Assembly (NCBI RefSeq): GCF_023638055.1 | Contig: NZ_JAKRVY010000001.1 | Span: 503,815-567,814 of the forward strand | DNA from: Natranaeroarchaeum aerophilus | GTDB taxonomy: Archaea; Halobacteriota; Halobacteria; Halobacteriales; Natronoarchaeaceae | Direction: 5' to 3' | DNA: 64,000 nucleotides | Shown here: positions 1-64,000 of the stretch, one piece after another | How the letters are laid out: each line of letters starts with the position of its first letter | Position numbering within the stretch: position 1 is the stretch's first letter | Program-made: the position numbers and the translations under genes | Notes under the pieces: model-generated | The model's input: only the letters and a program-made list of their open reading frames with translations | Told to the model about the DNA's origin: nothing | Database searches by the model: none

Positions 1-1
1 G

Positions 2-1564
2 GGGATCATGGGACTGGCCCAGCTGTATATTCAGCTCGGTATCGCCTACGGTAGCGAGGAGTCCAACGAGGTCGCCAGCCAGCTGATGACCCACATCAAC
101 CACGGCTCGAAAGCGGCCTCTCGGGAGCTCGCCGAGGACCGCGGTCCCTTCGCCGACTGGGAGGACTCGAAGTACGCCAACCCGACCGAGTACCGCGAGT
201 GGTTCGAGCGCCAGACCGGCGAGGACGCAGACGACTGGGAAGACGGCTACCCGATGCGTAACCACAACACGACGACCATCGCGCCGACCGGTACGACCTC
301 GATGATCGGCAACACGACTGGTGGCTGTGAGCCGATCTACAACGTCGCCTTCTACAAGAACGTCTCCGGCGACGTTCAGGGCGACGAGATGCTCGTCGAG
401 TTCGACGACTACTTCCTCCGCACGCTGGAGGACAACGATATCGATGTCGACGCGGTGAAAGAGGAGGCACAGGAACAGATGGCCGCCAACGAGTTCGACG
501 GCGTGGACGGCCTGACGACCGTCCCGGACGCCATCGGCGAGCTGTTCGTCACGACGGGCGATCTCAGCGCCAAACAGCACGCTGCGATCCAGTGTGCCTG
601 CCAGAAAGGCGTCGACTCTGCCATCTCGAAGACGGTCAACGCGCCCAACGACTCGACGGTCGACGACGCCAAGGACGTGTTCGAGTGGGTCTACGACCAC
701 GGCGGGAAAGGCGTCACCTACTACCGTGACGGCACCCGCTCGAAGCAGGTGCTGACCACGCGTGCCCAGAACACCGAGTTCGCCGACGAGCAGGAGGCCG
801 CAGCGGCGCTGGTCGAACAGATCGAGGAGGTCTTCGGCGGCCTCGAAGGGTTCCTCGAGAACGAGGACGTACAGGCCGCGCTCGACCAGCAGGTCGAAGA
901 GCTACTCTCCGTTGCGGACGGCGAAGATCTCGATGCCGAGTACGCCAGCAAGCGCGCCCGGCCGGACGTGCTCCACGGCGTCACCCAGCGCATCGACACC
1001 GGCTACGGGAAGCTCTACGTCAACATCAACGAGGATCCCGAGGCCGAGCGACCGTTCGAGCTCTTTGCCAACATCGGCAACTCCGGTGGCTTCACCGCCT
1101 CCTTCACCGAGGCGCTGGCAAAGACCATCTCGACGGCACTCCGTTCGGGCGTCGATCCCGAAGAGATCGCCGACGAACTGCAGGGGATCCGCTCGCCGAA
1201 AGTCGCCTGGGACAAGGGCGAACAGATCCAGTCGATCCCGGACGCCATCGGCACCGCGATGCGCCGGTATCTCGACGGCGAGATCGAGAAGGCCTACCCA
1301 CAGCAGCAGAGTCTCACCGAACTCGAAGACGAGGCTCCCGAAACCGACGGCGGCGTCAGCGCGGAGAGCCGCTCCGAGGTCGATGTCGGGACGCCCGACG
1401 CCCCGGCAGAAGCACCTGACGGCCCCGAAGCCGAGCAGTCCGACGCCTCACAGGACCTGATCGACGCGGGCGAGAGCCCCGAGTGTCCCGAGTGTGGCTC
1501 GCTGTCGCTGTACTACTCCGAAGGCTGCAAGACCTGCGAGTCGTGTGGCTGGTCGGAGTGCTGA
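2..1564 (+). CDS. nrdJ: Adenosylcobalamin-dependent (class II) ribonucleotide reductase, C-terminal part
   Basis: The frame is open to the window edge, so the 5' part is missing. About 520 residues remain. This family reduces ribonucleotides to deoxyribonucleotides in the cytoplasm using vitamin B12. The substrate loop typical of the family is visible near residue 95 (APTGTTSMIGNTTGG followed by CEPIY). A long acidic linker leads to a C-terminal CPECG/CKTCESCG pair ending WSEC, which fits the flexible redox-active cysteine tail seen in class II and class I enzymes. A T-run terminator follows within 30 bases of the stop. The family call is firm. The symbol rests on class assignment from the loop and tail. 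Confidence 0.9.
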   Translation, partial: GIMGLAQLYIQLGIAYGSEESNEVASQLMTHINHGSKAASRELAEDRGPFADWEDSKYANPTEYREWFERQTGEDADDWEDGYPMRNHNTTTIAPTGTTSMIGNTTGGCEPIYNVAFYKNVSGDVQGDEMLVEFDDYFLRTLEDNDIDVDAVKEEAQEQMAANEFDGVDGLTTVPDAIGELFVTTGDLSAKQHAAIQCACQKGVDSAISKTVNAPNDSTVDDAKDVFEWVYDHGGKGVTYYRDGTRSKQVLTTRAQNTEFADEQEAAAALVEQIEEVFGGLEGFLENEDVQAALDQQVEELLSVADGEDLDAEYASKRARPDVLHGVTQRIDTGYGKLYVNINEDPEAERPFELFANIGNSGGFTASFTEALAKTISTALRSGVDPEEIADELQGIRSPKVAWDKGEQIQSIPDAIGTAMRRYLDGEIEKAYPQQQSLTELEDEAPETDGGVSAESRSEVDVGTPDAPAEAPDGPEAEQSDASQDLIDAGESPECPECGSLSLYYSEGCKTCESCGWSEC

Positions 1565-1572
1565 CGTAGCCT

Positions 1573-1590
1573 CGTCTGACGCCCTTTTTT
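1573..1590 (+). repeat. 18-bp terminator-like repeat, copy 1
   Basis: CGTCTGACGCCCTTTTTT lies just after nrdJ. The same 18 bases with one change occur at 2282-2299 just after vapC. The T-run makes both likely transcription terminators. The pair flanks the vapBC module as a direct repeat. Confidence 0.7.
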
Positions 1591-1630
1591 CGCACGATCG
1601 CAACGCCCCGGCAAAAGAGCTATTTTGGTC

Positions 1631-1648
1631 TGCATACAACTGTATGCA
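1631..1648. promoter_or_regulatory. Perfect palindrome, likely VapB operator
   Basis: TGCATAC-AACT-GTATGCA has perfect 7-bp arms and ends one base before the vapB start codon. VapB antitoxins commonly bind such palindromes with VapC to repress their own operon. The function here is inferred from position and symmetry. Confidence 0.6.
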
Positions 1649-1649
1649 T

Positions 1650-1886
1650 ATGTCCAAGAGTATCCGGCTCTCGGAGGACGCCTACGAGCGTCTAGCCGCA
1701 CACAAACGTGAGGACGAGACGTTTTCGGATGTCGTCATGCGCCTCGCTGGCGAGCGATCACTGCTCGAAATCGCTGGCGTTCTCAGCGACGAGGAAGCCG
1801 ACGAACTCCGCGAGGCGGTCGCGGAGCGGCGAAAGCGGCGAGCCGACGGACTGGAAGACATCGCGGATGAACTGGAGCATGCGTAG
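1650..1886 (+). CDS. vapB: VapB-type antitoxin
   Basis: A 78-residue protein starting MSKSIRLSEDAYERLAAHKR, the usual N-terminal ribbon-helix-helix-like pattern of haloarchaeal VapB antitoxins, followed by a charged C-terminal helix that would wrap the toxin. The stop is 2 bases before the GTG start of the PIN toxin, so the two form one operon. A perfect palindrome abuts the start codon and probably mediates autoregulation. ATG at 1650 was chosen because the family motif begins there; an in-frame ATG two codons upstream lies inside the palindrome. Confidence 0.85.
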   Translation: MSKSIRLSEDAYERLAAHKREDETFSDVVMRLAGERSLLEIAGVLSDEEADELREAVAERRKRRADGLEDIADELEHA

Positions 1887-1888
1887 TC

Positions 1889-2278
1889 GTGCTGCTCGAT
1901 ACTTCCTTTCTGATAGATCTGATGAACGGCGAAGAGGGTGCCGTCGAGAAGGCCAAAGAGCTAGAGGCAAACCTCGTCCAGCAGCGCCTCTCCGCGATGA
2001 CCCTGTTCGAGTTGTACTACGGTGTTGCCCGTGCGAGCCGATCGGAGGACGAGCGGGAAACGGTTGAGTCGGTCCTCGCATCAAAGCCGATCCATCCCGC
2101 GGATACCGCAGTGATGCGCAAGGCAGGTCGTCTCTCGGGCGAACTGGCGAACGACGGAACGCCGATAGGTGACGGTGACGTGATTATCGCTGCAACGGCA
2201 CAGGTCGTCGACGAACCCGTGCTGACGCGAAATGAATCCGACTTCGAACGACTTGGCGTCGACATCGAGAGCTACTGA
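1889..2278 (+). CDS. vapC: VapC-type PIN-domain ribonuclease toxin
   Basis: A 129-residue PIN-domain protein. The start is GTG, giving MLLDTSFLIDL with the first catalytic Asp (LDTSFLID). A conserved acidic residue (LFELYYG) and the late acidic cluster GDGDVIIAATA complete the metal site. VapC proteins cut tRNA or rRNA when freed from VapB. The gene directly follows vapB and is followed at once by the second copy of the terminator-like repeat. The length is normal and no lesion is visible. Confidence 0.88.
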   Translation: MLLDTSFLIDLMNGEEGAVEKAKELEANLVQQRLSAMTLFELYYGVARASRSEDERETVESVLASKPIHPADTAVMRKAGRLSGELANDGTPIGDGDVIIAATAQVVDEPVLTRNESDFERLGVDIESY

Positions 2279-2281
2279 ACA

Positions 2282-2299
2282 CGTCTGACGCGCTTTTTT
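2282..2299 (+). repeat. 18-bp terminator-like repeat, copy 2
   Basis: CGTCTGACGCGCTTTTTT, identical to 1573-1590 except for one base, sits 4 bases after the vapC stop. See the copy after nrdJ. Confidence 0.7.
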
Positions 2300-2476
2300 T
2301 GTACTCCGCCGACATACGGCCGATAGATACCGACGATCCGTCTGGAGATCCCTGACGCGCTCGCCGAGAGCCTCGATACCGAGCGGGAGCTGCTGGGCTT
2401 TGACTCGCGCGAGGCGTACCTCCACTGGATCGTCGATCACCGGACCGACATCGAGGTCGGCTCCGACCGTGATCAG

Positions 2477-3142
2477 GTGCTGTCGGCCTTTACCGAGCGC
2501 GTCGAGGAACTGGAGGCGAAACTCGACGAGGGTGACGACGCTGCGACGGTGCTGGGCGAAAGCGATTCGACGCGACAGGGGACACTGACGAGGGGGTCCG
2601 CAGAGGACAACGATGGCGAGAGCGAGGGGCCCATCAGGGAACCGCGCACCGCGCGGATCCAGGACGACACGGTGAACGAGCTCGCGACGGATCTCTCCGG
2701 CGTGGAGAACGAACGTCTCGACGCCTTCGCACGATCGGCAGTCCGGAAGACGGGCGAGTCGTTCGACGGCAGCCCCGAGAGCGGGATCGACTACGAGCTA
2801 CCGACCGACCTCGACGACGGCGACCGACCGGGCGAGGCGATCACCGACCTCGATACCATCGAGGTGCCGGGCCACGACGAGACGCTGATCGAGCGCCGGA
2901 AGATTGCGGTCGGCGCGGCACTTGTCTTCTTGCGCGAGCGCGAGGAGGCAAAGCGAAACGAGTTCGTCGACGCGCTGTACCGGGAGTATCCGGCAGGGTA
3001 CGAGACGAGCGAGACGTGGTGGGACTGCGTGAAAGACGGTCTCCGACAGATCGACCGCGTTCATCCGGCACGGGAGGGACGGCGAGTCTGGCGATTCAAC
3101 ACGACGCCAGGGCGAGTGACGCGGCTACCGAGTCGGGACTGA
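2477..3142 (+). CDS. Hypothetical haloarchaeal protein, start uncertain
   Basis: I do not recognise this family. From GTG 2477 it gives 221 residues. It is acidic, with a middle low-complexity stretch and a C-terminal helical domain (ERRKIAVGAALVFLRE and YETSETWWDCVKDG) that looks like a winged-helix-like fold. The same frame is coding-like upstream back to a stop at 2324 and would read TIRLEIPDALAESLDTE, a natural N-terminus, but no ATG, GTG or TTG precedes it. Either the true start codon is lost or non-standard, or the protein now begins at 2477. Its neighbours give no functional clue. Confidence 0.6.
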   Translation: MLSAFTERVEELEAKLDEGDDAATVLGESDSTRQGTLTRGSAEDNDGESEGPIREPRTARIQDDTVNELATDLSGVENERLDAFARSAVRKTGESFDGSPESGIDYELPTDLDDGDRPGEAITDLDTIEVPGHDETLIERRKIAVGAALVFLREREEAKRNEFVDALYREYPAGYETSETWWDCVKDGLRQIDRVHPAREGRRVWRFNTTPGRVTRLPSRD

Positions 3143-3207
3143 GCGTCGGCCGCTCCCGACCAGACAGAGGGCGAACAGCCTTGATGCCGGACCCACAACA
3201 GGCGGGT

Positions 3208-3354
3208 ATGACGGATGACGCCGACGGACGTACCGGGGACGGACAGGGTGGGCGACCCTGCCCTCACTGCGAGATGCCGATGTACCACCGGCACTGCAAG
3301 TACGTCTGCCCGCAACACGGCGTCGTCTACGACTGTGCGGACACCTTCTACTGA
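3208..3354 (+). CDS. Small zinc-finger protein (HVO_2523-like)
   Basis: A 48-residue protein with CPHC (CPHCEMPMYHRHCKYVCPQHG) and further Cys/His ligands, ending DCADTFY. The pattern matches a widespread haloarchaeal small zinc-finger family for which I recall the name HVO_2523. The role is unknown; such tiny proteins often act as regulators or protein-contact modules. ATG at 3208 is preferred over an in-frame ATG 24 bases upstream because it begins MTDDADGR, the usual acidic leader. Its last 7 bases overlap the end of the convergent membrane-protein gene. Confidence 0.75.
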   Translation: MTDDADGRTGDGQGGRPCPHCEMPMYHRHCKYVCPQHGVVYDCADTFY

Positions 3355-4013
3355 CCGACCGTACTGCCGCCATCAACGAAGTGCTCGTAGGCCGGTCCGG
3401 CGAGCAAGAGGAGTGCGGCGAGGGTCGTCACGACGCCCAGCTGTGTTCCGACACTGCCGAGTCCCGCTGTCGAAATGGTGTGCAGGGAGTTACCGACGAC
3501 GACGGCGGCGATCGTCCACGGGAGTTCGCCGACGAGGATCCCGGCCGTGAGCGTGCGGAGGCGGACGCCACCCATTCCGGCAGCGGCGCTCACGGCGTCC
3601 GCGGGAACCGGTGCGAGCCGTCCGGCAACGACGCCGCGAAGATCACCGGTCGCGTCGAAAAACCGGCTCCCGGCGCTGGCCAGCCGTGCAGCGACGCCGC
3701 AGTCCCAGCCAGCGGCGACCCAGCGTCCGGCATAGTAGGCGGGAATCGACGTGACGACCGCACCGGCCAGCGCGATGGGGAATCCAAGCACGATGCCGAA
3801 GCCGTAGCCGACCGCGACCGCAACGAGCGTGGTTGGCCACAGGACCAGCGGGCGGAGGGTATAGAGCAGGGCAATCGCGACGGCAAAGAGGAGTGGATCG
3901 CCAGCGACCGTCTCCGCCGCTCCGAGTACCGTCTCTTTCGAGGTCAGCAGGGCGGCCACGACAACGATCGCGAGCGTGGAGAGAGCGACGAGATGACGAT
4001 CCGCGAGGCGCAT
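3348..4013 (-). CDS. TVP38/TMEM64-type (VTT domain) membrane protein
   Basis: A 221-residue multi-span membrane protein. After a first helix it has the VTT/SNARE-associated pattern: a long hydrophobic core with re-entrant-like Pro/Gly segments (GYGFGIVLGFPIALAGAVVTS) and the family's R..P.P motif (AGRLAPVPADAVSAAAG). Family members (DedA/TVP38) are linked to lipid scrambling or ion transport; the substrate is unknown here. ATG at 4013 begins MRLADRHLVALS, a good membrane N-terminus. It is convergent with the zinc-finger gene and divergent from the MFS gene. Confidence 0.75.
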   Translation of the reverse strand: MRLADRHLVALSTLAIVVVAALLTSKETVLGAAETVAGDPLLFAVAIALLYTLRPLVLWPTTLVAVAVGYGFGIVLGFPIALAGAVVTSIPAYYAGRWVAAGWDCGVAARLASAGSRFFDATGDLRGVVAGRLAPVPADAVSAAAGMGGVRLRTLTAGILVGELPWTIAAVVVGNSLHTISTAGLGSVGTQLGVVTTLAALLLLAGPAYEHFVDGGSTVGQ

Positions 4014-4116
4014 CACCCCGTTCTGTGTCGTGCTGGTATGAACGTCTTGTGGTCGCACCGTCCGCTTTGCCGCCGGGCGAAACCACTTCACCGATGTTCG
4101 AGAACGTGGCGAACGA

Positions 4117-5496
4117 ATGACAACCGAGGAAACTGAAGCTACCGAGCCGGACGTCTTCGACCCGTTCAGGCAGTTCTTCGCGCTCGAACGGGACGTCCTC
4201 GTGCTCTCGCTGGCGATGTTCGCCTTCAGCCTCGGCTTTCAGATGACCGGTCGGTATATGGCGGAGTACATGAGCGCGCTGGGCGCGACGGCGCTCGTGA
4301 TCGGGCTCTATGGCACCTTTGGGAATATTATCGGTGCAGTCTACCCGTATCCGGGCGGGGCGATCTCCGACCGGCTCGGCTCACGGTACGCGTTGACAGC
4401 GTTCGGTCTCGTGACGACGCTCGGATTTGGGATCTGGCTGGCTGCGCCGTTGCTCGATGTGACGGTCGGACCTGTCTCGCTGTCGATCGTCGCCATCTTT
4501 GTCGGCCTCGTGCTCGCACAGGCGTGGAAATCCTTCGGGCTCGGCGCAACCTACGCCATCGTCAAGCAAGCCGTTCCGCCCTCCCGCCTCGCTGCGGGAT
4601 TCGCGAGCACCGAGAGCTTTCGCCGGACGGCGTTTCTCGTCGGGCCGCTGATCGCCGCCGCTATCTTCGCGCCCTTTACCAGCGCTTCGGAGGACGTCGT
4701 GCTCGCCTTCCAGTTGATCCTGGTCGTAGCAATCGTGTTTGGTGTGATCGGAACACTCACCCAGCACCGCCTCTACGACCCCTCGGACGATAGCTTTGGC
4801 AAGGAGTTCGAGGGAGTGAGTCAGATCCGTGAAGATCTGCGGAACCTGCCGGAGCCGCTGCGACCGCTGCTCGTGGGCGATATCCTCGTTCGCTTTGCCA
4901 ACGGGATGGTCTATATCTTCTTCGTCCTCGTCGTCACGCAGTTCCTCGAGGTCGGACTCTCGCTCTCGCTGCCGGCAATCGGCGACATATCGCTGTCCCC
5001 ACAGGCGTACTTCGGGATCTTGCTCGGTCTCGAAATGCTGGTCGCGCTGCTGGTGATGATCCCGGCCGCAAAGATCGCCGAGCGCGTCGGACTGAAACCG
5101 GTCGTCGCCGCGGGCTTTCTCGTCTATGCGATTTTCCCGATCATGCTGATCGGGGCGCCCGAGAGTGCACTCGCTCTGGCGGTGCTCTTTGCGTTCTCGG
5201 GGCTCCGATTTGCCGGCCTTCCCGCCCACAAGGCGCTGATCGTCGGCCCCGCCGAGCAGGGTGCTGGCGGCCGGGTCACCGGGTCGTACTATCTGCTCCG
5301 GAACGTCGTCGTCATCCCGAGTGCGGCGCTCGGCGGACTGCTCTGGGGTGGGTTCTCGAACCCACTGACTGGCGACGTACTGTTCGCGGGTGATCCTGTA
5401 CTTGCGTTCTCGATTGCCACCATGATCGGCCTCGTCGGAACGGGCTACTTCCTGCTCTTTGGCAAGGAGTTCGAGGCCTATACGACGGGAAGCTAG
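4117..5496 (+). CDS. MFS transporter
   Basis: A 459-residue carrier with about 12 hydrophobic segments. The loop after helix 2 carries the MFS motif-A-like GGAISDRLGSRYALT. A central cytoplasmic loop of about 45 residues (LYDPSDDSFGKEFEGV) separates the two six-helix halves. It sits in the cytoplasmic membrane and probably moves a small solute. Substrate specificity cannot be read from the sequence and the gene stands alone. Confidence 0.85.
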   Translation: MTTEETEATEPDVFDPFRQFFALERDVLVLSLAMFAFSLGFQMTGRYMAEYMSALGATALVIGLYGTFGNIIGAVYPYPGGAISDRLGSRYALTAFGLVTTLGFGIWLAAPLLDVTVGPVSLSIVAIFVGLVLAQAWKSFGLGATYAIVKQAVPPSRLAAGFASTESFRRTAFLVGPLIAAAIFAPFTSASEDVVLAFQLILVVAIVFGVIGTLTQHRLYDPSDDSFGKEFEGVSQIREDLRNLPEPLRPLLVGDILVRFANGMVYIFFVLVVTQFLEVGLSLSLPAIGDISLSPQAYFGILLGLEMLVALLVMIPAAKIAERVGLKPVVAAGFLVYAIFPIMLIGAPESALALAVLFAFSGLRFAGLPAHKALIVGPAEQGAGGRVTGSYYLLRNVVVIPSAALGGLLWGGFSNPLTGDVLFAGDPVLAFSIATMIGLVGTGYFLLFGKEFEAYTTGS

Positions 5497-5561
5497 GCGA
5501 CGATCCTCTCTTTTCGACCGAAACCGACGCGGATTAGTGGGTGCTCTCCCTACCTCAGACC

Positions 5562-5855
5562 GTGTCACAGGAACAGTTCGAGCGAACGGAAACCGGTCCC
5601 GACCACGACGGGACGAAACGGTTCGCCGCGGCGCTGGGCGTCGGCCGTAACGCGAAGATCGCTATCGCCGTGAGCTTCGTGTTGTCGGCCTTGTTGTACG
5701 GTACGTTCGTTATCACGCCTGCCGAAACGGCCCACCATCCTGTCCTGTACGCCGGACTCACCGCAGTGATCTGGTTCGCGCTGGCGCTGACGTTTACTCT
5801 GGTGTTGACTGCCTATTCAGCGTGGAAGCTCGTACGCGAGGACAACGACCCCTGA
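5562..5855 (+). CDS. Small two-helix membrane protein
   Basis: A 97-residue protein, not assigned to a function. It has a polar N-terminus (MSQEQFERTETGPDHDG) and two transmembrane helices (IAIAVSFVLSALLYGTF and VIWFALALTFTLVLTAY) with a short charged tail. GTG at 5562 is preferred to GTG 5541 because the polar MSQ start is typical. Such proteins are common single genes in haloarchaea. Confidence 0.6.
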   Translation: MSQEQFERTETGPDHDGTKRFAAALGVGRNAKIAIAVSFVLSALLYGTFVITPAETAHHPVLYAGLTAVIWFALALTFTLVLTAYSAWKLVREDNDP

Positions 5856-6001
5856 ATTGGCTCCGTACGTTGGGAATTCCGGCGTATTGGGTCGAAATCT
5901 CCGTTTCGCTTCGTCTCAAGTGCACGATCATCCAATCGACTGTCGGAATTATCAGGGACAAACGGCAATGTTTTTCCCCTACCGTCTGAAACCGTACGGG
6001 T

Positions 6002-7141
6002 ATGTCAGACGAGGTCAAAAAAGGGCTGGAGGGCGTCCTCGTCGCGGAATCAGGACTCAGCAACATCGACGGTGACGTCGGGAAGCTGATCTACCGCGGC
6101 TACGCCATCGAAGATCTGTCTCGCCAGGCGAGTTACGAAGAGGTGCTGTATCTACTCTGGCACGGTCGGCTGCCCGACCGTGATGAACTCGCCGAGTTCG
6201 AGGCGTCGATGGCCGAGGAACGCGAGGTCGACGACGGCGTCATCGAGGTTGTCCGCGAACTCGCCGAACAGGACGAGGATCCGATGGCGGCACTTCGGAC
6301 CATCGTCTCGATGCTCTCGGCGTACGATCCCGAGGGGAGCGGCTACGACACCGAGGACGACGAGGCGCTCTTGCGCAAGGGTCGCCGGATCACCGCCAAG
6401 ATGCCGACCGTCCTCGCGGCGTTCAGCCGGATCCGGAACGGCGATGAGCCGGTCGCACCCCGCAGCGATCTGGGCCACGCCGAGAACTTCCTGTACATGC
6501 TCAACGACGAGAAGCCCGACGAGGTCCTCGCGGAGACGTTCGACATGGCGCTCGTGCTCCACGCCGACCACGGCCTGAACGCCTCGACGTTCTCCGCGAT
6601 GGTCACCGCGAGCACGCTCGCGGACGTCCACAGCGCCGTCACCAGCGCCATCGGGACGCTCTCGGGCGGGCTCCACGGCGGCGCGAACCAGAACGTCATG
6701 CGGATGCTCGAAGAGGTTGACGCGGCCGAGCAAGAGCCCGTCGACTGGGTAATCCAGGCGCTCGACGAGGGACGCCGTGTCCCCGGCTTTGGCCACCGCG
6801 TCTACAACGTCAAGGACCCTCGTGCGAAGATCCTCGGCGAGGAATCCGAGGCGCTCGGGGAGGCCGCAGGTGACACCAGGTGGTACGAGATGAGCGTCGC
6901 CATCGAGGAGTATATGGCCGAGAACAAGGGGATCGCCCCGAACGTCGACTTCTACTCCGCGACGACCTACTACCAGATGGGCATCCCGATCGATCTCTAT
7001 ACGCCGATCTTTGCCATGAGCCGCGTCGGCGGCTGGGTCGGCCACGTGGTCGAGTATCTCGACGACAACCGCCTGATCCGCCCTCGCGCCCGCTACACCG
7101 GCCCCGAAGACCAGACGTTCGTTCCGGTCGACGAGCGATAA
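6002..7141 (+). CDS. citZ: Citrate synthase
   Basis: A 379-residue type II-like citrate synthase, the usual size for archaeal and Gram-positive enzymes. It condenses oxaloacetate and acetyl-CoA at the entry of the TCA cycle. Visible are the N-terminal GLSNIDGDVGKLIYRGY, the catalytic His region HADHGLNAS, the motif GGLHGGANQ, and the catalytic stretch PGFGHRVYNVKDPRA. Late in the protein are NVDFYSA with the active-site Asp and ARPR-type residues (RPRARYTG). It is monocistronic with an AT-rich leader region upstream. Confidence 0.95.
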   Translation: MSDEVKKGLEGVLVAESGLSNIDGDVGKLIYRGYAIEDLSRQASYEEVLYLLWHGRLPDRDELAEFEASMAEEREVDDGVIEVVRELAEQDEDPMAALRTIVSMLSAYDPEGSGYDTEDDEALLRKGRRITAKMPTVLAAFSRIRNGDEPVAPRSDLGHAENFLYMLNDEKPDEVLAETFDMALVLHADHGLNASTFSAMVTASTLADVHSAVTSAIGTLSGGLHGGANQNVMRMLEEVDAAEQEPVDWVIQALDEGRRVPGFGHRVYNVKDPRAKILGEESEALGEAAGDTRWYEMSVAIEEYMAENKGIAPNVDFYSATTYYQMGIPIDLYTPIFAMSRVGGWVGHVVEYLDDNRLIRPRARYTGPEDQTFVPVDER

Positions 7142-7349
7142 CGGTCGACACGGTACGACCCTGTTTTTGACCTGTTTTGCGGCTACTGGTGGGCTGGCAG
7201 ACAATACTTCGAATGCTGTAGTTTAATACTACAATACTTGTAGTGAATGGCTTCGAATAGTGTAGTAATGGCTGTAGCGTCCTCTGGCATCTACTTTTGG
7301 ACACAGAGGAGTATTACAATCGATATAGCCGATCGAGCGGTTCCGATTG
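7142..7349. other. Intergenic region between convergent genes
   Basis: Non-coding 208 bases with short AT-rich inverted stretches (GTAGTTTAATACTAC near 7218). They could act as a bidirectional terminator or a weak promoter. No gene is seen. Confidence 0.4.
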
Positions 7350-8894
7350 TCAGATCCCGAGCAGGCCGTAGTAGTACGGACTGACGAACGCCTCGATGAC
7401 GCCCGCCACGGCAAAGAGGATCAGGAGTCCGACGATGACGTGGTAGGCGCGTTCGATGTCGGCAGTGATCCGGTCGCGACCGTGTCGGCCACGAACGAGC
7501 CGGATCATCGAGTGGCCGAGATACAGCCCCATCGCACCGGCGATCAGTATTGCCGGAATCTCGATGACTCCGTGGGGGATGACGAAGGCCAGCAGTTCGA
7601 GCCGATCGGTCTCGAAGCGGGTGAGCGCGCCGAGGAAGATGCCGTTGTATATCAACACGATGATGCTTGGGATCCCCGCAGCGAGTCCGGAGTACACCTC
7701 GGCGACGCCGACCTGCCAGTTGTTTGCGGTGAGGTTGATCGCCTCGGCGGGGGGGAACCAGCCGACCAGCCGGTTCGCGATGGAGGCCTCCACGATGGCG
7801 TCGAGGCGAACGCTGAGGACCCAGCCGGCGTAGCCGCTCACGAAGAACACGCTGGTGCTGATGGCGTGATACGTCGGCGTTTCGCGGACGAACGAGCGGA
7901 GTTCGACCCAGCCACGGCGGAGCGCGGCGACGAAGCGCTCCCGGAGCGAGCGTTCGCGGGGCTGAGCGATGAGATCGTAGTCGGTTCGCTCGCGGGCGAA
8001 CAGCCATATCTTGACGAAGTCGAGGAACGGAAGGACAAGGAGTGGGCTGACAAGCGCCGCGACCTGTGCGGTCCCAACGACCTGAAACAGACTGGCCAGT
8101 GTCGAGGTGACGACCCCCGCGGCGATCAGCAAGACGACGTAGAGACCGGTCGTCAGTAGATTGTGTCTGATGAACCTCAGATTGGACCTGATGGCAGCGA
8201 GGACGCCGACGTCCTCGACGACGACCGCCTGGCGCGAGAACAGAAAGGACACCCAGATGAGGAAGATCAGCGGCAGCCAGGCGAGGGAGGCGAGCAGTCC
8301 GACCAGCACCGCCGCGCCGTCGCCGACGAGGAGCCAGGTCAGCACCACGCTGCCGATCAGGAGCCCGGTGACGAGCGCCATCAGCGCGATTTCGAGCACG
8401 GTGAGGCCGACGAACCGCCGGTAGTCACGCGCGATGCCGTCGACACCGGCGCGGAGCCCGGAGCGGTTGCGCAGGACGGCGTACACCGCGTGAACCTGCC
8501 CGGTGCTGATGATGGCGTTGGCGACCAACAGCGCGAGCGCCATCCCCACGATCGTCAGCGCGCCGACCGCCAGCAGTTCGAGGGTTGCCGCGCTCTCCAG
8601 CGCGGACAGCAGCGGTTCTGTCGACTCGCCGTCGATGATGATTTCGCCGTTGACCTCGGTCGTCTCGACCTGGGGGTCGTCGAGAGAGAACGGCCCGAGC
8701 GCTTCTAACTCTGCAAGGATCGGTTCGAGGGTGTTCTGGGTGGTCATCACCAGATAGCCGCTCAGCAGGCCGAAGAACATGACCGTCAGAGCCACAGCTG
8801 GGGTCGCCAGTGCCATCAGGTAGTACGGCAGTATGTCGGAGGGGCGAGCGCGGTACCCACGGTAGGCAGCGCGGGCGGCATCGTCGATACTCAT
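7350..8894 (-). CDS. SpoIIM-family (stage II sporulation M-like) multi-span membrane protein
   Basis: A 514-residue membrane protein with roughly ten hydrophobic helices. The C-terminal 200 residues fit the SpoIIM/DUF95 family: NGIFLGALTRF, then FVIPHGVIEIPAILIAGAMGL, then a closing helix. The N-terminal half is an extra multi-helix region with a large outside loop (residues about 45-85) rich in Asp/Glu. In archaea this family has no known link to sporulation; roles in membrane remodelling have been proposed. It is divergent from ilvA. Confidence 0.8.
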   Translation of the reverse strand: MSIDDAARAAYRGYRARPSDILPYYLMALATPAVALTVMFFGLLSGYLVMTTQNTLEPILAELEALGPFSLDDPQVETTEVNGEIIIDGESTEPLLSALESAATLELLAVGALTIVGMALALLVANAIISTGQVHAVYAVLRNRSGLRAGVDGIARDYRRFVGLTVLEIALMALVTGLLIGSVVLTWLLVGDGAAVLVGLLASLAWLPLIFLIWVSFLFSRQAVVVEDVGVLAAIRSNLRFIRHNLLTTGLYVVLLIAAGVVTSTLASLFQVVGTAQVAALVSPLLVLPFLDFVKIWLFARERTDYDLIAQPRERSLRERFVAALRRGWVELRSFVRETPTYHAISTSVFFVSGYAGWVLSVRLDAIVEASIANRLVGWFPPAEAINLTANNWQVGVAEVYSGLAAGIPSIIVLIYNGIFLGALTRFETDRLELLAFVIPHGVIEIPAILIAGAMGLYLGHSMIRLVRGRHGRDRITADIERAYHVIVGLLILFAVAGVIEAFVSPYYYGLLGI

Positions 8895-9166
8895 ACTAAC
8901 GTCTCAGGTACCTAGCCATTTCACTGTTAGCTCTCTGGGTATTCGAAGGGGAAGAGGGGAGTATTGCACGGCGCGTGTGACGTGCAATGCAATAGAGGAG
9001 GCCAGTACAACTTAAACCCCAGCCAGCCGGAGTGAAAGTGTAATCGCAGTACTGCACCGCGATGAAAACGCTGTCAGACGGGTGTGTGACGAGTGTCGCC
9101 TGTCACTCACAGTGAGTGCGTCGGTCCGACAGTAGCTTATTACCGGGACCGTTCGTACCACCTCGT
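8895..9166. other. Divergent intergenic region upstream of ilvA
   Basis: Non-coding, 272 bases, between divergent genes. AT-rich bits near 9008 and 9133 could be promoter elements. No RNA gene or conserved repeat is recognised. Confidence 0.4.
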
Positions 9167-10378
9167 ATGCTCGATGTCGACGATGTACGCGCCGCCCGCG
9201 AACGGGTCCGCGAGACGTCCCGGTGGACGCCGCTCGAATACTCACACACGTTCTCGGAGATGACTGGCGCGAACGTCCATCTGAAACTGGAGACGTTCCA
9301 GCGGACGGGGGCGTTCAAGATCCGCGGTGCGACCAACCGGATCGCCACGCTGAGCGACGAGGAGCGCACGGCTGGCGTCGTCACGGCGAGCGCCGGTAAC
9401 CACGCACAGGGTGTCGCGCTCGCCGCCTCGCGAGCTGGCGTGGACAGCAAGATCGTGATGCCCGAACACGCACCGATCGCGAAAGTAAAAGCGACGAGAA
9501 GCTACGGTGGGGAAGTCGTGCTCCACGGCGTCGACTACAGCGAGGCGGCCGAACGTGCCCACGAGATCGAACACGAAGAGGGCCGGACCTACGTCCACGC
9601 GTTCGACGATCCCGCGATCATGGCAGGACAGGGAACGATCGGCCTCGAAATCGTCGACGACCTGCCCGAGGTCGACACCGTGGTCGTCCCGATCGGTGGC
9701 GGCGGCCTGATCTCGGGGATCGCGACGGCTCTCAAAGGATTCGACCCGGAGATCCGCGTGATCGGCGTGCAGGCCGAAGGCGCATCGAGCGTCGCCCAGT
9801 CCCTGCAGAAAGGCGAGGTCTACGAACGCGAAAGCGTCGACACGATCGCCGATGGGATCGCGACCCGCCGCGTTGGCGACCTGACGTTCGACGTGATCGA
9901 CGAGCGTGTCGACGAGGTGGTCACCGTCGACGACTCCGAGATCGCCGTTGCCCTGACCTATCTGCTCGAACGCTCGAAAACACTCGTCGAGGGGGCGGGC
10001 GCAGTACCGCTGGCAGCGCTACTGAACGGACGATTCGAGTACGACGACGACGAGACGATCGTTCCCTGTCTCTGCGGCGGGAACATCGACCTGAACACGC
10101 TCACGACAGTCATCATGCGCGGGCTGGTCGAGACGGGGCGGTACGTCCGGCTCAAGACGGTGCTCAAGGACCGACCCGGCGCGCTGGAGGACCTGATCGA
10201 CGTGATCGCCACCCAGCAGGCCAACATCTACGCCATCCAGCACGACCGGACCTCGCGGGATATCGGCATGAACGCCGCGGAAGTCGAGCTGGATCTGGAG
10301 ACCAGAGGACCCGACCACGTCGCCGAACTCGTCGCCGGGATGGAAGAGCGTGGCTACGAGGTCGAGTTACTCTCCTGA
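9167..10378 (+). CDS. ilvA: Threonine ammonia-lyase (threonine dehydratase)
   Basis: A 403-residue PLP enzyme that deaminates threonine to 2-oxobutanoate, feeding isoleucine synthesis or threonine breakdown. The PLP lysine lies in TGAFKIRGA. The Asn-His loop is ASAGNHAQGVA and the phosphate-binding loop is PIGGGGLISG. The C-terminal 80 residues form an ACT-like regulatory domain (VRLKTVLKDRPGALEDLIDV). ATG 9167 starts MLDVDDVRAAR, the family's usual N-terminus. The 3' end overlaps the convergent MazG-like gene by 25 bases, and ridA follows on the same strand. Confidence 0.93.
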   Translation: MLDVDDVRAARERVRETSRWTPLEYSHTFSEMTGANVHLKLETFQRTGAFKIRGATNRIATLSDEERTAGVVTASAGNHAQGVALAASRAGVDSKIVMPEHAPIAKVKATRSYGGEVVLHGVDYSEAAERAHEIEHEEGRTYVHAFDDPAIMAGQGTIGLEIVDDLPEVDTVVVPIGGGGLISGIATALKGFDPEIRVIGVQAEGASSVAQSLQKGEVYERESVDTIADGIATRRVGDLTFDVIDERVDEVVTVDDSEIAVALTYLLERSKTLVEGAGAVPLAALLNGRFEYDDDETIVPCLCGGNIDLNTLTTVIMRGLVETGRYVRLKTVLKDRPGALEDLIDVIATQQANIYAIQHDRTSRDIGMNAAEVELDLETRGPDHVAELVAGMEERGYEVELLS

Positions 10379-10701
10379 GAGTCCGACTCGACGGCATCGA
10401 GGACGACTCCGTCGCCGAACCCCCCTCGCTCGCTGGCTTTCTCCTCGCGGAGCGTCTCGATGTCCTCGAACTCGACGCCCCGATGCTCACAGATCGCCCG
10501 GACGACTTCGAGCACGTCCGCGAGCTCTTCGAGTTCGCCGCTCTCGCGGAACTCCGCGGTCTCTTCGTCGAGTTTGTCAGCAAGCCGATCAGCGTACTCG
10601 GCGTCGTCGGCGACGTGAACGACAGGTCGCTCGCCGGTCTCGCGGATGATCTCGGGAATCTTGTCACGTACCAGTTTGTCGTACTCGCGTCGGTCGGTCA
10701 T
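10354..10701 (-). CDS. MazG/PRA-PH-like nucleoside triphosphate pyrophosphohydrolase
   Basis: A 115-residue all-helical protein of the MazG-like family. It opens YDKLVRDKIPEIIRETG and carries the metal-binding acid pattern EETAEF followed by ELADVLEVV. These enzymes cleave NTPs or related nucleotides to the monophosphate plus pyrophosphate, often as house-cleaning. Its end overlaps the end of ilvA by 25 bases on the opposite strand. Confidence 0.82.
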   Translation of the reverse strand: MTDRREYDKLVRDKIPEIIRETGERPVVHVADDAEYADRLADKLDEETAEFRESGELEELADVLEVVRAICEHRGVEFEDIETLREEKASERGGFGDGVVLDAVESDSQESNSTS

Positions 10702-10797
10702 CGGGTGGCCGTTTCTTCCGGTGTCGGTAAGTGGTTTCGCCGTCAGTCCACAGGCGCAACCGGCCGTTTTTTGTCGACGCCGCTCGACGACTCTCGC

Positions 10798-11178
10798 ATG
10801 AAACGCATCGTCAGCACCGACGCCGCACCCGCCGCGGTCGGCGCGTACAGTCAGGCGACCACGAATGGCGACCTGCTCTTTACCGCAGGCCAGATCCCGC
10901 TGACCCCCGATGGGGAGTTACTCGACGACGAGCCGATCGACGTTCAGACCGAGCAGGCTCTGGACAACCTCGTGGCCGTGCTCGACGCCGAGGGGCTCGG
11001 TCCCGAAGACGTCCTGAAGGTGACCGTCTTCCTCGACGATATCGACGACTTCGACGCGATGAACGAGGCGTATGCGGCGTACTTCGAGGACGAGCCGCCA
11101 GCCCGGAGCGCCGTCGGCGTCGACGAGCTCCCGAAGGGTGTCGGCGTCGAGATCGAGGCGATCGCAACACAGCTGTGA
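10798..11178 (+). CDS. ridA: RidA family enamine/imine deaminase
   Basis: A 126-residue RidA (YjgF/YER057c) protein: AAVGAYSQA near the start, the arginine-bearing EPPARSAVGVDELPKG, and EIEAIA at the end. RidA hydrolyses the reactive enamine intermediates released by threonine and serine dehydratases, so its place near ilvA fits a joint role. ATG 10798 gives the canonical MKRIVSTDAAPAAVG start. The stop overlaps the next gene's GTG start (GTGA). Confidence 0.92.
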   Translation: MKRIVSTDAAPAAVGAYSQATTNGDLLFTAGQIPLTPDGELLDDEPIDVQTEQALDNLVAVLDAEGLGPEDVLKVTVFLDDIDDFDAMNEAYAAYFEDEPPARSAVGVDELPKGVGVEIEAIATQL

Positions 11179-11384
11179 GGCCGCGCGTCAAGTCAAGCCT
11201 GCTGTGGGGTGTGGTCGGGGCGCTTGCCTTCCTCGTCCTGAACAACGCCTACGTGCTGGTGCTGGACGGCGAGTTCGTTCCGCTGTGGGGGATCGTCCTC
11301 GTGACCGTGCTGGTCGGCGTCGTCTCCGCGGGCACCACGTACTACAGCGAGGGCTGGTGGTTGAGGCGGAAAGAAAATGCTTAA
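11175..11384 (+). CDS. Small two-helix membrane protein coupled to ridA
   Basis: A 69-residue unrecognised protein with two transmembrane helices (LLWGVVGALAFLVLNNAYVLV and WGIVLVTVLVGVVSAGTTYY) and a basic tail (RRKENA). The GTG start overlaps the ridA stop by GTGA, implying translational coupling. No function can be given. Confidence 0.6.
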   Translation: MRPRVKSSLLWGVVGALAFLVLNNAYVLVLDGEFVPLWGIVLVTVLVGVVSAGTTYYSEGWWLRRKENA

Positions 11385-11411
11385 ACACGGCACGGGGTTA
11401 GGTTGAGACGA

Positions 11412-11493
11412 GCCAGGATGGCCGAATGGTAAGGCGCACGCCTGGAAAGCGTGTTCCCTTTCGGGATTCAGGGTTCAAATCCCTGTCCTGGCG
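11412..11493 (+). tRNA. tRNA-Ser (GGA)
   Basis: An 82-base tRNA with acceptor GCCAGGA paired to TCCTGGC plus discriminator G, the D-arm TGGCCGAATGGTAAGGC, an anticodon loop CTGGAAA with anticodon GGA, and the long variable arm of class II tRNAs. The T-arm is GGGTTCAAATCCC. No intron and no encoded CCA are seen. Two partial copies of its 3' end follow downstream (11616-11639 and 11977-11998), showing that this gene has been an integration site. Confidence 0.95.
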
Positions 11494-11615
11494 TTTTCAC
11501 GGAGACAACACGAACGAGGAGCGATAGCGACGAGTGAGCTGTCTCCGTGAAAACCGAACGAGGGGGATTTGAACCACGGCAGACGCGCGCAACGGATGTG
11601 AGCACGTCTGGCATC

Positions 11616-11639
11616 GGGTACAAATCCCTGTCCTGGCGT
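11616..11639 (+). repeat. Copy of tRNA-Ser 3' end, first (att-like)
   Basis: Twenty-four bases match the tRNA-Ser 3' end (11471-11494) with one mismatch, 19 of them without a break. A direct repeat of a tRNA 3' end is the standard footprint of tyrosine-integrase insertion. Confidence 0.75.
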
Positions 11640-11976
11640 ATTTTGCCACGAACAACCAGGGTGTCATAGAACGCTTCACAAGGTGTTGTTTTCGCAGGTT
11701 CAACGCTGAATTGCCTGTTACATCGTTCTTGCGTATTGAACAGTAGCATTCGTGCGACCGAGCGGTCCGGAGGACCCGGTAGGTCGCACGATTCACCGGA
11801 CGAGCGAAGCGAGTCCGGCTTTTCCACCCATGTTTTTGCCGCGAGCGGTACCGCAGCGAGCACCGCGAGCGAGGATACCCGAGTGGGAAAAAGATGGTCT
11901 GAATTGACCGATTCGGGGCGGTGCTAGCAGGTATGGGAACCGTTGTATGACGCCCTGACGAACAATTCGTGAGTGG

Positions 11977-11998
11977 CAAATCCCTCTCCTGACGTTTT
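11977..11998 (+). repeat. Copy of tRNA-Ser 3' end, second (att-like)
   Basis: Twenty-two bases match 11476-11497 with two mismatches, continuing past the tRNA end into TTTT. It is probably an older att remnant than the copy at 11616. Confidence 0.65.
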
Positions 11999-12092
11999 GA
12001 CTGTGTATCTCCACTCCAGAGAACCTACTGCATCCACTTCGCCACGAATATATTAAAGTATCAACGCTGTATCTGAATCCGAGGGCTTGCAG

Positions 12093-12674
12093 ATGTTCAC
12101 TCTCCTTTCCCTTTTCGTCGTCGCGTTCATCGTCACGAGTCTCGACGATCTCGTCTTCCTGACCGCCTTCTGTGGCTACGAGCGCTATCGGTTTCGCGAG
12201 GTTCTCGTGGGACAGTACGTCGGCTTCGGGGTATTGCTCGCGGTGAGCCTCGTCGGGGGAACGATGGTCGGTAGGCTGTTCAGCGACTACGCACGGTGGC
12301 TTGGCCTGTTCCCGATCGTTGTCGGCGTCGCCTGGTTCCTCCGCTCACGAGCCCACTCGATCGGGACTGGTACCGATCATCAGGCGAGTAGCAACTCGAC
12401 GTCCTGGTCGCGTGCTGGACTGGTCTCCGGTGTTGCGATCACTGACGGCTCCAACAACCTCGCCGTGTACATTCCGCTGTTTGCGGTTCTTGAGCCGGGC
12501 CAGACGGTGTTTGGGGTCGGGATCCTGTTGAGCGCAGTCGGTATCTGGGTGCTCATCGCCAGATGGCTCGCAGATCGTCCCGTACTGGCTACACGGTTCG
12601 AGGAGTACGGGTCTCGACTCGTGTCGTTCGTGCTTGTGGTGATCGGTGTGCTAGTCCTCACCGGTTTACTCTGA
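12093..12674 (+). CDS. CadD-family cadmium resistance-type transporter
   Basis: A 193-residue membrane protein with about six helices. The N-terminal VTSLDDLVFLTAFCG and internal AITDGSNNLAVYIPLFA are the paired acidic/Asn motifs of the CadD/LysE-like family. Members export cadmium or other cations or small solutes; the substrate here is not shown. The ATG at 12093 is taken, with an in-frame TTG two codons upstream as the alternative. Its end overlaps the convergent gene by 9 bases. Confidence 0.75.
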   Translation: MFTLLSLFVVAFIVTSLDDLVFLTAFCGYERYRFREVLVGQYVGFGVLLAVSLVGGTMVGRLFSDYARWLGLFPIVVGVAWFLRSRAHSIGTGTDHQASSNSTSWSRAGLVSGVAITDGSNNLAVYIPLFAVLEPGQTVFGVGILLSAVGIWVLIARWLADRPVLATRFEEYGSRLVSFVLVVIGVLVLTGLL

Positions 12675-13040
12675 GCGTTCCGGGATGTCGGGCGTATCAG
12701 CGCGCTCGGTCGGAACGGTGTCGAACGAGTCCGCACCATCGAGAGCGAGGTGAAAAAACAATCCTGCTGTAAACGCTAATGCGACTGCAACACCGACGAG
12801 TTCGAACAGGAGCGATCGCTCGAATAACAACGGGGCAGTCAACGAGAGCACGGTCGCCTCAAGGAGAACGATACCCTCCGAGACTGCGAGCAATCGCATC
12901 ATTGCAGTCGATACGATCGCGATAGTCACGACGATACCTGCAAGGGCAAACACTGTGAACTCGAACGATCGATACCCAGCGACAACACCGACTGTGATGA
13001 CCGACATGATCCCAAGTGCGAGCAGATTCTCCCTGTGCAT
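12666..13040 (-). CDS. Hypothetical four-helix membrane protein
   Basis: A 124-residue unrecognised protein made almost wholly of four hydrophobic helices, with a polar tail ending DTPDIPERSE. ATG 13040 (MHRENLLALGIMSV) is the likely start. It is convergent with the CadD-like gene. No catalytic motif is visible. Confidence 0.55.
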   Translation of the reverse strand: MHRENLLALGIMSVITVGVVAGYRSFEFTVFALAGIVVTIAIVSTAMMRLLAVSEGIVLLEATVLSLTAPLLFERSLLFELVGVAVALAFTAGLFFHLALDGADSFDTVPTERADTPDIPERSE

Positions 13041-13165
13041 GCGATCTATTATAATCCTATACGCCGTCAAATATATAGTCGATTCGGCGAGCAAGGGTGT
13101 TCCGGCTCTGTCGGCTCAGCTCGTGTCCCCGAAACGTTCTTTCCTGCACTCTTCGATCATCAACT

Positions 13166-13444
13166 ATGTCTCCCACGGTCGACGAACTCAGAAACGAGAT
13201 TCGCGTCGAAACGGGCCGATACGAGCGCGTCGAATCGACTGCCTTCACCAAGGAAGCGCTGGCAGCGATCTGTGAGGCGGTTGGCTACGAGATCGGTCCG
13301 GGATCGCTCCCGCCGAAACCCGACATGCGGGCGGGGATCCTGTTCTCTATCGGTGAACTCGACGAGAACGATCCCGAGGAAGCCTCAGGAGCGTTCCGGA
13401 AAGCGCAACTGGAAGCGATCGCCGAGGCACTTCGCGAGGAGTAG
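13166..13444 (+). CDS. Hypothetical small acidic protein
   Basis: A 92-residue acidic, mostly helical protein (MSPTVDELRNEIRVETGRYE) with a short central DMRAGILFSIGELDEN. It is not recognised. The stop is 2 bases from the end of the convergent histidine-kinase gene. A leading helix with regularly spaced charged residues suggests a nucleic-acid or protein-binding role, but this is a guess. Confidence 0.55.
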   Translation: MSPTVDELRNEIRVETGRYERVESTAFTKEALAAICEAVGYEIGPGSLPPKPDMRAGILFSIGELDENDPEEASGAFRKAQLEAIAEALREE

Positions 13445-13446
13445 GT

Positions 13447-15096
13447 TCACGATTCGATCTCAAATCGAGCACCGCCGGTTTCGCTGTCGGTGACGGTGAT
13501 CGACCAGTCGTGTGCGCCGACGATGGCGTCGACGATTGCGAGACCGAAGCCGGTGCCGTCGTCCTCGGTTGTGAACCCTCGCTCGAAGATTTCTTCGCGC
13601 ATCTCCTCCGGGATTCCCGGCCCGTGGTCGGCGACGTAGAACCCGCCAGAGTCGAGCGTTCCGACGCGGATCGTGGGGGTGTCACCTCCGTGCTCTACAC
13701 TGTTGCGAAACAGGTTCTCGAACAGGCGAGTGAGCCGGTCCTCGTTGGCGACGAGTGTCGATGACGATTCGATCTCGATCGCTGCCCCGCCAGTGTCGAC
13801 GTGTTCCCACGCGGCGGTGGCGACGTGTTCGAGTTCGACCTCCCAGAGGTCCGCCTCGTCCATGCGCTGGCCGGAGCGAGCAAAGGAGAGCGATTCGTCG
13901 ATGATCGTTCGCATCCGGTCGAGGCTGTCGGCGACGATCTCGACGCGGTCGGTGTCGGCCTCGCGCTCGACGAGTTCGATCCCGCTTTCGGCGACGGTGA
14001 GGGGGTTGCGAAGGTCGTGTGAGACCGTGCTGGCGAACTGTTCCATGTGCTCGCTCTGTCGTTCGAGTTCGCGGCGCTGTTTTCGGCGCGTCGTCTCGTC
14101 GCGGAAGATCAGGAGATGGCCGCGCTGGGATGGATCGTCGGGCAGCGGTGTAACGTCGAGCAAGTAGTATCGCTGATCGCCATCCTCGCCGATCGTCAGT
14201 TCGTGGGTTCCCGGCTCGGCGGAGAACCACGCATCGTCCGGTTCCGTTGGGAGAACAGCAGAGAGTGACTTCCCGAGCGGTTCCTCGGCCGTGAGCAGAT
14301 CCTCGGCCGCCGGGTTGATGTCGGTGACCAGTCGCTCGTCGTTGACCGCGATGACTGCATCCCGCATCGCGGTCATGACGGTGTCAGTCTCGACGGGATA
14401 GATATCGAACAGCTGGTGCCGGTAGAGCGCCCAGCCGATGAGGCCGCTGCCGAGCCCGAAGCCGAGCGCCGTCACGTCGGCACTGCCGAGCGGGAAGGTC
14501 CCGAACGTCGATCCGGCACTCAGGACGACGGCGAGGCTGCCGCCAGCGAGCAGGATCGCGGGCTGGGACTGGTGGGCGTTCCGGGCGTTGACAAGCACCT
14601 GCAGTAGCAACACCATCCCTCCCAGAACGAGCGCGGCGGCAAGCGCGAGGTGAACGATGTACACCGGCCCGGCCGTCGTTTCGACAGTCGGTGCGACGCC
14701 GTCCTGTAGCGTGACCGCTTCCCAGACGAGTTGATGGCTGGCGTTCGTCAGCGTCAGTCCTGCGACGATCGCGGCTTCCGTGAGCACGATCGCGGTGACT
14801 GGCCGGACGTACTGGGAGTACAGGTCGGTGTACCGGAGCGTGAACACGAACCAGAGCGCAGGGACGAACGCGGCAATGCTCCAGCGGACCTTCTGCCAGA
14901 CGAGCCACGAGTCCGGTGATGACGCGGTCAGAATCGCGAGCGCGTCGACGAACGCCCACGTGGCGATCGCAAACAGGAGCGCAATAAATGCGCGTGCGCC
15001 ACGCTGGTTGCGCCGCGACCAGACCCAGGTAGCGACGGCGAGTGAGACCCCGCCGGAGAGGACGTACAGGAGCGCGTATGCTATCGTGTCGACCAT
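13447..15096 (-). CDS. 7TM-PAS sensor histidine kinase
   Basis: A 549-residue sensor kinase. Residues 1-220 hold seven transmembrane helices of the archaeal 7TM histidine-kinase N-terminal type. A PAS domain follows (MRDAVIAVNDERLVTDINPAA), then the HisKA H-box (VSHDLRNPL, phospho-acceptor His) and the ATPase domain with N-box (ENLFRNSVEHG), G1 (DHGPGIPEE) and G2 (GFGLAIVDAIV). It should sense a membrane or intracellular cue and autophosphorylate; no partner response regulator lies beside it. ATG 15096 places the first helix at the N-terminus. Confidence 0.9.
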   Translation of the reverse strand: MVDTIAYALLYVLSGGVSLAVATWVWSRRNQRGARAFIALLFAIATWAFVDALAILTASSPDSWLVWQKVRWSIAAFVPALWFVFTLRYTDLYSQYVRPVTAIVLTEAAIVAGLTLTNASHQLVWEAVTLQDGVAPTVETTAGPVYIVHLALAAALVLGGMVLLLQVLVNARNAHQSQPAILLAGGSLAVVLSAGSTFGTFPLGSADVTALGFGLGSGLIGWALYRHQLFDIYPVETDTVMTAMRDAVIAVNDERLVTDINPAAEDLLTAEEPLGKSLSAVLPTEPDDAWFSAEPGTHELTIGEDGDQRYYLLDVTPLPDDPSQRGHLLIFRDETTRRKQRRELERQSEHMEQFASTVSHDLRNPLTVAESGIELVEREADTDRVEIVADSLDRMRTIIDESLSFARSGQRMDEADLWEVELEHVATAAWEHVDTGGAAIEIESSSTLVANEDRLTRLFENLFRNSVEHGGDTPTIRVGTLDSGGFYVADHGPGIPEEMREEIFERGFTTEDDGTGFGLAIVDAIVGAHDWSITVTDSETGGARFEIES

Positions 15097-15338
15097 CGCG
15101 TCGGCGTAGGTTTCTCCGGTCGTCCTATCAGTCTTTGGGCAGGGACGATCGCACCTGCTTGCGCTCCGTACCACTCGGCGGATGGCTGAGTATATAAACC
15201 GCCATGCATGTTAGTCTGTCTCGAATCTCGAACGAAACTCATTCCCGGATTGTATACCGGCCACGATGTCGATATATCTGGTTTTGTGTCGAATCAATAC
15301 GTTTGCTATGACTGGCTACTAACACTAGAAAAGACAGG

Positions 15339-15346
15339 TTTATATA
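15339..15346 (+). promoter_or_regulatory. TATA box of the thermosome gene
   Basis: TTTATATA lies 27-34 bases upstream of the thermosome ATG at 15374. With normal archaeal spacing transcription would start at or within a few bases of the ATG, giving a leaderless or nearly leaderless mRNA. Confidence 0.7.
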
Positions 15347-15373
15347 GAATCGCAATCAACCAAACTCTTGACT

Positions 15374-17041
15374 ATGAGCCAGCGAATGCAGCAAGGGCAG
15401 CCGATGATCGTAATGGGTGAAGACGCACAGCGCGTGCAGGATCGCGACGCGCAGGACTACAACATTTCTGCCGCACGCGCGGTTGCGCAGTCCGTTCGCT
15501 CGACGCTCGGCCCGAAAGGGATGGACAAGATGCTCGTCGATTCGATGGGCAACGTGACGATTACGAACGACGGTGTCACCATCCTCAAGGAGATGGATAT
15601 CGACAACCCGACGGCCGAGATGATCGTCGAAGTCGCCGAAACGCAGGAGGACGAGGCGGGCGACGGGACGACGACCGCCGTCTCGGTTGCGGGCGAACTG
15701 CTGAAAAACGCCGAGGATCTCCTCGAACAGGATATCCACCCGACGGCGATCATCAAGGGCTTCCACCTCGCGAGCGAGCAGGCGCGCGAGGAGGTCGGCG
15801 ATATTTCCGATGATGTCGATCCCGACGACGAGGACCTGCTTCGTTCGGTCGCGGAGACATCGATGACCGGCAAGGGCGCGGAGCTCAACAAAGAACACCT
15901 CGCACAGCTGATCGTCGATGCGGTACAGAAAGTCACCGTCGAGGATGATGAGGGGGGGCACGTCGTCGATCTGGAGTTCCTCAACATCGAGACACAGACA
16001 GGTCGCGCCGCCGGCGAGTCCGACCTGCTTTCCGGTGCGGTCGTCAGCAAGGATCCCGTCCATGACAACATGCCGAGCGAGGTCGAGGACGCCGACATCA
16101 TGCTGCTCGACTCGCCGATCGAGGTCGACGAGGCCGACACCGACACGGAGGTCAGCGTCACCGACCCGAGTCAGCTTCAGCAGTTCCTCGACCGCGAGGA
16201 AGACGAGATCAAAGAGAAAGTCGAAGCGATCGTCGACTCCGGCGCTGACGTCGTCTTCTGTCAGAAGGGCATCGACGACCTCGCCCAGCACTACCTCGCC
16301 AAGGAGGGCATTCTCGCCGTCCGCCGAGCCAAGAAGTCCGATATCGAGTTCCTTACGGAAGTGCTCGAAGCGAACGTCGTCTCGGACCTCTCCTCGGTCG
16401 ACCCTGCCGATCTCGGCCACGGCGACGTCGTCCGCGGTGAGGACGACGACCTCTTCTACGTCTCCGGTGACGGGCACGGCGTGACGCTTCTGCTTCGCGG
16501 CTCGACCGACCACGTCGTCGACGAGCTCGAACGCGGTATCAGCGATGCACTCGATGTCGTCGCCCAGACGGTCTCCGACGGCCGCGTGGTCGCCGGTGGC
16601 GGCGCGATCGAGGTCGAGGTCGCCCGACGTCTGCGTGACTACGCTGACGGCGTCTCCGGCCGCGAACAGCTCGCAGTCGAGGCGTATGCCGATGCGCTCG
16701 AACTCGTCCCCCGCGTGCTCGCCGAGAACGCCGGCCTGGACTCCATCGACACGCTCGTCGACCTGCGCGCGGCCCACGAGGACGGCCAGACGCGCGCCGG
16801 CCTGAACGTCTTCTCCGGTGACGTCGTCGACACGCACGACGCGGGCGTCGTCGAGCCGGCCCACGCCAAAGAGCAGGCGCTGACCTCCGCTACGGAGGCC
16901 GCGAACCTCGTGCTCAAGATCGACGACATCATCTCTGCCGGCGAGCTGTCGACCGACAAGGGCGACGACGAGGCAGGCGGCCCCGGCGGTGCGCCCGGCG
17001 GCATGGGCGGTATGGGCGGTGGCATGGGCGGCATGATGTAG
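15374..17041 (+). CDS. Thermosome subunit (group II chaperonin)
   Basis: A 555-residue group II chaperonin subunit that folds proteins in an ATP-driven double ring. Motifs include [30 protein letters not shown], and the ATP-binding [15 protein letters not shown] near residue 90. The helical protrusion is in the middle, and [20 protein letters not shown] lies in the second equatorial part. The tail is a Gly/Met-rich repeat ([14 protein letters not shown]). ATG 15374 is chosen over an in-frame TTG two codons earlier. Which haloarchaeal paralogue (thsA, thsB or thsC) it is cannot be settled here. Confidence 0.95.
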
Positions 17042-17168
17042 GCCGACCGCACGCCCACTGAGTCGTTTTGTAGCGTCTTCGTATCGCTGACCAATACTCT
17101 ATCTCTCCCCGTTTTACTCACGATTGGTGCAGACAAAATATATCTGGCTGGACACCGTCTGCCGAGCT

Positions 17169-17891
17169 ATGGCAGACCCGTTCGGCCACGCCATTCATGA
17201 TCACTATCACGGGACACGCTCGGAGCCGCTCGTGCAGCGTGACGGAGAGCAGCGGCTCGATCATCCGATCGAGGCGTTCTACTTCGAGCCCTACGAGGCT
17301 GGGGACGATCCGTGGCTCGAAACATGGCTCGACGGTCCGCTGCTCGACATGGGCGCAGGGGCGGGGAGACACGTCCGCTATTTCCAGTCTCGCTTTGAGA
17401 CGGTCGGGATCGAGCACAGCGAGCCGCTCGTCGAGACGATGCGTGATCGGGGCGTCGAGGATGCCCGGCTGGCCGATATGTTCGTCCTTCGGGACTCGTT
17501 CGAGGCGGATCGGTTCGGGTCGGCGCTCGCGTACGGCACCCAACTCGGCCTCGCCCGGTCGATGGCTGGCCTCCGGACGTTCCTCGCCGACCTTGCATAC
17601 GTCACGACGCGGGATGGGACGGCGGTGCTAGACTGCTACGATCCCACGCAGGCGGCGACCGAGGAACTTCTTGGGTATCGCTCCGATCCGACCCCGGGAC
17701 TCGCCTATCGGCTCTTTCAGTTCGAGTACGACGGCGTCCTCGGGCGGCCGCTGCTGTTCAGGCTGTTCAGTCCCGATCGGGTTCGCGAAGCGACGACCGG
17801 GACGGGCTGGACCGTCGTCGACGTCGACCACGGGGACGGTGATACCGCACACTATCGGATCGCACTCGAAAAGCGGGGATCGAGCGACTGA
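17169..17891 (+). CDS. SAM-dependent methyltransferase, class I
   Basis: A 240-residue class I methyltransferase-like protein. Motif I is LLDMGAGAGRHVRYF, followed by VGIEHSEPLVETM, which matches the acidic ribose-binding position. A later strand (GTAVLDCYDP) fits motif post-III. The substrate is unknown. The gene lies just downstream of the thermosome and is convergent with lrp, ending 3 bases before it. ATG 17169 begins MADPFGHAIHDHYHG. Confidence 0.8.
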   Translation: MADPFGHAIHDHYHGTRSEPLVQRDGEQRLDHPIEAFYFEPYEAGDDPWLETWLDGPLLDMGAGAGRHVRYFQSRFETVGIEHSEPLVETMRDRGVEDARLADMFVLRDSFEADRFGSALAYGTQLGLARSMAGLRTFLADLAYVTTRDGTAVLDCYDPTQAATEELLGYRSDPTPGLAYRLFQFEYDGVLGRPLLFRLFSPDRVREATTGTGWTVVDVDHGDGDTAHYRIALEKRGSSD

Positions 17892-17894
17892 AGC

Positions 17895-18356
17895 CTACTC
17901 CCGGTCGACGTCCAGCTCGAACTGGTCGTTCTCGCTGGTCGCATTGAGGACGACGCTCGTGTTCGATTCACGGATGTCGGGGTCGGTGAGCAACGTTTTG
18001 ATCTGCTCGTTCATTCCGTCAGTATCCTCGAATTTTCCGATGGCGATGATATCGTAGCCGCCAGTCACCTCGTAAACGCTGATCATTTGCTTTTCCTGTT
18101 CGAGCCGTTCGGTGATGTCCGGGAGCGCGTTCCCCTCGACTTTGAGCTGCAGGATCGCGGTGACGTCGTAGTCGAGCTTGCCGTAGTTGACCTTCGGCGT
18201 GTATCCCTCGATGACACCGTCTTCTTCCAGATCGCTGAGGTGGTTCGAGACGGTGGTGACGGAGACGTCGAGCTCTTCGGCGAGGCTTCTGAGACTGGCT
18301 CGGCCGTCGCCCAGAAGTGCATTCACTAGTTTTGCATCCAGATTTTCGTACGTCAT
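17895..18356 (-). CDS. lrp: Lrp/AsnC-type transcription regulator
   Basis: A 153-residue Lrp/AsnC regulator. An N-terminal winged helix ([26 protein letters not shown], read in two parts) is joined to a RAM/AsnC ligand-sensing domain ([15 protein letters not shown] and [15 protein letters not shown]). It is divergent from glnA across 127 bases, an arrangement known in haloarchaea, where this Lrp regulates glutamine synthetase. An A/T-rich minus-strand TATA at 18381-18390 places the transcript start at about the ATG (18356). Confidence 0.88.
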
Positions 18357-18380
18357 TGTACTCCCCAATCCACTCCAGCC

Positions 18381-18451
18381 ATTATAATTTTACGAATATG
18401 CAATTTCTCAGCGAGCGCGGTAGAATTGCGCAGAACAGTAGGGCTTTAATA
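18381..18451. promoter_or_regulatory. Divergent lrp/glnA promoter region with inverted repeat
   Basis: It contains a minus-strand TATA (18381-18390) for lrp and a plus-strand TTTAATA (18445-18451) for glnA. Between them is a spaced inverted repeat (GCAATT 18400-18405, AATTGC 18424-18429), a plausible Lrp-binding site. Binding is inferred only from symmetry and position. Confidence 0.5.
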
Positions 18452-18483
18452 CTGGCTATCTACAGATACACTGACGACAAAAC

Positions 18484-19839
18484 ATGACAAGTGGAAGCCT
18501 CACATCGGAGGAACAGGCAGTACTCGACGAGATCGAAGAGAAGGACGTTGATTTCCTGCGACTGCAGTTTACGGACATTCTCGGCACAGTCAAGAACGTC
18601 GCGGTTCCCGCCCGACAGGCGGAGAAGGCGTTCACCGAGGGCATTTACTTTGACGGCTCCTCGATCGAAGGGTTCGTTCGTATCCAGGAGTCCGACATGC
18701 GGCTCAAACCGGACCCCGAGACGTTCGCCGTGCTCCCGTGGAGGACGGACGATCAGGCCGCCGCAGGCCGAATGATCTGTGACGTCATCAACACCTCGAC
18801 GGGCGAGCCGTTCGAGGGCGACCCACGCTACGTGCTCAAGCAGGCGATCGACCGCGCCAACAAGATGGGCTACACGGTCAACGCCGCGCCAGAACCGGAG
18901 TTCTTCCTGTTCGAGGAGGACGAGGACGGCTACGCGACGACCGAGACCGCGGATCACGGTGGCTACTTCGACCTCGCGCCGAAGGACCTCGCAAGCGATG
19001 TCCGCCGAGACATCATCTACGGTCTCGAAAACATGGGCTTCGAGATCGAAGCCAGTCACCACGAGGTCGCACAGGGCCAACACGAGATCAACTTCGAGTA
19101 CGACGACGCCCTGTCGACGGCAGACAACGTCGGGACGTTCCGGACGGTGGTCCGCGCCATCGCGGCACAGCACGACCAGCACGCGACGTTCATGCCCAAG
19201 CCGATTCCGAAAATCAACGGCTCCGGGATGCACACCCACATCTCGCTGATGACCGAGGACGGCGAGAACGCGTTCCACGACGAGAGCGACGAGTTCGACC
19301 TCTCGGACACGGCTCACTCGTTCCTCGCTGGCATCCTCGAACACGCGCCCGCGATCACGGCCGTCACCAACCCGACCGTGAACAGCTACAAACGACTCGT
19401 TCCGGGCTACGAGGCACCCGTTTACGTCGCCTGGTCCGACCGCAACCGCTCGGCGCTCATCCGTAAGCCGGCAGCACGGATCCCGGCTGCCTCGCGTATC
19501 GAGGCTCGCTTCCCCGATCCGTCCTGTAACCCGTACCTCGCGCTGGCTGCGCTCATCACCGCCGGTCTCGAAGGCATCGAGAAGGACCTCGACGCCCCGG
19601 ACCCGGTCCGCGAGAACATCTACGAGTTCGACGAGGAGAAACGCGAGGAGTACGGCATCGAGACGCTGCCGTCGAACCTCGGCGAAGCGGTCGACGCACT
19701 CGAAGAGGACGAGGTCATCCTCGACGGGCTCGGCCCACACATCAGCGAGAAGTTCGTCGAAGCGAAGACCCAGGAGTTCGAGGAGTACCTCGTCGACGTC
19801 TCCCAGTGGGAGATCGACCGGTACCTCGAAACCTACTGA
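18484..19839 (+). CDS. glnA: Glutamine synthetase, type I
   Basis: A 451-residue GSI enzyme that makes glutamine from glutamate, ammonia and ATP. Visible are the N-terminal beta-grasp with FDGSSIEGF, the metal/glutamate site GYFDLAP and [10 protein letters not shown], and the loop [20 protein letters not shown]. The putative ATP/adenylylation-area residues are [22 protein letters not shown]. Its length matches the short GSI-alpha form. It is divergent from lrp, which probably controls it. A T-rich terminator (about 19874-19886) precedes the RNase P RNA gene. Confidence 0.95.
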
Positions 19840-19936
19840 ATCGACGACGTCGCGACGAACAACAGACTGACCGATTTTCTTTTTTGCGCCCCAGTGGACG
19901 CCACGACAGGCTTAAACGGCACACTCGTCTACAACT

Positions 19937-20280
19937 AGCTGGTAGAGAGAGCCCGGCCTCCGCGTGCAGACGTGAGGAAAGTCCCCCCACCGTTCTGGCG
20001 GGTGACGGGGCGCAAGCCCCGGGCGGGAAACCGTCGGCTCTGGAACAGAAACGACACGTCTCGACCCGATCGATGCGGTGTGCGAACTCCGAGCGATCAC
20101 AAGCGAGGAGGAGCTAACCCACCGAGAGACGACGGTCGAGGATCGATGGAACGGCGAATCCCCATCGGTGCAAGTCGACGCCGCCGACGCGAGAGCGTCG
20201 AACGGTAGCCAGAACATAGGCGTCGACGCTCAGCCGAATGCCGGGCCGAACAGAAGGGGGCTTACTCCTCTCTGCCAGTA
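19937..20280 (+). ncRNA. rnpB: RNase P RNA
   Basis: Archaeal type A RNase P RNA, the catalytic RNA that trims tRNA 5' ends. The ends pair (CTGGTAGAGA with TCTCTGCCAG). Conserved core pieces are present: GTGAGGAAAGTCCCCCC near the 5' end, GAACAGAA, CGGTAGCCAGAACATAGG, and the 3' core CCGAACAGAAGGGGGCTTA. Ends are estimated from helix P1. Its last 19 or so bases overlap, on the other strand, the 3' end of the beta-propeller protein gene. Confidence 0.93.
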
Positions 20281-21629
20281 TTACGCCGCGAGCCGCCGGC
20301 TTGACCGCTGCGTAACCGACGTGACAGCGCATAGCCGGCGGAGAGTCCAAGTACAGCCGCGCCACCGGAAAATCCGGGGAGCGAATCGTCCTCCTGCTCG
20401 GCGATCGAGTACTCCGGTTCGATCGGTTCAGCGCCTGGTTCGGCGATCTGCCCGACCGAGAGTAGCCACCCACGAGTGTCATTACTGTCGAATTCGGTGG
20501 TTCGCCCCCCGACGACGTAGCCTCCCTCCGCCGGGACCAGCGACTCGAACGTGCCGTCACCATCGCCGGAATACGACTCGGAGGCGATTAGTTCGCCGTC
20601 GTCGTTGAGTGCGGCCAGCCAGCCGTCTTCGAGTCGGCGTCCCGCAAGCACACAGCCCCCCGCGGCCCGCGTGAGGAGGTCGTAGCACGCGGATTCAACG
20701 TGGTTGACCCATCGCCATTGCTCGTTCCCTTCGGAATCGACCTTGAGAACGACGGCTCGAAAAATATGCGTCGAACTACCCGTTCGGCCGCCAAGTACGT
20801 ATCCACCGTCCTCGGTGGGGACGACCGCGTGTGCGAGCGAGTACGCTCCCTCGACGTCGTACGTGGCGTCCCACTGGTGTCTGCCCTGTGTATCAGTACG
20901 GACGAGCAAGATACGGGAATCGTCCTCGCGATCGGTCGAACCAGCCACGAGATAGCCGTCACCCACTGGCAGCACTGCCCGACAGACGTTGACAGCATCC
21001 TCTGCGCCGAGGGTTCGCATCCAGCGCTGTGTCCCCTCGCTGTCGATCGAGAGGAGCAGTATCCGCGTTCCTTGCGTCGCATACGAGCGGGCGTACGCCC
21101 CGATCACGTAGCCGTCCTCAGTCGATGCAAGCGTCGACATCGAGACGTGCCAGGGCCGGGCGAACTCCGTTGCCCAGCCGAACTCCCCCTCCTGTCCCAG
21201 AGCGACCGCCGTGACGTTCGACTCGTCGGTGAGATGCGTCGTCACGTCACCGACAGCTACACAGCCGCCGTCGGGTGCTGCGCTGATCGCGTGGAGCGGT
21301 GCTTCGTCACCGGGACGGTTGTCGATGAACTCCCAGTCTACTTCTCCACGCTCGTCCACACGCTGGACCCAGCCGTGACTGGTACCGGTTCGATACCCCG
21401 TCTCTCCCGCGAGATAATAGCCGTCCCCGGCGGTCACCACCGCGTTGCACTCGACGTACTGGTTCGGCCGATCGTACGTTTCGCTCCATCTAACCGCTCC
21501 GTGCTCTCCCGTGTCGCCCTCACCGGCTCCGCTACCAACTCCAGTGATCGCTACGCCGGTCGCGAACGCGGTGCCTGTCCACAGCAGTCGACGGCGAGAG
21601 AAGCGTCGAGTATCCCCGGCGTCTTTCAT
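20262..21629 (-). CDS. Secreted beta-propeller-like protein with Tat and PGF-CTERM signals
   Basis: A 455-residue exported protein. The N-terminus has a twin-arginine signal (TRRFSRRRLLWTGTAFATG). The body has about seven repeats of the type GGYVLGGRT/WLLSVDSEG, typical of a beta-propeller. The C-terminus has the sorting motif PGFSGGAAVLGLSAGYALSRR, fitting archaeosortase A processing and lipid anchoring at the cell surface. The ligand or role is unknown. ATG 21629 gives MKDAGDTRR. The coding end overlaps the RNase P RNA on the other strand. Confidence 0.8.
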   Translation of the reverse strand: MKDAGDTRRFSRRRLLWTGTAFATGVAITGVGSGAGEGDTGEHGAVRWSETYDRPNQYVECNAVVTAGDGYYLAGETGYRTGTSHGWVQRVDERGEVDWEFIDNRPGDEAPLHAISAAPDGGCVAVGDVTTHLTDESNVTAVALGQEGEFGWATEFARPWHVSMSTLASTEDGYVIGAYARSYATQGTRILLLSIDSEGTQRWMRTLGAEDAVNVCRAVLPVGDGYLVAGSTDREDDSRILLVRTDTQGRHQWDATYDVEGAYSLAHAVVPTEDGGYVLGGRTGSSTHIFRAVVLKVDSEGNEQWRWVNHVESACYDLLTRAAGGCVLAGRRLEDGWLAALNDDGELIASESYSGDGDGTFESLVPAEGGYVVGGRTTEFDSNDTRGWLLSVGQIAEPGAEPIEPEYSIAEQEDDSLPGFSGGAAVLGLSAGYALSRRLRSGQAGGSRRNTGREE

Positions 21630-21722
21630 CGAAGTAACGAAAGGAACATGCGAATAAAGGTCTACCTCTCGCGGAACCGGAACCGACGGGTATACCCGAT
21701 TCCGGTCCATACTGCGGCCAGA

Positions 21723-24686
<2,964 letters not shown>

Positions 24687-24804
24687 GCGGACGGGGCAGC
24701 GATCGAACCCCGCGGACCGCCCGGTAGTTCTCGATACGTACGTTTACTCACGGGTACCCTTTTTTAGCCAAAGGTATTTGCGGCTTCTCTGCCTATTACG
24801 GGCC

Positions 24805-25482
24805 ATGACACCGATCGAGATAGGGCTGATAGTTGCTGGGATCGTCCTCGCGTTCGCGGGTGCAGCGCTGTTCAAATACACGGTGACGCTGATCGGATTT
24901 CTGTCAGGTGCCGCAGGTGGTTACGCCATTGCTTCGTACCTCGCACTGGACCCGCTGATACTGGCGGGTGCAGCGCTGGTCGCCGGACTTGCTGGTGTTT
25001 TCCTTGCATTTACACTGATCACCACTGTCGCAACCATTCCGGGATTCCTGCTCGGCTCGTACGTCGCTGGGACGGCTGTCGGTCTGTCTGGATCGAACCT
25101 CGGCCTCGAACCAATCGGGATCACGATCTTCGGCGGCATCCTCGGTGCGGCGGCCGCCGGGCTCCTCTTCAAGAAGGTCCTGCCGATCCTGATGGCCTTT
25201 GTCGGCGCAGCACTGGTGACACAGGCCTGGACCGTCGAGGCGTTCTCTCAGGCAGCGTCTTCGCTCGATCCGTCGCCCGTGTTGTTCGATCCGACGCCAG
25301 CCTTTATCGCGGTTGTCGCCGTCGGGACGCTCAGCCAGTACGGCCTCGTGAAGCTTGGCTGGGCCAAGAAGCTCACCGTACCACTGGCACTGCTGTGGGC
25401 CCGAATTCGCGGCTCCGGCGAGCCGGTCGACGATTCCACGGAAGCGGATACGAGCGGCGAGCAGGGTGCGTCGCCGAGATGA
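24805..25482 (+). CDS. Multi-span membrane protein (DUF4203/TMEM198-like)
   Basis: A 225-residue protein of about seven hydrophobic, Gly/Ala-rich helices (TLIGFLSGAAGGYAIASY and LGAAAAGLLFKKVLPIL) with a polar acidic tail. The pattern resembles DUF4203/TMEM198-like proteins; the function is unknown. ATG 24805 begins MTPIEIGLIVAGIVLAF. It stands alone downstream of uvrA. Confidence 0.6.
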   Translation: MTPIEIGLIVAGIVLAFAGAALFKYTVTLIGFLSGAAGGYAIASYLALDPLILAGAALVAGLAGVFLAFTLITTVATIPGFLLGSYVAGTAVGLSGSNLGLEPIGITIFGGILGAAAAGLLFKKVLPILMAFVGAALVTQAWTVEAFSQAASSLDPSPVLFDPTPAFIAVVAVGTLSQYGLVKLGWAKKLTVPLALLWARIRGSGEPVDDSTEADTSGEQGASPR

Positions 25483-25544
25483 CCTGCTGACCGACGCTCG
25501 GTGCGCATCAAACGACTATCACCACCCGAAACCGATCGTATCGT

Positions 25545-26537
25545 ATGCGCGTGTATGCCGCGATGCGCGACCGACTGTTCTCCGTTCGGACTGACGAGCC
25601 ACGAGCCACCACACATCTCGTCGGACATGCGATCGAGTGCGTCGACGCAAACGATTCGTGGGCATTTTGCGGAACGTTCGAGTCGGGACTGTTTCGTCGC
25701 GACGATGAGGGATCGTGGGGACGCGTTGGGATGGAGACGCTGCCGGACTCCGTTACTGCCGTCGAACTCTCCCCGCACAATGTGGACGAACTGTGGGTTG
25801 GGACCGAGCCGAGCCGGGTGTTTCACTCCGTCGACGCGGGGGAGAGCTGGGAGCGACTCGACGGGCTGACCGAGCTTTCGTCCGCTGGAAGCTGGTCGTT
25901 CCCGCCACGACCGGAGACTCATCACGTCCGCTGGATCGAGCAGGATCCAAACGACGCGGGGCGTCTTTACGTCGGGGTCGAGGCGGGAGCGCTGGTGATC
26001 AGTCCAGACGGTGGCGAGAGCTGGATCGATCGGCCTGGCGGCTCTCGACTGGACAACCACCAGCTTGCAACCCACGCAGATACATCCGGACGCGTGTACT
26101 CGGCCGCCGGGGATGGCTACGCAGAGTCGGACGACTGGGGAGAGCACTGGACGCACCCACAGGACGGGCTTGGCCACCGCTACGTCTGGAGCGTCGCGGT
26201 TGATCCCGGGGATCCGGACACAGTCCTCGTTTCGGCGGCGTCGGGGGCAAGAGCAGCACACAGAACTCCCGAGTCCTATGTCTACCGTCGTCGTGGCGAC
26301 GGTGAGTGGTCCCGAATCGGAGAAGCGGTGGTCGCCGAAAGTGGCCTTCCGACTGGAGAGGGGGTGTACCGCTACGTGCTGTCCCCGGGGGAGCGGCGCG
26401 GCGAGTTCTACGCGCTCTCGAATACGGGGCTGTTCCGATCGGATGATGCGGGCGTGACGTGGGATCGGATCGAGATGGGATGGCCGGACGAGTGTCAGGA
26501 GATGACGGCGCGCGGGCTGGCCGTGGTCGTGGAGTAG
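25545..26537 (+). CDS. BNR/Ycf48-like beta-propeller protein
   Basis: A 330-residue cytoplasmic-looking protein with no signal peptide. It carries repeated Asp-box motifs (SVDAGESWERL, SPDGGESWIDR, SDDWGEHWTH, SDDAGVTWDRI) characteristic of sialidase/VPS10/Ycf48-type propellers. It probably scaffolds or binds a ligand; an enzyme activity is not implied. It is a common haloarchaeal single gene. Confidence 0.75.
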   Translation: MRVYAAMRDRLFSVRTDEPRATTHLVGHAIECVDANDSWAFCGTFESGLFRRDDEGSWGRVGMETLPDSVTAVELSPHNVDELWVGTEPSRVFHSVDAGESWERLDGLTELSSAGSWSFPPRPETHHVRWIEQDPNDAGRLYVGVEAGALVISPDGGESWIDRPGGSRLDNHQLATHADTSGRVYSAAGDGYAESDDWGEHWTHPQDGLGHRYVWSVAVDPGDPDTVLVSAASGARAAHRTPESYVYRRRGDGEWSRIGEAVVAESGLPTGEGVYRYVLSPGERRGEFYALSNTGLFRSDDAGVTWDRIEMGWPDECQEMTARGLAVVVE

Positions 26538-26756
26538 GGCGAACAGGCGACGAGCGGCTACCGCGGAGCGACGTGTCGCACACTTCTGGGGAAATCCCCG
26601 ACGACGGAGAGCCGTCACGGATCGCTCCGGGCGGGTATCAGCGCATGGGCTGGATCGCCGCCCGATCGGTTATAAACTCGTGGGGGAGTGAAACGGGGAA
26701 CCGTCACTCGTCCGCGGCAGGGATTTTTGTCCTGTCCCCGCGCCATTATCGTATGT

Positions 26757-27224
26757 ATGTCCATCGACGCGCTCGAAGAGTACGGACTCGAGCAGATGAA
26801 CGAAACGGAGATCGGGAACTTCCTCACAGCACAGGGTGTCGGCATCCTCGGACTACCGAACGAGCCGGTACCGTACCTCCTGCCGATGTCCTACGGCTTC
26901 GACGGCGATCGGCAGCTGTACTTCACGTACTTCGTTGGCCCAGGGAGTCGGAAGGACTCCCTGAGCGACAGGGCTGACGCGGCGAGCTTCCTCGTCTATC
27001 GAGCCGATTCGGCGTTCAGTTGGGAGAGCGTCCTGCTGGAGGGCCAAATCGAAGCGCTCTCTCCGTCGGAGTGGGAGGCGCTCGGGGACGCGACGGACGG
27101 TGGCTGGCGTCCCGAACTGTTCACTGCTGGATCGACGGAGGGCAATGTCAGCTTCTACGAGTTTACGATCGATGCCCAGACTGGCGTCAAACATACCGGG
27201 CTTCCGCCGGGATTCGAGCGGTGA
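26757..27224 (+). CDS. Pyridoxamine 5'-phosphate oxidase-like FMN-binding protein
   Basis: A 155-residue split-barrel protein of the PNPOx-like family: NETEIGNFLTAQGVGILGL, PYLLPMSYGFDGDRQLYF, and a strand pair around SFLVYRADSAFSWESVLLEG. Such proteins bind FMN or F420 and reduce small substrates or act as sensors; the substrate is unknown. ATG 26757 begins MSIDALEEYGLE. Confidence 0.75.
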   Translation: MSIDALEEYGLEQMNETEIGNFLTAQGVGILGLPNEPVPYLLPMSYGFDGDRQLYFTYFVGPGSRKDSLSDRADAASFLVYRADSAFSWESVLLEGQIEALSPSEWEALGDATDGGWRPELFTAGSTEGNVSFYEFTIDAQTGVKHTGLPPGFER

Positions 27225-27302
27225 GACCGACCCGCCACGGCGTCATCGCTGACACCAACGACTATTGTGACCCTCGTTGCCTGTTCTAGTGAGGGAGATA
27301 CA

Positions 27303-27725
27303 ATGCCAGTCGAAGACCTCGCACGGAGTGCTGTTGTAACCGCATCGCCGGATGCATCGATTCGGGAACTCGCGACAACGATGGACGACGAGGAGGTTGG
27401 TAGCGTCGTGATCACTGACAGCGAGACGCCAATTGGGATCGTCACCGATCGGGATCTGACCGTCCGCGTGCTGGCTGCGGAGCGCGATCCGAGTGCTCTC
27501 CGCGCCGAGGACGTCATGACGACCGAGCTATGCACGGTCGAGCGTACTGCCGGGTTCTACCGGGCTACCGAGCTGATGGCCCAGCACGGTGTGCGGCGCT
27601 TGCCCGTCTGTGATGGGGCCGGGGAACTGGTCGGTATCATCACGACGGACGACCTGAACGAACTGCTCGCCGACGAGCACGGTGAACTCGCGTCGGTAGT
27701 GCGTGCGCAACGACCGCCGTACTAG
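27303..27725 (+). CDS. Two-CBS-domain protein
   Basis: A 140-residue protein made of a tandem CBS pair (Bateman module). The two halves are VVTASPDASIRELATTM...GSVVITD...GIVTDRDL and VMTTELCTVERTAGF...RRLPVCDGAGELVGIITTDDL. It is expected to bind adenosine nucleotides and sense energy state. There is no fused effector domain, so it probably acts on a partner. Confidence 0.85.
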   Translation: MPVEDLARSAVVTASPDASIRELATTMDDEEVGSVVITDSETPIGIVTDRDLTVRVLAAERDPSALRAEDVMTTELCTVERTAGFYRATELMAQHGVRRLPVCDGAGELVGIITTDDLNELLADEHGELASVVRAQRPPY

Positions 27726-27757
27726 ACCTTTTTCCGGCGGTCGACGAGAGAGTCAGT

Positions 27758-28504
27758 ATGGACGTTGGTCTGACCGTCGGCGATTCGATCGCACGTACCG
27801 AGGCGACAGTCGAGGCATTCGATTTCGCCGAGTTCTCGATCGGGGAGGGCACTGATCCGGACGGGATCGACGCCGAGCGACTCGAACAGGCTCTCACTGA
27901 GACTGCTGCTGACCTCTGTGTCCACCTCCCATTTCAACAGGTCGTCGTAACGCCTGTTCCGGAGATCAACGAGGCGATCATCGACTACCAGAGCCGATTG
28001 CTGGAGTGGGCCGGGAAACAGGGGGCGCAGAAGGCGGTACTTCACGGCACGGCGAGGAATCCACACGATGTGGATCTCCGGGACGTGTTCGCCGACCAGC
28101 TGGAGGCGATCGGCCGCGCCGCCGCAAACGCAGACGTCGAACTCGTCGTCGAGAACGTCGGCCACCAGAAGCGGGGACTGCCGCTGACCGTCCTCGGCGA
28201 TATCGCCCGGGAGACGGATACCTCGGTCTGTTTCGATGTCGGCCATGCGTATATGGAGGACGGCATGGATGGCGTCGACCGATTCCTCTCCCGCTACGAC
28301 GATCTCGTGTCTCATCTCCACGTACACGATGCGCGGAGTCGTGGTGACACGCACTTGCCGATCGGGGCCGGGGAGATCGACTACGATATCGTGGCCGAAG
28401 AGCTCCCCGGGTACGATGGAACGGTCGCCGTCGAGGTGTTCACCGATGATGTGGGGCTGTTGAGCGATACCAGAGATCGGATCGAGCACCATCTCGCGGT
28501 GTGA
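27758..28504 (+). CDS. Sugar phosphate isomerase/epimerase-like TIM-barrel protein
   Basis: A 248-residue protein of the xylose isomerase-like TIM-barrel superfamily. Strand and metal-ligand motifs are visible: LVVENVGHQ (Glu), CFDVGHAYM (Asp, His), SHLHVHDARSRGDTHLPIGAGEIDY (His, Asp, His) and VAVEVF (Glu). The substrate is unknown. A region about 124 bases long inside this gene has a close copy at 32,580-32,704. After the stop the same frame stays coding-like for 41 codons. Confidence 0.75.
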   Translation: MDVGLTVGDSIARTEATVEAFDFAEFSIGEGTDPDGIDAERLEQALTETAADLCVHLPFQQVVVTPVPEINEAIIDYQSRLLEWAGKQGAQKAVLHGTARNPHDVDLRDVFADQLEAIGRAAANADVELVVENVGHQKRGLPLTVLGDIARETDTSVCFDVGHAYMEDGMDGVDRFLSRYDDLVSHLHVHDARSRGDTHLPIGAGEIDYDIVAEELPGYDGTVAVEVFTDDVGLLSDTRDRIEHHLAV

Positions 28505-28630
28505 GCGGCGACGGGAAAGACACCCCTCGAGCCGGAGCCACTGTACGGCGTCCTCGAAGAGCGCGGGTTGACACACGCTACAGAACTGGTCGACGAGGAC
28601 CAGTGGCACATCGAAATCGAGCACGCCTGA
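28505..28630 (+). pseudogene. Coding-like remnant in frame after the TIM-barrel gene
   Basis: Directly after the stop at 28502-28504 the same frame reads about 41 codons with haloarchaeal composition, including PLYGVLEERGLTHATELV and a sensible end WHIEIEHA. It has no ATG or GTG of its own. It is probably the tail of a lost gene, or of a longer form of the upstream gene cut by an in-frame stop. Confidence 0.35.
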
Positions 28631-28683
28631 AGAAAACACCGTCCACGAGTCACGTTTTCCCCAGCGAGCGAAGCGGACGGTGG

Positions 28684-29076
28684 TCAGTCGTCCACCCCAG
28701 CGTCCAGTAACCCAAACAGCGTGTCGAAGTCCTCGGGAAGGCCCCCACGAGCCTTCTCGATGTTGCCCGCCGGGACGTCCTCCGCGACGACTGCAATCAC
28801 TTGCTGTGCATGGTAGTTAGCGTCGGGACGATCGACGCCCTCCCGTTCGGCGACCCGGTCGAGGAACTCGTCGTAGTCGAAGCGCTGGCCGTGTTCGGCC
28901 TCGATCAGGTACCGATCGATCTCCATCGGAAGCGGGCTTGCGAGATCCGTCGCTTCCCCTTCGGGCATCCGCTCGCCAAGCGTCACCAGGACCGCCCGTA
29001 TCGCCCGGACGGCCTGTCCGAACTGCGCATACTCCAGTCGATGCTGTACCTGTCCGACGAATTCTTTGTAGTTCAT
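28684..29076 (-). CDS. DUF2267-family protein
   Basis: A 130-residue helical protein matching DUF2267: MNYKEFVGQVQHRLEYA, AVRAIRAVLVTLGERMPEGEA, and a second half with a similar fold (VIAVVAEDVPAGNIEKARGGLPEDFDTLF). The function is unknown; family members are often near stress or envelope genes. ATG 29076 is the family start. It lies about 100 bases downstream of the P-type ATPase on the same strand. Confidence 0.75.
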   Translation of the reverse strand: MNYKEFVGQVQHRLEYAQFGQAVRAIRAVLVTLGERMPEGEATDLASPLPMEIDRYLIEAEHGQRFDYDEFLDRVAEREGVDRPDANYHAQQVIAVVAEDVPAGNIEKARGGLPEDFDTLFGLLDAGVDD

Positions 29077-29181
29077 AGCTGTGTCACACCATTGTGACAT
29101 CGTGGCATACCACGGGAGCCAACTAAAACCTGATACCGGGACTTCGACTCCGCAGCGACGATAGTCGAACATAGCTTGCCG

Positions 29182-32007
29182 TCAGTACCGGTCGAAGTAT
29201 CGATCCTGGATTTTCACGAAAAGCGCCATCAGCAGCGCGAACACCGCCGCCGAGACAAGGATCTGGGCCCAGTGAACAAGCTGGAGCGGTTCGACGTCGA
29301 ATAGCAGCTGGCCGGTGGGCGTGTACAGTACGAGTAACTGGAGCGTGACCGCGATGCCGACGGCGAGGACGAGCCAGGAGTTCGAGAAGAGCCCGAGGTC
29401 GTACCGGAACCGAATTGCCTGGATCCGCACGATCTCCATGAGGACAAAGCCGGTGAACACCATCGTCTGGGCGAGATCCCGTCCCACGTCGTACCCTGGG
29501 CTCCAGCCGAATACGGCGTCCGTGACGTCGTATCCTGGGATCAACTCACCGTACAAGTTGAGCGTGAACAGCGGGAGCAGGCAAACGGTCATGAAGAGCG
29601 CGATCCCCACGATCGAGGCCAGAATCCGTCTCGTGATGACGCCCTCTTGGGGCGGTCGCGGGTCACGCTCCATGATGTCCTCTGCCGCGGGATCGACGCC
29701 CATCGTGAGCGCGGGGATACCGTCGGTGACGACGTTGATCCAGAGGACCTGAATCGGCGTGATGACCAGTCCGAGCCCCGCGAGCGTCCCTGTGAATATC
29801 ATTGTCACCTCGCCGCCGTTACCCGAAAGGAGGTAGTTGACGAACTTGCGGACGTTGTCGAAGATCCGCCGGCCGCCCCGGACGGCGTTGCGGATCGTCG
29901 CAAAGTTGTCGTCGAGCAGGACGATGTCTGAGGCCTGTTCGGTGACGTCCGTGCCCCGAATGCCCATCGCCACGCCGACGTCGGCGTTCTTGACCGCCGG
30001 TGCGTCGTTGACGCCGTCGCCCGTCATCGCGACGGTGTGGCCCTTCGCCTGCAGCGTCTGGAGGATGCGCGTCTTGTGGTCCGGCGACGTCCGGGCGAAA
30101 ATGTCGACGTCATCGACCATCTCCCGGAGCTTCTCGTCGCTCATCTCCTCCAGTTCGGGGCCCGTGATCACCCGCGTCGACCGGAGCCCGACCTCCTTGC
30201 CGACGGCGCGGGCGGTGACTGCGTTGTCGCCGGTAATCATCACCACGTTGATGCCAGCGTCGAGACAGCCCGCGATAGCGCCCGGAACCTCCGGCCGTGG
30301 GGGGTCGAGCATCCCCTGCAGGCCGAGAAAGACCATGGACTGTTCGAGCTCCTCGTTCGGCGTCTCGACCTGATCGTCGGGGACCTCCGGCCGGTAGGCA
30401 AAGCCCATCACGCGGAGGGCGTCCTCGGCGAACGACTCGTTGTGCGCTTCGATCTCGGCTCGTCGCTCGTCGGTCAGCTCGACGAGTTCACCGTCCACCA
30501 GTTCGCGGTCACACCGCTCGACCACGGTCTCTGGCGCACCCTTCATGTAGGCGACGGTGTTGCCGTCTGGCGTCCGGTGGACGGTCGTCATCCGCTTTCG
30601 CGCCGACGTGAAGTCGACCTCGCCAGTTCGGGGGTACTCCTCGGCAAGTTTCTTGTGGTCGAAGCCGGCCTTCTGGGCGGCGACGAAAAGCGAAATCTCC
30701 GTCGGATCGCCGAGGTAGGTCCGTTCGACGTCAGCGTTCGCGCCCGCCGCGCCATCCTCGACCCGGGCATCGGGACGGTCCGAGTCCCGTTCCCGGAGTC
30801 CGACGTCGACGTTGTTGCACAGCATTCCACACCGCAACACCTCGGCCACGCGCTCGTCGTCGACGGGGTCCCCCTCGTGACGGAACTCGCCGTCGGTGTC
30901 GTAGCCGGTTCCCGTCACCTCGTAGGTCTCGCGGTTGGCGACGATCCGCTGGACGGTCATCTCCTCCTCGGTGAGTGTGCCGGTCTTGTCCGTGCAGATG
31001 ACGTCGACCGATCCCAGTGCCTCGACGATAGGAAGCCGGCGGACAAGCGCGTTTTGCTCGGCCATCCGCCTTGCCCCAAGCGCGAGCGAGAGTGTGACGA
31101 CCGCTGGCAACCCTTCGGGAACCGCGGAGACGGCGATGCCGACCGCCGTCAGGAAGACCTGCAGCGGCGGGGTGTCGCCGATCACCAGTTCGCTGATCGC
31201 GATGACCGCAACCGCGCCGATCACACCCGCCGCGATGATCTTCCCCAGGCGGTCCATCTCGGCCTCGAACGGCGTGTCGCGCTCCTCGGCCTCTTCGAGG
31301 GCCGTCGCGATCTGGCCGATCTCGGATTCGGGCCCGGTCTCGACGACCACCGCGGTTCCCGACCCGCGCTGGACGACCGTATCCTTGAACAGCATGTTCT
31401 TGCGCTCGGCGAGCGCGGTCTCTTGGCCGATCTGACCGACCTCCTTCGAGACGCCGATGCTCTCGCCTGTCAGCGCCCCCTCGTCGACTCTCAGGTTTGA
31501 CTCCTCGACGATGCGGGCATCCGCGGGGACGATGTCGCCCGACTCGACGAAAATCACGTCGCCGGGGACGACCTTCGTCGCGTCGATCTCGGTCTTCTCG
31601 CCCCCCCGTCTGACGAGCGCGTACGTCGTCGACATCTCCTGAAGCGCCTGAATGCTCTGCTCGGCGCGGTAATCCTGTAGGAAGCCAAAGACAGTGATAA
31701 ACACGACCACACCGGCGATAACCCCAGCGTCGATCGTGTGCCCCACGATCGCCATCACCGCTGCAGCGACGATCAGCACCCAGATTAGTGCCGGTTTGTA
31801 CTGGTTGATGAAGATCTGCAACAGTGAGACCCCTTCTTCGCTCTCGATCTCGTTGGGGCCGTACTCGTCGAGCCGACGCTGGGCCGTTTCGTTGTCCAGA
31901 CCCTCTCGATCCGTCCCCAGCGCGTCGTATACGTCCTCCAGCTGGTGGACGTGCCAGTGCTCGTCGGCGTCCTGTTCGGAAGCGGAAACGGATTCTGAGC
32001 GTGACAC
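29182..32007 (-). CDS. P-type (P2) cation ATPase, calcium-pump-like
   Basis: A 941-residue P-type ATPase with the P2 (SERCA/PMCA-like) layout: an N-terminal cation-ATPase domain ([17 protein letters not shown]), ten helices, the actuator TGES, the phosphorylation motif DKTGTLT, a nucleotide-site KGAPE, and the hinge [11 protein letters not shown]. The C-terminal cation-ATPase domain has four further helices. Transmembrane helix 4 has [11 protein letters not shown], as in calcium and sodium/potassium pumps. It probably exports Ca2+ or another cation. Confidence 0.9.
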
Positions 32008-32441
32008 GGATCTGTTCTGGCTCCAGTCCCGTCGAGTGGCTGTGCGTGACCGTGGCGGGGAGGATCGTGGAGGGGATCAGATGGCCCTCGTGAGGTTACT
32101 CGGTTGGCACTATCACGGTCTCCCTGTTAATCCCCCACGACGGTAGAATGAGATCGATCACAGATATGCGACGGGTGGGTGGGGCTGGTCGTGAGTACGG
32201 GCCATACACTTTCGTGCACTGACCCGGGTATCCGGCGACTTACACACGACCACTGGGACGCTGTCGTCAACAATCGCAGGTGGAGCCGAGACTGGATGGC
32301 ACGTATATATGGCCAATGTATAAACAAAAATATAATACCGAAGAAGATCGGTCAGTAACTGAGCTTAAAGACGCTGGAAAACAGTCCCCTGACGGGCCCA
32401 CGACACGAAGGGTTTGACCCGTAGATAGAGACCAGAGGCCG
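32008..32441. other. Non-coding region upstream of the P-type ATPase
   Basis: 434 bases with no convincing gene. It contains AT-rich promoter-like runs near 32301-32335 and marks the start of the disordered zone leading into the mobile region. Confidence 0.4.
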
Positions 32442-32768
32442 ATGCATCGCCGTACGAACCTAGTAGCGATCGGAACAGCAGGCACTACAGCACTGGCAGG
32501 CTGCACGAACGACACCACCGGCGATCCCGATTGTTGGATCGAGACTGACGACGTGTCGGAAGTAGTCTCTGACGGGTGGGAGAACGTCGGCCACCAGAAG
32601 CGTGGACTCCCGCTGAGCGTTCTCGGCGACCTCGGTAGGGAGACGGATACGGCGGTCTGTTTCGACGTCGGCCATGCGTACATGGAGGATGGGATGGACG
32701 GCGGGTCGACCATATTGTTTGCAATGACAACGACAGCACGAGCTCAGAGAAGTACTGGAACGCGGTGA
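32442..32768 (+). pseudogene. Chimeric remnant: lipoprotein start joined to isomerase fragment
   Basis: The first 46 or so residues are a lipoprotein N-terminus with lipobox LAGC (MHRRTNLVAIGTAGTT). From ENVGHQKRGLPLS to AYMEDGMDG (nt 32,580-32,704) it is a close copy of the inside of the TIM-barrel gene at 28,152-28,276. Then the isomerase similarity stops. A different frame just after (32,720 on) reads NDNDSTSSEKYWNAV, typical of a lipoprotein. This looks like an illegitimate join and is unlikely to be a working protein. Confidence 0.6.
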
Positions 32769-33074
32769 CAGAACGGGACCACTCTGGGAAGACGAATCGC
32801 TTCCGACGGAGCGTCATCGGCGTGGCTCTACCGAGAGCCATCGTTTCTCGTCGTCGAGCGCTATCAGGAAGGAATGGGGCAAGCAGGGTGTAGTCGAAGC
32901 CGTTGCGTGTCTCTGGCAGACACATACGCGAAGAATCGTCCGCACCCCCCGATCAGGCCTCCCCGGAATATCAGTGCCGTATCGAGGCGGTACCGAAAAA
33001 CTAGAGCGTGAATGGAATCAATTTGTTTCGAGGGGGTCAGACCCCGGTGGTCGAGGCCGTCGAATAACCCTGAA
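32769..33074. other. Non-coding stretch before the coiled-repeat gene
   Basis: 306 bases without a supported gene. No transposase, RNA or repeat is recognised. It may hold further debris of the chimeric locus. Confidence 0.4.
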
Positions 33075-33923
33075 TCAGTTGTCTTCTGACGTTTCGTCGA
33101 CTTTCTTTTCGACCGTTTCCTCAACCTTTTCCTCGACGGTCTCTTCGACTTTCTTTTCGACCGTCTCCTCGACTTTCTCTTCGGCCGTTTCTTCAGCTGT
33201 TTCTTCGACTTTCTGCTCGACCGTCGCTTTGACCGTCTCGTCGGCCGTCTCCTCGACTTTCTGCTCGACCGTTTCTTTGACCTTCTCGTCGGCCGTCTCC
33301 TCGACTTTCTGCTCGACCGTTTCTTTGACCTTCTCGTCGGCCGTCTCCTCAACTTTCTGCTCGACCGTTTCTTTGACCTTTTCGTCGACTGTCTCCTCGA
33401 CCCTCTGTTCGACTTTCTCGTCGACCGTATCTTCGACTTTCTCGTCGGCCGTCTCCTCGACTTTCTGCTCGACCGTTTCTTCGACCGTTTCTTCGACCGT
33501 TTCTTCGACTGTCTCCTCGACCTTCTTTTCGGTCGTTTCCTCGACCTTCTGCTCGACCGTTTCATCCACCGTCTCCTCCACTTTTTCGCCGACTGCATGC
33601 TGGACGTCTTCCTCGCGCGGCCGACGGTCGACACGCTGGTTCACCTCGTCGATCTGGTTCCGGACGTCGTCGACCTCTTCTTCGACCTGCTTTTCGACGC
33701 GCTCGGAGACTTTCTGCTCGACCTCTTCCTGGACCTGTCTGGTCATCCAGTCCGGATCAAACCGACCCATCTTCCAGACGACGTGGATGACATACGAGGC
33801 GATGATACCGAGGCCGAACGCGACGCCGGTCTCTGTGCCCACGAGTACAATAATAGCGATCGCCGCGAGCAAGAGGAGCCCGTAGGCCATGTCGACGAGA
33901 AAATCGATACGGTTCGGGTTCAT
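33075..33923 (-). CDS. Membrane-anchored protein with long four-residue repeat
   Basis: A 282-residue protein. Residues 8-49 form two transmembrane helices. A charged linker (to about residue 110) follows, then about 165 residues of a strict four-residue pattern (EETV, DEKV, EQKV) with Val or Ala at nearly every fourth place. A 16-residue block (KETVEQKVEETADEKV) recurs three times almost unchanged. The period is four, not the seven of a normal coiled coil. It is probably a long acidic helix on one side of the membrane. The function is unknown. ATG 33923 (MNPNRIDFLVDM) is the start. Confidence 0.75.
   Translation of the reverse strand: MNPNRIDFLVDMAYGLLLLAAIAIIVLVGTETGVAFGLGIIASYVIHVVWKMGRFDPDWMTRQVQEEVEQKVSERVEKQVEEEVDDVRNQIDEVNQRVDRRPREEDVQHAVGEKVEETVDETVEQKVEETTEKKVEETVEETVEETVEETVEQKVEETADEKVEDTVDEKVEQRVEETVDEKVKETVEQKVEETADEKVKETVEQKVEETADEKVKETVEQKVEETADETVKATVEQKVEETAEETAEEKVEETVEKKVEETVEEKVEETVEKKVDETSEDN
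33084..33590 (-). repeat. 12-bp/48-bp coding tandem repeat
   Basis: The DNA behind the four-residue repeat is a run of 12-bp units grouped into near-identical 48-bp blocks. Such arrays can gain or lose units by slippage or unequal recombination while staying in frame. Confidence 0.75.
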
Positions 33924-34270
33924 TGTACACCACCAGTCAGGCAGGGATATGTTGAACTCATGGAACAGATTCTGTTTACAGTCTTTACTTCCCACAGATA
34001 GTAATAGTCGGTGATTCGTCGGGACTGAGCAGAACCGAAGGTTCTGCGAGGGTCGGAGCGGCGCTGCCGCTCCGGGATTTGAACCCGATGGCGAGACTCG
34101 CTACGAATCTCCAGCCCACCCCCACGGCGCTGCTCGACCATCCGGGCTTCCCGATCGTCGCGGCAGAACGAACAGATCGACGGGCGGGTTTGCCTGTCCG
34201 CGGGAACGTCCGGCCTGTACCGGAGCTGGTCGGCCTTGCCACAGTCCTTGCACTCGCCGAACCGGCTCAT
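33920..34270 (-). pseudogene. Cassette A copy of zinc-finger gene, 3' end replaced
   Basis: The first 54 or so residues match the cassette B zinc-finger protein (CKDCGKADQLRYRPDVP, CSFCRDDREARMVEQRR). The match ends at GLEI (nt about 34,105), where the duplicated cassette ends. The frame then runs on through two hairpins and a tRNA-like T-arm with no similarity to B, stopping at 33,920. The tail is almost certainly not original coding sequence. Confidence 0.6.
34027..34105. other. Two perfect hairpins and a tRNA T-arm-like sequence at the cassette A edge
   Basis: GCAGAACC-GAA-GGTTCTGC, then GGAGCGGC-GCT-GCCGCTCC, then, on the minus strand, GGGTTCAAATCCCGG preceded by a GCGAG/CTCGC-like stretch. 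This resembles the 3' part of a tRNA and lies exactly where similarity to cassette B starts. It may be an old attachment site. Confidence 0.4.
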
Positions 34271-34467
34271 GCCGACCCCTCCTCTCCGGGAAGTGCCACG
34301 TCCTCCACATCCAGCACTTCGAGTTTCACATTCCGGCGCGTGCGCCGGAGCAACGTCGAGACCGTTCCGGGCTTCCGGTCGGTCTGGCGCGCGAACTCTA
34401 GAACGCCGGTCGTTCCCAGAGCCACCGCCTCGTAGGCCTCGCGTTCGGCGTCGGACAGGATACTTAT
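34267..34467 (-). pseudogene. Cassette A copy of sigma-4-like HTH gene, 5' end lost
   Basis: It matches residues from about 28 to the end of the cassette B HTH protein (SDAEREAYEAV, ARQTDRKPGTVSTLLRRTRR), including the HTH. The N-terminus, promoter and most of the intergenic region are gone, fused by deletion to the start of the divergent winged-helix gene. An ORF reaches 34,539, but only this part is homologous. Confidence 0.65.
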
Positions 34468-34490
34468 TAGTCGGCGATTCCTCACTGCTC

Positions 34491-34715
34491 GTGCGATTTC
34501 TCGCAACCGAGGACATGGCCCCGGCGTCACTGATCGCAAACGAAGTGTTCCGGACGGTCTCGCCGGGCCACGTCAGCGAGCGACTGGCAAAGCTCGAACA
34601 CGCCGGGCTGGTCCACCGCGCCGGAATGGATTCGTTCGATCTGACCTCCGAAGGCGAGCGGTATCTCGACGGCGACCTCGACGTCGAGTACCAGCCACGC
34701 CCGCGGCGGGTGTAG
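34491..34715 (+). pseudogene. Cassette A PhiH1-repressor-like winged helix, N-terminally truncated
   Basis: It matches the C-terminal three quarters of the cassette B protein (EDMAPASLIANEVF, GHVSERLAKLEHAGLVHR, SEGERYLDGDL). The first helix is missing because of the same deletion that cut its neighbour. A GTG at 34,491 could still start a 74-residue protein retaining the recognition helix and wing, so some activity is possible. Confidence 0.55.
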
Positions 34716-34753
34716 GCGTCGCTCGGTGGGCAAGGAGAGAGAAAGAGAGCGCG

Positions 34754-35251
34754 TTATCGATCTTCGACTTCGTACTCGAACAGCGTCGCCGACGTGTCGG
34801 TGTCGGCGCTGTTCCAGATCACGCTGATCTCGGTGCCGGGGTCGAGTTCATCGGGACTGCTCCCGCCGAAGTTGGCGTTATCAGCAGTGGTGAATCCATT
34901 TCCATCCGCGGCGATATAGAGCGAACTCTGTGATCGAAGTCCCTCGTCGGAGTCCGACCAGTCGGCACCCGTCTCGCTGACGGTCTCGCCGTTGACGACG
35001 ACCGAGATCGTGTCGAGGTCCTCGATCGTGTTTCCGGACATGTGGTACACGCGAACGAACTGGTCGTGGTCCCCACCGTACTGTTCGGCGTCGAATCGGA
35101 CGTCGGGTGATTCCTCGACATCGCCCGCGCTCTGGTAGAGGTCGATGGCGAAGATGCCGAGAACTGAGGCGAGGATTACGACTATCGCGACCAGCAAGAT
35201 AGTGCCGATTACACTACTTTGTGCAGTATCGTTTGAAAGAAGTCGCGTCAT
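34754..35251 (-). CDS. Type IV pilin-like protein, cassette A, third gene
   Basis: A 165-residue archaeal type IV pilin. After a short positive leader comes the hydrophobic N-helix (AQSSVIGTILLVAIVVIL), then a beta-rich acidic domain ending SATLFEYEVEDR. The leader would be cut by the prepilin peptidase and the mature protein built into a surface pilus. It is about 90% like the cassette B third pilin, far closer than the other pilin pairs. It reads in the same direction as the next two pilins and is their promoter-distal gene. Confidence 0.8.
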   Translation of the reverse strand: MTRLLSNDTAQSSVIGTILLVAIVVILASVLGIFAIDLYQSAGDVEESPDVRFDAEQYGGDHDQFVRVYHMSGNTIEDLDTISVVVNGETVSETGADWSDSDEGLRSQSSLYIAADGNGFTTADNANFGGSSPDELDPGTEISVIWNSADTDTSATLFEYEVEDR

Positions 35252-35288
35252 GTTTTTTTCTGGGAACTGGAACTGGATGTGATCCAGC

Positions 35289-35867
35289 TTAGTTCACTTC
35301 GTAAGTCTGGAGGACGGATGAGTCGCCCCCGTCATCAGATTCCCAGACAATTCGAATTGTATCTCCGCTACTTAGCTCACTTGCGTCGGTTGGGTTATCG
35401 ATCGTGAAGTCCGCATCGTTAGCGATCGTAACTTCATCGCCGCTACCACCAGCCGGGTCTATATCACCAGATGCGGCAATGGTAGCAGAGTTGCCGGCAG
35501 ACACTTGGCCACCGTCATCGAAGATAGCATCAGCATTGCCGGGTGTGGCCTCGTCTCTGATCTCAAAAGCCTCATCTCCATTTACAGTTACTTCGAGGTT
35601 ATTGTGATCAATCGAAGATCCTGACTGATGTGTGACTTCTACGACAGTTGCCACGCTAGGATCAGCGTTATCATCTATGGTGTCAAATTCTTCTGTACTT
35701 TGACTAAAGTCCCAACTCGCTTGGGGAACTGTCGACTGATCGTCGCCGATACCAATGACAAACGCTCCAATTACGGCGGCCAGAATTACGGTTATTGCCA
35801 CCATTAAGATGACCCCTATGACTGGCGAGACCGCATTTTCTTGAGATGAGAAATTTTTGAAATTCAT
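35289..35867 (-). CDS. Type IV pilin, cassette A, second gene
   Basis: A 192-residue pilin (193 if ATG 35,870 is used). It has the canonical archaeal PilA N-helix SPVIGVILMVAITVILAA followed by GIGDDQSTVPQASWDF and a Gly/Asp-rich beta domain (THQSGSSIDHNNLEVTVNG, IRIVWESDDGGDSSVLQTYEV). The start overlaps the stop of the first pilin. GC is clearly lower than in the flanks. The helix is shared with cassette B while the outer domain has diverged strongly. Confidence 0.85.
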   Translation of the reverse strand: MNFKNFSSQENAVSPVIGVILMVAITVILAAVIGAFVIGIGDDQSTVPQASWDFSQSTEEFDTIDDNADPSVATVVEVTHQSGSSIDHNNLEVTVNGDEAFEIRDEATPGNADAIFDDGGQVSAGNSATIAASGDIDPAGGSGDEVTIANDADFTIDNPTDASELSSGDTIRIVWESDDGGDSSVLQTYEVN

Positions 35868-36304
35868 CATCTGCTTACTTCGTAGGTTGCAAGTACAGAT
35901 GAGTCTCCACCACTATCAGACTCCCATACGACACGGATAGTTGGATCATCGTTGAGGTCATCACCGTCATTGTCGTTGGGAATCTCGAAAGTTGCGCCAG
36001 CACTTACTGGGTCACTACTCCAGCTTGGTGTCGTGAGTTCAACACCGTTGTTAGTCACGTCCAGATTCGACTCGTCAATCGAATCGCCAGCTGAATGAGT
36101 GATTGTCAAATCACCATCTTCTCCCTCGTCATCAAAATCAAAACTGGCCTGCGGAACAGCTTCTTGATCATCACCAATACCAATTACGAACGCACCAATC
36201 ACAGCCGCGAGAATCACCGTGATTGCGACCATGAGTATAACACCGATAACCGGTGACACCGCACGTTCGTCGCCGTCCGTTTCGAATAGTTTTTTGAAAT
36301 CCAT
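35867..36304 (-). CDS. Type IV pilin, cassette A, first gene
   Basis: A 145-residue pilin starting MDFKKLFETDGDERAVSPV. The cleavage area and N-helix (SPVIGVILMVAITVILAA) match the archaeal PilA class. The outer domain is short (THSAGDSIDESNLDVTNNG, RVVWESDSGGDSSVLATYEV). It is the first gene of the three-pilin operon. ATG 36,304 is chosen because the preceding in-frame ATG lies within the leader. It is under the control region with the CTTACAC-N7-GTGTAAG operator. Confidence 0.85.
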   Translation of the reverse strand: MDFKKLFETDGDERAVSPVIGVILMVAITVILAAVIGAFVIGIGDDQEAVPQASFDFDDEGEDGDLTITHSAGDSIDESNLDVTNNGVELTTPSWSSDPVSAGATFEIPNDNDGDDLNDDPTIRVVWESDSGGDSSVLATYEVSR

Positions 36305-36537
36305 AGTTTTCCTTAGTTTTCGTTGTTCGCGCCGACATCCAGCCAAAGGATTAATATCTTACACTTGAATGGTGTAAGATGAGGCAAGGGGTCGAGGGCT
36401 ACAACACCCCTCCTCGCCTGTCCTTTCACGTGCTGTCGGCGTTACAGGTAGTAAGACAGCCACCCCTAATAAAACTTGAGCCAAATATGATGAACTACTA
36501 CATAAATGGCACCTAATTAGCACGTATCTATAATAAA
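36305..36537. promoter_or_regulatory. Cassette A divergent pilin/regulator control region
   Basis: It is about 93% like the same region in cassette B. It contains a minus-strand TATA-like ATTAATAT (about 36,350-36,357) for the pilins, overlapped upstream by a perfect inverted repeat CTTACAC-N7-GTGTAAG (36,358-36,378). A GC-rich hairpin (GAGGCAAGGGGT with ACCCCTCCTCGCC) follows, and an AT-rich stretch leads to the regulator. It is the best candidate switch of the cassette. Confidence 0.65.
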
Positions 36538-37333
36538 ATGAATACTATCGGACTCTCGCCCAAAGCTCTCGCGCACCTACGACGTCCAGAACCGTTCGGA
36601 CGCATGGGAGGCCGTAGAGGACTATCAACGGTATCTCGACGTCGCCGCCCAGAACCCAGACAGTGGCTCCAGCGCGCTCTCGTCGAAACTGGAGATGCCG
36701 CGCGGGCGGATCCGCTCGTGGGAGAACGGAGCAAAGCCCGACCCCGCCCGCGCCGTCGAGGTCGCCGAGCAACGCGACTGGTTCGGGAGTGTCGAGACCG
36801 ACGAGTTCGCGGCGCTGAACCAGCTCGTCGCGTGGATCTTCTCCGGCGGGTCGATCTCCACGGACACCTACGCCCCGCATTTCGCCGTCGACGACGCGAC
36901 CGAGTCACGGGTGACCGACGCGCTGGAGACGCTGGGGCTCGACTGGCGACGCGAGCGCGACGACGAGCCCGATCGGGCGACCGAGATTGTCCCCACGGAG
37001 CACGCCTCAATACTCGGGCGGGCGCTGTCGGTCCTCGGCGCACCGATCGGAGACAAGAACGACCACGCCGAGATCTCCCTGCCGGAGTACCTCGACGACG
37101 CCCCAGACGAGATCAGGGCCGAGTTCGTCGATGTTTACCTCCGGAACCGAGCCCAAAGTCACGACGACAAGGGAACGCTGACACTCCGGGAAGAACGCGC
37201 CGATCGCTACCTCCAGGAACTCGCGGCGCTCGTCGAGGACGTTGCCGGGGAACAGGTGACGGTCAGCGACAAGAACGTGATCCTTTCGGCCGCGGCGGCC
37301 AACGCGCTGTACGGGAATTCTCGGCCGTTTTGA
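36538..37333 (+). pseudogene. Cassette A regulator, frameshifted by a 2-bp loss
   Basis: The counterpart of the intact 264-residue gene at 44,562. Near 36,568-36,574 this copy reads CTCTCGCGCACC where B reads CTCTCGCGCGCACC; one GC unit is lost and the frame breaks after 12 codons. From ATG 36,695 (MPRGRIRSWENG) the rest (212 residues) remains open and well conserved, so a shortened protein could be made. The loss is in a CG dinucleotide run, which is a slippage-prone site. Confidence 0.75.
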
Positions 37334-37423
37334 GGTGTGCCTATCTGGATAATTCAGAACTGTATTTGGGAAACACAATTGATAAGTTAATTCCATCGCC
37401 ATCTGCTGTCAGACACATAACCT

Positions 37424-37957
37424 ATGGCAATTGCTGAATCCCATCGTGAGGTTGCGTCTACCCATACCGGCGAATCTGAACAAATAAAAACAGCATACAG
37501 AGAAACGGATTCAGACACGTTAGTCCTCACCGATCAACGGCTTCTCTTTATCGAGGATCAATCGGAGACCAAGCGAGAGACTCAATCGATTGAATCTATT
37601 TTTCTATCGAGCATTGATAGTGTCGAAGTCACATCACTTGGTCCTGAAGACATTGATACGGACAAATTGGCTAATGCGGCAGTTTTTGGCTTCGGAGCGT
37701 TGGGGTCGCTTGTGATGCTTGTAGGATTTTTTGATTCCTTGTCGCCCATTCAGATTATGGCGGTAATAGGAGTAGGGATTTTATTGGGCACGCTTGCTGT
37801 CGACCAGTATTACGACGCACATCAAACCGACGAGGGACATATTGAGATCGATATTCACACCACGAATAGTCTCTCTAACACCTCTGTCAAACTTCCATTG
37901 GACAAACAGAGTTTCGCTTCTGAGCTGAATAAGACTGTAGCTAACGACCGTCCGTAG
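37424..37957 (+). CDS. Membrane protein with PH-like domain, cassette A cargo
   Basis: A 177-residue protein. The N-terminal 75 residues have the bacterial PH-like pattern (DSDTLVLTDQRLLFIED, SIDSVEVTS). Two transmembrane helices follow (FGFGALGSLVMLVGFF and IMAVIGVGILLGTLAVD), then a short beta-rich tail. The function is unknown. It is lower in GC than its neighbours and occupies the slot that in cassette B is filled by an unrelated lipoprotein gene, on the other strand. Confidence 0.65.
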   Translation: MAIAESHREVASTHTGESEQIKTAYRETDSDTLVLTDQRLLFIEDQSETKRETQSIESIFLSSIDSVEVTSLGPEDIDTDKLANAAVFGFGALGSLVMLVGFFDSLSPIQIMAVIGVGILLGTLAVDQYYDAHQTDEGHIEIDIHTTNSLSNTSVKLPLDKQSFASELNKTVANDRP

Positions 37958-38092
37958 TCGGTTTTAACTCCAGTTGAACACTCATGTACGACGGATAGAA
38001 GAACCGCGTCCGGAAATGAAGGGAAAGTCGGACGGATCCCGCCCCGATCACGACGGGAACCCCCACCAAAAACGACATTATCCCGCGTTGCC

Positions 38093-38115
38093 GTCCGGGT
38101 TCAGGCTACCCGGAC
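38093..38115. repeat. Palindrome with 7-bp spacer before recombinase A
   Basis: GTCCGGGT-TCAGGCT-ACCCGGAC, perfect 8-bp arms, ends at the base before the recombinase ATG (38,116). Further GTCCGG-type motifs lie within 115 bases upstream. The layout fits a tyrosine-recombinase core site and also a hairpin masking the start codon. The counterpart is 45,975-45,998. Confidence 0.55.
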
Positions 38116-38695
38116 ATGAATCTGAAAGCCCACGCCCAACGCGACGACATGAAGGTCTGGCTCAGCCAGTCCGAAGTGAATCAACTGATCGACCAGGCGG
38201 ACGGCACCCAGCAGCGGATCGCCTTCTCGCTCGGTGCTCGCTGCGGGCTCCGAAGCCACGAGGTCCTCGACGTCGCGCCGGAGCACGTCGTCGACACTGA
38301 CGCCGGAACGATGCTCCGGGTCTGGCACGGGAAAGGCGACCAGTACCGCGAAACGCCGGTCCCGCGAGATCTCGCCACTACGATCCGCACGATCGACGAC
38401 GTGCGCGACCAGAGCGCCAGCTCGTCGCTACTCGACATCACGTCGACGCGCTCACTTCGGCGGTGGATCCAGAACGCCGCCGATCGCCTCCAGGACGAAA
38501 CCGGCGACGAGGGCTGGAACCATCTCGGATTTCACGATCTCCGGCGGACCTGGGCGACCGCGCTCGCCAGCGCGGACGTCGACGCTCTGCGACTGGGGCC
38601 GCTGGAACGATCTGGAGACGTTTCTGGAGCACTACCGTGGGACGTACTCGCCGGAAGCCCAACAGCGAGAACGAGGAAAGGTCGACTGGCTGTAA
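38116..38695 (+). pseudogene. Cassette A short tyrosine recombinase, frameshifted
   Basis: It matches the intact recombinase at 45,999 over its whole length, but an 8-bp deletion near 38,586 (CTGCTGGT lost, between CTG repeats) shifts the frame before the catalytic Tyr. The first part keeps the catalytic Arg (GLRSHEV), Lys (HGKG) and HxxR (FHDLRRTW). The shifted remainder still reads WNDLETFLE on another frame to the original stop at 38,695. It should be inactive. Confidence 0.8.
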
Positions 38696-38699
38696 CAGG

Positions 38700-38948
38700 C
38701 TACTGATACACGGTATCCCGTGTATCGATCTTCAGCACTCGGAGTTCATCGGCTTGCTTGTCCCAGTCGATAATTGCGCGCCGTTTCCCGATTCGCAGGG
38801 AGTAGTCGTCACGGCCTGACAGTGGTTTCAGGTGCCGGTCGGGGTTGTTCCCCGCTTCTTCAAGCTTCGACCGAATCCGATCTTCGATATCGTTCGGAAG
38901 CGATTCCAGTTTCTTCTGAACGTCGGGATGTAACAGAACCGTCGCCAT
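38700..38948 (-). CDS. RelE/ParE-family toxin
   Basis: An 82-residue RelE/ParE-like protein: LHPDVQKKLESLPNDIEDRI, LKPLSGRDDYSLRIGKRRAIIDWD, ending LRVLKIDTRDTVYQ. The Arg-rich strand pattern fits ribosome-dependent mRNA interferases. It lies 6 bases downstream of an adjacent wHTH-like gene, an antitoxin-toxin layout. A 9-bp-arm palindrome (38,705-38,726) lies within its last codons and may end transcription. Confidence 0.8.
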   Translation of the reverse strand: MATVLLHPDVQKKLESLPNDIEDRIRSKLEEAGNNPDRHLKPLSGRDDYSLRIGKRRAIIDWDKQADELRVLKIDTRDTVYQ

Positions 38949-38954
38949 TCGTCG

Positions 38955-39275
38955 TTACAGCTCTTCCCACTCGTCGGAGTCTTTTCGCGCGTTGACCTCG
39001 GCGGCAGTATCGACATCGAGTTCCGGGGCGACTTCGGCCCACCAGCCGACCGCTCGCGCACCGAGCTTCTTTCGACTCACCAGTCCCTTCTCGTCCATTG
39101 TTTCGAGTCGGTTCCGGACGCCTTCAGGTGTGATCCGCTTCCCGAAGCGCCGAAGCCCGTCAGCAACCTCCGGCGCGGTGAGAACCGGATCATCCTCGTA
39201 ATCAAACACCTTCAGAATCTCCTGTTCCGAGACGGTCTCCTTGAACCGCCCTGCGTCATCTCTGCCTTGACTCAT
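38955..39275 (-). CDS. Winged-helix antitoxin-like protein
   Basis: A 106-residue protein with a winged-helix region (PVLTAPEVADGLRRFGKRIT followed by GVRNRLETMDEKGLVSRKK) and an acidic C-terminus. It precedes the RelE-like toxin by 6 bases and so is most likely its antitoxin and repressor, though haloarchaeal RelE genes often pair with such PhiH1-like proteins. ATG 39,275 (MSQGRDDAGR) is chosen. Confidence 0.65.
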   Translation of the reverse strand: MSQGRDDAGRFKETVSEQEILKVFDYEDDPVLTAPEVADGLRRFGKRITPEGVRNRLETMDEKGLVSRKKLGARAVGWWAEVAPELDVDTAAEVNARKDSDEWEEL

Positions 39276-39570
39276 ACATCGTCCAACGCGCCGACCACTC
39301 ATAACCGTTTTGCACGAACCAACCGGATAGGACCAACTACAGATTCTCGACATACTCTGGTTAGTTAAGTTAGGAGATGGTACTACTGACAAATCATCAA
39401 AACACTACCGGTAAATCATATCCGGCGACGGAGCGAATACACTGCTCAATTGGTGTCTGGATCGTATAAAAAATAAACGCCCTATTGCGATTACCGAGCG
39501 TGCGGAGAGCATACGGACTCGTCGGGATGGTCGAACCCTTACGAGTCGCGTGGATTTGTGAATCATGGAT
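39276..39570. other. Non-coding region behind int1 with inverted repeat
   Basis: 295 bases, fairly AT-rich. At 39,516-39,547 is an inverted repeat GACTCGT...ACGAGTC with an inner GTCGAACCC that recalls a tRNA T-arm on the minus strand. It may be a terminator or an old attachment site of int1. No gene is seen. Confidence 0.4.
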
Positions 39571-40584
39571 CTATTTCGGAAGGTCTTGCTGACGGACTGC
39601 CATCTTCTCGCGTTCCGTCCGCGCGTCGTAGTGCTGATACAGAACGTCGAGCGAGACGTCCATCCGTTCGCTCACCGTCTCCGGTGCAGTTTCAGCGTTC
39701 AGGTGGTTCGTGATCGCTCCCCGGCGGACCGCGTGCGGTGATCGGGCGGACGGACACCTCGACGGAACCGCGTCACGTCCGCGAGCATCGCAGGTCTCCG
39801 GCGTCTCGTCGTGGGGGCAACTCGCGTACGTACACGGGTGCAGCGCTCGAATCACCCACTTGTATATCGATCCGCCGGAAGCTCGTGTTCCCATCTGCGT
39901 CGAGAACAGCGGGCGGCGACCGTGCTCGTCGGTAACTTCTGGTCGGTCGGGATTCGAGACGTAATCGTCGAGGATCTGGAACCAGCGCGGCCCCAGATAC
40001 ACCCAGCGTGTTCCGTCGTCGCCGTTCTTCAGTCCCGTTCCGGTCTCCGGACGGTGCTCGACGTAGACCGCGTTATCGTCACCGTCGAGATCGTTGACAT
40101 CGATGGCGCGCGCTGCACCGCGACGCATCCCCGTCCGCCACAGCAGCGCAAGCAAGGCGTGATCTCGGCTGGCGTAGTGATGTCGGTCGTGATACTCCAG
40201 TGCACGCTTTGCCCGATCGGGCGAGAGAAACACATCTCGGGACTCGGCCCCGTCCGGCAGCTCCGGAGCGTGTAGCTTCTCGGCCAGTCCCTTCTCGACG
40301 GCTTCGATATCAGCCCACCATCGCAGGGCGACCCGAACGCTACTCAGCTGCTTCTGGAGCGTAATCGCCGCGACGTCGGAACGACGCCAGGCGACGAAGT
40401 CGGAGAGATCACGACCGGACAGTTCGTTCAGGTTGTGGATCTCCCGTTCATCGCACCACTCCAGAAACGCGTTCAAGCGCGTTCGTGTATTCTGTAACGA
40501 ACTCTCCCGGATCGATGGCTCTCGGTGTCGGATGAATCGCTCGACGCCTTCTTCGGGAGAGAGGTGTTCCAGGTCCTCGCTCAC
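39571..40584 (-). CDS. Tyrosine integrase (int1)
   Basis: A 337-residue phage-type integrase. It has an N-terminal SAM-like core-binding domain (SIRESSLQNTRTRLNAFLEW) and a catalytic domain with Arg in WRTGMRRGAARAI. A Cys-rich insert (CTYASCPHDETPETC) comes before SPHAVRRGAITNHL (HxxR), and the Tyr lies in LYQHYDARTEREK. GTG 40,584 overlaps the upstream stop as GTGA. It is the last gene of a coupled six-gene operon and is a clear paralogue of int2 at 58,803. Confidence 0.9.
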   Translation of the reverse strand: MSEDLEHLSPEEGVERFIRHREPSIRESSLQNTRTRLNAFLEWCDEREIHNLNELSGRDLSDFVAWRRSDVAAITLQKQLSSVRVALRWWADIEAVEKGLAEKLHAPELPDGAESRDVFLSPDRAKRALEYHDRHHYASRDHALLALLWRTGMRRGAARAIDVNDLDGDDNAVYVEHRPETGTGLKNGDDGTRWVYLGPRWFQILDDYVSNPDRPEVTDEHGRRPLFSTQMGTRASGGSIYKWVIRALHPCTYASCPHDETPETCDARGRDAVPSRCPSARSPHAVRRGAITNHLNAETAPETVSERMDVSLDVLYQHYDARTEREKMAVRQQDLPK

Positions 40585-40811
40585 GCGGATCCCTCCCCGA
40601 CACTCGCCGCCGGAAAGTCGTCCTCGACGATCTGGTCTTTGAGCTGGTCGACCAGCCACTCGGCGTCAGCACGGCGGGCGGGACTCACCGAGTCGTCGAC
40701 CTGCGCGACCGCGCTCGCCGGATCCTCGGCCGCGCCACTGGCGAGCTGGTAGGACGCCGCGCGGGCGATCGTCTGCACCCGCTTCCAGTGACGGTCGTCG
40801 AGCGGGTTCAC
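40581..40811 (-). CDS. Small helical protein upstream of int1
   Basis: A 76-residue acidic helical protein (NPLDDRHWKRVQTIARAASY, DAEWLVDQLKDQI), unrecognised. The GTG start overlaps the stop of the upstream gene and its stop overlaps the start of int1, so all are translated together. A similarly placed small gene precedes int2 (59,816-59,980), which hints at a role as excisionase or integrase partner. Confidence 0.6.
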   Translation of the reverse strand: MNPLDDRHWKRVQTIARAASYQLASGAAEDPASAVAQVDDSVSPARRADAEWLVDQLKDQIVEDDFPAASVGEGSA

Positions 40812-41077
40812 TCGGACCCACCTTGGTTAGATCGACCACCGTCACTGACGAGTGTCGCCTGTTTGGTCGTCACATCGACGTCGATCTCTTCCGCGAGCGC
40901 TGTCCGAAGGATCTCGGAAAACACACTGTCCCGGCGTTCCGGTCCCGGCGTCGGGCGGCACTCCGCACAGACCCACAGGCCTGCGGCAACACCCTCGGAG
41001 AACTCGGGGGTTTTGATCCACACCCGGTCATCGGCAGTCACGTCACGACCGCAAAAATCGCAGTCGAGCGCGGTCAT
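40808..41077 (-). CDS. Zinc-finger protein of the int1 operon
   Basis: An 89-residue protein with CDFCGRDV near the start and CAECRP in the middle (a CxxC...CxxC zinc site), then a helical part (VFSEILRTALAEEIDVDV). It is unrecognised. Both ends overlap its neighbours (GTGA/ATGA), so it is part of the coupled operon. It probably binds nucleic acid or a protein. Confidence 0.6.
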   Translation of the reverse strand: MTALDCDFCGRDVTADDRVWIKTPEFSEGVAAGLWVCAECRPTPGPERRDSVFSEILRTALAEEIDVDVTTKQATLVSDGGRSNQGGSE

Positions 41078-41472
41078 TGCGATCCCCTCCGTTCGGTCTC
41101 CGCGCCAGTCGAATCCTCTGTTCGAGCGAGTAGAAGCCGACCGAGGTCTCTCGCTCGCTCCGGATCCATCCTGTAATTGTCGTCGGGGGTCCGCAGGACA
41201 GGGGTATCCGTACCCTGGGGAGTGAAGACAGAGAGACCTACTGGGAGTTCCGGCGGGCGCTCAGGCTCCGTGTCTTGTGATCGACGGGGCGGATGGTGGC
41301 AGACGACTCCGTTGCCCTCGTTCAGCGGATCCTCGGCTCCGCAGTATACGCAGTAATTCGGATGCGCCCGAGGATAGAACGCCTCTCCGCACTCCCGGCA
41401 CCGCGACTTGAGTACGGCGTCAGGATATCGCTCGTCGCTTCTGTCAGTACCTTTGGCGGATTCACTCGGCAT
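41074..41472 (-). CDS. Zinc-ribbon protein of the int1 operon
   Basis: A 132-residue protein with a zinc-ribbon-like CRECGEAFYPRAHPNYCVYCG, a Pro-rich middle and a C-terminal helix (DPERARDLGRLLLART). It is unrecognised. It overlaps the preceding zinc-finger gene by 11 bases. It has no counterpart in cassette A, whose copy ends short of this point. Confidence 0.6.
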   Translation of the reverse strand: MPSESAKGTDRSDERYPDAVLKSRCRECGEAFYPRAHPNYCVYCGAEDPLNEGNGVVCHHPPRRSQDTEPERPPELPVGLSVFTPQGTDTPVLRTPDDNYRMDPERARDLGRLLLARTEDSTGAETERRGSQ

Positions 41473-41668
41473 GGTCCTCACCTCCGGCGTCGACGTGCGG
41501 GGGGATCTCCAGCCCACGCTCACGGCGCTGCTCGACCATCCGCGCCTCGCGATCGTCGCGACAGAACGAACAGATCGACGGGCGGGTTTGCTTGTCCGCG
41601 GGGACGTCCGGCTTGTACCGGAGCTGGTCAGCCTCGCCACAGTCGTCACACTCGCCGAACAGGCTCAT
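41462..41668 (-). CDS. Small zinc-finger protein, cassette B
   Basis: A 68-residue protein with CDDCG and CSFCRDDREAR zinc-binding pairs, in the style of DksA/TraR-like or CPxCG haloarchaeal proteins. It is the intact form of the broken gene at 34,270. It starts with ATGA overlapping the HTH stop at a junction reading GGTCGGCATGA, similar to junctions in the int2 operon. Confidence 0.65.
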   Translation of the reverse strand: MSLFGECDDCGEADQLRYKPDVPADKQTRPSICSFCRDDREARMVEQRRERGLEIPPHVDAGGEDHAE

Positions 41669-41946
41669 GCCGACCCCTCCGTTTCGTCTCCGGGGAACGC
41701 CACTTCCTCGGCATCCAGCACTTCGAGTTTCACCTTCCGGCGGGCACGCCGGAGTAGCGTCGAGATCGTTCCCGGCTTCCGGTCGGTCTGGCGTGCGAAC
41801 TCCCGGACCCCGCTGGTCCCGAGTTCGACCGCCTCGTAGGCTTCGAGTTCCGCCTCCGACAGGATCTCAAGGACGGGATACTTTTCAATCAGCGATTCAT
41901 CGCTAGCCGTGCGGGCGTTTTCGCCCGTTTGAGTGGTTTCGTGCAT
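41665..41946 (-). CDS. Sigma-70 region 4-like HTH protein, cassette B
   Basis: A 93-residue protein. Residues about 27-75 form a sigma-region-4/LuxR-like HTH (SEAELEAYEAVELG, FARQTDRKPGTISTLLRRARRK). It is the first gene of the six-gene int1 operon and is divergent from two winged-helix genes. A paralogue heads the provirus replication genes (57,769). It is probably a DNA-binding regulator of the element. Confidence 0.7.
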   Translation of the reverse strand: MHETTQTGENARTASDESLIEKYPVLEILSEAELEAYEAVELGTSGVREFARQTDRKPGTISTLLRRARRKVKLEVLDAEEVAFPGDETEGSA

Positions 41947-42163
41947 AGGAGCACCCCGGAACCACCTTCTCCGGGTCGGCGTCCTAGCGCCGTCCCGGTA
42001 TCCCACCACTTTCAGCTACGGGTGTAGCCAAGGCGGGGGTGGTCCCGTGAGACACACAAAGAACGTATCGTACATAAATGTACGGAATGTTCTAGAAACA
42101 TCTTAACGTGTTTTGAATAACCCTACGTGATTGTTATATTGGTTGGGTGTATCTATGTACTCA
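41947..42163. promoter_or_regulatory. Divergent promoter region, int1 operon and winged-helix genes
   Basis: 217 bases between divergent genes. TTATATT at 42,134-42,140 lies about 26 bases before ATG 42,164, giving a leaderless transcript for the winged-helix gene. AT-rich stretches near 42,060-42,120 may serve the other strand. The whole segment is deleted from cassette A. Confidence 0.5.
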
Positions 42164-42484
42164 ATGAGACGGTCTGGTGCGTGGATGACGATCTGGGACG
42201 ACCGGATCCTCGAAATTCTACGTGACGAGGACTCCGGCACGCCCTCGAAGCTCGCCGAACGCGAACAGATACGGGTCAAGCGGCCACAGGTCTCGCGACG
42301 ACTCCAGAAACTCAGCGAGCGTGGGCTCGTGAAGCCGCTGGGGAACGGCGTTTATATTATCACCGAGAGGGGAGAGGGCTATCTCGACGGTGAGATCTCC
42401 ACCTACGAGGACGAGCCCGACGAGATCAGGGAGAACGGCGGGGAGGAGAACGACGACGGCGTACCGTCACCAGGTGGTATCTGA
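42164..42484 (+). CDS. PhiH1-repressor-like winged-helix protein 1, cassette B
   Basis: A 106-residue winged helix: TIWDDRILEILRDEDSGTPS, VKRPQVSRRLQKLSERGLVK, then a wing GNGVYIITERGEGYLDGEI. It belongs with the halophage phiH repressor-like proteins that hold proviruses silent. ATG 42,164 is preferred over earlier in-frame starts because a TATA box sits 26 bases before it. Its stop overlaps the next gene's ATG. Confidence 0.75.
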   Translation: MRRSGAWMTIWDDRILEILRDEDSGTPSKLAEREQIRVKRPQVSRRLQKLSERGLVKPLGNGVYIITERGEGYLDGEISTYEDEPDEIRENGGEENDDGVPSPGGI

Positions 42485-42759
42485 TGACTGGCCGGCACAA
42501 CGCTGCCTGGATGAAACGCGAGGACGAACGCATCCTCGAATATCTCGGCTCCGAGGACATGGCGAGCGCACGACTGATCTCCCGCGAGGCGTTCCGGCAG
42601 GTCTCGGCGGGCCACGTCGCCGAACGACTGGCAAAGCTCGAATATGCCGGGCTGGTCCACCGCGTCGGGACCACCTCCTTCGAGCTGACCTGCGAGGGCG
42701 AGCGGTATCTCGCTGGCGATCTCGACGCCAAGCATCAACCCCGCCCGCGCCGAGTGTAG
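42484..42759 (+). CDS. PhiH1-repressor-like winged-helix protein 2, cassette B
   Basis: A 91-residue winged helix (MKREDERILEYLGSEDMASA, AGHVAERLAKLEYAGLVHR, CEGERYLAGDLD) with a basic tail PRPRRV. It is coupled by ATGA to the first winged-helix gene. It converges on the pilin genes with 41 bases between stops. The truncated cassette A copy is at 34,491. Confidence 0.75.
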   Translation: MTGRHNAAWMKREDERILEYLGSEDMASARLISREAFRQVSAGHVAERLAKLEYAGLVHRVGTTSFELTCEGERYLAGDLDAKHQPRPRRV

Positions 42760-42800
42760 CTGTCGCTACGTGGGCTGGGAGAGAGTAGAAAGAGAGCGCG

Positions 42801-43298
42801 TTATCGATCCTCGACTTCGTACTCGAACAGCGTCGCCGACGTGTCGGCGTCGGCACTGCTCCAGATCACGCTGATCTCGGTGCCGGGGTCGAGTTCATCG
42901 GGACTGCTCCCGCCGAAGTCGGCGTTATCAGCAGTGGTGAATCCGCTTCCGTCCGCAGCGATGTACAGTGAACTCTGTGACCGAAGCCCCTCGTTGGAGT
43001 TCGACCAGTCGGCACCCGTCTCGCTGACGGTCTCGCCGTCGACGACGACCGAGATCGTGTCGAGGTCCCCGATCGTGTTTCCGGTCATGTGGTACATGCG
43101 GACGAACTGATCGTGATCCCCACCGTACTGTTCGGCGTCGAATCGGACATCGGGTGATTCCTCGACGTCGCCTGCGCTTTGGTACAGGTCTATTGCGAAG
43201 ATACCGATTACTGACGCGAGTATGACGACTATCGCGACGAGAAGGATCGTACCAATGACTGATGATTGGGCACTGTCGTCTGAAAGAATGGAACGCAT
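42801..43298 (-). CDS. Type IV pilin-like protein, cassette B, third gene
   Basis: A 165-residue pilin with N-helix AQSSVIGTILLVAIVVIL and a long beta-rich domain, nearly identical to the cassette A third pilin (DVEESPDVRFDAEQYGGDHD is unchanged). The lack of divergence, against the strong change in pilins one and two, suggests a structural or assembly role (base or minor pilin) rather than an exposed variable face. That reading is inference. Confidence 0.8.
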   Translation of the reverse strand: MRSILSDDSAQSSVIGTILLVAIVVILASVIGIFAIDLYQSAGDVEESPDVRFDAEQYGGDHDQFVRMYHMTGNTIGDLDTISVVVDGETVSETGADWSNSNEGLRSQSSLYIAADGSGFTTADNADFGGSSPDELDPGTEISVIWSSADADTSATLFEYEVEDR

Positions 43299-43323
43299 TG
43301 GTTGCTACTGAGGATCCGTCGGA

Positions 43324-43848
43324 TTAGCCGACCTCGTAGTCAGACAGGACGGACGAATCGCCTCCATCGTCGGATGTCCAGACGATCCGGATGGTGTCAC
43401 CAGATGTTAATAGCTCGCTATCTCCATCGAAGGTTTCACTATCTGATTTTGTATCGTCATATCCAACAACTCTGACACTCTGACCAGCACTAACAGAGCC
43501 TGTTCCATCCCAAAGACCAACTGTATCGGCCGCCGGACCGCTACCGTCACTATCCCAAGCAGTCTCTCCTTCGGCGGTGATTTCTAGATTACTTTCGTCA
43601 ATAGTTGTTCCAGTACTGTGCGTGATTGTTACAGTTTTTGCATCCGACTCTGTACTTACAAATTCGATCTCTTCAGTTGTTTGGTCAAAATCCCAACTAG
43701 CCTGTGGAACTGTCGACTGATCATCGCCGATTCCGATAACAAATGCACCAATAACAGCTGCTAGAATCACCGTTATGGCGACCATTAATATGACCCCTAT
43801 GACAGGCGATACAGCCGAATCGTCTACGAATATATTTTTGATATTCAT
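43324..43848 (-). CDS. Type IV pilin, cassette B, second gene
   Basis: A 174-residue PilA-class pilin: DSAVSPVIGVILMVAITV, then GIGDDQSTVPQASWDF, then a diverged outer domain (THSTGTTIDESNLEITAEG, IRIVWTSDDGGDSSVLSDYEV). Its start is 3 bases from the stop of the first pilin. The DNA is AT-richer than its flanks. It differs from its cassette A partner mainly in the outer domain. Confidence 0.85.
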   Translation of the reverse strand: MNIKNIFVDDSAVSPVIGVILMVAITVILAAVIGAFVIGIGDDQSTVPQASWDFDQTTEEIEFVSTESDAKTVTITHSTGTTIDESNLEITAEGETAWDSDGSGPAADTVGLWDGTGSVSAGQSVRVVGYDDTKSDSETFDGDSELLTSGDTIRIVWTSDDGGDSSVLSDYEVG

Positions 43849-43851
43849 AGT

Positions 43852-44328
43852 TTACTGGACTTCAAAGTCGAATAGTACAGACGAGTCACCGCCGTCATCA
43901 GAGGTCCACACTACTCGAATTGTTTCTCCTTCATTTAGGTCGTTATCGCCGCTATCGTCGTCATCTGTAATCGTATAGGTAGATCCTGCGCTTACTGGAT
44001 CGCCAAACGGACTCAGACTGGAAGTACTAGTCACCCAGTCGTCGGCGTCATCGCCATCGATTGTAACCGCTAAGTTGCTTTCATCGATGGTGGCACCGGT
44101 CTGATGAGTAATCTCAACTTCAACATCTTCGCCGTTATCTACTTGATTATCTTGATTACTGTCCCAACTCGCTTGTGGGACGGTTGACTGATCGTCACCA
44201 ATCCCAATCACGAACGCACCGATCACAGCCGCCAAAATTACTGTTATGGCGACCATAAGAATTACTCCGATAACCGGAGAAACAGCCCGTTCGTCGCCGT
44301 CTGTTTCGAATAGTTTTTTGAAATCCAT
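43852..44328 (-). CDS. Type IV pilin, cassette B, first gene
   Basis: A 158-residue PilA-class pilin beginning MDFKKLFETDGDERAVSPV exactly as in cassette A. The outer domain (THQTGATIDESNLAVTIDG, VVWTSDDGGDSSVLFDFEVQ) differs from A in sequence and in length. It is the first gene of the operon behind the conserved control region. The start is placed at ATG 44,328. Confidence 0.85.
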   Translation of the reverse strand: MDFKKLFETDGDERAVSPVIGVILMVAITVILAAVIGAFVIGIGDDQSTVPQASWDSNQDNQVDNGEDVEVEITHQTGATIDESNLAVTIDGDDADDWVTSTSSLSPFGDPVSAGSTYTITDDDDSGDNDLNEGETIRVVWTSDDGGDSSVLFDFEVQ

Positions 44329-44561
44329 AGTTTTCCTTAGTTTTCGTTGGTTGCGCCGACATGCGGCCAAAGGATTAATATCTTACACTTGCGTGGTGTA
44401 AGATGAGGCAAGGGGTCGAGGGCTACAACACCCCTCCTCGCCTGTCCTTTCGCGTGCTGTCGGCGTTACACGTAGGAAGACATCCACCCCTAATAAAACT
44501 TGAGCCAAATATGATGAACTACTACATAAATGGACCCTAATTAGCATGTGTCTATAATAAA
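44329..44561. promoter_or_regulatory. Cassette B divergent pilin/regulator control region
   Basis: It carries the same elements as cassette A: TATA-like ATTAATAT for the pilins, the inverted repeat CTTACAC-N7-GTGTAAG at 44,382-44,402 (arms unchanged, centre changed from A), the GC-rich hairpin, and an AT-rich lead-in to the regulator. Conservation of the arms but not the centre points to protein binding. Confidence 0.65.
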
Positions 44562-45356
44562 ATGAATACTACCGGACTATCGCCCAAAGCTCTCGCGCGC
44601 ACCTACGACGTACAGAACCGTTCGGACGCATGGGAGGCCGTAGAGGACTACCAGCGGTATCTCGACGTCGCCGCCCAGAACCCAGACAGTGGCTCCAGCG
44701 CACTCTCGTCGAAACTGGAGATGCCGCGCGGGCGCATCCGCTCGTGGGAGAACGGAGCAAAGCCCGATCCCGCCCGCGCCGTCGAGGTCGCCGAGCACCG
44801 CGACTGGTTCGGCGGCCCCGAAACTGACGAGTTCGCGGCGCTGAACCAGCTCGTCGCGTGGATCTTCTCCGGGGGGTCGATCTCCTCGGAGACCTTCGTC
44901 CCGCATTTCGCCGTCGACGACGCGACCGAGTCACGGGTGACCGACGCGCTGGAGACGCTGGGGCTCGACTGGCGACGCGAGCGCGCCGACGAGTCGGACC
45001 GGGCCACCGAGATCGTGCCCACGGACCACGCCAGCGTACTCGGGCGGGCGCTGGTCGTCCTCGGCGCGCCTCAGGGCGAAAAGAGCGACCAATCGGCGTT
45101 CTCGCTGCCGGAGTATCTCGACAACGCGCCGGACGAGATCCGCGCCGAGTTTGTCGACGTCTACATTCGGAACCGCTACACGGACCACGACCGGCTGGTG
45201 ATGGGCTTTCGAGAGCAACGATCCAAAGCGTACCTGCAGGAGCTGGCGAGCCTGATCGAAGACGTCGCCGGCGAGTCGGTTACCGTCAGCGAGAAGAACA
45301 TCTACCTTTCAGCTGAGGCGGCCGATGCTCTATACGGGAACTCCCGGCCATTTTGA
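44562..45356 (+). CDS. Predicted DNA-binding regulator of the pilin cassette
   Basis: A 264-residue protein. Residues 45-80 look like an HTH (SSALSSKLEMPRGRIRSWEN, with AVEVAEHRDWF after). The C-terminal part has a pattern recalling half of a LAGLIDADG fold (LGRALVVLGAPQGEK, LPEYLDNAPDEIRAEFVDVY) but without the catalytic acids. It is divergent from the pilins across the operator region. The intact form of the broken gene at 36,538. The role as pilin regulator is inferred from position. Confidence 0.6.
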   Translation: MNTTGLSPKALARTYDVQNRSDAWEAVEDYQRYLDVAAQNPDSGSSALSSKLEMPRGRIRSWENGAKPDPARAVEVAEHRDWFGGPETDEFAALNQLVAWIFSGGSISSETFVPHFAVDDATESRVTDALETLGLDWRRERADESDRATEIVPTDHASVLGRALVVLGAPQGEKSDQSAFSLPEYLDNAPDEIRAEFVDVYIRNRYTDHDRLVMGFREQRSKAYLQELASLIEDVAGESVTVSEKNIYLSAEAADALYGNSRPF

Positions 45357-45382
45357 TCAGGCTTATTGACTAAATAACGAGA

Positions 45383-45832
45383 TTACTCGTTCGGCGCAGT
45401 ACTGGTGCTAATTGTGGCAGAATCGCTCTCGTCCGCAGAGACCCATTCAAGCGTTATTGTCTCCCCTGACCATTCTTCCCCGACTGCACTATGAGAGCCG
45501 AGGTCAAACTGACTTCCAGCTGAGACGGTCGGATTCGACTCAGTGACCCAATCTTCAGATTCTCCATTAATGATGACTTCCAGAGAGTCTGGCTCTTCAA
45601 CCGAATCTCCACTTGAATGAGTTAGTGCCCCTTCGCCACTATTCTCGAAATCAAAGTCTATAGCCATTTGTGGGACAGTTGATTCGGTTGTCGAATCATT
45701 TTCTTCTTCATTATTCCCAGAGTTTTCATCTTCATTTTCATCTCCTTCATCAGCACCGAGGCAACCGCTGAGAACTGATACTGCAACACTTGAAGCGAGT
45801 ATTTTTCTTCGACTTGTGACGCTGTTAGCCAT
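45383..45832 (-). CDS. Lipoprotein with pilin-like outer domain, cassette B cargo
   Basis: A 149-residue lipoprotein. It has a signal with basic start (TSRRKILASS), lipobox LSGC at about residue 23, and an acidic Asn/Glu linker. The outer domain follows the pilins of the same cassette step by step: VPQMAIDFDF, THSSGDSVEEPDSLEVIING, VSAGSQFDL, ETITLEWVSADESDSATIST. It lacks the pilin N-helix, so it should be lipid-anchored rather than polymerised. It occupies the cargo slot between regulator and recombinase. Confidence 0.7.
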   Translation of the reverse strand: MANSVTSRRKILASSVAVSVLSGCLGADEGDENEDENSGNNEEENDSTTESTVPQMAIDFDFENSGEGALTHSSGDSVEEPDSLEVIINGESEDWVTESNPTVSAGSQFDLGSHSAVGEEWSGETITLEWVSADESDSATISTSTAPNE

Positions 45833-45974
45833 GGCCAGTGATTTTTACCCCTGTCCAATAAATGACTAGTTCTTCTGTTGAGAACTCGTCCGGAAAGAGA
45901 GGGAAAGTCGGACGGATCCCGCCCCGATCACGCCGGGAAACCCCACCAAAAACGACATTACCCCCCGCGTTGCC

Positions 45975-45998
45975 GTCCGGGTTACAGGCTACCCGGAC
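45975..45998. repeat. Palindrome with 8-bp spacer before recombinase B
   Basis: GTCCGGGT-TACAGGCT-ACCCGGAC: the same arms as at 38,093-38,115 and a spacer longer by one base, again ending right at the recombinase ATG. The orientation is the same, so recombination between the two would excise 7,882 bp. Confidence 0.55.
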
Positions 45999-46586
45999 AT
46001 GAATCTGAAAGCCCACTCCCAACGCGACGACATGAAGGTCTGGCTCAGCCAGTCCGAAGTGAACCAACTGATCGATCAGGCGGACGGCACCCAGCAGCGG
46101 ATCGCCTTCTCGCTCGGCGCTCGGTGCGGGCTTCGAAGCCACGAGGTCCTCGACGTCGCGCCGGAGCACGTCGTCGACACTGACGCCGGAACGATGCTCC
46201 GTGTCTGGCATGGAAAAGGCGACCAGTATCGGGAGACACCGGTGCCGCGGGATCTCGCGACGACCATCCGCACGATCGACGACGTGCGCGACGCCAGCGC
46301 CAACTCGTCGCTGCTCGACATCACGTCGACGCGCTCGCTTCGGCGGTGGATCCAGAACGCCGCCGATCGCCTCCAGGACGAAACCGATGACGAGGGGTGG
46401 AACCATCTCGGCTTTCACGATCTCCGGCGTACCTGGGCGACCGCGCTCGCCAGCGCCGACGTCGACGCCCTGCTGGTCTGCGACTGGGGCGGGTGGAACG
46501 ATCTGGAGACGTTTCTCGAACACTACCGCGGGACGTACTCGCCGGAAGCCCAACAGCGAGAAAGAGGGAAAGTCGGCTGGTTATGA
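45999..46586 (+). CDS. Short tyrosine recombinase, cassette B
   Basis: A 195-residue protein that is only the catalytic domain of a tyrosine recombinase: Arg in GARCGLRSHEV, Lys in WHGKGDQ, HxxR in FHDLRRTW, Trp in CDWGGWND and Tyr in LEHYRGTYS. The usual N-terminal core-binding domain is absent, and a palindrome abuts the start, so no earlier start is likely. It probably acts with a partner or as a directly binding short form. It is intact, unlike its cassette A copy. Confidence 0.85.
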   Translation: MNLKAHSQRDDMKVWLSQSEVNQLIDQADGTQQRIAFSLGARCGLRSHEVLDVAPEHVVDTDAGTMLRVWHGKGDQYRETPVPRDLATTIRTIDDVRDASANSSLLDITSTRSLRRWIQNAADRLQDETDDEGWNHLGFHDLRRTWATALASADVDALLVCDWGGWNDLETFLEHYRGTYSPEAQQRERGKVGWL

Positions 46587-46629
46587 GACATCGAATGAAC
46601 TTTTGATCACCTTACTCAATTCCCCTTCT

Positions 46630-46854
46630 ATGACTGAAGAAAGTGGATTCTATTGCAGTTGGTGTGACCAATTCGAAGACCCAGAAAACCTGTCTTTAGA
46701 CGAAAGGCAAGACCAACTCAAAGAGCACTATCTGGAGTCCCATGAAGAGAAGCTGAAGGAGATGCGGGACAAGAACTTTGACCAGAGCCTTGCCTATTTT
46801 GCGGGAATGGAAGCCTCGAACAAACCGACTGCCGACGTGGAGCTGGATCTTTAG
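46630..46854 (+). CDS. Small C2H2-like zinc-finger protein
   Basis: A 74-residue protein with FYCSWCDQFEDPE and LKEHYLESHEEKLKE, giving Cys-Cys and His-His pairs of a C2H2-like finger, then a short helical tail. It is unrecognised as a family. It follows the recombinase by 43 bases and its stop overlaps the end of the convergent AbrB-like gene by 4 bases. Confidence 0.6.
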   Translation: MTEESGFYCSWCDQFEDPENLSLDERQDQLKEHYLESHEEKLKEMRDKNFDQSLAYFAGMEASNKPTADVELDL

Positions 46855-47030
46855 AGATCCTCGACCACTTCGACGGTCCACTTCCCAGGTCCTTCGCGTC
46901 GGATATGCGCGTGTTGCTCGCCGTCGATCTCGCCGTTCTCGTCGATCAGCCCGTCAAGCCGGAGATCGTCTTTCGGGATCGTCACACCGGCACTATTCGA
47001 GTCGAGCTGTCGGAGTTTGTTGACTGCCAT
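46851..47030 (-). CDS. AbrB/SpoVT-like small DNA-binding protein
   Basis: A 59-residue swapped-hairpin-type protein: VNKLRQLDSNSAGVTIPKDDL matches the first half of the AbrB motif, and HIRREGPGKWTVEVVEDL is the closing strand. Such proteins bind DNA as dimers, often as repressors or antitoxins. It is divergent from the virion gene block, so it may control that promoter (TATA-like TAATAAA near 47,054). Confidence 0.7.
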   Translation of the reverse strand: MAVNKLRQLDSNSAGVTIPKDDLRLDGLIDENGEIDGEQHAHIRREGPGKWTVEVVEDL

Positions 47031-47143
47031 AACTGAGCGGGCAACGTACGGTCTAATAAAAGTGGTGTAACCAGAGGGTAAACGGTGGTCAAACCAAGGA
47101 AATCCTAAGTTTTTCCGCGGCACGCGTGGCCGGTCTCGTCGCA

Positions 47144-47569
47144 ATGTCCTATGCAAACTGGATCCCTGACGGGGTCCGACGAGAAGACGGCATCGACCTG
47201 ATCGACGCGGTACTCGCTCCGCTGTTCGTGCTGGCGAGTTTTAGCACGGCCGCGGTCGGCTCGCTCGAGCTGTACGATCCGATCAACTGGGGCTTCGAAG
47301 ACATCCTGTACGCCGCGGGTGGCTCCGAGATCACCCTCGGCTTCGTCGTGACCATGATCACGATCGTCACCGCCTGGGTGACCAACGGCCAGACGAGCGT
47401 CGACGACTTCACCGACGTCGAAACGATCACGCTCCTGCTGGCGATCGTGCTGAACGTCAGTATGGCGCTGGTCCCACTGGTCTCGAACACGGTCGAAGCG
47501 CAGTGGTTCCTCGGCTGGTTCCTGGTCATGCTCAACGGCGCCGCGTTCTACCTGATCGCCTACAAGTGA
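47144..47569 (+). CDS. Pleolipovirus VP3-like internal membrane protein
   Basis: A 141-residue protein with four hydrophobic segments ([18 protein letters not shown] and [17 protein letters not shown] among them) and a short polar start [15 protein letters not shown]. Size, topology and position directly before the spike gene match the VP3 membrane protein of pleolipoviruses. ATG 47,144 is preferred over GTG 47,126. It is the first gene of a five-gene virion operon. Confidence 0.7.
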
Positions 47570-47579
47570 GGTCCCAAGT

Positions 47580-50468
47580 ATGAGTACACAACCAACTGAC
47601 GACGAGAGCCCACCGCCCACGCCCACGGCCCACCGCTCAGAGGGGGGTCCGATTCCGAGCACCGTGCTCGACCGCCGGACGTTCCTCCGCGGGACCGCGG
47701 CGGCCGGCGGGACTGCACTCGCTGCGGGGACGGCTACAGCTGACGACGAGGACGACGGCGTCCAGGGCGATGAGATCGACGAGGATCTCGACGAGGACTT
47801 CTGGATCACCACCGACGGCGGCAATGATCCTCGGGACCTATCGTCCGGGCTACTGTTCGCCGCGTCACCGCCTGCGTGGGTGCTCTGGCAAGGTGTAGAT
47901 CTCCTCGGCGAATATATCTGGGGTCCCGATCAAGACGACCTCGAAAGCGCCGAGGCCGCCACTCTCTGGATGGAAGCACGGGATGCACAGCAGGCACTCT
48001 ATAACTTCGAGGCGATGCTGTCGAACCGCCTCACTGACGCCCAAACTATCGCCAACATCGAGGCCCGCCACGGGATCGCCTCGGGATGGGAAGACGGCGA
48101 GGCAGCGAGTGACGCTTACGCTCGCGCTCTCGAACGTATTCGGGGCTACTACGAACCCATCGAGGCGAACCACTGGGAGATCGGCGTGTTCACCATGGTC
48201 CAACTCGGTTTCATCGCCGAAGCTGGGACTGACGAGGACCAACTACCCGAGGAAAATGGTTGGGCAACTGCTCTTGCCGATTACGACGGCACCGACGAGC
48301 ACGTCTTTTGCCGACCAACCAACGAGGAATGGGTCGCCGACTCCGACGCCGACGACTACGACGGTCCGGTCGAATCCGCCGACCTGCACAACGGCTACGG
48401 CTACCAGCTATCATACTACACGAAGATGCGCTTCTTCACCTCTGGGGGTGATAGCTACGAGGTCCCCTTCTCCGAGTTCATCAATTCGTGGGACGAAACT
48501 GCCGGAGAGGTCGTCATCCAGGGGGACAACCACGAATGGACCACAAACGGCCAGTTCACCACTCCGAACGTCCCTGAAATCGACGAGTCGGGGTTAATCG
48601 CATTTGAGACCGAGGAGTACGTCAAACACTTCGACACCATCGAGGAGCAGAGCGACGAGATCGTCGCCAACTACGATACTGAGTTCGTCCAGCAGCTATT
48701 CGACGGCCTCGACGACGGCACGATCGACGCCTCGCAAGTCCGTGGTGTCGAAGGTCAGGCGCGTTTCATGTCGGGATCGACCGACGCAACAGAGCACCGG
48801 TACCGCCTCTCGCTCCTGCAAATCCTCGGCCTCGATCAGTCTGACCTTTCTGAAATTGCCAGTATGGTGATTTCTTACGATGGGTTTACTGATCGGACTT
48901 TTGAGAGCACCGACGGCGGCGACCGCCAGCAGGTCCTACTCGACGAAACTGAGGAAACACAGACCTACGAGGGTCAACTATTCGCCCGTGAAACCCCTGC
49001 CGATGGATTTCAGTCTGGCGGCGAATACCTCGCCGGACAGTACTACTTCAGACAGTCGAACGACGACGACACTGTGACACTTCACACCTTCGACGGCGAA
49101 GAACTCTGGAGCCACGATACTGGTGGTCTTGAGGATATGGTGTATTCTCCCGAAGATCGCGCGATATACGTCTGCTACGACACTACCGTCGAACGGATTA
49201 ACGCCGCTGACGGTACACTCGACTGGCAAGAAGACTACGCCAACGATTTCGTCCGCCACCTTTGCGTGATGGAAGACGGTCATCTAATGGCGTCCGGTTA
49301 CCTATCCGACGACCCGATTCTCAAAATTGATCGGGAAACTGCCGACGTGGTCGATGAACAAAGCGTATCGTTCAATCCTGACGGTCTGTTCGCAAACCCC
49401 GATGGGACTGAGTTCGCAACTGGTGGAAACGACGAAATTACCATCTACGACGGTGATTTCGAGACTGTAGCCACCGTAGCAAACGGACTCCGTGAGGGCT
49501 CTGCATCTCCTGACGGGGATTACCTCTACACAGTTGACCAAGACACCGACGACCTCGTCAAGTATGAGTGGTCTACGCTTGACGAAGTGTGGTCTGTAAA
49601 CCACTTCACCGACCGGATCGACGACCTCGACGCAGGGCATGATGTTGTCGCCGCTTGCAATGGCGACGGCTACGTTTTCACTGTCGATACCGCTGACGGT
49701 GAAATCAACTCGCAAAACCAGTTCGGCACGAATAATATCAGGGCTGTCTCGCTCCGGTACGATGAATCCCACTTCATCGCCGAGGATTACAGCGATGATG
49801 TGAGTCGGATCCTCGACGTGGACACTGCTGACGTAACCAGCATATTCAAAGAAAACAATCAACCGGCGACCGGATTCTCTGTTCCGTCTCCAAACGCCGC
49901 AGATGTTGACGGTCTTGTCGATGGTGCGCTCATGTATGATGCACTCGACTCCGGCGAGATCGAACTGCCACTCGGGACGTTTACGCTGGACGAGATGACG
50001 GACTCGGACGGCGAAGAGATCTCGCCGATCACCGACCAGACGATCACCGACATCGAGGCGCAAGCCGACCGCGACATCGAGGACATCGTGGCCGACATCG
50101 AGGAGATCGAGAGCGTCGACGACATCACTGACCTCAACGACCTGAACCTGATCCTCGAAGCCGAAGAACTCGACGGGGGCGAGATCGAGACGGACTCGAC
50201 CGACTGGTCGGCTCCCGACTACGATTCGATGGATAACGAGGAGTACGGTATCCAGATCTCCGAAGTCGGCGATTACATCATTGAGGAAACGGACCTGTAT
50301 AGCGACGATGACGACGACGGGGGCGACTGGTGGCCGTCTGTCTCGGGGCCGGACTTCGGCGGCGACGGCTTCGGTGCCCAACTCGCCGGGCTCGCCGTGA
50401 TCGCCGCGATCGTGGTCTCGGTAATCTGGTCGGTCGTGAGTGACGCCGTTCCGTTCATCGGTAACTGA
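47580..50468 (+). CDS. Pleolipovirus VP4-like spike protein with inserted beta-propeller
   Basis: A 962-residue exported protein. A twin-arginine signal is at residues 31-55 (DRRTFLRGTAAAGGTALAAG). There is one transmembrane anchor at the C-terminus (AGLAVIAAIVVSVIWSVV). The flanking parts are rich in Glu/Asp and have the look of pleolipovirus spikes. Residues about 480-760 read as a WD/YVTN-like propeller (LHTFDGEELWSHD, YTVDQDTDDLVKYEW). The propeller DNA has lower GC and A/T-ended codons. The protein is about twice the length typical of the family. It should make the receptor-binding and fusion spike. Confidence 0.75.
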   Translation: MSTQPTDDESPPPTPTAHRSEGGPIPSTVLDRRTFLRGTAAAGGTALAAGTATADDEDDGVQGDEIDEDLDEDFWITTDGGNDPRDLSSGLLFAASPPAWVLWQGVDLLGEYIWGPDQDDLESAEAATLWMEARDAQQALYNFEAMLSNRLTDAQTIANIEARHGIASGWEDGEAASDAYARALERIRGYYEPIEANHWEIGVFTMVQLGFIAEAGTDEDQLPEENGWATALADYDGTDEHVFCRPTNEEWVADSDADDYDGPVESADLHNGYGYQLSYYTKMRFFTSGGDSYEVPFSEFINSWDETAGEVVIQGDNHEWTTNGQFTTPNVPEIDESGLIAFETEEYVKHFDTIEEQSDEIVANYDTEFVQQLFDGLDDGTIDASQVRGVEGQARFMSGSTDATEHRYRLSLLQILGLDQSDLSEIASMVISYDGFTDRTFESTDGGDRQQVLLDETEETQTYEGQLFARETPADGFQSGGEYLAGQYYFRQSNDDDTVTLHTFDGEELWSHDTGGLEDMVYSPEDRAIYVCYDTTVERINAADGTLDWQEDYANDFVRHLCVMEDGHLMASGYLSDDPILKIDRETADVVDEQSVSFNPDGLFANPDGTEFATGGNDEITIYDGDFETVATVANGLREGSASPDGDYLYTVDQDTDDLVKYEWSTLDEVWSVNHFTDRIDDLDAGHDVVAACNGDGYVFTVDTADGEINSQNQFGTNNIRAVSLRYDESHFIAEDYSDDVSRILDVDTADVTSIFKENNQPATGFSVPSPNAADVDGLVDGALMYDALDSGEIELPLGTFTLDEMTDSDGEEISPITDQTITDIEAQADRDIEDIVADIEEIESVDDITDLNDLNLILEAEELDGGEIETDSTDWSAPDYDSMDNEEYGIQISEVGDYIIEETDLYSDDDDDGGDWWPSVSGPDFGGDGFGAQLAGLAVIAAIVVSVIWSVVSDAVPFIGN

Positions 50469-50470
50469 CC

Positions 50471-51022
50471 ATGCGCCGCTTCTTTTTTGCGCTACTGACG
50501 GTATCGGTAGCTCTGGCGGTGGGCATGGGTGTTATGGGCGTCACCGCACAGGAGACGCCGACCAACGAGACAGACGAGTTCGAGGACGACCTCGGCGACG
50601 AGTACGAGCAACTGATCGACGCCGAGACGCGAGTCGTCGAGTGGTCCTACGATAGCGGTGTCTTCACGATCACCGTCGACGCCGACGAGGACACGGAGCT
50701 GGGGATCACCGAAGCGGGCGGCTTCGAGGAAGGCTCGGGATCGTACAACTTCGAGACCGTCGAGATCCCCGAGGGCGAGTCGACGGTCACCTTCTCGACG
50801 CGGGACGGGAACGGCGCGGCAGTCACGATCTCGACCCAGGAGAGTCTCGCGCAGGGGACCGGTGCGTACCTCTCGACCGGGACCGACGTCGAGGAGAACC
50901 CGTTCCGGCACTTCGGCGGCACGTCGGGACTGTTCTCCGGCGTCGGCATGACCGTCCTGCTAGCGGGGCTCGCTGCTGGCTACGTCGTGCGCTCCGAGAA
51001 CCGGGGTGTCATTGAGAAATGA
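50471..51022 (+). CDS. Virion-block membrane protein with signal peptide (ORF6-like)
   Basis: A 183-residue protein with a Sec-type signal (FFFALLTVSVALAVGMGVMG), a beta-rich acidic body and a C-terminal transmembrane helix (GVGMTVLLAGLAAGYVV). It sits where pleolipoviruses carry ORF6 between the spike and ORF7 genes. It overlaps the next gene by ATGA and begins 2 bases after the spike stop. The exact role in the virion is unknown. Confidence 0.65.
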   Translation: MRRFFFALLTVSVALAVGMGVMGVTAQETPTNETDEFEDDLGDEYEQLIDAETRVVEWSYDSGVFTITVDADEDTELGITEAGGFEEGSGSYNFETVEIPEGESTVTFSTRDGNGAAVTISTQESLAQGTGAYLSTGTDVEENPFRHFGGTSGLFSGVGMTVLLAGLAAGYVVRSENRGVIEK

Positions 51023-51822
51023 GCGGGGACACTTCAGGCACCTTCGGCGGGTGGTCCGACCGACTGACGTACATCGCTGCCGAGGGCCAGCTGGTCGTGC
51101 TCGGGATCGCCTTCAGCATCGGCGTCTTGCTGCTGTGGTTCCGGCCGTCAGTGCCAGGCGTTCCGCCGATCGCGTTCGGCTGGTTCGCCGCGCTGTTGAT
51201 TCTGGGGCCGCCGCTGCTGGCGATGTTCGTCACCGGCGCGCGCAAGCTCCGGAACCGCCACATGGTCGAGGTACACCACATCAACGGCGTCACCGACAAG
51301 CGCCGGAAGCTCGACGTCGCGCCGGAACTGTGGGACGCAAAGAAGGTCGAAGGCCCGAGCCCGTATCCCGTGAACGACGGCGACGCCTACGAGGTTCGGG
51401 AGTTCGAGTACGACGAGGAACTCGACCAGCTCCGCGTGCGCGGCTGTTACTTCTCGCAACTCGCCGATTCGAAGCTGGTGACGGTGAAGGCGATGCTCGA
51501 AGACATTCACGGGGATCTGATAGAGGAATTCATCGCCAGCAACCGGCTCCGTGGGCGGATCTCGAAAATGGGCGTCGAGATCCAGAGCGACGTGGTCAAC
51601 AAGGAGGCTGAAGCCGACGAGCGCGGGCTGATGAACCCGCGGACCACGGTGAAAGAGCGCTTCGAGTCGGCGCGCGACGACGTCGAGGACGCTTCGATCG
51701 ACGAGATCCGCGACATGAACGACTACGTCGACGAGTACACCGACGAGCATGGGATCGACGCGGTCGGCGGACCGCCACAGACCCGCCAGCAGGCGGCCAC
51801 GGACGGTGGTACGAATGAGTGA
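51019..51822 (+). CDS. Virion-block membrane protein (ORF7-like)
   Basis: A 267-residue protein with two N-terminal transmembrane helices (VVLGIAFSIGVLLLWF and IAFGWFAALLILGPPLLAMF) and a soluble C-terminal part with mixed charged helices and a Thr/Gln-rich end. Position and topology fit ORF7 of pleolipoviruses. It overlaps both neighbours (ATGA at 51,019 and an 8-base overlap with the ATPase gene). Confidence 0.65.
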   Translation: MSGDTSGTFGGWSDRLTYIAAEGQLVVLGIAFSIGVLLLWFRPSVPGVPPIAFGWFAALLILGPPLLAMFVTGARKLRNRHMVEVHHINGVTDKRRKLDVAPELWDAKKVEGPSPYPVNDGDAYEVREFEYDEELDQLRVRGCYFSQLADSKLVTVKAMLEDIHGDLIEEFIASNRLRGRISKMGVEIQSDVVNKEAEADERGLMNPRTTVKERFESARDDVEDASIDEIRDMNDYVDEYTDEHGIDAVGGPPQTRQQAATDGGTNE

Positions 51823-52999
51823 CGAACAGGACAATTTCACGGTCGGCGGCTTTCGGGAGTACCAGGACGGCAATCTCGCGCGGGATCCCGACGAGGTGCT
51901 GGATCACTCGGGCTTTGTCCGCGACGAGAAGGTCGATCGGCAGATGACCATGCGGGCGGTCCACCACGATCCCGACCGCTGGGACGGCAAGGCCGCCGCG
52001 ACGTACATGGACGTCGGGAAGAACCGCGACATCCTCAAAGCCGAGGGGGCGACGACCGCCCGGAACGCGCTCGACAACGGGGATACCCTCACGCTCAAGC
52101 ACTATATCGGCGACCCAAGTCAGGAGGCGGACCTCTCGGGCATCAAGGCGATCTCCCGGCTCCGGCAGATCGTCGCCGGTCCCGCCCCGGTGATCGTTGT
52201 GCTCGGGGAGATGGGTGCCGGGAAAACGAACTTCGCTTGCTTGCTCGCCCAGCTCCGCGAGCGCTGGGTCGACGGGAATCTCATGGTCGGTTCGAATATT
52301 CGGACGCTCCCGCGCAACGACGACTGGGTGCGCGACGACGGGAGCGTCGAGGACGGCTGGATACCGAACTATCCACTCCTGAGTGAGTGGGTCCAGCAGG
52401 ACGGCGATCCCGTCGAGAACGCCCAACAGCCAAAGCTGTTCATCGGTGATGAGTTCTCGACGAACGCCTCAGGCTCGGGCAAGGACGGTCAGAAGGTCCG
52501 GAAGCTGATGGGGCCGCTCGTCTTCAAGATCCGCAAGTACGGCGGCGCGCTGATCTACATCGGCCACGACGAGTCGTCGATCCACCCGCTACTCTGGCGG
52601 GTCGGCACGATCATCAAAAAGCCGGATCGGAACAACCGCGGGAAGGCACTCATCGCTGAGCGGATCTCCGGCGGGAAGCTCCAGGACGTGGATCCCCAGC
52701 CGCTCACTGGGATCCCGCCCGCAGACTTCGAGCCGCATACGAACGACGAGGCTCCGTGGTCGTGGGACGCTCCGGTCGGCGGTGGCGACGACGGCGAGAG
52801 CTTCGAGGAGGCGGACGTGAAGCGTGTCGCCATGTGGACGGTGAAAACGGCGGTGCGCGACCAGGGGATGACGCCGAATCAGGCGGCCGAGTACGTCCCG
52901 TACTCGTCGACGACGGTGTACAACTGGTTGGAAGATTACGACTCGGGCGACCAGCAAAAGCGCGAATGGGTTGAAAGCGTGGAGTCGGTGATAGCATGA
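51815..52999 (+). CDS. Pleolipovirus VP8-like P-loop ATPase
   Basis: A 394-residue ATPase. Walker A is VLGEMGAGKTNFACLL at about residue 129, Walker B is LFIGDEFST, and a possible sensor region is GGALIYIGHDES. The C-terminal 60 residues form an HTH (MTPNQAAEYVPYSSTTVYNWL). In pleolipoviruses this gene closes the virion block and is thought to help assembly or genome packaging. ATG 51,815 is chosen. Confidence 0.8.
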   Translation: MSDEQDNFTVGGFREYQDGNLARDPDEVLDHSGFVRDEKVDRQMTMRAVHHDPDRWDGKAAATYMDVGKNRDILKAEGATTARNALDNGDTLTLKHYIGDPSQEADLSGIKAISRLRQIVAGPAPVIVVLGEMGAGKTNFACLLAQLRERWVDGNLMVGSNIRTLPRNDDWVRDDGSVEDGWIPNYPLLSEWVQQDGDPVENAQQPKLFIGDEFSTNASGSGKDGQKVRKLMGPLVFKIRKYGGALIYIGHDESSIHPLLWRVGTIIKKPDRNNRGKALIAERISGGKLQDVDPQPLTGIPPADFEPHTNDEAPWSWDAPVGGGDDGESFEEADVKRVAMWTVKTAVRDQGMTPNQAAEYVPYSSTTVYNWLEDYDSGDQQKREWVESVESVIA

Positions 53000-53276
53000 G
53001 AGCGTCGGGGTTCCAACCTTCAAAGTTCAAGCAACCCCCCTTTACTCAGGCCCGTAGCCCACCGCTCGCTCCCCGCGGGACGGGGAGCGAAGCGACCGAT
53101 GGGCTGTTCGGCTGGCTTCTCACCGAGCGGAGGAATATATATAACCGCACGCGGGGCGCGTGGGACGAACGCGATCTCCCGCCCGCGGTGCGTTGGCTGA
53201 CCGATCCGTCCCGCTCGCGTCCGAAGGTTTTCGTGAGTAACGAATCAATGACCTTTCTCAAGCAACAGAATTAATC
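53000..53276. promoter_or_regulatory. Non-coding region with terminator hairpin and TATA box
   Basis: It contains a strong hairpin CGCTCCCC-N7-GGGGAGCG (53,067-53,089), a likely terminator of the virion operon, and then a TATA box AATATATATA (53,134-53,143). A possible ORF from ATG 52,996 spans both but has an implausible composition, so the region is read as control DNA. Confidence 0.5.
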
Positions 53277-53495
53277 ATGGTTTTCGAAAAAATTCGACGC
53301 GCGCGTATTGAGGCCTGGCGGCTGTACGATCCAGTGAACTGGATGATCTTCGGGATCACGTTCCTGTTCGGTGTGTTTGCTGCGGTCTCCGGGGAGTGGC
53401 TCGGTACGCTCGTATTGGGCTGGTTGACTATCGTGGTGATCCGGGCGACCGTTCGGAACGATCACCGCTGGAGAGCCACCGATGAACCGGAGTAA
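53277..53495 (+). CDS. Small two-helix membrane protein
   Basis: A 72-residue protein with a basic start, then two hydrophobic helices (WMIFGITFLFGVFAAVSG and LGTLVLGWLTIVVIRATV) and a polar tail. It is unrecognised. Its end overlaps the start of the nuclease-like gene by 14 bases. Confidence 0.6.
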   Translation: MVFEKIRRARIEAWRLYDPVNWMIFGITFLFGVFAAVSGEWLGTLVLGWLTIVVIRATVRNDHRWRATDEPE

Positions 53496-53868
53496 GCGCG
53501 CAAACCACTTCGGAACGATCTGCGAGAAGCGGATGGCGCGGAAGCGTCGGTTCTCGCTGGAGCGGGCGAGCTGGCACGATGCTCGGTTTCAGAACGGGAC
53601 GCCAGTCGAGATCAAAAGCACGATGCGCGAGCACTCGGACGGCCAGCCGGGGAACTTCAAAGTCTATCGGAAGTACCACGAGAAGCTCCGGCGTCACGAC
53701 GGCTGGTACTGTTTCGTGGTGTACCGGCCGCATGGTCGGTCGGGATTGACTGTGCTCGACGACAGGATGGTCCGAGCGGGAGATCTCCCGTTACTTCGAT
53801 GGCACGGGGGCGGTGATCATCGTGGGACCAAGCAGGCGAAGCTACAGATACGCTCAGTTTTTAAATAA
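53482..53868 (+). CDS. Nuclease-like protein (PD-(D/E)xK type)
   Basis: A 128-residue protein. The motif DARFQNGTPVEIKST gives an acidic residue and an ExK pair as in PD-(D/E)xK nucleases. Next is a strand/helix (FKVYRKYHEKLRRHDGWYCFVVY) like Holliday-junction-resolvase-type or restriction folds. It may act in DNA processing or host attack for the element. It overlaps the small membrane gene upstream. Confidence 0.65.
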   Translation: MNRSKRANHFGTICEKRMARKRRFSLERASWHDARFQNGTPVEIKSTMREHSDGQPGNFKVYRKYHEKLRRHDGWYCFVVYRPHGRSGLTVLDDRMVRAGDLPLLRWHGGGDHRGTKQAKLQIRSVFK

Positions 53869-53908
53869 TCAATGAGTTCGTGAAGTATCGAGCTATGACC
53901 CGGGTATT

Positions 53909-54829
53909 CTAGTTCTGGACCCGACGTCCGTATAGATCGCCATTATGATTCTCGATGATTTTAGTATGCTGTTGATGACTATGGGTTGCAGTAACTGCAT
54001 GAAACACAGAAAGAACTGCATCCTGTAACGTTTGGTTACTCTCTAGCTTGGTCACCTTCATCGGAGTATTTTGTTTGAGATGCTTTCGTCCAATGCGGCG
54101 ATTGTGACTGAGGAAGTTAGTGTGATTACTCAGATAACTAGATAGGTTGGATGCTTTTGTTGCAGCATTTGAGTCAGAATCAAACATATACTCTTCTGCC
54201 CACTGCTCTGCCAATCGATTAGTTAAGTCAATCGAATTTTCGGCTTGCTGTTTAAGTCCTGGATCGTATTGACTCAATATCGGGGTATAGTGTCCGATTT
54301 GTTCTCCAGCTTGAATCTTATCATCAATTTCGTTGAACTGATCAACGATAGTTTGGGCAGGAACCCAGCGCTGGCCTGTTTTTGTTGGGATTCGCATTTG
54401 AGGATCAGTAGGACCTAATGCAGAGTGATGACCCATCACAACGTCATCAGCTGCACAACACATCAATGTAGCAGCCGACATCGCTGCCTGTGGAACGATG
54501 ATCCGGATAGAAGAAAACTTCTCTCGCAAATAAGTAACAATCTGCTCTGCAACGTCCGTTGAACCCCCTGGACTGTGGAGTATAAGATCTAATTCGTCAC
54601 TATCTACGCGACTTATAGTTTCCATGAACCCCTGAACATCTGTATCTGTAATAGAGAATTGAGGAGAATCAACATCAAGTTCAGTCCAACCGGATGAATA
54701 TAGAAGAACCTCGCGGCCAGTCTCGTCTGCTACTTTTTCTAGATATTTCTGTCGAACCCTGTCAAAAGGTGACGGACTCGTATCTTGTGCTTCCTGAATC
54801 TCGTCGATTATTTCGCCCCAAGTGGGCAT
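53909..54829 (-). CDS. SDH-type (SppA-like) Clp-fold serine protease
   Basis: A 306-residue protease of the SDH/SppA group (PF01972-like). LILHSPGGSTDVAEQIV forms the oxyanion region. The nucleophile is Ser in PQAAMSAATLMC, with Asp/His in ADDVVMGHHSALGPTDPQ. The C-terminal half is a helical domain. No transmembrane helix precedes the catalytic domain. It is clearly AT-richer than the virus genes, so probably cargo acquired by the element. It follows a small gene on the same strand. Confidence 0.75.
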   Translation of the reverse strand: MPTWGEIIDEIQEAQDTSPSPFDRVRQKYLEKVADETGREVLLYSSGWTELDVDSPQFSITDTDVQGFMETISRVDSDELDLILHSPGGSTDVAEQIVTYLREKFSSIRIIVPQAAMSAATLMCCAADDVVMGHHSALGPTDPQMRIPTKTGQRWVPAQTIVDQFNEIDDKIQAGEQIGHYTPILSQYDPGLKQQAENSIDLTNRLAEQWAEEYMFDSDSNAATKASNLSSYLSNHTNFLSHNRRIGRKHLKQNTPMKVTKLESNQTLQDAVLSVFHAVTATHSHQQHTKIIENHNGDLYGRRVQN

Positions 54830-54832
54830 AGA

Positions 54833-55012
54833 TTATCTCGTAGTATTCGTTGCGACTGTCTGAACGACGTGATCCGTCGAGTCTTGCTCAGAGTCTGGAT
54901 CATAGGACAAGATGTGCTCAACATCACGTTCCATTTCCATCAGTTCCATAACTCTCTTCATCTCACCGTCAACGTTACTCCCATCTGACTTTTGTGGAAC
55001 ATCTTGCACCAT
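54833..55012 (-). CDS. Small acidic protein upstream of the protease
   Basis: A 59-residue protein (MVQDVPQKSDGSNVDGEMKR, then a Met/Glu-rich helix and DHVVQTVATNTTR). It is unrecognised. Three bases separate it from the protease gene, so the two form one unit. It may be a regulator or inhibitor; that is only a suggestion from position. Confidence 0.5.
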   Translation of the reverse strand: MVQDVPQKSDGSNVDGEMKRVMELMEMERDVEHILSYDPDSEQDSTDHVVQTVATNTTR

Positions 55013-55353
55013 AGATATGCTATTGTTGACCGTCCTAACATAAATCTGTTCAAGGTGAATATCGCCCCCGTTAAAAACAACCCTCAGACGCCCCCATTTC
55101 CAGTGGATCATCTGGATCAACTGGAACTCAGCGGTGCGGGGTACTTTTTTTGGCCAGTGCCCTTAGGCACACTCCCTAAGGGGTGTGTCCCGCTCGGTGG
55201 GAACACTCCCGTCTGGAGATCTCCCCCGAGCGGCCCGATCACCGCGTAGCCACTGCCTGCAAGTAAAGTAAACTATACCTAAGCACCTGAAAACTACAAC
55301 TCCACTTGAACTACTGGGGTCGAAAAATAGCGTTGCCACTCGACTGTCGGGCG
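55013..55353. other. Structured non-coding region beside the replication gene
   Basis: 341 bases without a supported gene. At 55,160-55,182 is CCCTTAGG-N7-CCTAAGGG, overlapped by an alternative stem (CACACTCC with GGGGTGTG) and more GC-rich partial stems up to about 55,240. It lies between the ends of the two convergent arms and next to the replication gene. It may be a replication origin, terminator or attachment core. Confidence 0.45.
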
Positions 55354-56976
55354 CTACCGGGTGAGCGAACGCACCCGACTGCGTCGCCGATCGCCGTCCG
55401 CGTTCAGCCACTCGACGCGCGCCTCCAGGAGCTCGGCGACGTCGCGACTGTCCTTTACCCAGGCCTTCTTTGCCTCCTTGAGGACGTCCTCGACGAGCGG
55501 GTACGAGGACGCTTTGAACTCCCCGAGTCGCGTGTCGATCCGAACCGTCGTGTCGTTACTGTCCGGGTCGAAATCGAACGATGCGGCGTACTTCTGCATC
55601 CACTTCTGGAACGCGCTCGACGCCGACTGCCGGACGTTCACGTTCATCAGCTTGGCCGCTCGATCGGCTGCGTTTTCGATACGGTGCTCGGCGCTCTCGA
55701 CGATCCCGGCAATCTCCTGCTCGATCTTCCGACTGGTGAACTCAACTTCGGCACGGTCGTTCCGGACCAGCCCATCGAGCCGGTCGAGGAACCGGTACAG
55801 CGTCGAGATCCCGCGGTCGGCGTTGTTCGCGAGTTCCTGGGGATGCTGGCCGTCACCTTCGTCGACCAGCGCCTCCAGAAAATCGACATCCGCCTCGGTC
55901 ATGTCTCGGAGCGTGGTGATCAACAGCGCGTCCTGTTTCGCCTCGATCTCCGGCGTCGGGTCCTCGAAGAACTCGACGTCCTCCTCGGCGGCCGTCGCCT
56001 CGAAGTGATCGTCAGCGACGAACGTGGTCCCGCCCGCGCCGACCGGGATATCCGACCACCGGAGCGTGTTGAGAAGCGTCTCGTCGATCTCCCGCCGGAG
56101 CGCGTCGCAGTTGTCCCACTTGAACGCTCGGCTCTTGTTCAGCGACTTCTTCAGTAGAACGCCGACTTTCGGATGGTGCAAGGGGTTGTCTTCGTCGCCG
56201 TTCACATACTCGGGGTGGTAGTGTTTCAGTTGCTTCCCCCGCGTGTGCATCGGGATCAACTCGCGGGCGTCGGTCTTCGGGATAATCAAGCGGTGGTTGT
56301 AGCCCACGATATCCTTGTTCGGCCCACAGTTGTCGGGTTTGTAGACGACACTCGACCCCTCCTTTTGTGCAAGGAGTTCGAAGATCCGCCGGAACGCACC
56401 GGTTGAGCGGATGTACTTCTGAGACATCGAGCGTTGGATCCGCACGTACCGCTCGTAGCTTGTGATGTTGCTCGTCGGGTGGATCCTGACAAAGGCACTC
56501 GAATTGAATCCCATCCCGGCTTCGCTGGCCAGCTCCTGTAGGACCTTCCGGAGTAGAACCGGGTAGGTATCTGGTTCCAGATTGCTCCCCGAGAACTTCA
56601 CGTTCGTCGCTTCGTCCGGGTAGTCATCGCTATCGCACGGGGAAGTGATGTTCTTGTCCTCTTCGTAGTGCTCCATCCCGGCGAACCGCGGGCGAACGTG
56701 GAAGTTGGCTTTTCGCTCGCCGTGCCCGTACGCCCCGATCCGGAACTCGTACAGTCGTTCCTCGACGTCGTCCTGGGAGCGCGGGGCGATCCCTCCTTTC
56801 TGGTACTTGAGGTTGATCGTCCACTCTTCTCCGGCGATCTCCGTGGTGAGGTCTCCGGAGTAGCCGTCGAAGCCGTGAAACAGGAGCTTCGAGATCGCCC
56901 AGTACGGACTGAGCCCATTCTGGAAGAAGTTCAGGTTCCCCTCGATCTCGTGGGGAGCTGTCGCGACGTGTGTCAC
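55354..56976 (-). CDS. Large replication-type protein of betapleolipovirus kind
   Basis: A 540-residue protein without rolling-circle motifs. It starts at GTG 56,976 (MTHVATAPHEIEGNLNFFQ), overlapping the previous stop. The first 350 residues are a conserved domain seen in betapleolipovirus putative replication proteins (FNSSAFVRIHPTSNITSYER). The C-terminal part has a winged-helix feature (ANNADRGISTLYRFLDRLDG) and basic helices. It should replicate the element's DNA. It is the last gene of the int2-directed operon. The family call rests on memory of SNJ2/HRPV-3-type genomes. Confidence 0.7.
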   Translation of the reverse strand: MTHVATAPHEIEGNLNFFQNGLSPYWAISKLLFHGFDGYSGDLTTEIAGEEWTINLKYQKGGIAPRSQDDVEERLYEFRIGAYGHGERKANFHVRPRFAGMEHYEEDKNITSPCDSDDYPDEATNVKFSGSNLEPDTYPVLLRKVLQELASEAGMGFNSSAFVRIHPTSNITSYERYVRIQRSMSQKYIRSTGAFRRIFELLAQKEGSSVVYKPDNCGPNKDIVGYNHRLIIPKTDARELIPMHTRGKQLKHYHPEYVNGDEDNPLHHPKVGVLLKKSLNKSRAFKWDNCDALRREIDETLLNTLRWSDIPVGAGGTTFVADDHFEATAAEEDVEFFEDPTPEIEAKQDALLITTLRDMTEADVDFLEALVDEGDGQHPQELANNADRGISTLYRFLDRLDGLVRNDRAEVEFTSRKIEQEIAGIVESAEHRIENAADRAAKLMNVNVRQSASSAFQKWMQKYAASFDFDPDSNDTTVRIDTRLGEFKASSYPLVEDVLKEAKKAWVKDSRDVAELLEARVEWLNADGDRRRSRVRSLTR

Positions 56977-57464
56977 GCCGACCACCTCGCTACCAGCCGC
57001 TCGACACCAGCGAGATACGCAAGGCCCAGCCCAACGCCAACGATCACGTCGGCCGGGTAGTGGACGCCGATCACGACCCGCGACGCCGCTATCGTCGCGA
57101 CGACCAGGGCGGCGAGCACGGTTCGGAGCCGAACCGATCCGACATCGAGACGCCGGGCGACGAGACCGTACGCGACAGTCGCCCCCAGGGCGTGACCGCT
57201 CGGGAAGCCGTACCCGCCGATCTCCGCGACCGGCGGCCGGGGCAACCCGAGCGCGTTCTTCAGCAGCGTCGTGAGCCCGATCGCACCGAGGACGGCGACG
57301 ACCGGCCACGGTCCACGATCCCGCTCGGCGACCAGCCACAGTCCCACGGCAATCGCAACGACGACCAGGTAATCACCGCCGGTCGTCACGATCCCCGCGG
57401 CGTCGATCAGCCACTCGGGAAGCGAACCGCGGAAGGATTCGAGCGTCTCCGGGTTCCGGATCAC
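56973..57464 (-). CDS. PAP2-family membrane phosphatase
   Basis: A 163-residue membrane phosphatase of the PAP2 superfamily with all three motifs intact: KNALGLPRPP (motif 1), GFPSGHALGA (motif 2) and SRVVIGVHYPADVIVG (motif 3). It has about five helices. Members remove phosphate from lipid or isoprenoid phosphates. GTG 57,464 overlaps the upstream stop as GTGA. It is unusual cargo for a virus-like operon and may act on membrane lipids. Confidence 0.8.
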   Translation of the reverse strand: MIRNPETLESFRGSLPEWLIDAAGIVTTGGDYLVVVAIAVGLWLVAERDRGPWPVVAVLGAIGLTTLLKNALGLPRPPVAEIGGYGFPSGHALGATVAYGLVARRLDVGSVRLRTVLAALVVATIAASRVVIGVHYPADVIVGVGLGLAYLAGVERLVARWSA

Positions 57465-57772
57465 GCCGACCACCCCGCGACGGCGGCCATGATCCATGCC
57501 AGATTGTTCGCAACGACCAGCGCGCTCGGGATCACTCCGGCGAGCAACACGGGCGTCCGATGCCCGCGCTCGACCGCGGCGACGACCGCACTCGCCAGCC
57601 CAACGTACAGGACTTGTGATAGCGGGACAGCGACGAGTCCGTGAGAGGCGACCAGCGCGTCAATGAGGGGGTTCGCCTCCGGCAGCCCCAGCGATAGTGC
57701 CGTGATCGTCGTTGCGGCGTCACCGGCAGCGAGCGCGACGAGTGCCGCCCACAGCCCACGCTCGGGGATCAT
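57461..57772 (-). CDS. Small membrane protein (DUF5658-like)
   Basis: A 103-residue protein with three hydrophobic helices (WAALVALAAGDAATTITAL, LYVGLASAVVAAVERG, ALVVANNLAWIMAAVAG). It resembles DUF5658-type proteins, for which no role is known. It is coupled to the PAP2 gene at one end and to the HTH gene at the other. Its C-terminus is GWSA at the repeated TGGTCGGCGTGA junction. Confidence 0.6.
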   Translation of the reverse strand: MIPERGLWAALVALAAGDAATTITALSLGLPEANPLIDALVASHGLVAVPLSQVLYVGLASAVVAAVERGHRTPVLLAGVIPSALVVANNLAWIMAAVAGWSA

Positions 57773-57978
57773 CGGTCACCCCGCTGGTCGAGCTTCTTCT
57801 CGGCACGCCGGAGCAAGTTCCCGACCGTACCGGGAGATCGCTCGCTGAAGCGCGCCTGTTCGCGAACGCCGACACCGTTGATCCGACAGGCTACGTACGC
57901 CTTCCGCTCGGCGTCGGTGAGCTTGTCGAGATCCTCGCGACGGACACCGACGAACTCGGGGAGCTGGCTCTGACTCAC
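57769..57978 (-). CDS. Sigma-70 region 4-like HTH protein, provirus
   Basis: A 69-residue protein with an HTH (LTDAERKAYVACRINGVG, ARFSERSPGTVGNLLRRAEK) of the same kind as that heading the int1 operon (41,665). It overlaps both neighbours by 4 bases. It probably regulates the replication genes downstream. Confidence 0.7.
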   Translation of the reverse strand: MSQSQLPEFVGVRREDLDKLTDAERKAYVACRINGVGVREQARFSERSPGTVGNLLRRAEKKLDQRGDR

Positions 57979-58196
57979 TCAGAACCCCCTCGGTTAGTAT
58001 CCGTTCGCGACACAGCATGGGTTTCGTCCGCTATCTCCCCAAAACGAGGCCGCGTCTCGTGGACCTCAGCGACCGACCGAGCGATCCGCTCATTGTTCTC
58101 CTTAGGGAGATTTGACGCACGCTTTTCGCGTTCGATTGACCAGCCACAGACACACTCCCATCGGTAGGTGCCGTGCGTGCACTCATCACTCGGCAA
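57975..58196 (-). CDS. Small Cys-containing protein, provirus
   Basis: A 73-residue protein with an N-terminal CTHGTYRWECVCGWS Cys-rich motif that may bind zinc and a charged helical rest. The start is TTG (58,196), which overlaps the end of the previous gene; no ATG lies in frame. It is unrecognised. Confidence 0.55.
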   Translation of the reverse strand: MPSDECTHGTYRWECVCGWSIEREKRASNLPKENNERIARSVAEVHETRPRFGEIADETHAVSRTDTNRGGSE

Positions 58197-58314
58197 CGTC
58201 GATCACCTCCTTGCGGATCGGTGCGTTCTCGACGAGCCACTCTTTCAGCTCGCTCGCCTCGTCGAGGTCGTCAAATCCGGAGATCTCGACACGCGGGTCC
58301 CGTCCGTCCGTCAC
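58186..58314 (-). CDS. Tiny acidic protein, provirus
   Basis: A 42-residue acidic protein (MTDGRDPRVEISGFDDLDEA, LKEWLVENAPIRKEV) starting with GTG at a copy of the repeated junction motif. It overlaps neighbours on both sides. It is supported by the unbroken coupled-gene pattern and by codon use, but no family is recognised. Confidence 0.5.
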   Translation of the reverse strand: MTDGRDPRVEISGFDDLDEASELKEWLVENAPIRKEVIDVAE

Positions 58315-58553
58315 GCCGACCACCCCGCGGCCTGTTCATTACTCCGATGCGCGCTCGAATCCTCGGGATCGGTGGCCGCAACCTCGCGCCCGGCGGCACT
58401 CCCGCGGGTCAGTCGGCGGCTGGTATCGCACTCAGGACAGCGGTGGGCGACGTGATCTTCGTCACCGAACACCCGCTGGAAGTCCTCCGAGACGTGGGCT
58501 CCACAGTTCCGGCAGGTGGCGGACTCGTCGCTCTCGGTGACGAGTTTCAACAC
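58311..58553 (-). CDS. Zinc-finger protein (DUF7563-like), provirus
   Basis: An 80-residue protein with CRNCGAHVSEDFQRVFG and CPECDTSRR zinc pairs and a polar tail ending GWSA. GTG 58,553 (or GTG 58,562) is the start, again within the repeated junction motif. Small proteins of this kind are common in haloarchaeal viruses and proviruses; the role is unknown. Confidence 0.65.
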   Translation of the reverse strand: MLKLVTESDESATCRNCGAHVSEDFQRVFGDEDHVAHRCPECDTSRRLTRGSAAGREVAATDPEDSSAHRSNEQAAGWSA

Positions 58554-58802
58554 GCCGACCACCCCCGGAAACCTTCTACTAAATCACCCGACAGCGCGGA
58601 CCCGAAACCCGCGGCCGACGTAATTCGATCAAAGTCAGCGTTTTTTCGCTCCAGAACGTGTGCGCACTTTGGCGTACTGACGCCTGAGCGTGCCGCTAAC
58701 TGGATAGTTCGATACGTGTATGAAGTCGGATGGACTCGTCGGGGAGGAACCTCTGAGTATTTGATATGCAATTCTCCAATCGTTCCGCTATAACTTGGAA
58801 AC
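58554..58802. other. Gap between int2 and the provirus small genes
   Basis: 249 bases. A minus-strand frame runs through it and ends GWSAC at the repeated junction, but its start lies inside int2 and its composition is mixed. It may be debris of a lost gene. A promoter for the replication operon could lie here. Confidence 0.4.
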
Positions 58803-59819
58803 TCATTTGTCTGGTAAATTATCTTTCCGGACACTCATCTTTTCGCGCTCGTCACGAGCGTCGTAGTGTTTGTACAGGATTTCGAGGCTGACATCCATCC
58901 GTTCGGAGGCGACTTCCGGCGAAGTGCCGTGTGTGAGATGGTAGGTTATCGAGCCCCGACGAAGCCCATGCGGTGACCTCGACGACGGGCAACGGCTCGG
59001 ATAGCCGTCCGTTGAGTTAGCCTCGCAGGTCTTCGGATCGCGATCATGTGGGCAGTCTCGCCCGTACTCACACGGCTGCGTCGCCATGTTGACCCATTTA
59101 TAGATAGTGTCGCCGGTCGGGCGGCCGTAGCGAGTGGTGAGCAGAGGCTCACGACCGTGGTCGTCAGTCACGTTAATGCGATTTTTGTCGATGTAGTCGT
59201 CGACGATCTGGTACCAGCGAGGGCCGAGATAGACCCATCGCTCGCCGTCATCGTGGTTCTTCAGTATCGTATCCGTTTCTGGACGGTGTTCGAGAACGAC
59301 GGCGTGTTCCTCTGGACGAAGATCATCGAGATCTATCGACCGAAGAGCCGACCGTCGCATTCCAGTCCGCCAGAGTAACGAAATGACGACGTGCCGCCGG
59401 CTGGCGTAGTCGTACCGATCGAGATATTCGAGGATCTCAGTAGCGTGCTGATTTTCGAGGTGAACATCGCGTGCTTCAGCGCCGTCCGGCAGCTCGGGAC
59501 TATGGAGTTTCTCGGCAAGGCCGTCTGTTACGCCCTCAATGTTAGCCCAGTACCGAAGCGCCATCCGAACCGTGGACAGCTGCTTCTGAAGCGTTACGGG
59601 CGCGATATCGTCACGCCGCCAGGCGACAAAATCAGCGAGGTCGCGGCCGGTGAGTTCGTTGAGATTCTCGATGTCGACTTCGTTGGCCCACTCTTTGAAG
59701 TGGCGCAGCCGCGTGCGGGCGTTGGCCATTGTCGACTCGCCGACACCCGACTCGTGGTGTCGGAGGAAACGATCGATACCGTCCTCAATATGAAGCGGTT
59801 GAAGATCGTCGTCGCTCAT
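58803..59819 (-). CDS. Tyrosine integrase (int2) of the provirus
   Basis: A 338-residue integrase with a core-binding domain (GVGESTMANARTRLRHFKEW), then catalytic Arg (WRTGMRRSALRS), a Cys-rich insert (CEYGRDCPHDRDPKTC), HxxR (SPHGLRRGSITYHL) and Tyr (LEILYKHYDARDER). It aligns end to end with int1. The ATG overlaps the stop of a 54-residue upstream gene by ATGA. It should integrate and excise the pleolipovirus-like element. Confidence 0.9.
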   Translation of the reverse strand: MSDDDLQPLHIEDGIDRFLRHHESGVGESTMANARTRLRHFKEWANEVDIENLNELTGRDLADFVAWRRDDIAPVTLQKQLSTVRMALRYWANIEGVTDGLAEKLHSPELPDGAEARDVHLENQHATEILEYLDRYDYASRRHVVISLLWRTGMRRSALRSIDLDDLRPEEHAVVLEHRPETDTILKNHDDGERWVYLGPRWYQIVDDYIDKNRINVTDDHGREPLLTTRYGRPTGDTIYKWVNMATQPCEYGRDCPHDRDPKTCEANSTDGYPSRCPSSRSPHGLRRGSITYHLTHGTSPEVASERMDVSLEILYKHYDARDEREKMSVRKDNLPDK

Positions 59820-59980
59820 GCGCTTTCCGCCTCCGTTCGTCTGGCTCCCGTTTCAGCGACAAAAGTGAAGGCTGTGACGTAGTTGTCGATGGTAAGACGA
59901 TAGTCTTCGTCCCACTCCGGAGCGTCTCGTACGTAGTTGTATGCGATTCGAGCTTTCGATGTAGCGTCTCTATTTTGCAT
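59816..59980 (-). CDS. Small protein coupled to int2
   Basis: A 54-residue protein (MQNRDATSKARIAYNYVRDA, then YRLTIDNYVTAFTFV and a charged end), too short to be listed among long ORFs. The stop overlaps the int2 ATG. It stands in the same place as the 76-residue gene before int1, though the sequences differ. It may be an excisionase-type partner. Confidence 0.5.
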   Translation of the reverse strand: MQNRDATSKARIAYNYVRDAPEWDEDYRLTIDNYVTAFTFVAETGARRTEAESA

Positions 59981-60184
59981 TAGATCGGTTTTGCGAACCG
60001 ATCGAGCCGATAGGGGATATCAGGTGGAGTTCAGGCTCCACCCTAACCGTTATATCCCTGCCAGACGAAGCCTGAAGCACAGGATCTGGTCTATCTGGCC
60101 CGATCCATTTCCTCACACGCCCGAAACTGGTATCCTTGGCCGGGAAGGTTTCGGGCGTGTTGTTGAACTGTTCCATAGCAGCGG
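59981..60184. other. Intergenic region with perfect 13-bp inverted repeat
   Basis: ACACGCCCGAAAC (60,115-60,127) and GTTTCGGGCGTGT (60,148-60,160) form a strong hairpin with a 20-base loop. A GATATAA run on the minus strand near 60,050 may be a promoter for the int2 genes. There is also a stem near 60,022-60,036 (GGTGGAG/CTCCACC). Confidence 0.45.
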
Positions 60185-60337
60185 TTATTCTGTGGTATTA
60201 ACGTCGTCGTTTGGGTTGTATTGTTGTACCATCTTTTCTAACAACTTGTCGTAGGACTCGCCACCCCTCTTTTGAGCTTTGAGGAGCTTGCGTGTCTCGC
60301 GGGAACACGGAATTCGAGCCTCGTTTGATCTGGTCAT
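60185..60337 (-). CDS. Ribbon-helix-helix-like small regulator
   Basis: A 50-residue protein (MTRSNEARIPCSRETRKLLK, GGESYDKLLEKMVQQYN) with the strand-helix-helix pattern of small RHH regulators or antitoxins. It has ATG, a clean stop, and a candidate operator just upstream. No toxin gene follows, so a free regulator is as likely as an orphan antitoxin. Confidence 0.6.
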   Translation of the reverse strand: MTRSNEARIPCSRETRKLLKAQKRGGESYDKLLEKMVQQYNPNDDVNTTE

Positions 60338-60347
60338 GCCAATGCAA

Positions 60348-60374
60348 TTTACCATAATGTAACATACTGGTAAA
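60348..60374. promoter_or_regulatory. Inverted repeat upstream of the RHH-like gene
   Basis: TTTACCA (60,348-60,354) and TGGTAAA (60,368-60,374), 13 bases apart, begin 11 bases before the start codon of the RHH-like gene on its own strand. A self-binding operator is likely. Confidence 0.45.
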
Positions 60375-60622
60375 ACTGTTTCGGACTAATTGAAAAAATA
60401 ATTAGGCCATATATAACTAATACCTGATTTCGTGGAACTACAACCTTCTATCGGTTACCACGCGCTGGATTCAAAAACCGCCAAGCCACGACTCTAAGAC
60501 GAAGTAGACTCCCTCTATGTACAACGAATAACAGTATAGCTAGTTTGAGCCAGATGCAACAGATGGGGCTAAGAGAAACCGTTTTATGATATCTTCCCCG
60601 TATATTAGGTAGAAACCAGTTA
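60375..60622. other. AT-rich intergenic region
   Basis: Non-coding, low-GC, 248 bases with several TATA-like runs (TATATAACTAATA near 60,411). The last of these, near 60,600, fits the promoter of the following gene. No attachment site was found. Confidence 0.4.
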
Positions 60623-61342
60623 ATGATTGACGAAGATAATCAGCCAGATACTAGTGAAGAGATTATGGGAGACCGGGGCAGGTATATCAATCCTCGTCTT
60701 TTTGATTTAGATCGGCCCAGAGGTATACTTTCAAAAACTGACCGGGAGTATCTTGTTGGCAATCGAGAATATGAGCACAAACAGTCGGAATTAAATAGAA
60801 AGCAAGAGATCCGAAAGCGTATAAAAAATGGACTGCAGGACTTTGAACTGTTAGAGAATTATCTTGATGTTGATCAAAGGGAAAAGGTGTTTGAGGACTT
60901 TGATGAGGATGAATTAGATCATTATGTCACGTCACTAATTTCGTATTTATATAAGAGTTCTGAGGGAGATGCCGAATGGTTGAAAGAAAATGTTAGGACA
61001 GGAGTCTTTAGGGGGATCGCTACCAATGAGAAGGGGGCTATGCTTGGAGATATAAAATCTGTCTCTGTTGACATCAATATCGAATATGAACCAGATGTTG
61101 CTCAGATATACAAAAAATTCACCCAGTCAAATGAGGAGCCACTGACACCAGAAGAGATTGGGCTTCTAGTCAGACATGGAAAACTTTCTGAAGCCGATAT
61201 TGAAGAGCTGGACAGAAGTGACCCGATGGAAACCCCAGTAAAGCTTGAAAGAATGATGGAAATGAGGAAACAGATGATAAAGGAGTCGGACGAAATGGAG
61301 TTGATTGAAGAAGACTTACAAGACAAGAATAACCGAGAATAG
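60623..61342 (+). CDS. Hypothetical protein of haloarchaeal genomic islands
   Basis: A 239-residue, very charged, mostly helical protein. The N-terminal part (RGILSKTDREYLVGNREYEH, then RKQEIRKRIKNGLQDFELL) looks like a motif I associate with haloarchaeal islands but cannot name. The GC content is low for the window. The end is a long Met/Glu helix. It stands alone. Confidence 0.55.
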   Translation: MIDEDNQPDTSEEIMGDRGRYINPRLFDLDRPRGILSKTDREYLVGNREYEHKQSELNRKQEIRKRIKNGLQDFELLENYLDVDQREKVFEDFDEDELDHYVTSLISYLYKSSEGDAEWLKENVRTGVFRGIATNEKGAMLGDIKSVSVDINIEYEPDVAQIYKKFTQSNEEPLTPEEIGLLVRHGKLSEADIEELDRSDPMETPVKLERMMEMRKQMIKESDEMELIEEDLQDKNNRE

Positions 61343-61685
61343 TTCTAAATTTTACCTTTTCTCTTATTAGTTTGATTTTCTTGAAATTGTTGAATGGTTC
61401 ATATTCATTCCCAATAATTTTGGATACAATGGGGGTACCACACCATCCCGCGATGGGGTCCGTAATTTGAGAACGATAATTCTGGGGATCGTCTCCTTAA
61501 AGTATCTCTCCGAGGGAAACGGAAAAGCGTCGTTTGTTCTGAATTTGGCAGATCTATCCGTGCAAGACTTAAAGAGCACGTTCAGCACAGCCGTCAAGGT
61601 CTATCACAGGTTGGGGACTTCAACAGAGCCAGGTTACACAACAATCGAAAGGGAATAGCAGTTACTTCTTGCTCTCGTCTTCTTC
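61343..61685. other. AT-rich region, no firm gene
   Basis: 343 bases. A 63-residue plus-strand frame (61,467-61,658) exists but has no clear start signal and reads unevenly, so it is left out. It may hold the terminator of the divergent or convergent neighbours. Confidence 0.35.
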
Positions 61686-62723
61686 CTAGTCTTCCGACTC
61701 TTCATCATTATCGTTCATCTCGCCTTCACCATCATCAACAACCTCCTCATCCTCGTCACTACCATTGGCCATGACCTCATCCGAAACCATATCGAGCGTT
61801 GCCTGCTGCTCATCCGGAATATGATTCTCGTCAACGTCGTCCAAAACCTCCTCAACACGCTGATCACGAACCGTCTGGATGATGCTTAACACCTCTGAGA
61901 TATGATCTCGGGAGAACTCGTACGTCAAGTCCTCAACGTGATCGCAAGCATCGATTTCAGTCAGATAGTATAGTACTCGGTTCACTCGTGTCGGGGGAAC
62001 GTTGAATGTTGGCGCAAAGTGATCGCGAATTTGGTTTACGTTTACCCTCACCGAATTATCGTAGCCAACTGCCTGTTCACCCCAAATCCCACAGATTGCA
62101 ACGGCTAGAATTTCCTTTTCCATCTGCTCAGTCAAAACAAACTCTTCCTTGGGGTTCACGGGAAGCTCAATGCCGTCCTCAAATCGGTGTTGCAGACGCC
62201 CGGACTCGAACTCTCCAGCAACACGACGCAGCGTGCCACCGAAGTCCTGTGTCAGAACCGCCGCTTCCTGCTCTAGCCGTTCGAGTTGTTCCTGGCAATT
62301 ATCCCACTCGTTTCGGCACTGCTCAACCCACTCTTCGTCGATATCGTGATAGACGATACAGCGATCAATGGTCTGCACTTCTCCGTTGTACGGAGTTTTG
62401 TCTTGTACTTCCGCCGCTTCCAGTTCCTCTTCAACCCCATCAATAGAGAGTTGGTTGCAGTGCTCCATCTGGCCAATATCTCGTTCGCGAATATTGTCCC
62501 CTGATTTCACCTCTACGAGCAAGCACGTGTCCCCGTCGTACAGTACAAAGTCAGGTCTAGCCACAACACCAGCGTACGGATCATTGATCTCTCCGAACTT
62601 GATAGGGACACGCCATCCATGGTCAGCGAGGCAGGGGGACGCGCGAGCTGTCAGAGCACTGTAGAATAGATTGTAGGTTTGCTTCTCTCTCAGTTGCCGA
62701 TCCACTTCTGGCGATCCCGACAT
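61686..62723 (-). CDS. PD-(D/E)xK nuclease-like protein
   Basis: A 345-residue protein. ARPDFVLYDGDTCLLVEVKS gives the full D-x(n)-ExK signature of PD-(D/E)xK nucleases, with a following Gln/Glu (DIGQMEHCNQL). A coiled middle (NCQEQLERLEQEAAVL) leads to a winged-helix-like C-terminal part (VPPTRVNRVLYYLTEID) and an acidic tail. It is the second gene of a two-gene unit 5 bases downstream of its partner. Defence or DNA-processing activity is possible. Confidence 0.65.
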   Translation of the reverse strand: MSGSPEVDRQLREKQTYNLFYSALTARASPCLADHGWRVPIKFGEINDPYAGVVARPDFVLYDGDTCLLVEVKSGDNIRERDIGQMEHCNQLSIDGVEEELEAAEVQDKTPYNGEVQTIDRCIVYHDIDEEWVEQCRNEWDNCQEQLERLEQEAAVLTQDFGGTLRRVAGEFESGRLQHRFEDGIELPVNPKEEFVLTEQMEKEILAVAICGIWGEQAVGYDNSVRVNVNQIRDHFAPTFNVPPTRVNRVLYYLTEIDACDHVEDLTYEFSRDHISEVLSIIQTVRDQRVEEVLDDVDENHIPDEQQATLDMVSDEVMANGSDEDEEVVDDGEGEMNDNDEESED

Positions 62724-62728
62724 TTATA

Positions 62729-63886
62729 TTACGATGAGGCAACCGGATTCCCGACTTTATTTTGAGAGTACGTCGAGTCGTACTCGAAGATTTCCTGCAC
62801 GATATCTCTCAGACTCATCGAAGTCGCTGTCTCACGCGGATATACGATTATGTTCGGTCCTTCAACAGCAAGATCGAATATCTCGTCGTGGTGTGTGTCG
62901 TAAACCCTAAGCGTATCTCGCTCTCGCTCTCCGAACCGGTACTGGTTCCCGTTCAGAACATTGTCCTTGAGTTCCTCAATCAACGACTCGTTAGACTCGG
63001 CGTCCCGATCTGGGTTAGTCAACTCAATCGCAGTAAACCCGTCTACGGAAAATCCTGTATCAGTACTCCTGTGTGTTGGCGCATGTTCGACCTCAAAACT
63101 GGCCTTGTCCAGATCTTGGTACTCCTCAGAGACACTCAGAAGCGTTTCCACAGCTTTGTCTTGCGATCCTCGCACCACAGACTGCAAGGAGAGACGTCCC
63201 TCATTAGTACTCGATCCTTGGATAGCCGCGGTTGGACTATTCGTCTGATCGAACTCAATCCGGGTTGGCTTCGCATCGAAGACCTCCTCGGCCTTCTCAA
63301 GATCTTCTTTGCGCCCCCCATGGAACCGGAGGGTCGCTTTACGCTCAGCGTATGGAGCGTGATATTTTGCTGTAAATCCGGAGACGTAGGAGTCTTGAAT
63401 AACATTATCATCGGTAACTGCATCCAAGTAATCTGACGAGAGATACAGACGTTCGACCTGTGGGAGGTACTTGATTAGCTTCTCTATCGTCTTCTTACGC
63501 CACTTCTGTCGCACAGTCGTGAGCACCCAAATGTACTCGCCATGGGCGATCCACACAGATTCATCTGTGCGTGACTTTTTCGGAACGGTGACTCCGACAA
63601 TTGCTGTATCGTCACCGAGCGTCTCCTCTGAGAATGTGTACTTCTCGACGAATTTTTTAGCGTGCCCGCGAACCCGTTTACTTTGGGTGATGTGGTTGAT
63701 GTAGTCGTCGAGTGATCCTACTTCCATCCCCTGATTGTCCAACAAATAGAGATTAAGATCGGTAGAACTCCCACTCCGGTGTTCCTTGTCCTCGTTGTCT
63801 TCTTTCGAGGTGGCAACGTGTTCGATGAACTCACGGAGGATCTCCCGTTTGCTCATATCTCGGTACCGGTCGGGATCCAGATTCAT
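62729..63886 (-). CDS. Hypothetical partner of the nuclease-like gene
   Basis: A 385-residue protein that I do not recognise. It opens MNLDPDRYRDMSKREILREF. The middle has repeated alpha/beta elements (VIQDSYVSGFTAKYHAPYA, TRIEFDQTNSPTAAI) and the end is a helix with VQEIFEYDSTYSQN. No catalytic motif stands out. It may be the sensing or adaptor part of a two-gene system with the nuclease downstream. Confidence 0.55.
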   Translation of the reverse strand: MNLDPDRYRDMSKREILREFIEHVATSKEDNEDKEHRSGSSTDLNLYLLDNQGMEVGSLDDYINHITQSKRVRGHAKKFVEKYTFSEETLGDDTAIVGVTVPKKSRTDESVWIAHGEYIWVLTTVRQKWRKKTIEKLIKYLPQVERLYLSSDYLDAVTDDNVIQDSYVSGFTAKYHAPYAERKATLRFHGGRKEDLEKAEEVFDAKPTRIEFDQTNSPTAAIQGSSTNEGRLSLQSVVRGSQDKAVETLLSVSEEYQDLDKASFEVEHAPTHRSTDTGFSVDGFTAIELTNPDRDAESNESLIEELKDNVLNGNQYRFGERERDTLRVYDTHHDEIFDLAVEGPNIIVYPRETATSMSLRDIVQEIFEYDSTYSQNKVGNPVASS

Positions 63887-64000
63887 AGAGGGGTGTGTTA
63901 TTGGATATTTCTGATTCCGTCTTTTTACATCTGGGGGTTTTTGGTTCTCCTCAAATAAATGTATGTGAAACACGTACATAGTGGTCAGCCTCACACTGAA

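Follow-up and report, generated by a model that had tools for sequence, protein, structure and literature searches.

A lipoprotein with a haloarchaeal type IV pilin head in a predicted SNJ2-like provirus of Natranaeroarchaeum aerophilus

Haloarchaeal type IV pilins (PF07790; PDB entry 8fj5) combine a class III signal and a polymerising N-terminal helix with an outer beta-sandwich domain, here called the head. In the temperate Natrinema virus SNJ2 (Betapleolipovirus SNJ2) the regulator gene gp09 adjoins a single pilin gene and is followed by gp11, VP12 and the structural operon; the pilin, gp10 (L114, NC_074646, 5587-6051), is annotated as hypothetical, and it was its N-terminus that identified it as a pilin. 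A sandwich domain at the membrane is also known from the archaellum stators FlaF and FlaG, which are held there by a transmembrane helix. Prophage-borne lipoproteins such as T5 Llp and TP-J34 Ltp block superinfection; like the protein described here they are small lipoproteins from a phage or temperate element, and we claim no sequence relation between them. In the mostly open-access literature that was covered (the SNJ2 description, Mol. Microbiol. 2015, lies outside this scope), we found no report of lipoproteins with pilin heads or of pleolipovirus pilins; the accessible parts of PMC7911831, PMC10599561, PMC6393860, PMC7921747 and PMC7911016 describe none, and that of PMC10599561 contains neither pili nor pilin.

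Here we analyse a lipoprotein gene, P0001, in a window of 64,000 nucleotides from the haloarchaeon Natranaeroarchaeum aerophilus (contig NZ_JAKRVY010000001.1, positions 503,815 to 567,814); all coordinates without another source refer to this window, and the features are collected in Table 1. P0001 shares with the haloarchaeal pilins the outer beta-sandwich head, both in sequence and in predicted fold, but it has neither the class III signal nor the N-terminal helix and bears instead a Tat signal, a lipobox and an acidic linker. Direct reading of its N-terminus gave the twin arginine RRKIL and the lipobox LSGC with Cys24, in agreement with the lipobox named in the preliminary description, and the features of a Tat lipoprotein (twin arginine, hydrophobic stretch and lipobox cysteine) can be followed in RRKILASSVAVSVLSGC. 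The TAT models of Pfam and NCBIfam do not match P0001, so that the Tat assignment is motif-based; the protein is thus predicted from its sequence to be a Tat substrate that is processed at Cys24 and carries a lipid anchor. The linker comprises 28 residues (12 acidic, 0 basic) and the head 98 (22 acidic, 0 basic). Within the head we read, in order, VPQMAIDFDF, THSSGDSV, IINGE, VSAGS and WVSADESDSA: the order of motifs given before was correct, but the one listed as VING actually reads IINGE. The near-invariant residues of pilin heads are retained, and signal, lipobox, linker and head lie in one intact frame.

The relationship of this head to pilins is supported by several searches. Pilin_N (PF07790) matches residues 49-92 of P0001 with E 2.3e-4 through the helix-less part of the profile (33-77 of 78), with a score of 22.4 bits that lies below the gathering score of 25.2, so that P0001 falls short of the pilin cut-off. 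The three neighbouring pilins match the same profile from the helix onward (E 2.5e-13 to 1.6e-23) and are also recognised by TIGR02537, the N-terminal model of archaellins and pilins, whereas P0001 is not and lacks the class III signal with its polymerising helix; the absence of this helix had been noted at the outset and held up. In single BLASTP comparisons P0001 matched the two larger cassette pilins with E 4e-7 and 8e-4 and the minor pilin with 2e-4. A profile built from 20 pilin heads, all of them from other genomes and with no row from a lipoprotein or from the window, gave P0001 73.2 bits, compared to a maximum of 17.0 bits for 500 shuffles of its sequence. For the surveys of the own genome, of lipoprotein contexts and of SNJ2-like loci we used a second profile, A2 (28 rows, including P0001, three other lipoproteins and four window pilins); the non-circular scores are those of the pilin-only profile. 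At E<=0.01, A2 found eight places in the own genome, namely seven pilins and P0001, and none of the other Tat lipoproteins of this genome, which a search with P0001 had reached through their signal peptides. Chance or the composition of halophile proteins as the source of the resemblance is ruled out by the shuffles together with this own-genome search.

Among 392 genomes of the order, at least 27 contained a match to P0001 at E<=1e-5, at most ten first-look candidates per genome being scored in such large searches; the matches examined were mostly pilins, aligned over residues ~50-148 of P0001. A search of plasmids returned one record, annotated as a pilin. P0001 falls into no PHROGs family, and of orthologues we found no match among phages and none that could be confirmed in viral contigs or genome contigs. 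Its identity to the window pilins (31-34%) does not exceed that to foreign pilins (up to 40%), so that no matching of P0001 to its neighbours is visible.

Modelling points in the same direction. For residues 43-149, AlphaFold2 gave a model with a mean pLDDT of 88.2, whose best Foldseek match in the PDB is the Haloferax volcanii type IV pilus, 8fj5, with E 2.2e-6 (next match 8e-3); structural alignment with VIA gave 8fj5_A a Z of 12.4 (rmsd 2.5, 102 residues; next Z 7.9). The cassette pilin at 35870-36301 (copy A), modelled separately with a mean pLDDT of 84.6, likewise has 8fj5 as its best PDB match. Both models lean towards the pilin fold because their alignments contain pilins (A3, 59 rows, i.e. 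P0001 and 58 of 93 non-redundant head stretches; A4, 29 rows). The archaellum stator FlaG is another match of the cassette-pilin model (5tuh_B, Z 7.3, 84 residues, rmsd 2.8), but this middling Z lies within the range of a common arrangement, and archaellum stators are not listed among the matches of the P0001 model. A fold search of BFVD was negative at E<=0.001. Taken together, profile scores and predicted folds confirm that P0001 contains a haloarchaeal type IV pilin head in full. The preliminary description had assigned this domain, on a predicted lipid anchor, from motifs and had proposed a comparison of predicted structures as its check; the two folds agree, and the assignment stands.

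The earlier reading of the surroundings as a pilin cassette was right about the pilin neighbours, but missed the genes around them. Using tblastn with SNJ2 proteins we found homologues of gp01, gp04, gp09, gp10, gp11, VP13, gp14, gp15, gp17, gp18, gp19 and gp25 between 39.6 and 58.6 kb. The element around P0001 thus has what defines an SNJ2-like betapleolipovirus, a structural operon with NTPase and an SNJ2-type integrase, and on this gene content the pilin cassette falls within a provirus of the SNJ2-like betapleolipovirus type, located at ~39.5-58.6 kb, the left arm of which is duplicated. Its NTPase (51749-52999) and the SNJ2 one share 78% identity; a search of viral contigs with the NTPase yielded nothing of use. 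Most provirus genes fall into PHROGs families without a function name. Compared to SNJ2, the order of a regulator beside pilin genes, then gp11, VP12 and the structural operon is the same, but the orientation of the blocks differs, SNJ2 has one pilin and no annotated head lipoprotein, and here the left arm is doubled with P0001 in its slot.

Table 1. Features of the predicted provirus and of its duplicated left arm, in window coordinates
Feature	Position	Strand	Basis
Copy A of left arm (HTH, three pilins, regulator, slot, recombinase-like gene)	34107..38706	.	86-92% identical DNA
Copy A slot gene, weak bacterial PH match	37424..37957	+	bPH_1 E 1.3e-5, below cut-off; slot alignment
SNJ2-type integrase, left end of provirus	39571..40659	-	gp01-like, 41%
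Minor pilin, copy B	42801..43298	-	Pilin_N E 2.5e-13
Type IV pilin, copy B, first	43324..43848	-	Pilin_N E 1.4e-22
Type IV pilin, copy B, second	43852..44328	-	Pilin_N E 1.6e-23; TIGR02537
Cassette regulator, SNJ2 gp09 homologue	44562..45356	+	40% identity over 95%
P0001, predicted lipoprotein gene	45383..45832	-	ORF of 149 aa at these coordinates
P0001 parts: Tat signal and lipobox; acidic linker; pilin head	residues 1-24; 24-51; ~52-149		read from sequence
Possible TATA-type element	45833..45875	-	TTTATT ~30 nt upstream of the P0001 ATG; by eye
Tyrosine-recombinase-like gene closing the slot	45999..46586	+	Phage_integrase E 2.1e-16
SNJ2 gp11 homologue	46851..47156	-	54% over 59 aa
VP12-like small membrane protein	47126..47569	+	phrog_3232 E 1.7e-34; relatives in L116, L117
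VP13-like spike, 962 aa	47580..50468	+	phrog_2231; PQQ_2 E 1.8e-8
SNJ2 gp14-, gp15- and gp17 (NTPase)-like genes	50471..52999	+	NTPase 78-81% identical to SNJ2
SNJ2 gp25-like gene near right end of provirus	58326..58562	-	52% over 79 aa

Some further features of the region may be mentioned. The spike is much longer than the 541 aa of SNJ2 VP13 and bears a BamB/WD40-like propeller region. A second SNJ2-type (gp01-like) integrase at 58809-59810, immediately past the provirus, suggests a neighbouring element. At a predicted tRNA-Ser (57049) no att repeat was found beyond a 14-base match, and the prediction itself looks doubtful. Outside the provirus, at 33031-33642, inspection by eye showed 12-base units repeated within the coding sequence of a membrane protein whose long, charged tail looks like a coiled coil.

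The left arm occurs twice in tandem (34107-38706 and 41505-46586), with long matched blocks of 86-92% identical DNA. The two copies carry different genes in a slot that spans from the stop codon of the regulator to ~60 bp or more ahead of the recombinase-like gene: in copy A it holds the gene with the weak bPH match, in copy B it holds P0001. In a genome of the same genus (G006), where a protein 97% identical to the product of the recombinase-like gene is encoded, the slot is occupied by a gene on the opposite strand that by eye resembles the copy A kind. The flanks of the slot align and are conserved among copies A, B and G006, whereas its contents are entirely different. GC content is 0.46-0.48 (GC3 0.38-0.45) in P0001, in the two larger copy B pilins and in the slot gene of copy A; it is 0.62-0.66 in the regulator, the recombinase and all but one of the five structural-operon genes examined (these four 0.62-0.65), and 0.58 in the spike. 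Self-BLAST of the window DNA gave no similarity between the P0001 ORF and the neighbouring pilin genes, and a recent duplication of P0001 from these genes at the DNA level was rejected for lack of any DNA match.

Pilin genes are not peculiar to this provirus. Starting from homologues of the regulator, we found an ORF with a pilin N-terminus in 28 of 30 fetched stretches (one of the 30 being this window). Among 20 SNJ2-like loci found by alignment of the NTPase, a pilin ORF lies beside a regulator match in 10 and pilins occur without a regulator match in 3, while in the remaining 7, several of which end at contig ends, no pilin is present in the stretch; the pair occurs in SNJ2 itself (L114) and in L132, L134-L136, L138, L142-L144, L146 and L147. 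As far as can be told from these sequences, in SNJ2 and many of its relatives a common regulator has type IV pilin genes next to it. The A2 profile detected in the 20 other SNJ2-like loci neither a head-bearing lipoprotein nor a head without a pilin N-terminus, and the annotated genes of SNJ2 include no counterpart of P0001, which is therefore not a conserved viral part. In these surveys a fast lipobox pattern also matched probable out-of-frame ORFs, which were excluded from the counts. In the own genome, Pilin_N matches at E 0.001 in 10 places, of which the two provirus arms account for 6; the genome also has seven matches of the PF00437 secretion-ATPase type, so that pili can probably be made.

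Heads like that of P0001 were also found on two other architectures of haloarchaeal lipoproteins, which we term type 2 and type 3. They share with P0001 a lipobox and a pilin head, but are larger or otherwise ordered, and none lies in a pleolipovirus context in the stretches examined. Type 2 (L038, L050-L063, L071; 16 examined) consists of a lipobox signal, a head and mostly a Thr/Asn-rich tail; 13 of these proteins come from genus g50 and one each from g69, g94 and g81. With the pilin-only profile 7 of the 16, those tested, scored 16-33 bits (shuffle maxima 2-10), the weakest being L071 with 15.9 bits and a shuffle maximum of 10.1. Type 3 (L020, L021, L128, L150-L159; 15 proteins in 10 genomes examined, with at most six first-look candidates per genome scored) has a signal, a domain of ~310 aa and then the head; twin arginine and lipobox are present in all 15, and the head reaches 45-79 bits with the pilin-only profile. 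The same search also matched proteins aligned only ahead of the head (e.g. query 4-311), so that the head looks optional in this type. In L128 (5207-9641, G269) and L153 (G260), head-bearing lipoproteins of type 3 stand in tandem, at least three to an array.

Ten contexts of 17 kb around candidate hits (L119-L128) contained head-bearing lipoproteins in seven cases; L126 and L127 were dropped because no head was detectable, and L125 because it is a long pilin-like protein instead. Such long proteins, with a head followed by extracellular-looking sequence, were seen in L083 (own genome, C1:608717-608995) and L125 (6735-8555), with frames of 572 and 606 aa. A pattern search for ORFs with a pilin N-terminus was negative in all ten contexts (~8 kb around), and we found no SNJ2-like or pleolipovirus neighbours in the stretches examined around the other head-bearing lipoproteins. 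It had been put forward that similar lipoproteins without a link to pilins would speak against the pilin connection of P0001; seven head-lipoprotein contexts without a pilin ORF go part of this way. The presence of P0001-type heads on the two other architectures indicates that the lipid-anchored head recurs, and that the head is a portable module, seemingly a reusable surface-binding part.

A tree of 87 heads on 106 columns (short or duplicate rows dropped from 93), a small data set, distributes the 11 lipoprotein rows over three places, with 3 label changes, at least 2 of which are forced by starred branches; some branches are long and the bootstrap had not settled. P0001 adjoins a pilin of family f5, apart from the cassette pilins. 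None of the AU tests rejected its constraint: a single lipoprotein clade had p 0.206, P0001 with L020/L018 p 0.26, and P0001 with the cassette pilins p 0.152. The tree has the lipoproteins with heads in separate places, yet the AU test does not speak against a common origin of them all; a repeated capture of the head by lipoproteins is likely on these sequence comparisons. The suggestion that P0001 was derived from a pilin, taken to mean a neighbouring one, does not find support as it was stated: the tree places P0001 elsewhere, although the AU value given above for this grouping does not reject it.

As to function, the reading that we prefer, tentatively and as a real possibility, is that P0001 is a genuine accessory gene of the SNJ2-like provirus which displays a non-polymerising head at the envelope and takes part in surface remodelling; any single binding partner of the head is less probable than this. 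Presumably exported by Tat, processed at Cys24 and anchored by its lipid, P0001 could not enter a filament without the helix and would thus act by binding. The linker would keep one head near the membrane, where membrane-stored pilins would likewise expose theirs, so that the head would be offered to the partners of pilin heads (pilus subunits, the S-layer, other cells and pilus-using viruses) and would compete for them. Its display would change the surface of the lysogen, and together with the provirus-borne pilins this would amount to a remodelling of the surface by the provirus. For P0001, a role in changing the surface seems most natural, given the several pilins and the regulator that come with the provirus. 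We count in favour of surface display the synteny, the pilin-regulator pairs, the share of the genome's Pilin_N places that falls in the two arms, the homology and fold of the head, the low GC content, the variable slot and the recurrence of lipid-anchored heads, and against it the failure to find an orthologue, the absence from the 20 loci, the other head-lipoproteins without pilin or SNJ2-like neighbours and the missing match to the neighbouring pilins. That pilins can matter in archaeal virus infection is suggested by Sulfolobus islandicus, which pilin deletions render resistant to SSV9 according to the accessible part of PMC7217056.

The recurrence of the head might also be read as that of a general adhesion module. 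The Ig/FN3-like sandwich would then be a haloarchaeal surface-binding domain (for S-layer, glycan or cell contact) used in pilins and lipoproteins, and P0001 a small adhesin gained by chance and linked to neither pilus nor virus. We regard this as doubtful, although two other lipoprotein architectures bear the head with no pilin genes nearby, one of them has head-bearing and head-less relatives (judged by query range), as expected for a plug-in domain, and the cassette-pilin model shows its middling resemblance to FlaG; P0001, however, adjoins pilins and a pilin-linked regulator inside a provirus, and as haloarchaeal host pilin genes are often scattered, the distance between loci proves little about independence from pilins. 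A closer tie to the pili themselves, with the head capping, anchoring or regulating pili built from the cassette pilins, much as a stator would, through lateral contacts between heads at the membrane, would suit the homology and complete core of the head, its cassette context and the probable ability of the cell to make pili. It appears rather improbable, since the similarity of P0001 to the cassette pilins does not exceed that to other pilins and the slot differs in copy A and G006 while the pilins persist.

This variability of the slot, its AT-rich gene and the fact that P0001 is the sole known case in a provirus setting would also fit a passenger, i.e. a chance chimera without selected function in which recombination joined a head to a lipoprotein signal. 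The intact ORF with all parts in frame, the near-invariant head residues that it has kept and the occurrence of the same design in at least two other forms elsewhere make this improbable, too. Very improbable, finally, is a virion component, with the lipid anchor setting the head as a second spike on the membrane of a pleomorphic virion: the element belongs to a membrane-vesicle type of virus, as far as the accessible literature goes, and P0001 lies 1.3 kb from the VP12-like gene, but it is located outside the structural operon and on the opposite strand and has no counterpart among the annotated SNJ2 genes or in the 20 related loci. Returning to surface display, an extension of it that we consider unlikely, and put forward as speculation, is that betapleolipovirus proviruses in general rewrite the pilus surface of their hosts with regulated pilins of their own, here also with a lipid-anchored head that would serve as a receptor decoy or a dominant-negative partner and exclude pilus-dependent rivals, and that haloarchaea use the lipid-anchored head in at least three architectures.

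Two findings go beyond what had been described before: P0001 lies in a provirus that carries pilins of its own, and the head is used more widely among lipoproteins. In this provirus and in other haloarchaeal lipoproteins, a pilin head is thus detached from the polymerising helix and placed on a predicted lipid anchor, so that what the head binds by itself becomes directly testable with soluble or tethered heads. Should it be true that provirus pilins and heads alter the adsorption of viruses, the archaea would have a clear example of lysogenic surface conversion.

Follow-up and report, generated by a model that had tools for sequence, protein, structure and literature searches.

A 962-residue spike gene in the window (the whole stretch analysed here, 64,000 nucleotides of DNA from Natranaeroarchaeum aerophilus) raises the question of where the extra domain in its C-terminal half came from and what that domain does. 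The gene occupies the spike position in a provirus that resembles betapleolipoviruses and is kin to SNJ2, a temperate betapleolipovirus. The provirus genes are:

47126..47569, + strand: VP3-like membrane protein gene (PHROG 3232; synteny)
47580..50468, + strand: spike (VP4-like), 962 aa, with propeller insert (PHROG 2231, E = 1.7e-36; SNJ2 VP13 similarity)
50471..51022, + strand: ORF6-like core gene (PHROG 1938)
51019..51822, + strand: ORF7-like core gene (63% to SNJ2 gp15)
51749..52999, + strand: pleolipovirus NTPase, with its true start probably near 51815 (78-81% to SNJ2 NTPase)
55354..57339, - strand: DUF7845 replication initiator, homologue of SNJ2 gp19 (Pfam, E = 3e-108)
58803..59819, - strand: SNJ2-type integrase (43% to SNJ2 gp1; Pfam)

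The conserved block VP3-spike-ORF6-ORF7-NTPase is present around the 962-residue spike. Further, the pair that marks a betapleolipovirus, a DUF7845 replication protein and an SNJ2-type integrase, is found within one element; DUF7845 is the Rep-Arvir family (PMC13107129). A tRNA-Ser (gct) is predicted at 57049-57143, inside the 5' part of the DUF7845 reading frame, and is either a possible attachment site or a possible sign that this frame has been started too early. Elsewhere in the window, one stretch occurs twice (34107-38689 and 41505-46580), with copies about 7.4-8.0 kb apart and blocks about 78-94% identical; it contains an integrase fragment, a gp9-like regulator and several genes for pilin-like proteins. 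This is probably a provirus that was duplicated or is a second, partial one, and another SNJ2-type integrase is encoded at 39571-40659. An archaeal pilin-like protein at the provirus edge (43852-44370) is a relative of SNJ2 gp10, with several similar copies at 35-36 kb and 43-44 kb, and a long array of imperfect repeats with a 12-bp phase is seen at 33031-33650.

The 962-residue protein is a pleolipovirus spike with an inserted domain and a putative role in membrane fusion. It shares 28.7% identity with SNJ2 VP13 over residues 146-483 (E = 1e-23), and its sequence has a Tat motif and a hydrophobic C-terminus. A search of PDB sequences with the SNJ2 spike gave no match. The parts of the window spike are:

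47661..47741, + strand: twin-arginine (Tat) signal, LDRRTFLRGTAAAGG..., residues 28-54 (sequence)
47946..48224, + strand: long-helix region, residues 123-215, presumed N1 subdomain of the spike shell (low-confidence full-length model; alignment conservation)
48225..48608, + strand: beta-rich variable region, residues 216-343, presumed N2 subdomain (full-length model; drop in pairwise identity)
48834..49943, + strand: low-GC3 tract, residues 419-788 (change points, residuals, exchange tracts of relatives)
49038..49919, + strand: seven-bladed PQQ/WD-type beta-propeller, residues 487-780 (Pfam, PDB profile, AlphaFold2, Foldseek)
50376..50447, + strand: C-terminal membrane anchor helix, residues 933-956 (hydrophobicity; helix in the full-length model)

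The N1 label is given by analogy with the work on HRPV-6 VP5, a monomeric membrane-fusion protein with a C-terminal anchor and with N2, the proposed receptor-binding subdomain, on top (PMC6381117). A full-length AlphaFold2 model (four sequences) reached a pLDDT of 45.3, which is too poor for placing the propeller on the spike. At this low confidence, its helices and strands come in the order expected for a V-shaped two-domain fold with a helical N1 bundle, and it repeats the propeller strand pattern of a separate model of residues 461-800. The spikes of pleolipovirus-like genomes (184 in all) have been modelled previously; the V-shaped fold was conserved and the variation was host-linked, and propellers were not mentioned (PMC10599561). 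Pleolipovirus spikes with a propeller were not found described anywhere in the freely accessible literature that was searched.

The preliminary description of this DNA read residues 480-760 as propeller blades. The fold stands, and the bounds are better placed at about 487-780. The Pfam model PQQ_2 (PF13360) matches the spike with an E-value of 1.8e-8 (34.8 bits against a curated cut-off of 27.6). A profile of 20 long spikes, compared with the PDB, matched BamB, PQQ, designed and archaeal S-layer propellers, with E-values as low as 1e-46; the matches span profile positions of about 464-755. The AlphaFold2 model of residues 461-800 (pTM 0.70, mean pLDDT 67.7) has 27 strands in four-stranded repeats, and thus seven blades. 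In Foldseek, the best-matching PDB entry for this model was 1l0q (E = 8e-15, TM 0.71), a YVTN propeller from a surface-layer protein of an archaeon. Together, the strands and the match to 1l0q support a closed ring of four-stranded blades with moderate confidence.

The same residues were said to differ from both flanks in GC and in codon endings, and they do. The GC content of residues 480-760 is 0.531, compared with 0.603 and 0.609 in the flanks, while GC3 is 0.616 against 0.714 and 0.792, and about 0.85 in neighbouring genes. Amino acid composition does not account for the GC3 dip: after correction with host codon use (a background of 19 host stretches), a residual of -0.156 is left. Among 174 comparable host windows, the within-gene GC3 contrast ranks in the bottom 0.6%, whereas the residual alone ranks only in the bottom 6%. 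Along the gene, maximum-likelihood change points were placed at residues 419 and 788 (log-likelihood gain of 23.9; permutation maximum 9.0, n = 60), so that the dip starts about 70 residues ahead of the propeller. An assembly artefact or a two-gene chimera could also give so sharp a change of composition, but the reading frame is uninterrupted and the same architecture in at least 20 other genomes refutes this explanation, leaving it a negligible probability.

Relatives of the spike were sought in haloarchaeal genomes (392 from the order, 125 of one family and 9 of the window's own family) and were found at the equivalent gene position. The resulting set of 51 related spikes comprises 24 long ones, including that of the window, and 27 short ones. 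Spikes with a propeller are 838-981 residues long, and those without it 501-644, except for two truncated to 343 and 387; the insert nearly doubles the spike, much as first described. All 24 long spikes carry an insert of about 310-340 residues at one hairpin. Across window columns 487-815, intact long spikes have 323-359 residues and nearly all intact short ones 35-60. In short spikes the site is the hairpin between the strands YEGLLFxxDxPxGGFxxGxTY and VxFxxGxFTIExMYDxDGNE, and both strands are kept in long spikes, where the propeller sits between ...GGFxxGxxY and VxFxxGxFTIxEMTDxDG, within the shell's C-terminal half. A peptide-pattern search for close relatives of the spike yielded three loci in the genome collection and none in IMG/VR. 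Among the matches listed from plasmid records there were separate PQQ-like propeller proteins only, none covering 80% of a spike. Near the spikes, a search for silent propeller cassettes gave nothing beyond the spikes themselves and one truncated spike at a contig edge. A PQQ-repeat propeller protein (BFVD R4T7S6) is also encoded by Haloarcula californiae tailed virus 2.

In a tree of the shell built without the insert, all 24 long spikes lie on one side of a single branch (support 100/98), and the isolates SNJ2, HRPV-3 and HHPV3 have short spikes. The insert was thus most simply gained once, early, in an ancestor of the long-spike clade, as far as these sequences indicate. The preliminary description suggested capture of a domain by recombination. 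An inserted domain in a pleolipovirus spike with insert-free homologues is indeed present, but the gain is old and common to the 24-spike clade; a capture private to this virus is ruled out by the same branch. As for the possibility that close homologues carry the region at normal codon use, the closest do carry the insert, but insert GC3 lies below both flanks in 19 of 22 relatives. Since the low GC3 recurs in this way, the signature alone gives no date for a recent capture here.

The kinship of the propellers themselves was also examined. Seven of ten long relatives scanned match PQQ_2 (L053 just below the cut-off); L050 is hit by a different propeller model, and neither L039 nor L052 is hit by any. 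In a leave-one-out propeller profile L039 is weak, and the insert of L052 is not recognisable as a propeller. L052 (8839-11415, - strand) is a long spike from a low-GC haloarchaeon, and its insert is perhaps a different domain in the propeller slot. The nearest kin of the window propeller are cellular PQQ proteins of about 403 residues (28%), and those of the L046 propeller, by single sequence, are likewise cellular PQQ proteins and not spikes; a search for donors of the two gave only cellular kin at about 28-33%. Together with the low GC3 of most inserts, this kinship would fit repeated independent captures of host PQQ-like propellers at one hot spot, with no exchange between spikes. Such a history is rather doubtful, however, as the propeller-bearing shells group in one clade, the window propeller scores well against a profile built from the other spike propellers (72.6 bits, E = 2e-24) and the nearest kin of the L037 propeller are other spikes.

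Within long spikes, the propeller has been replaced as a block, and repeatedly. In L037 and L046, from two species of one genus, the DNA matches at about 90% identity up to, and again beyond, a 938-bp stretch that cannot be aligned (L037 8952-9889, residues 457-769). Protein identity in this pair is 89% before the propeller, 15% within it and 86% after it, and dS is 0.56 and 0.47 in the flanks and saturated in the propeller. A similar pattern is seen in L033/L045 and L038/L040. The converse holds for L049/L051, in which the propeller is about 99% identical (dS 0.03) and the shell dS is 0.32 on the upstream side and 0.13 on the downstream side. With a single exception, every close pair is least conserved in the propeller, and the N2 region varies too (37-38% identity in L037/L044 and L046/L044). 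Very fast evolution of the propeller under selection, with no block exchange, would fit a fold that stays constant despite sequence differences and a repeat architecture that tolerates change. This explanation is largely excluded, and very improbable, because in L037/L046 the DNA similarity falls from about 90% to nothing and back within one spike, propeller sites are saturated at a flank dS of about 0.5, and in L049/L051 the flanks differ more than the propeller does.

Block exchange would most naturally have proceeded by recombination. The exchange tracts in relatives, given as window residues, are 469-778, 454-782 and 433-784, closely matching the low-GC3 tract at 419-788. From these relatives and from codon use, the window spike, too, appears to have received its propeller by exchange.

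Whole spike genes move as well. Changes between the long and short states number eight on the ORF7 tree (at least five of them forced, that is, required by well supported branches) and nine on the NTPase (ATPase) tree (at least eight forced), which indicates that spike genes pass between virus backbones. The window is itself an illustration, since its NTPase falls among those of SNJ2-like viruses, most of which have short spikes. L032 and L060, from one genus, have VP3, ORF7 and NTPase genes 85-90% identical in DNA, and one carries a propeller spike and the other a short one, an exchange of the spike gene itself. ORF6 was considered as a co-inherited partner of the spike, and this proved weak, with seven label changes on the ORF6 tree. 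The recent events are cassette exchange between spikes and spike exchange between viruses, while the capture is old.

The long and short spikes also differ in their export signals. A Tat-type signal, with an RR motif ahead of a weakly hydrophobic stretch, is present in 24 of 24 long spikes and in 2 of 27 short ones (L068 and L072), the remainder being strongly hydrophobic and Sec-like (Fisher 1.5e-12, a value inflated by shared ancestry). HRPV-3, which has a short spike, also has an RR motif of the Tat type. The need for Tat may come from folding of the propeller in the salty cytoplasm, and the association suggests that the added domain was linked to a switch from Sec to Tat export.

These observations can be assembled into one explanation. 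A propeller would have been gained once in the ancestor of the spike clade, placed in the shell hairpin of the C-terminal half, and afterwards exchanged as a block, repeatedly, through recombination in the conserved flanking shell, with the fusion shell retained. It would add a head of about 290 residues, a putative binder of the host surface (S-layer glycoprotein or glycan) on a conserved fusion machine, and the spike would be exported folded, via Tat. The probability of this whole explanation is put at roughly two in three. A modular, swappable domain for host-surface binding on a monomeric fusion spike is the most likely reading because replacement affects the propeller and leaves the fusion shell in place; the binding step is the inferred part. 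In favour of it, the closest solved fold to the window propeller is that of an archaeal surface-layer propeller (1l0q). Against it, N2, the known candidate for receptor binding, is still present and also variable.

The main rival to a host-binding head draws on that same retained, variable N2, which would remain the receptor binder, with the propeller serving as a spacer, shield or oligomerization module that changes how tall the spike stands or guards the fusion peptide. The insertion point falls within the C-terminal half; in HRPV-6 this half bears the membrane anchor and lies over the putative fusion peptide (PMC6381117). In addition, the C-terminal segment is lengthened in some long spikes (145-155 versus 74-98 residues). 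Such a role would not, however, need replacement by unrelated sequence, and the propeller is the least conserved part of nearly all close pairs; the spacer or shield reading is thus unlikely. Some long spikes, and no short ones, also have an acidic helical segment of about 60 residues (residues 820-870 or so), perhaps a longer stalk.

Returning to the host-binding head, very different propellers at one point of otherwise similar spikes look as if the host-gripping part were an exchangeable cartridge. Whether a clade of enveloped archaeal viruses changes the host surface that it recognises by exchanging the propeller as a unit on a Tat-exported fusion shell is an evenly balanced proposition. 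It has been proposed that pleolipovirus spikes constitute a class of membrane-fusion protein not reported before. Replacement of one block with the fusion shell kept is a natural experiment that separates binding from fusion, and the propeller is a compact soluble domain suited to receptor-binding tests.

Three known systems may be compared with this spike. It resembles the pleolipovirus spikes (VP4-like; HRPV-2 and HRPV-6 VP5; SNJ2 VP13) in gene order, in having a signal peptide, in its N-terminal long helices followed by a beta region, in its C-terminal membrane helix and in its similarity to SNJ2 VP13, but differs in carrying a propeller of about 290 residues in the C-terminal half, which nearly doubles its length, and in having a Tat and not a Sec-like signal. 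With the PQQ-like/BamB (PF13360) and YVTN/WD propellers, including 1l0q, it shares the seven-bladed fold and, in relatives, the blade motif D-x-x-DG-x-x-x-W, but here the fold is embedded in a viral spike and identity to 1l0q is only 16%. PQQ binding or enzyme activity is not expected for BamB-like members. Finally, phage receptor-binding proteins, with exchangeable tips on conserved anchors, offer the same combination of a conserved machine and a hypervariable, block-exchanged domain. Unlike a tail-fibre tip, however, the putative binding domain here lies inside the fusion protein of an enveloped archaeal virus, of which the HRPV-6 representative is monomeric.
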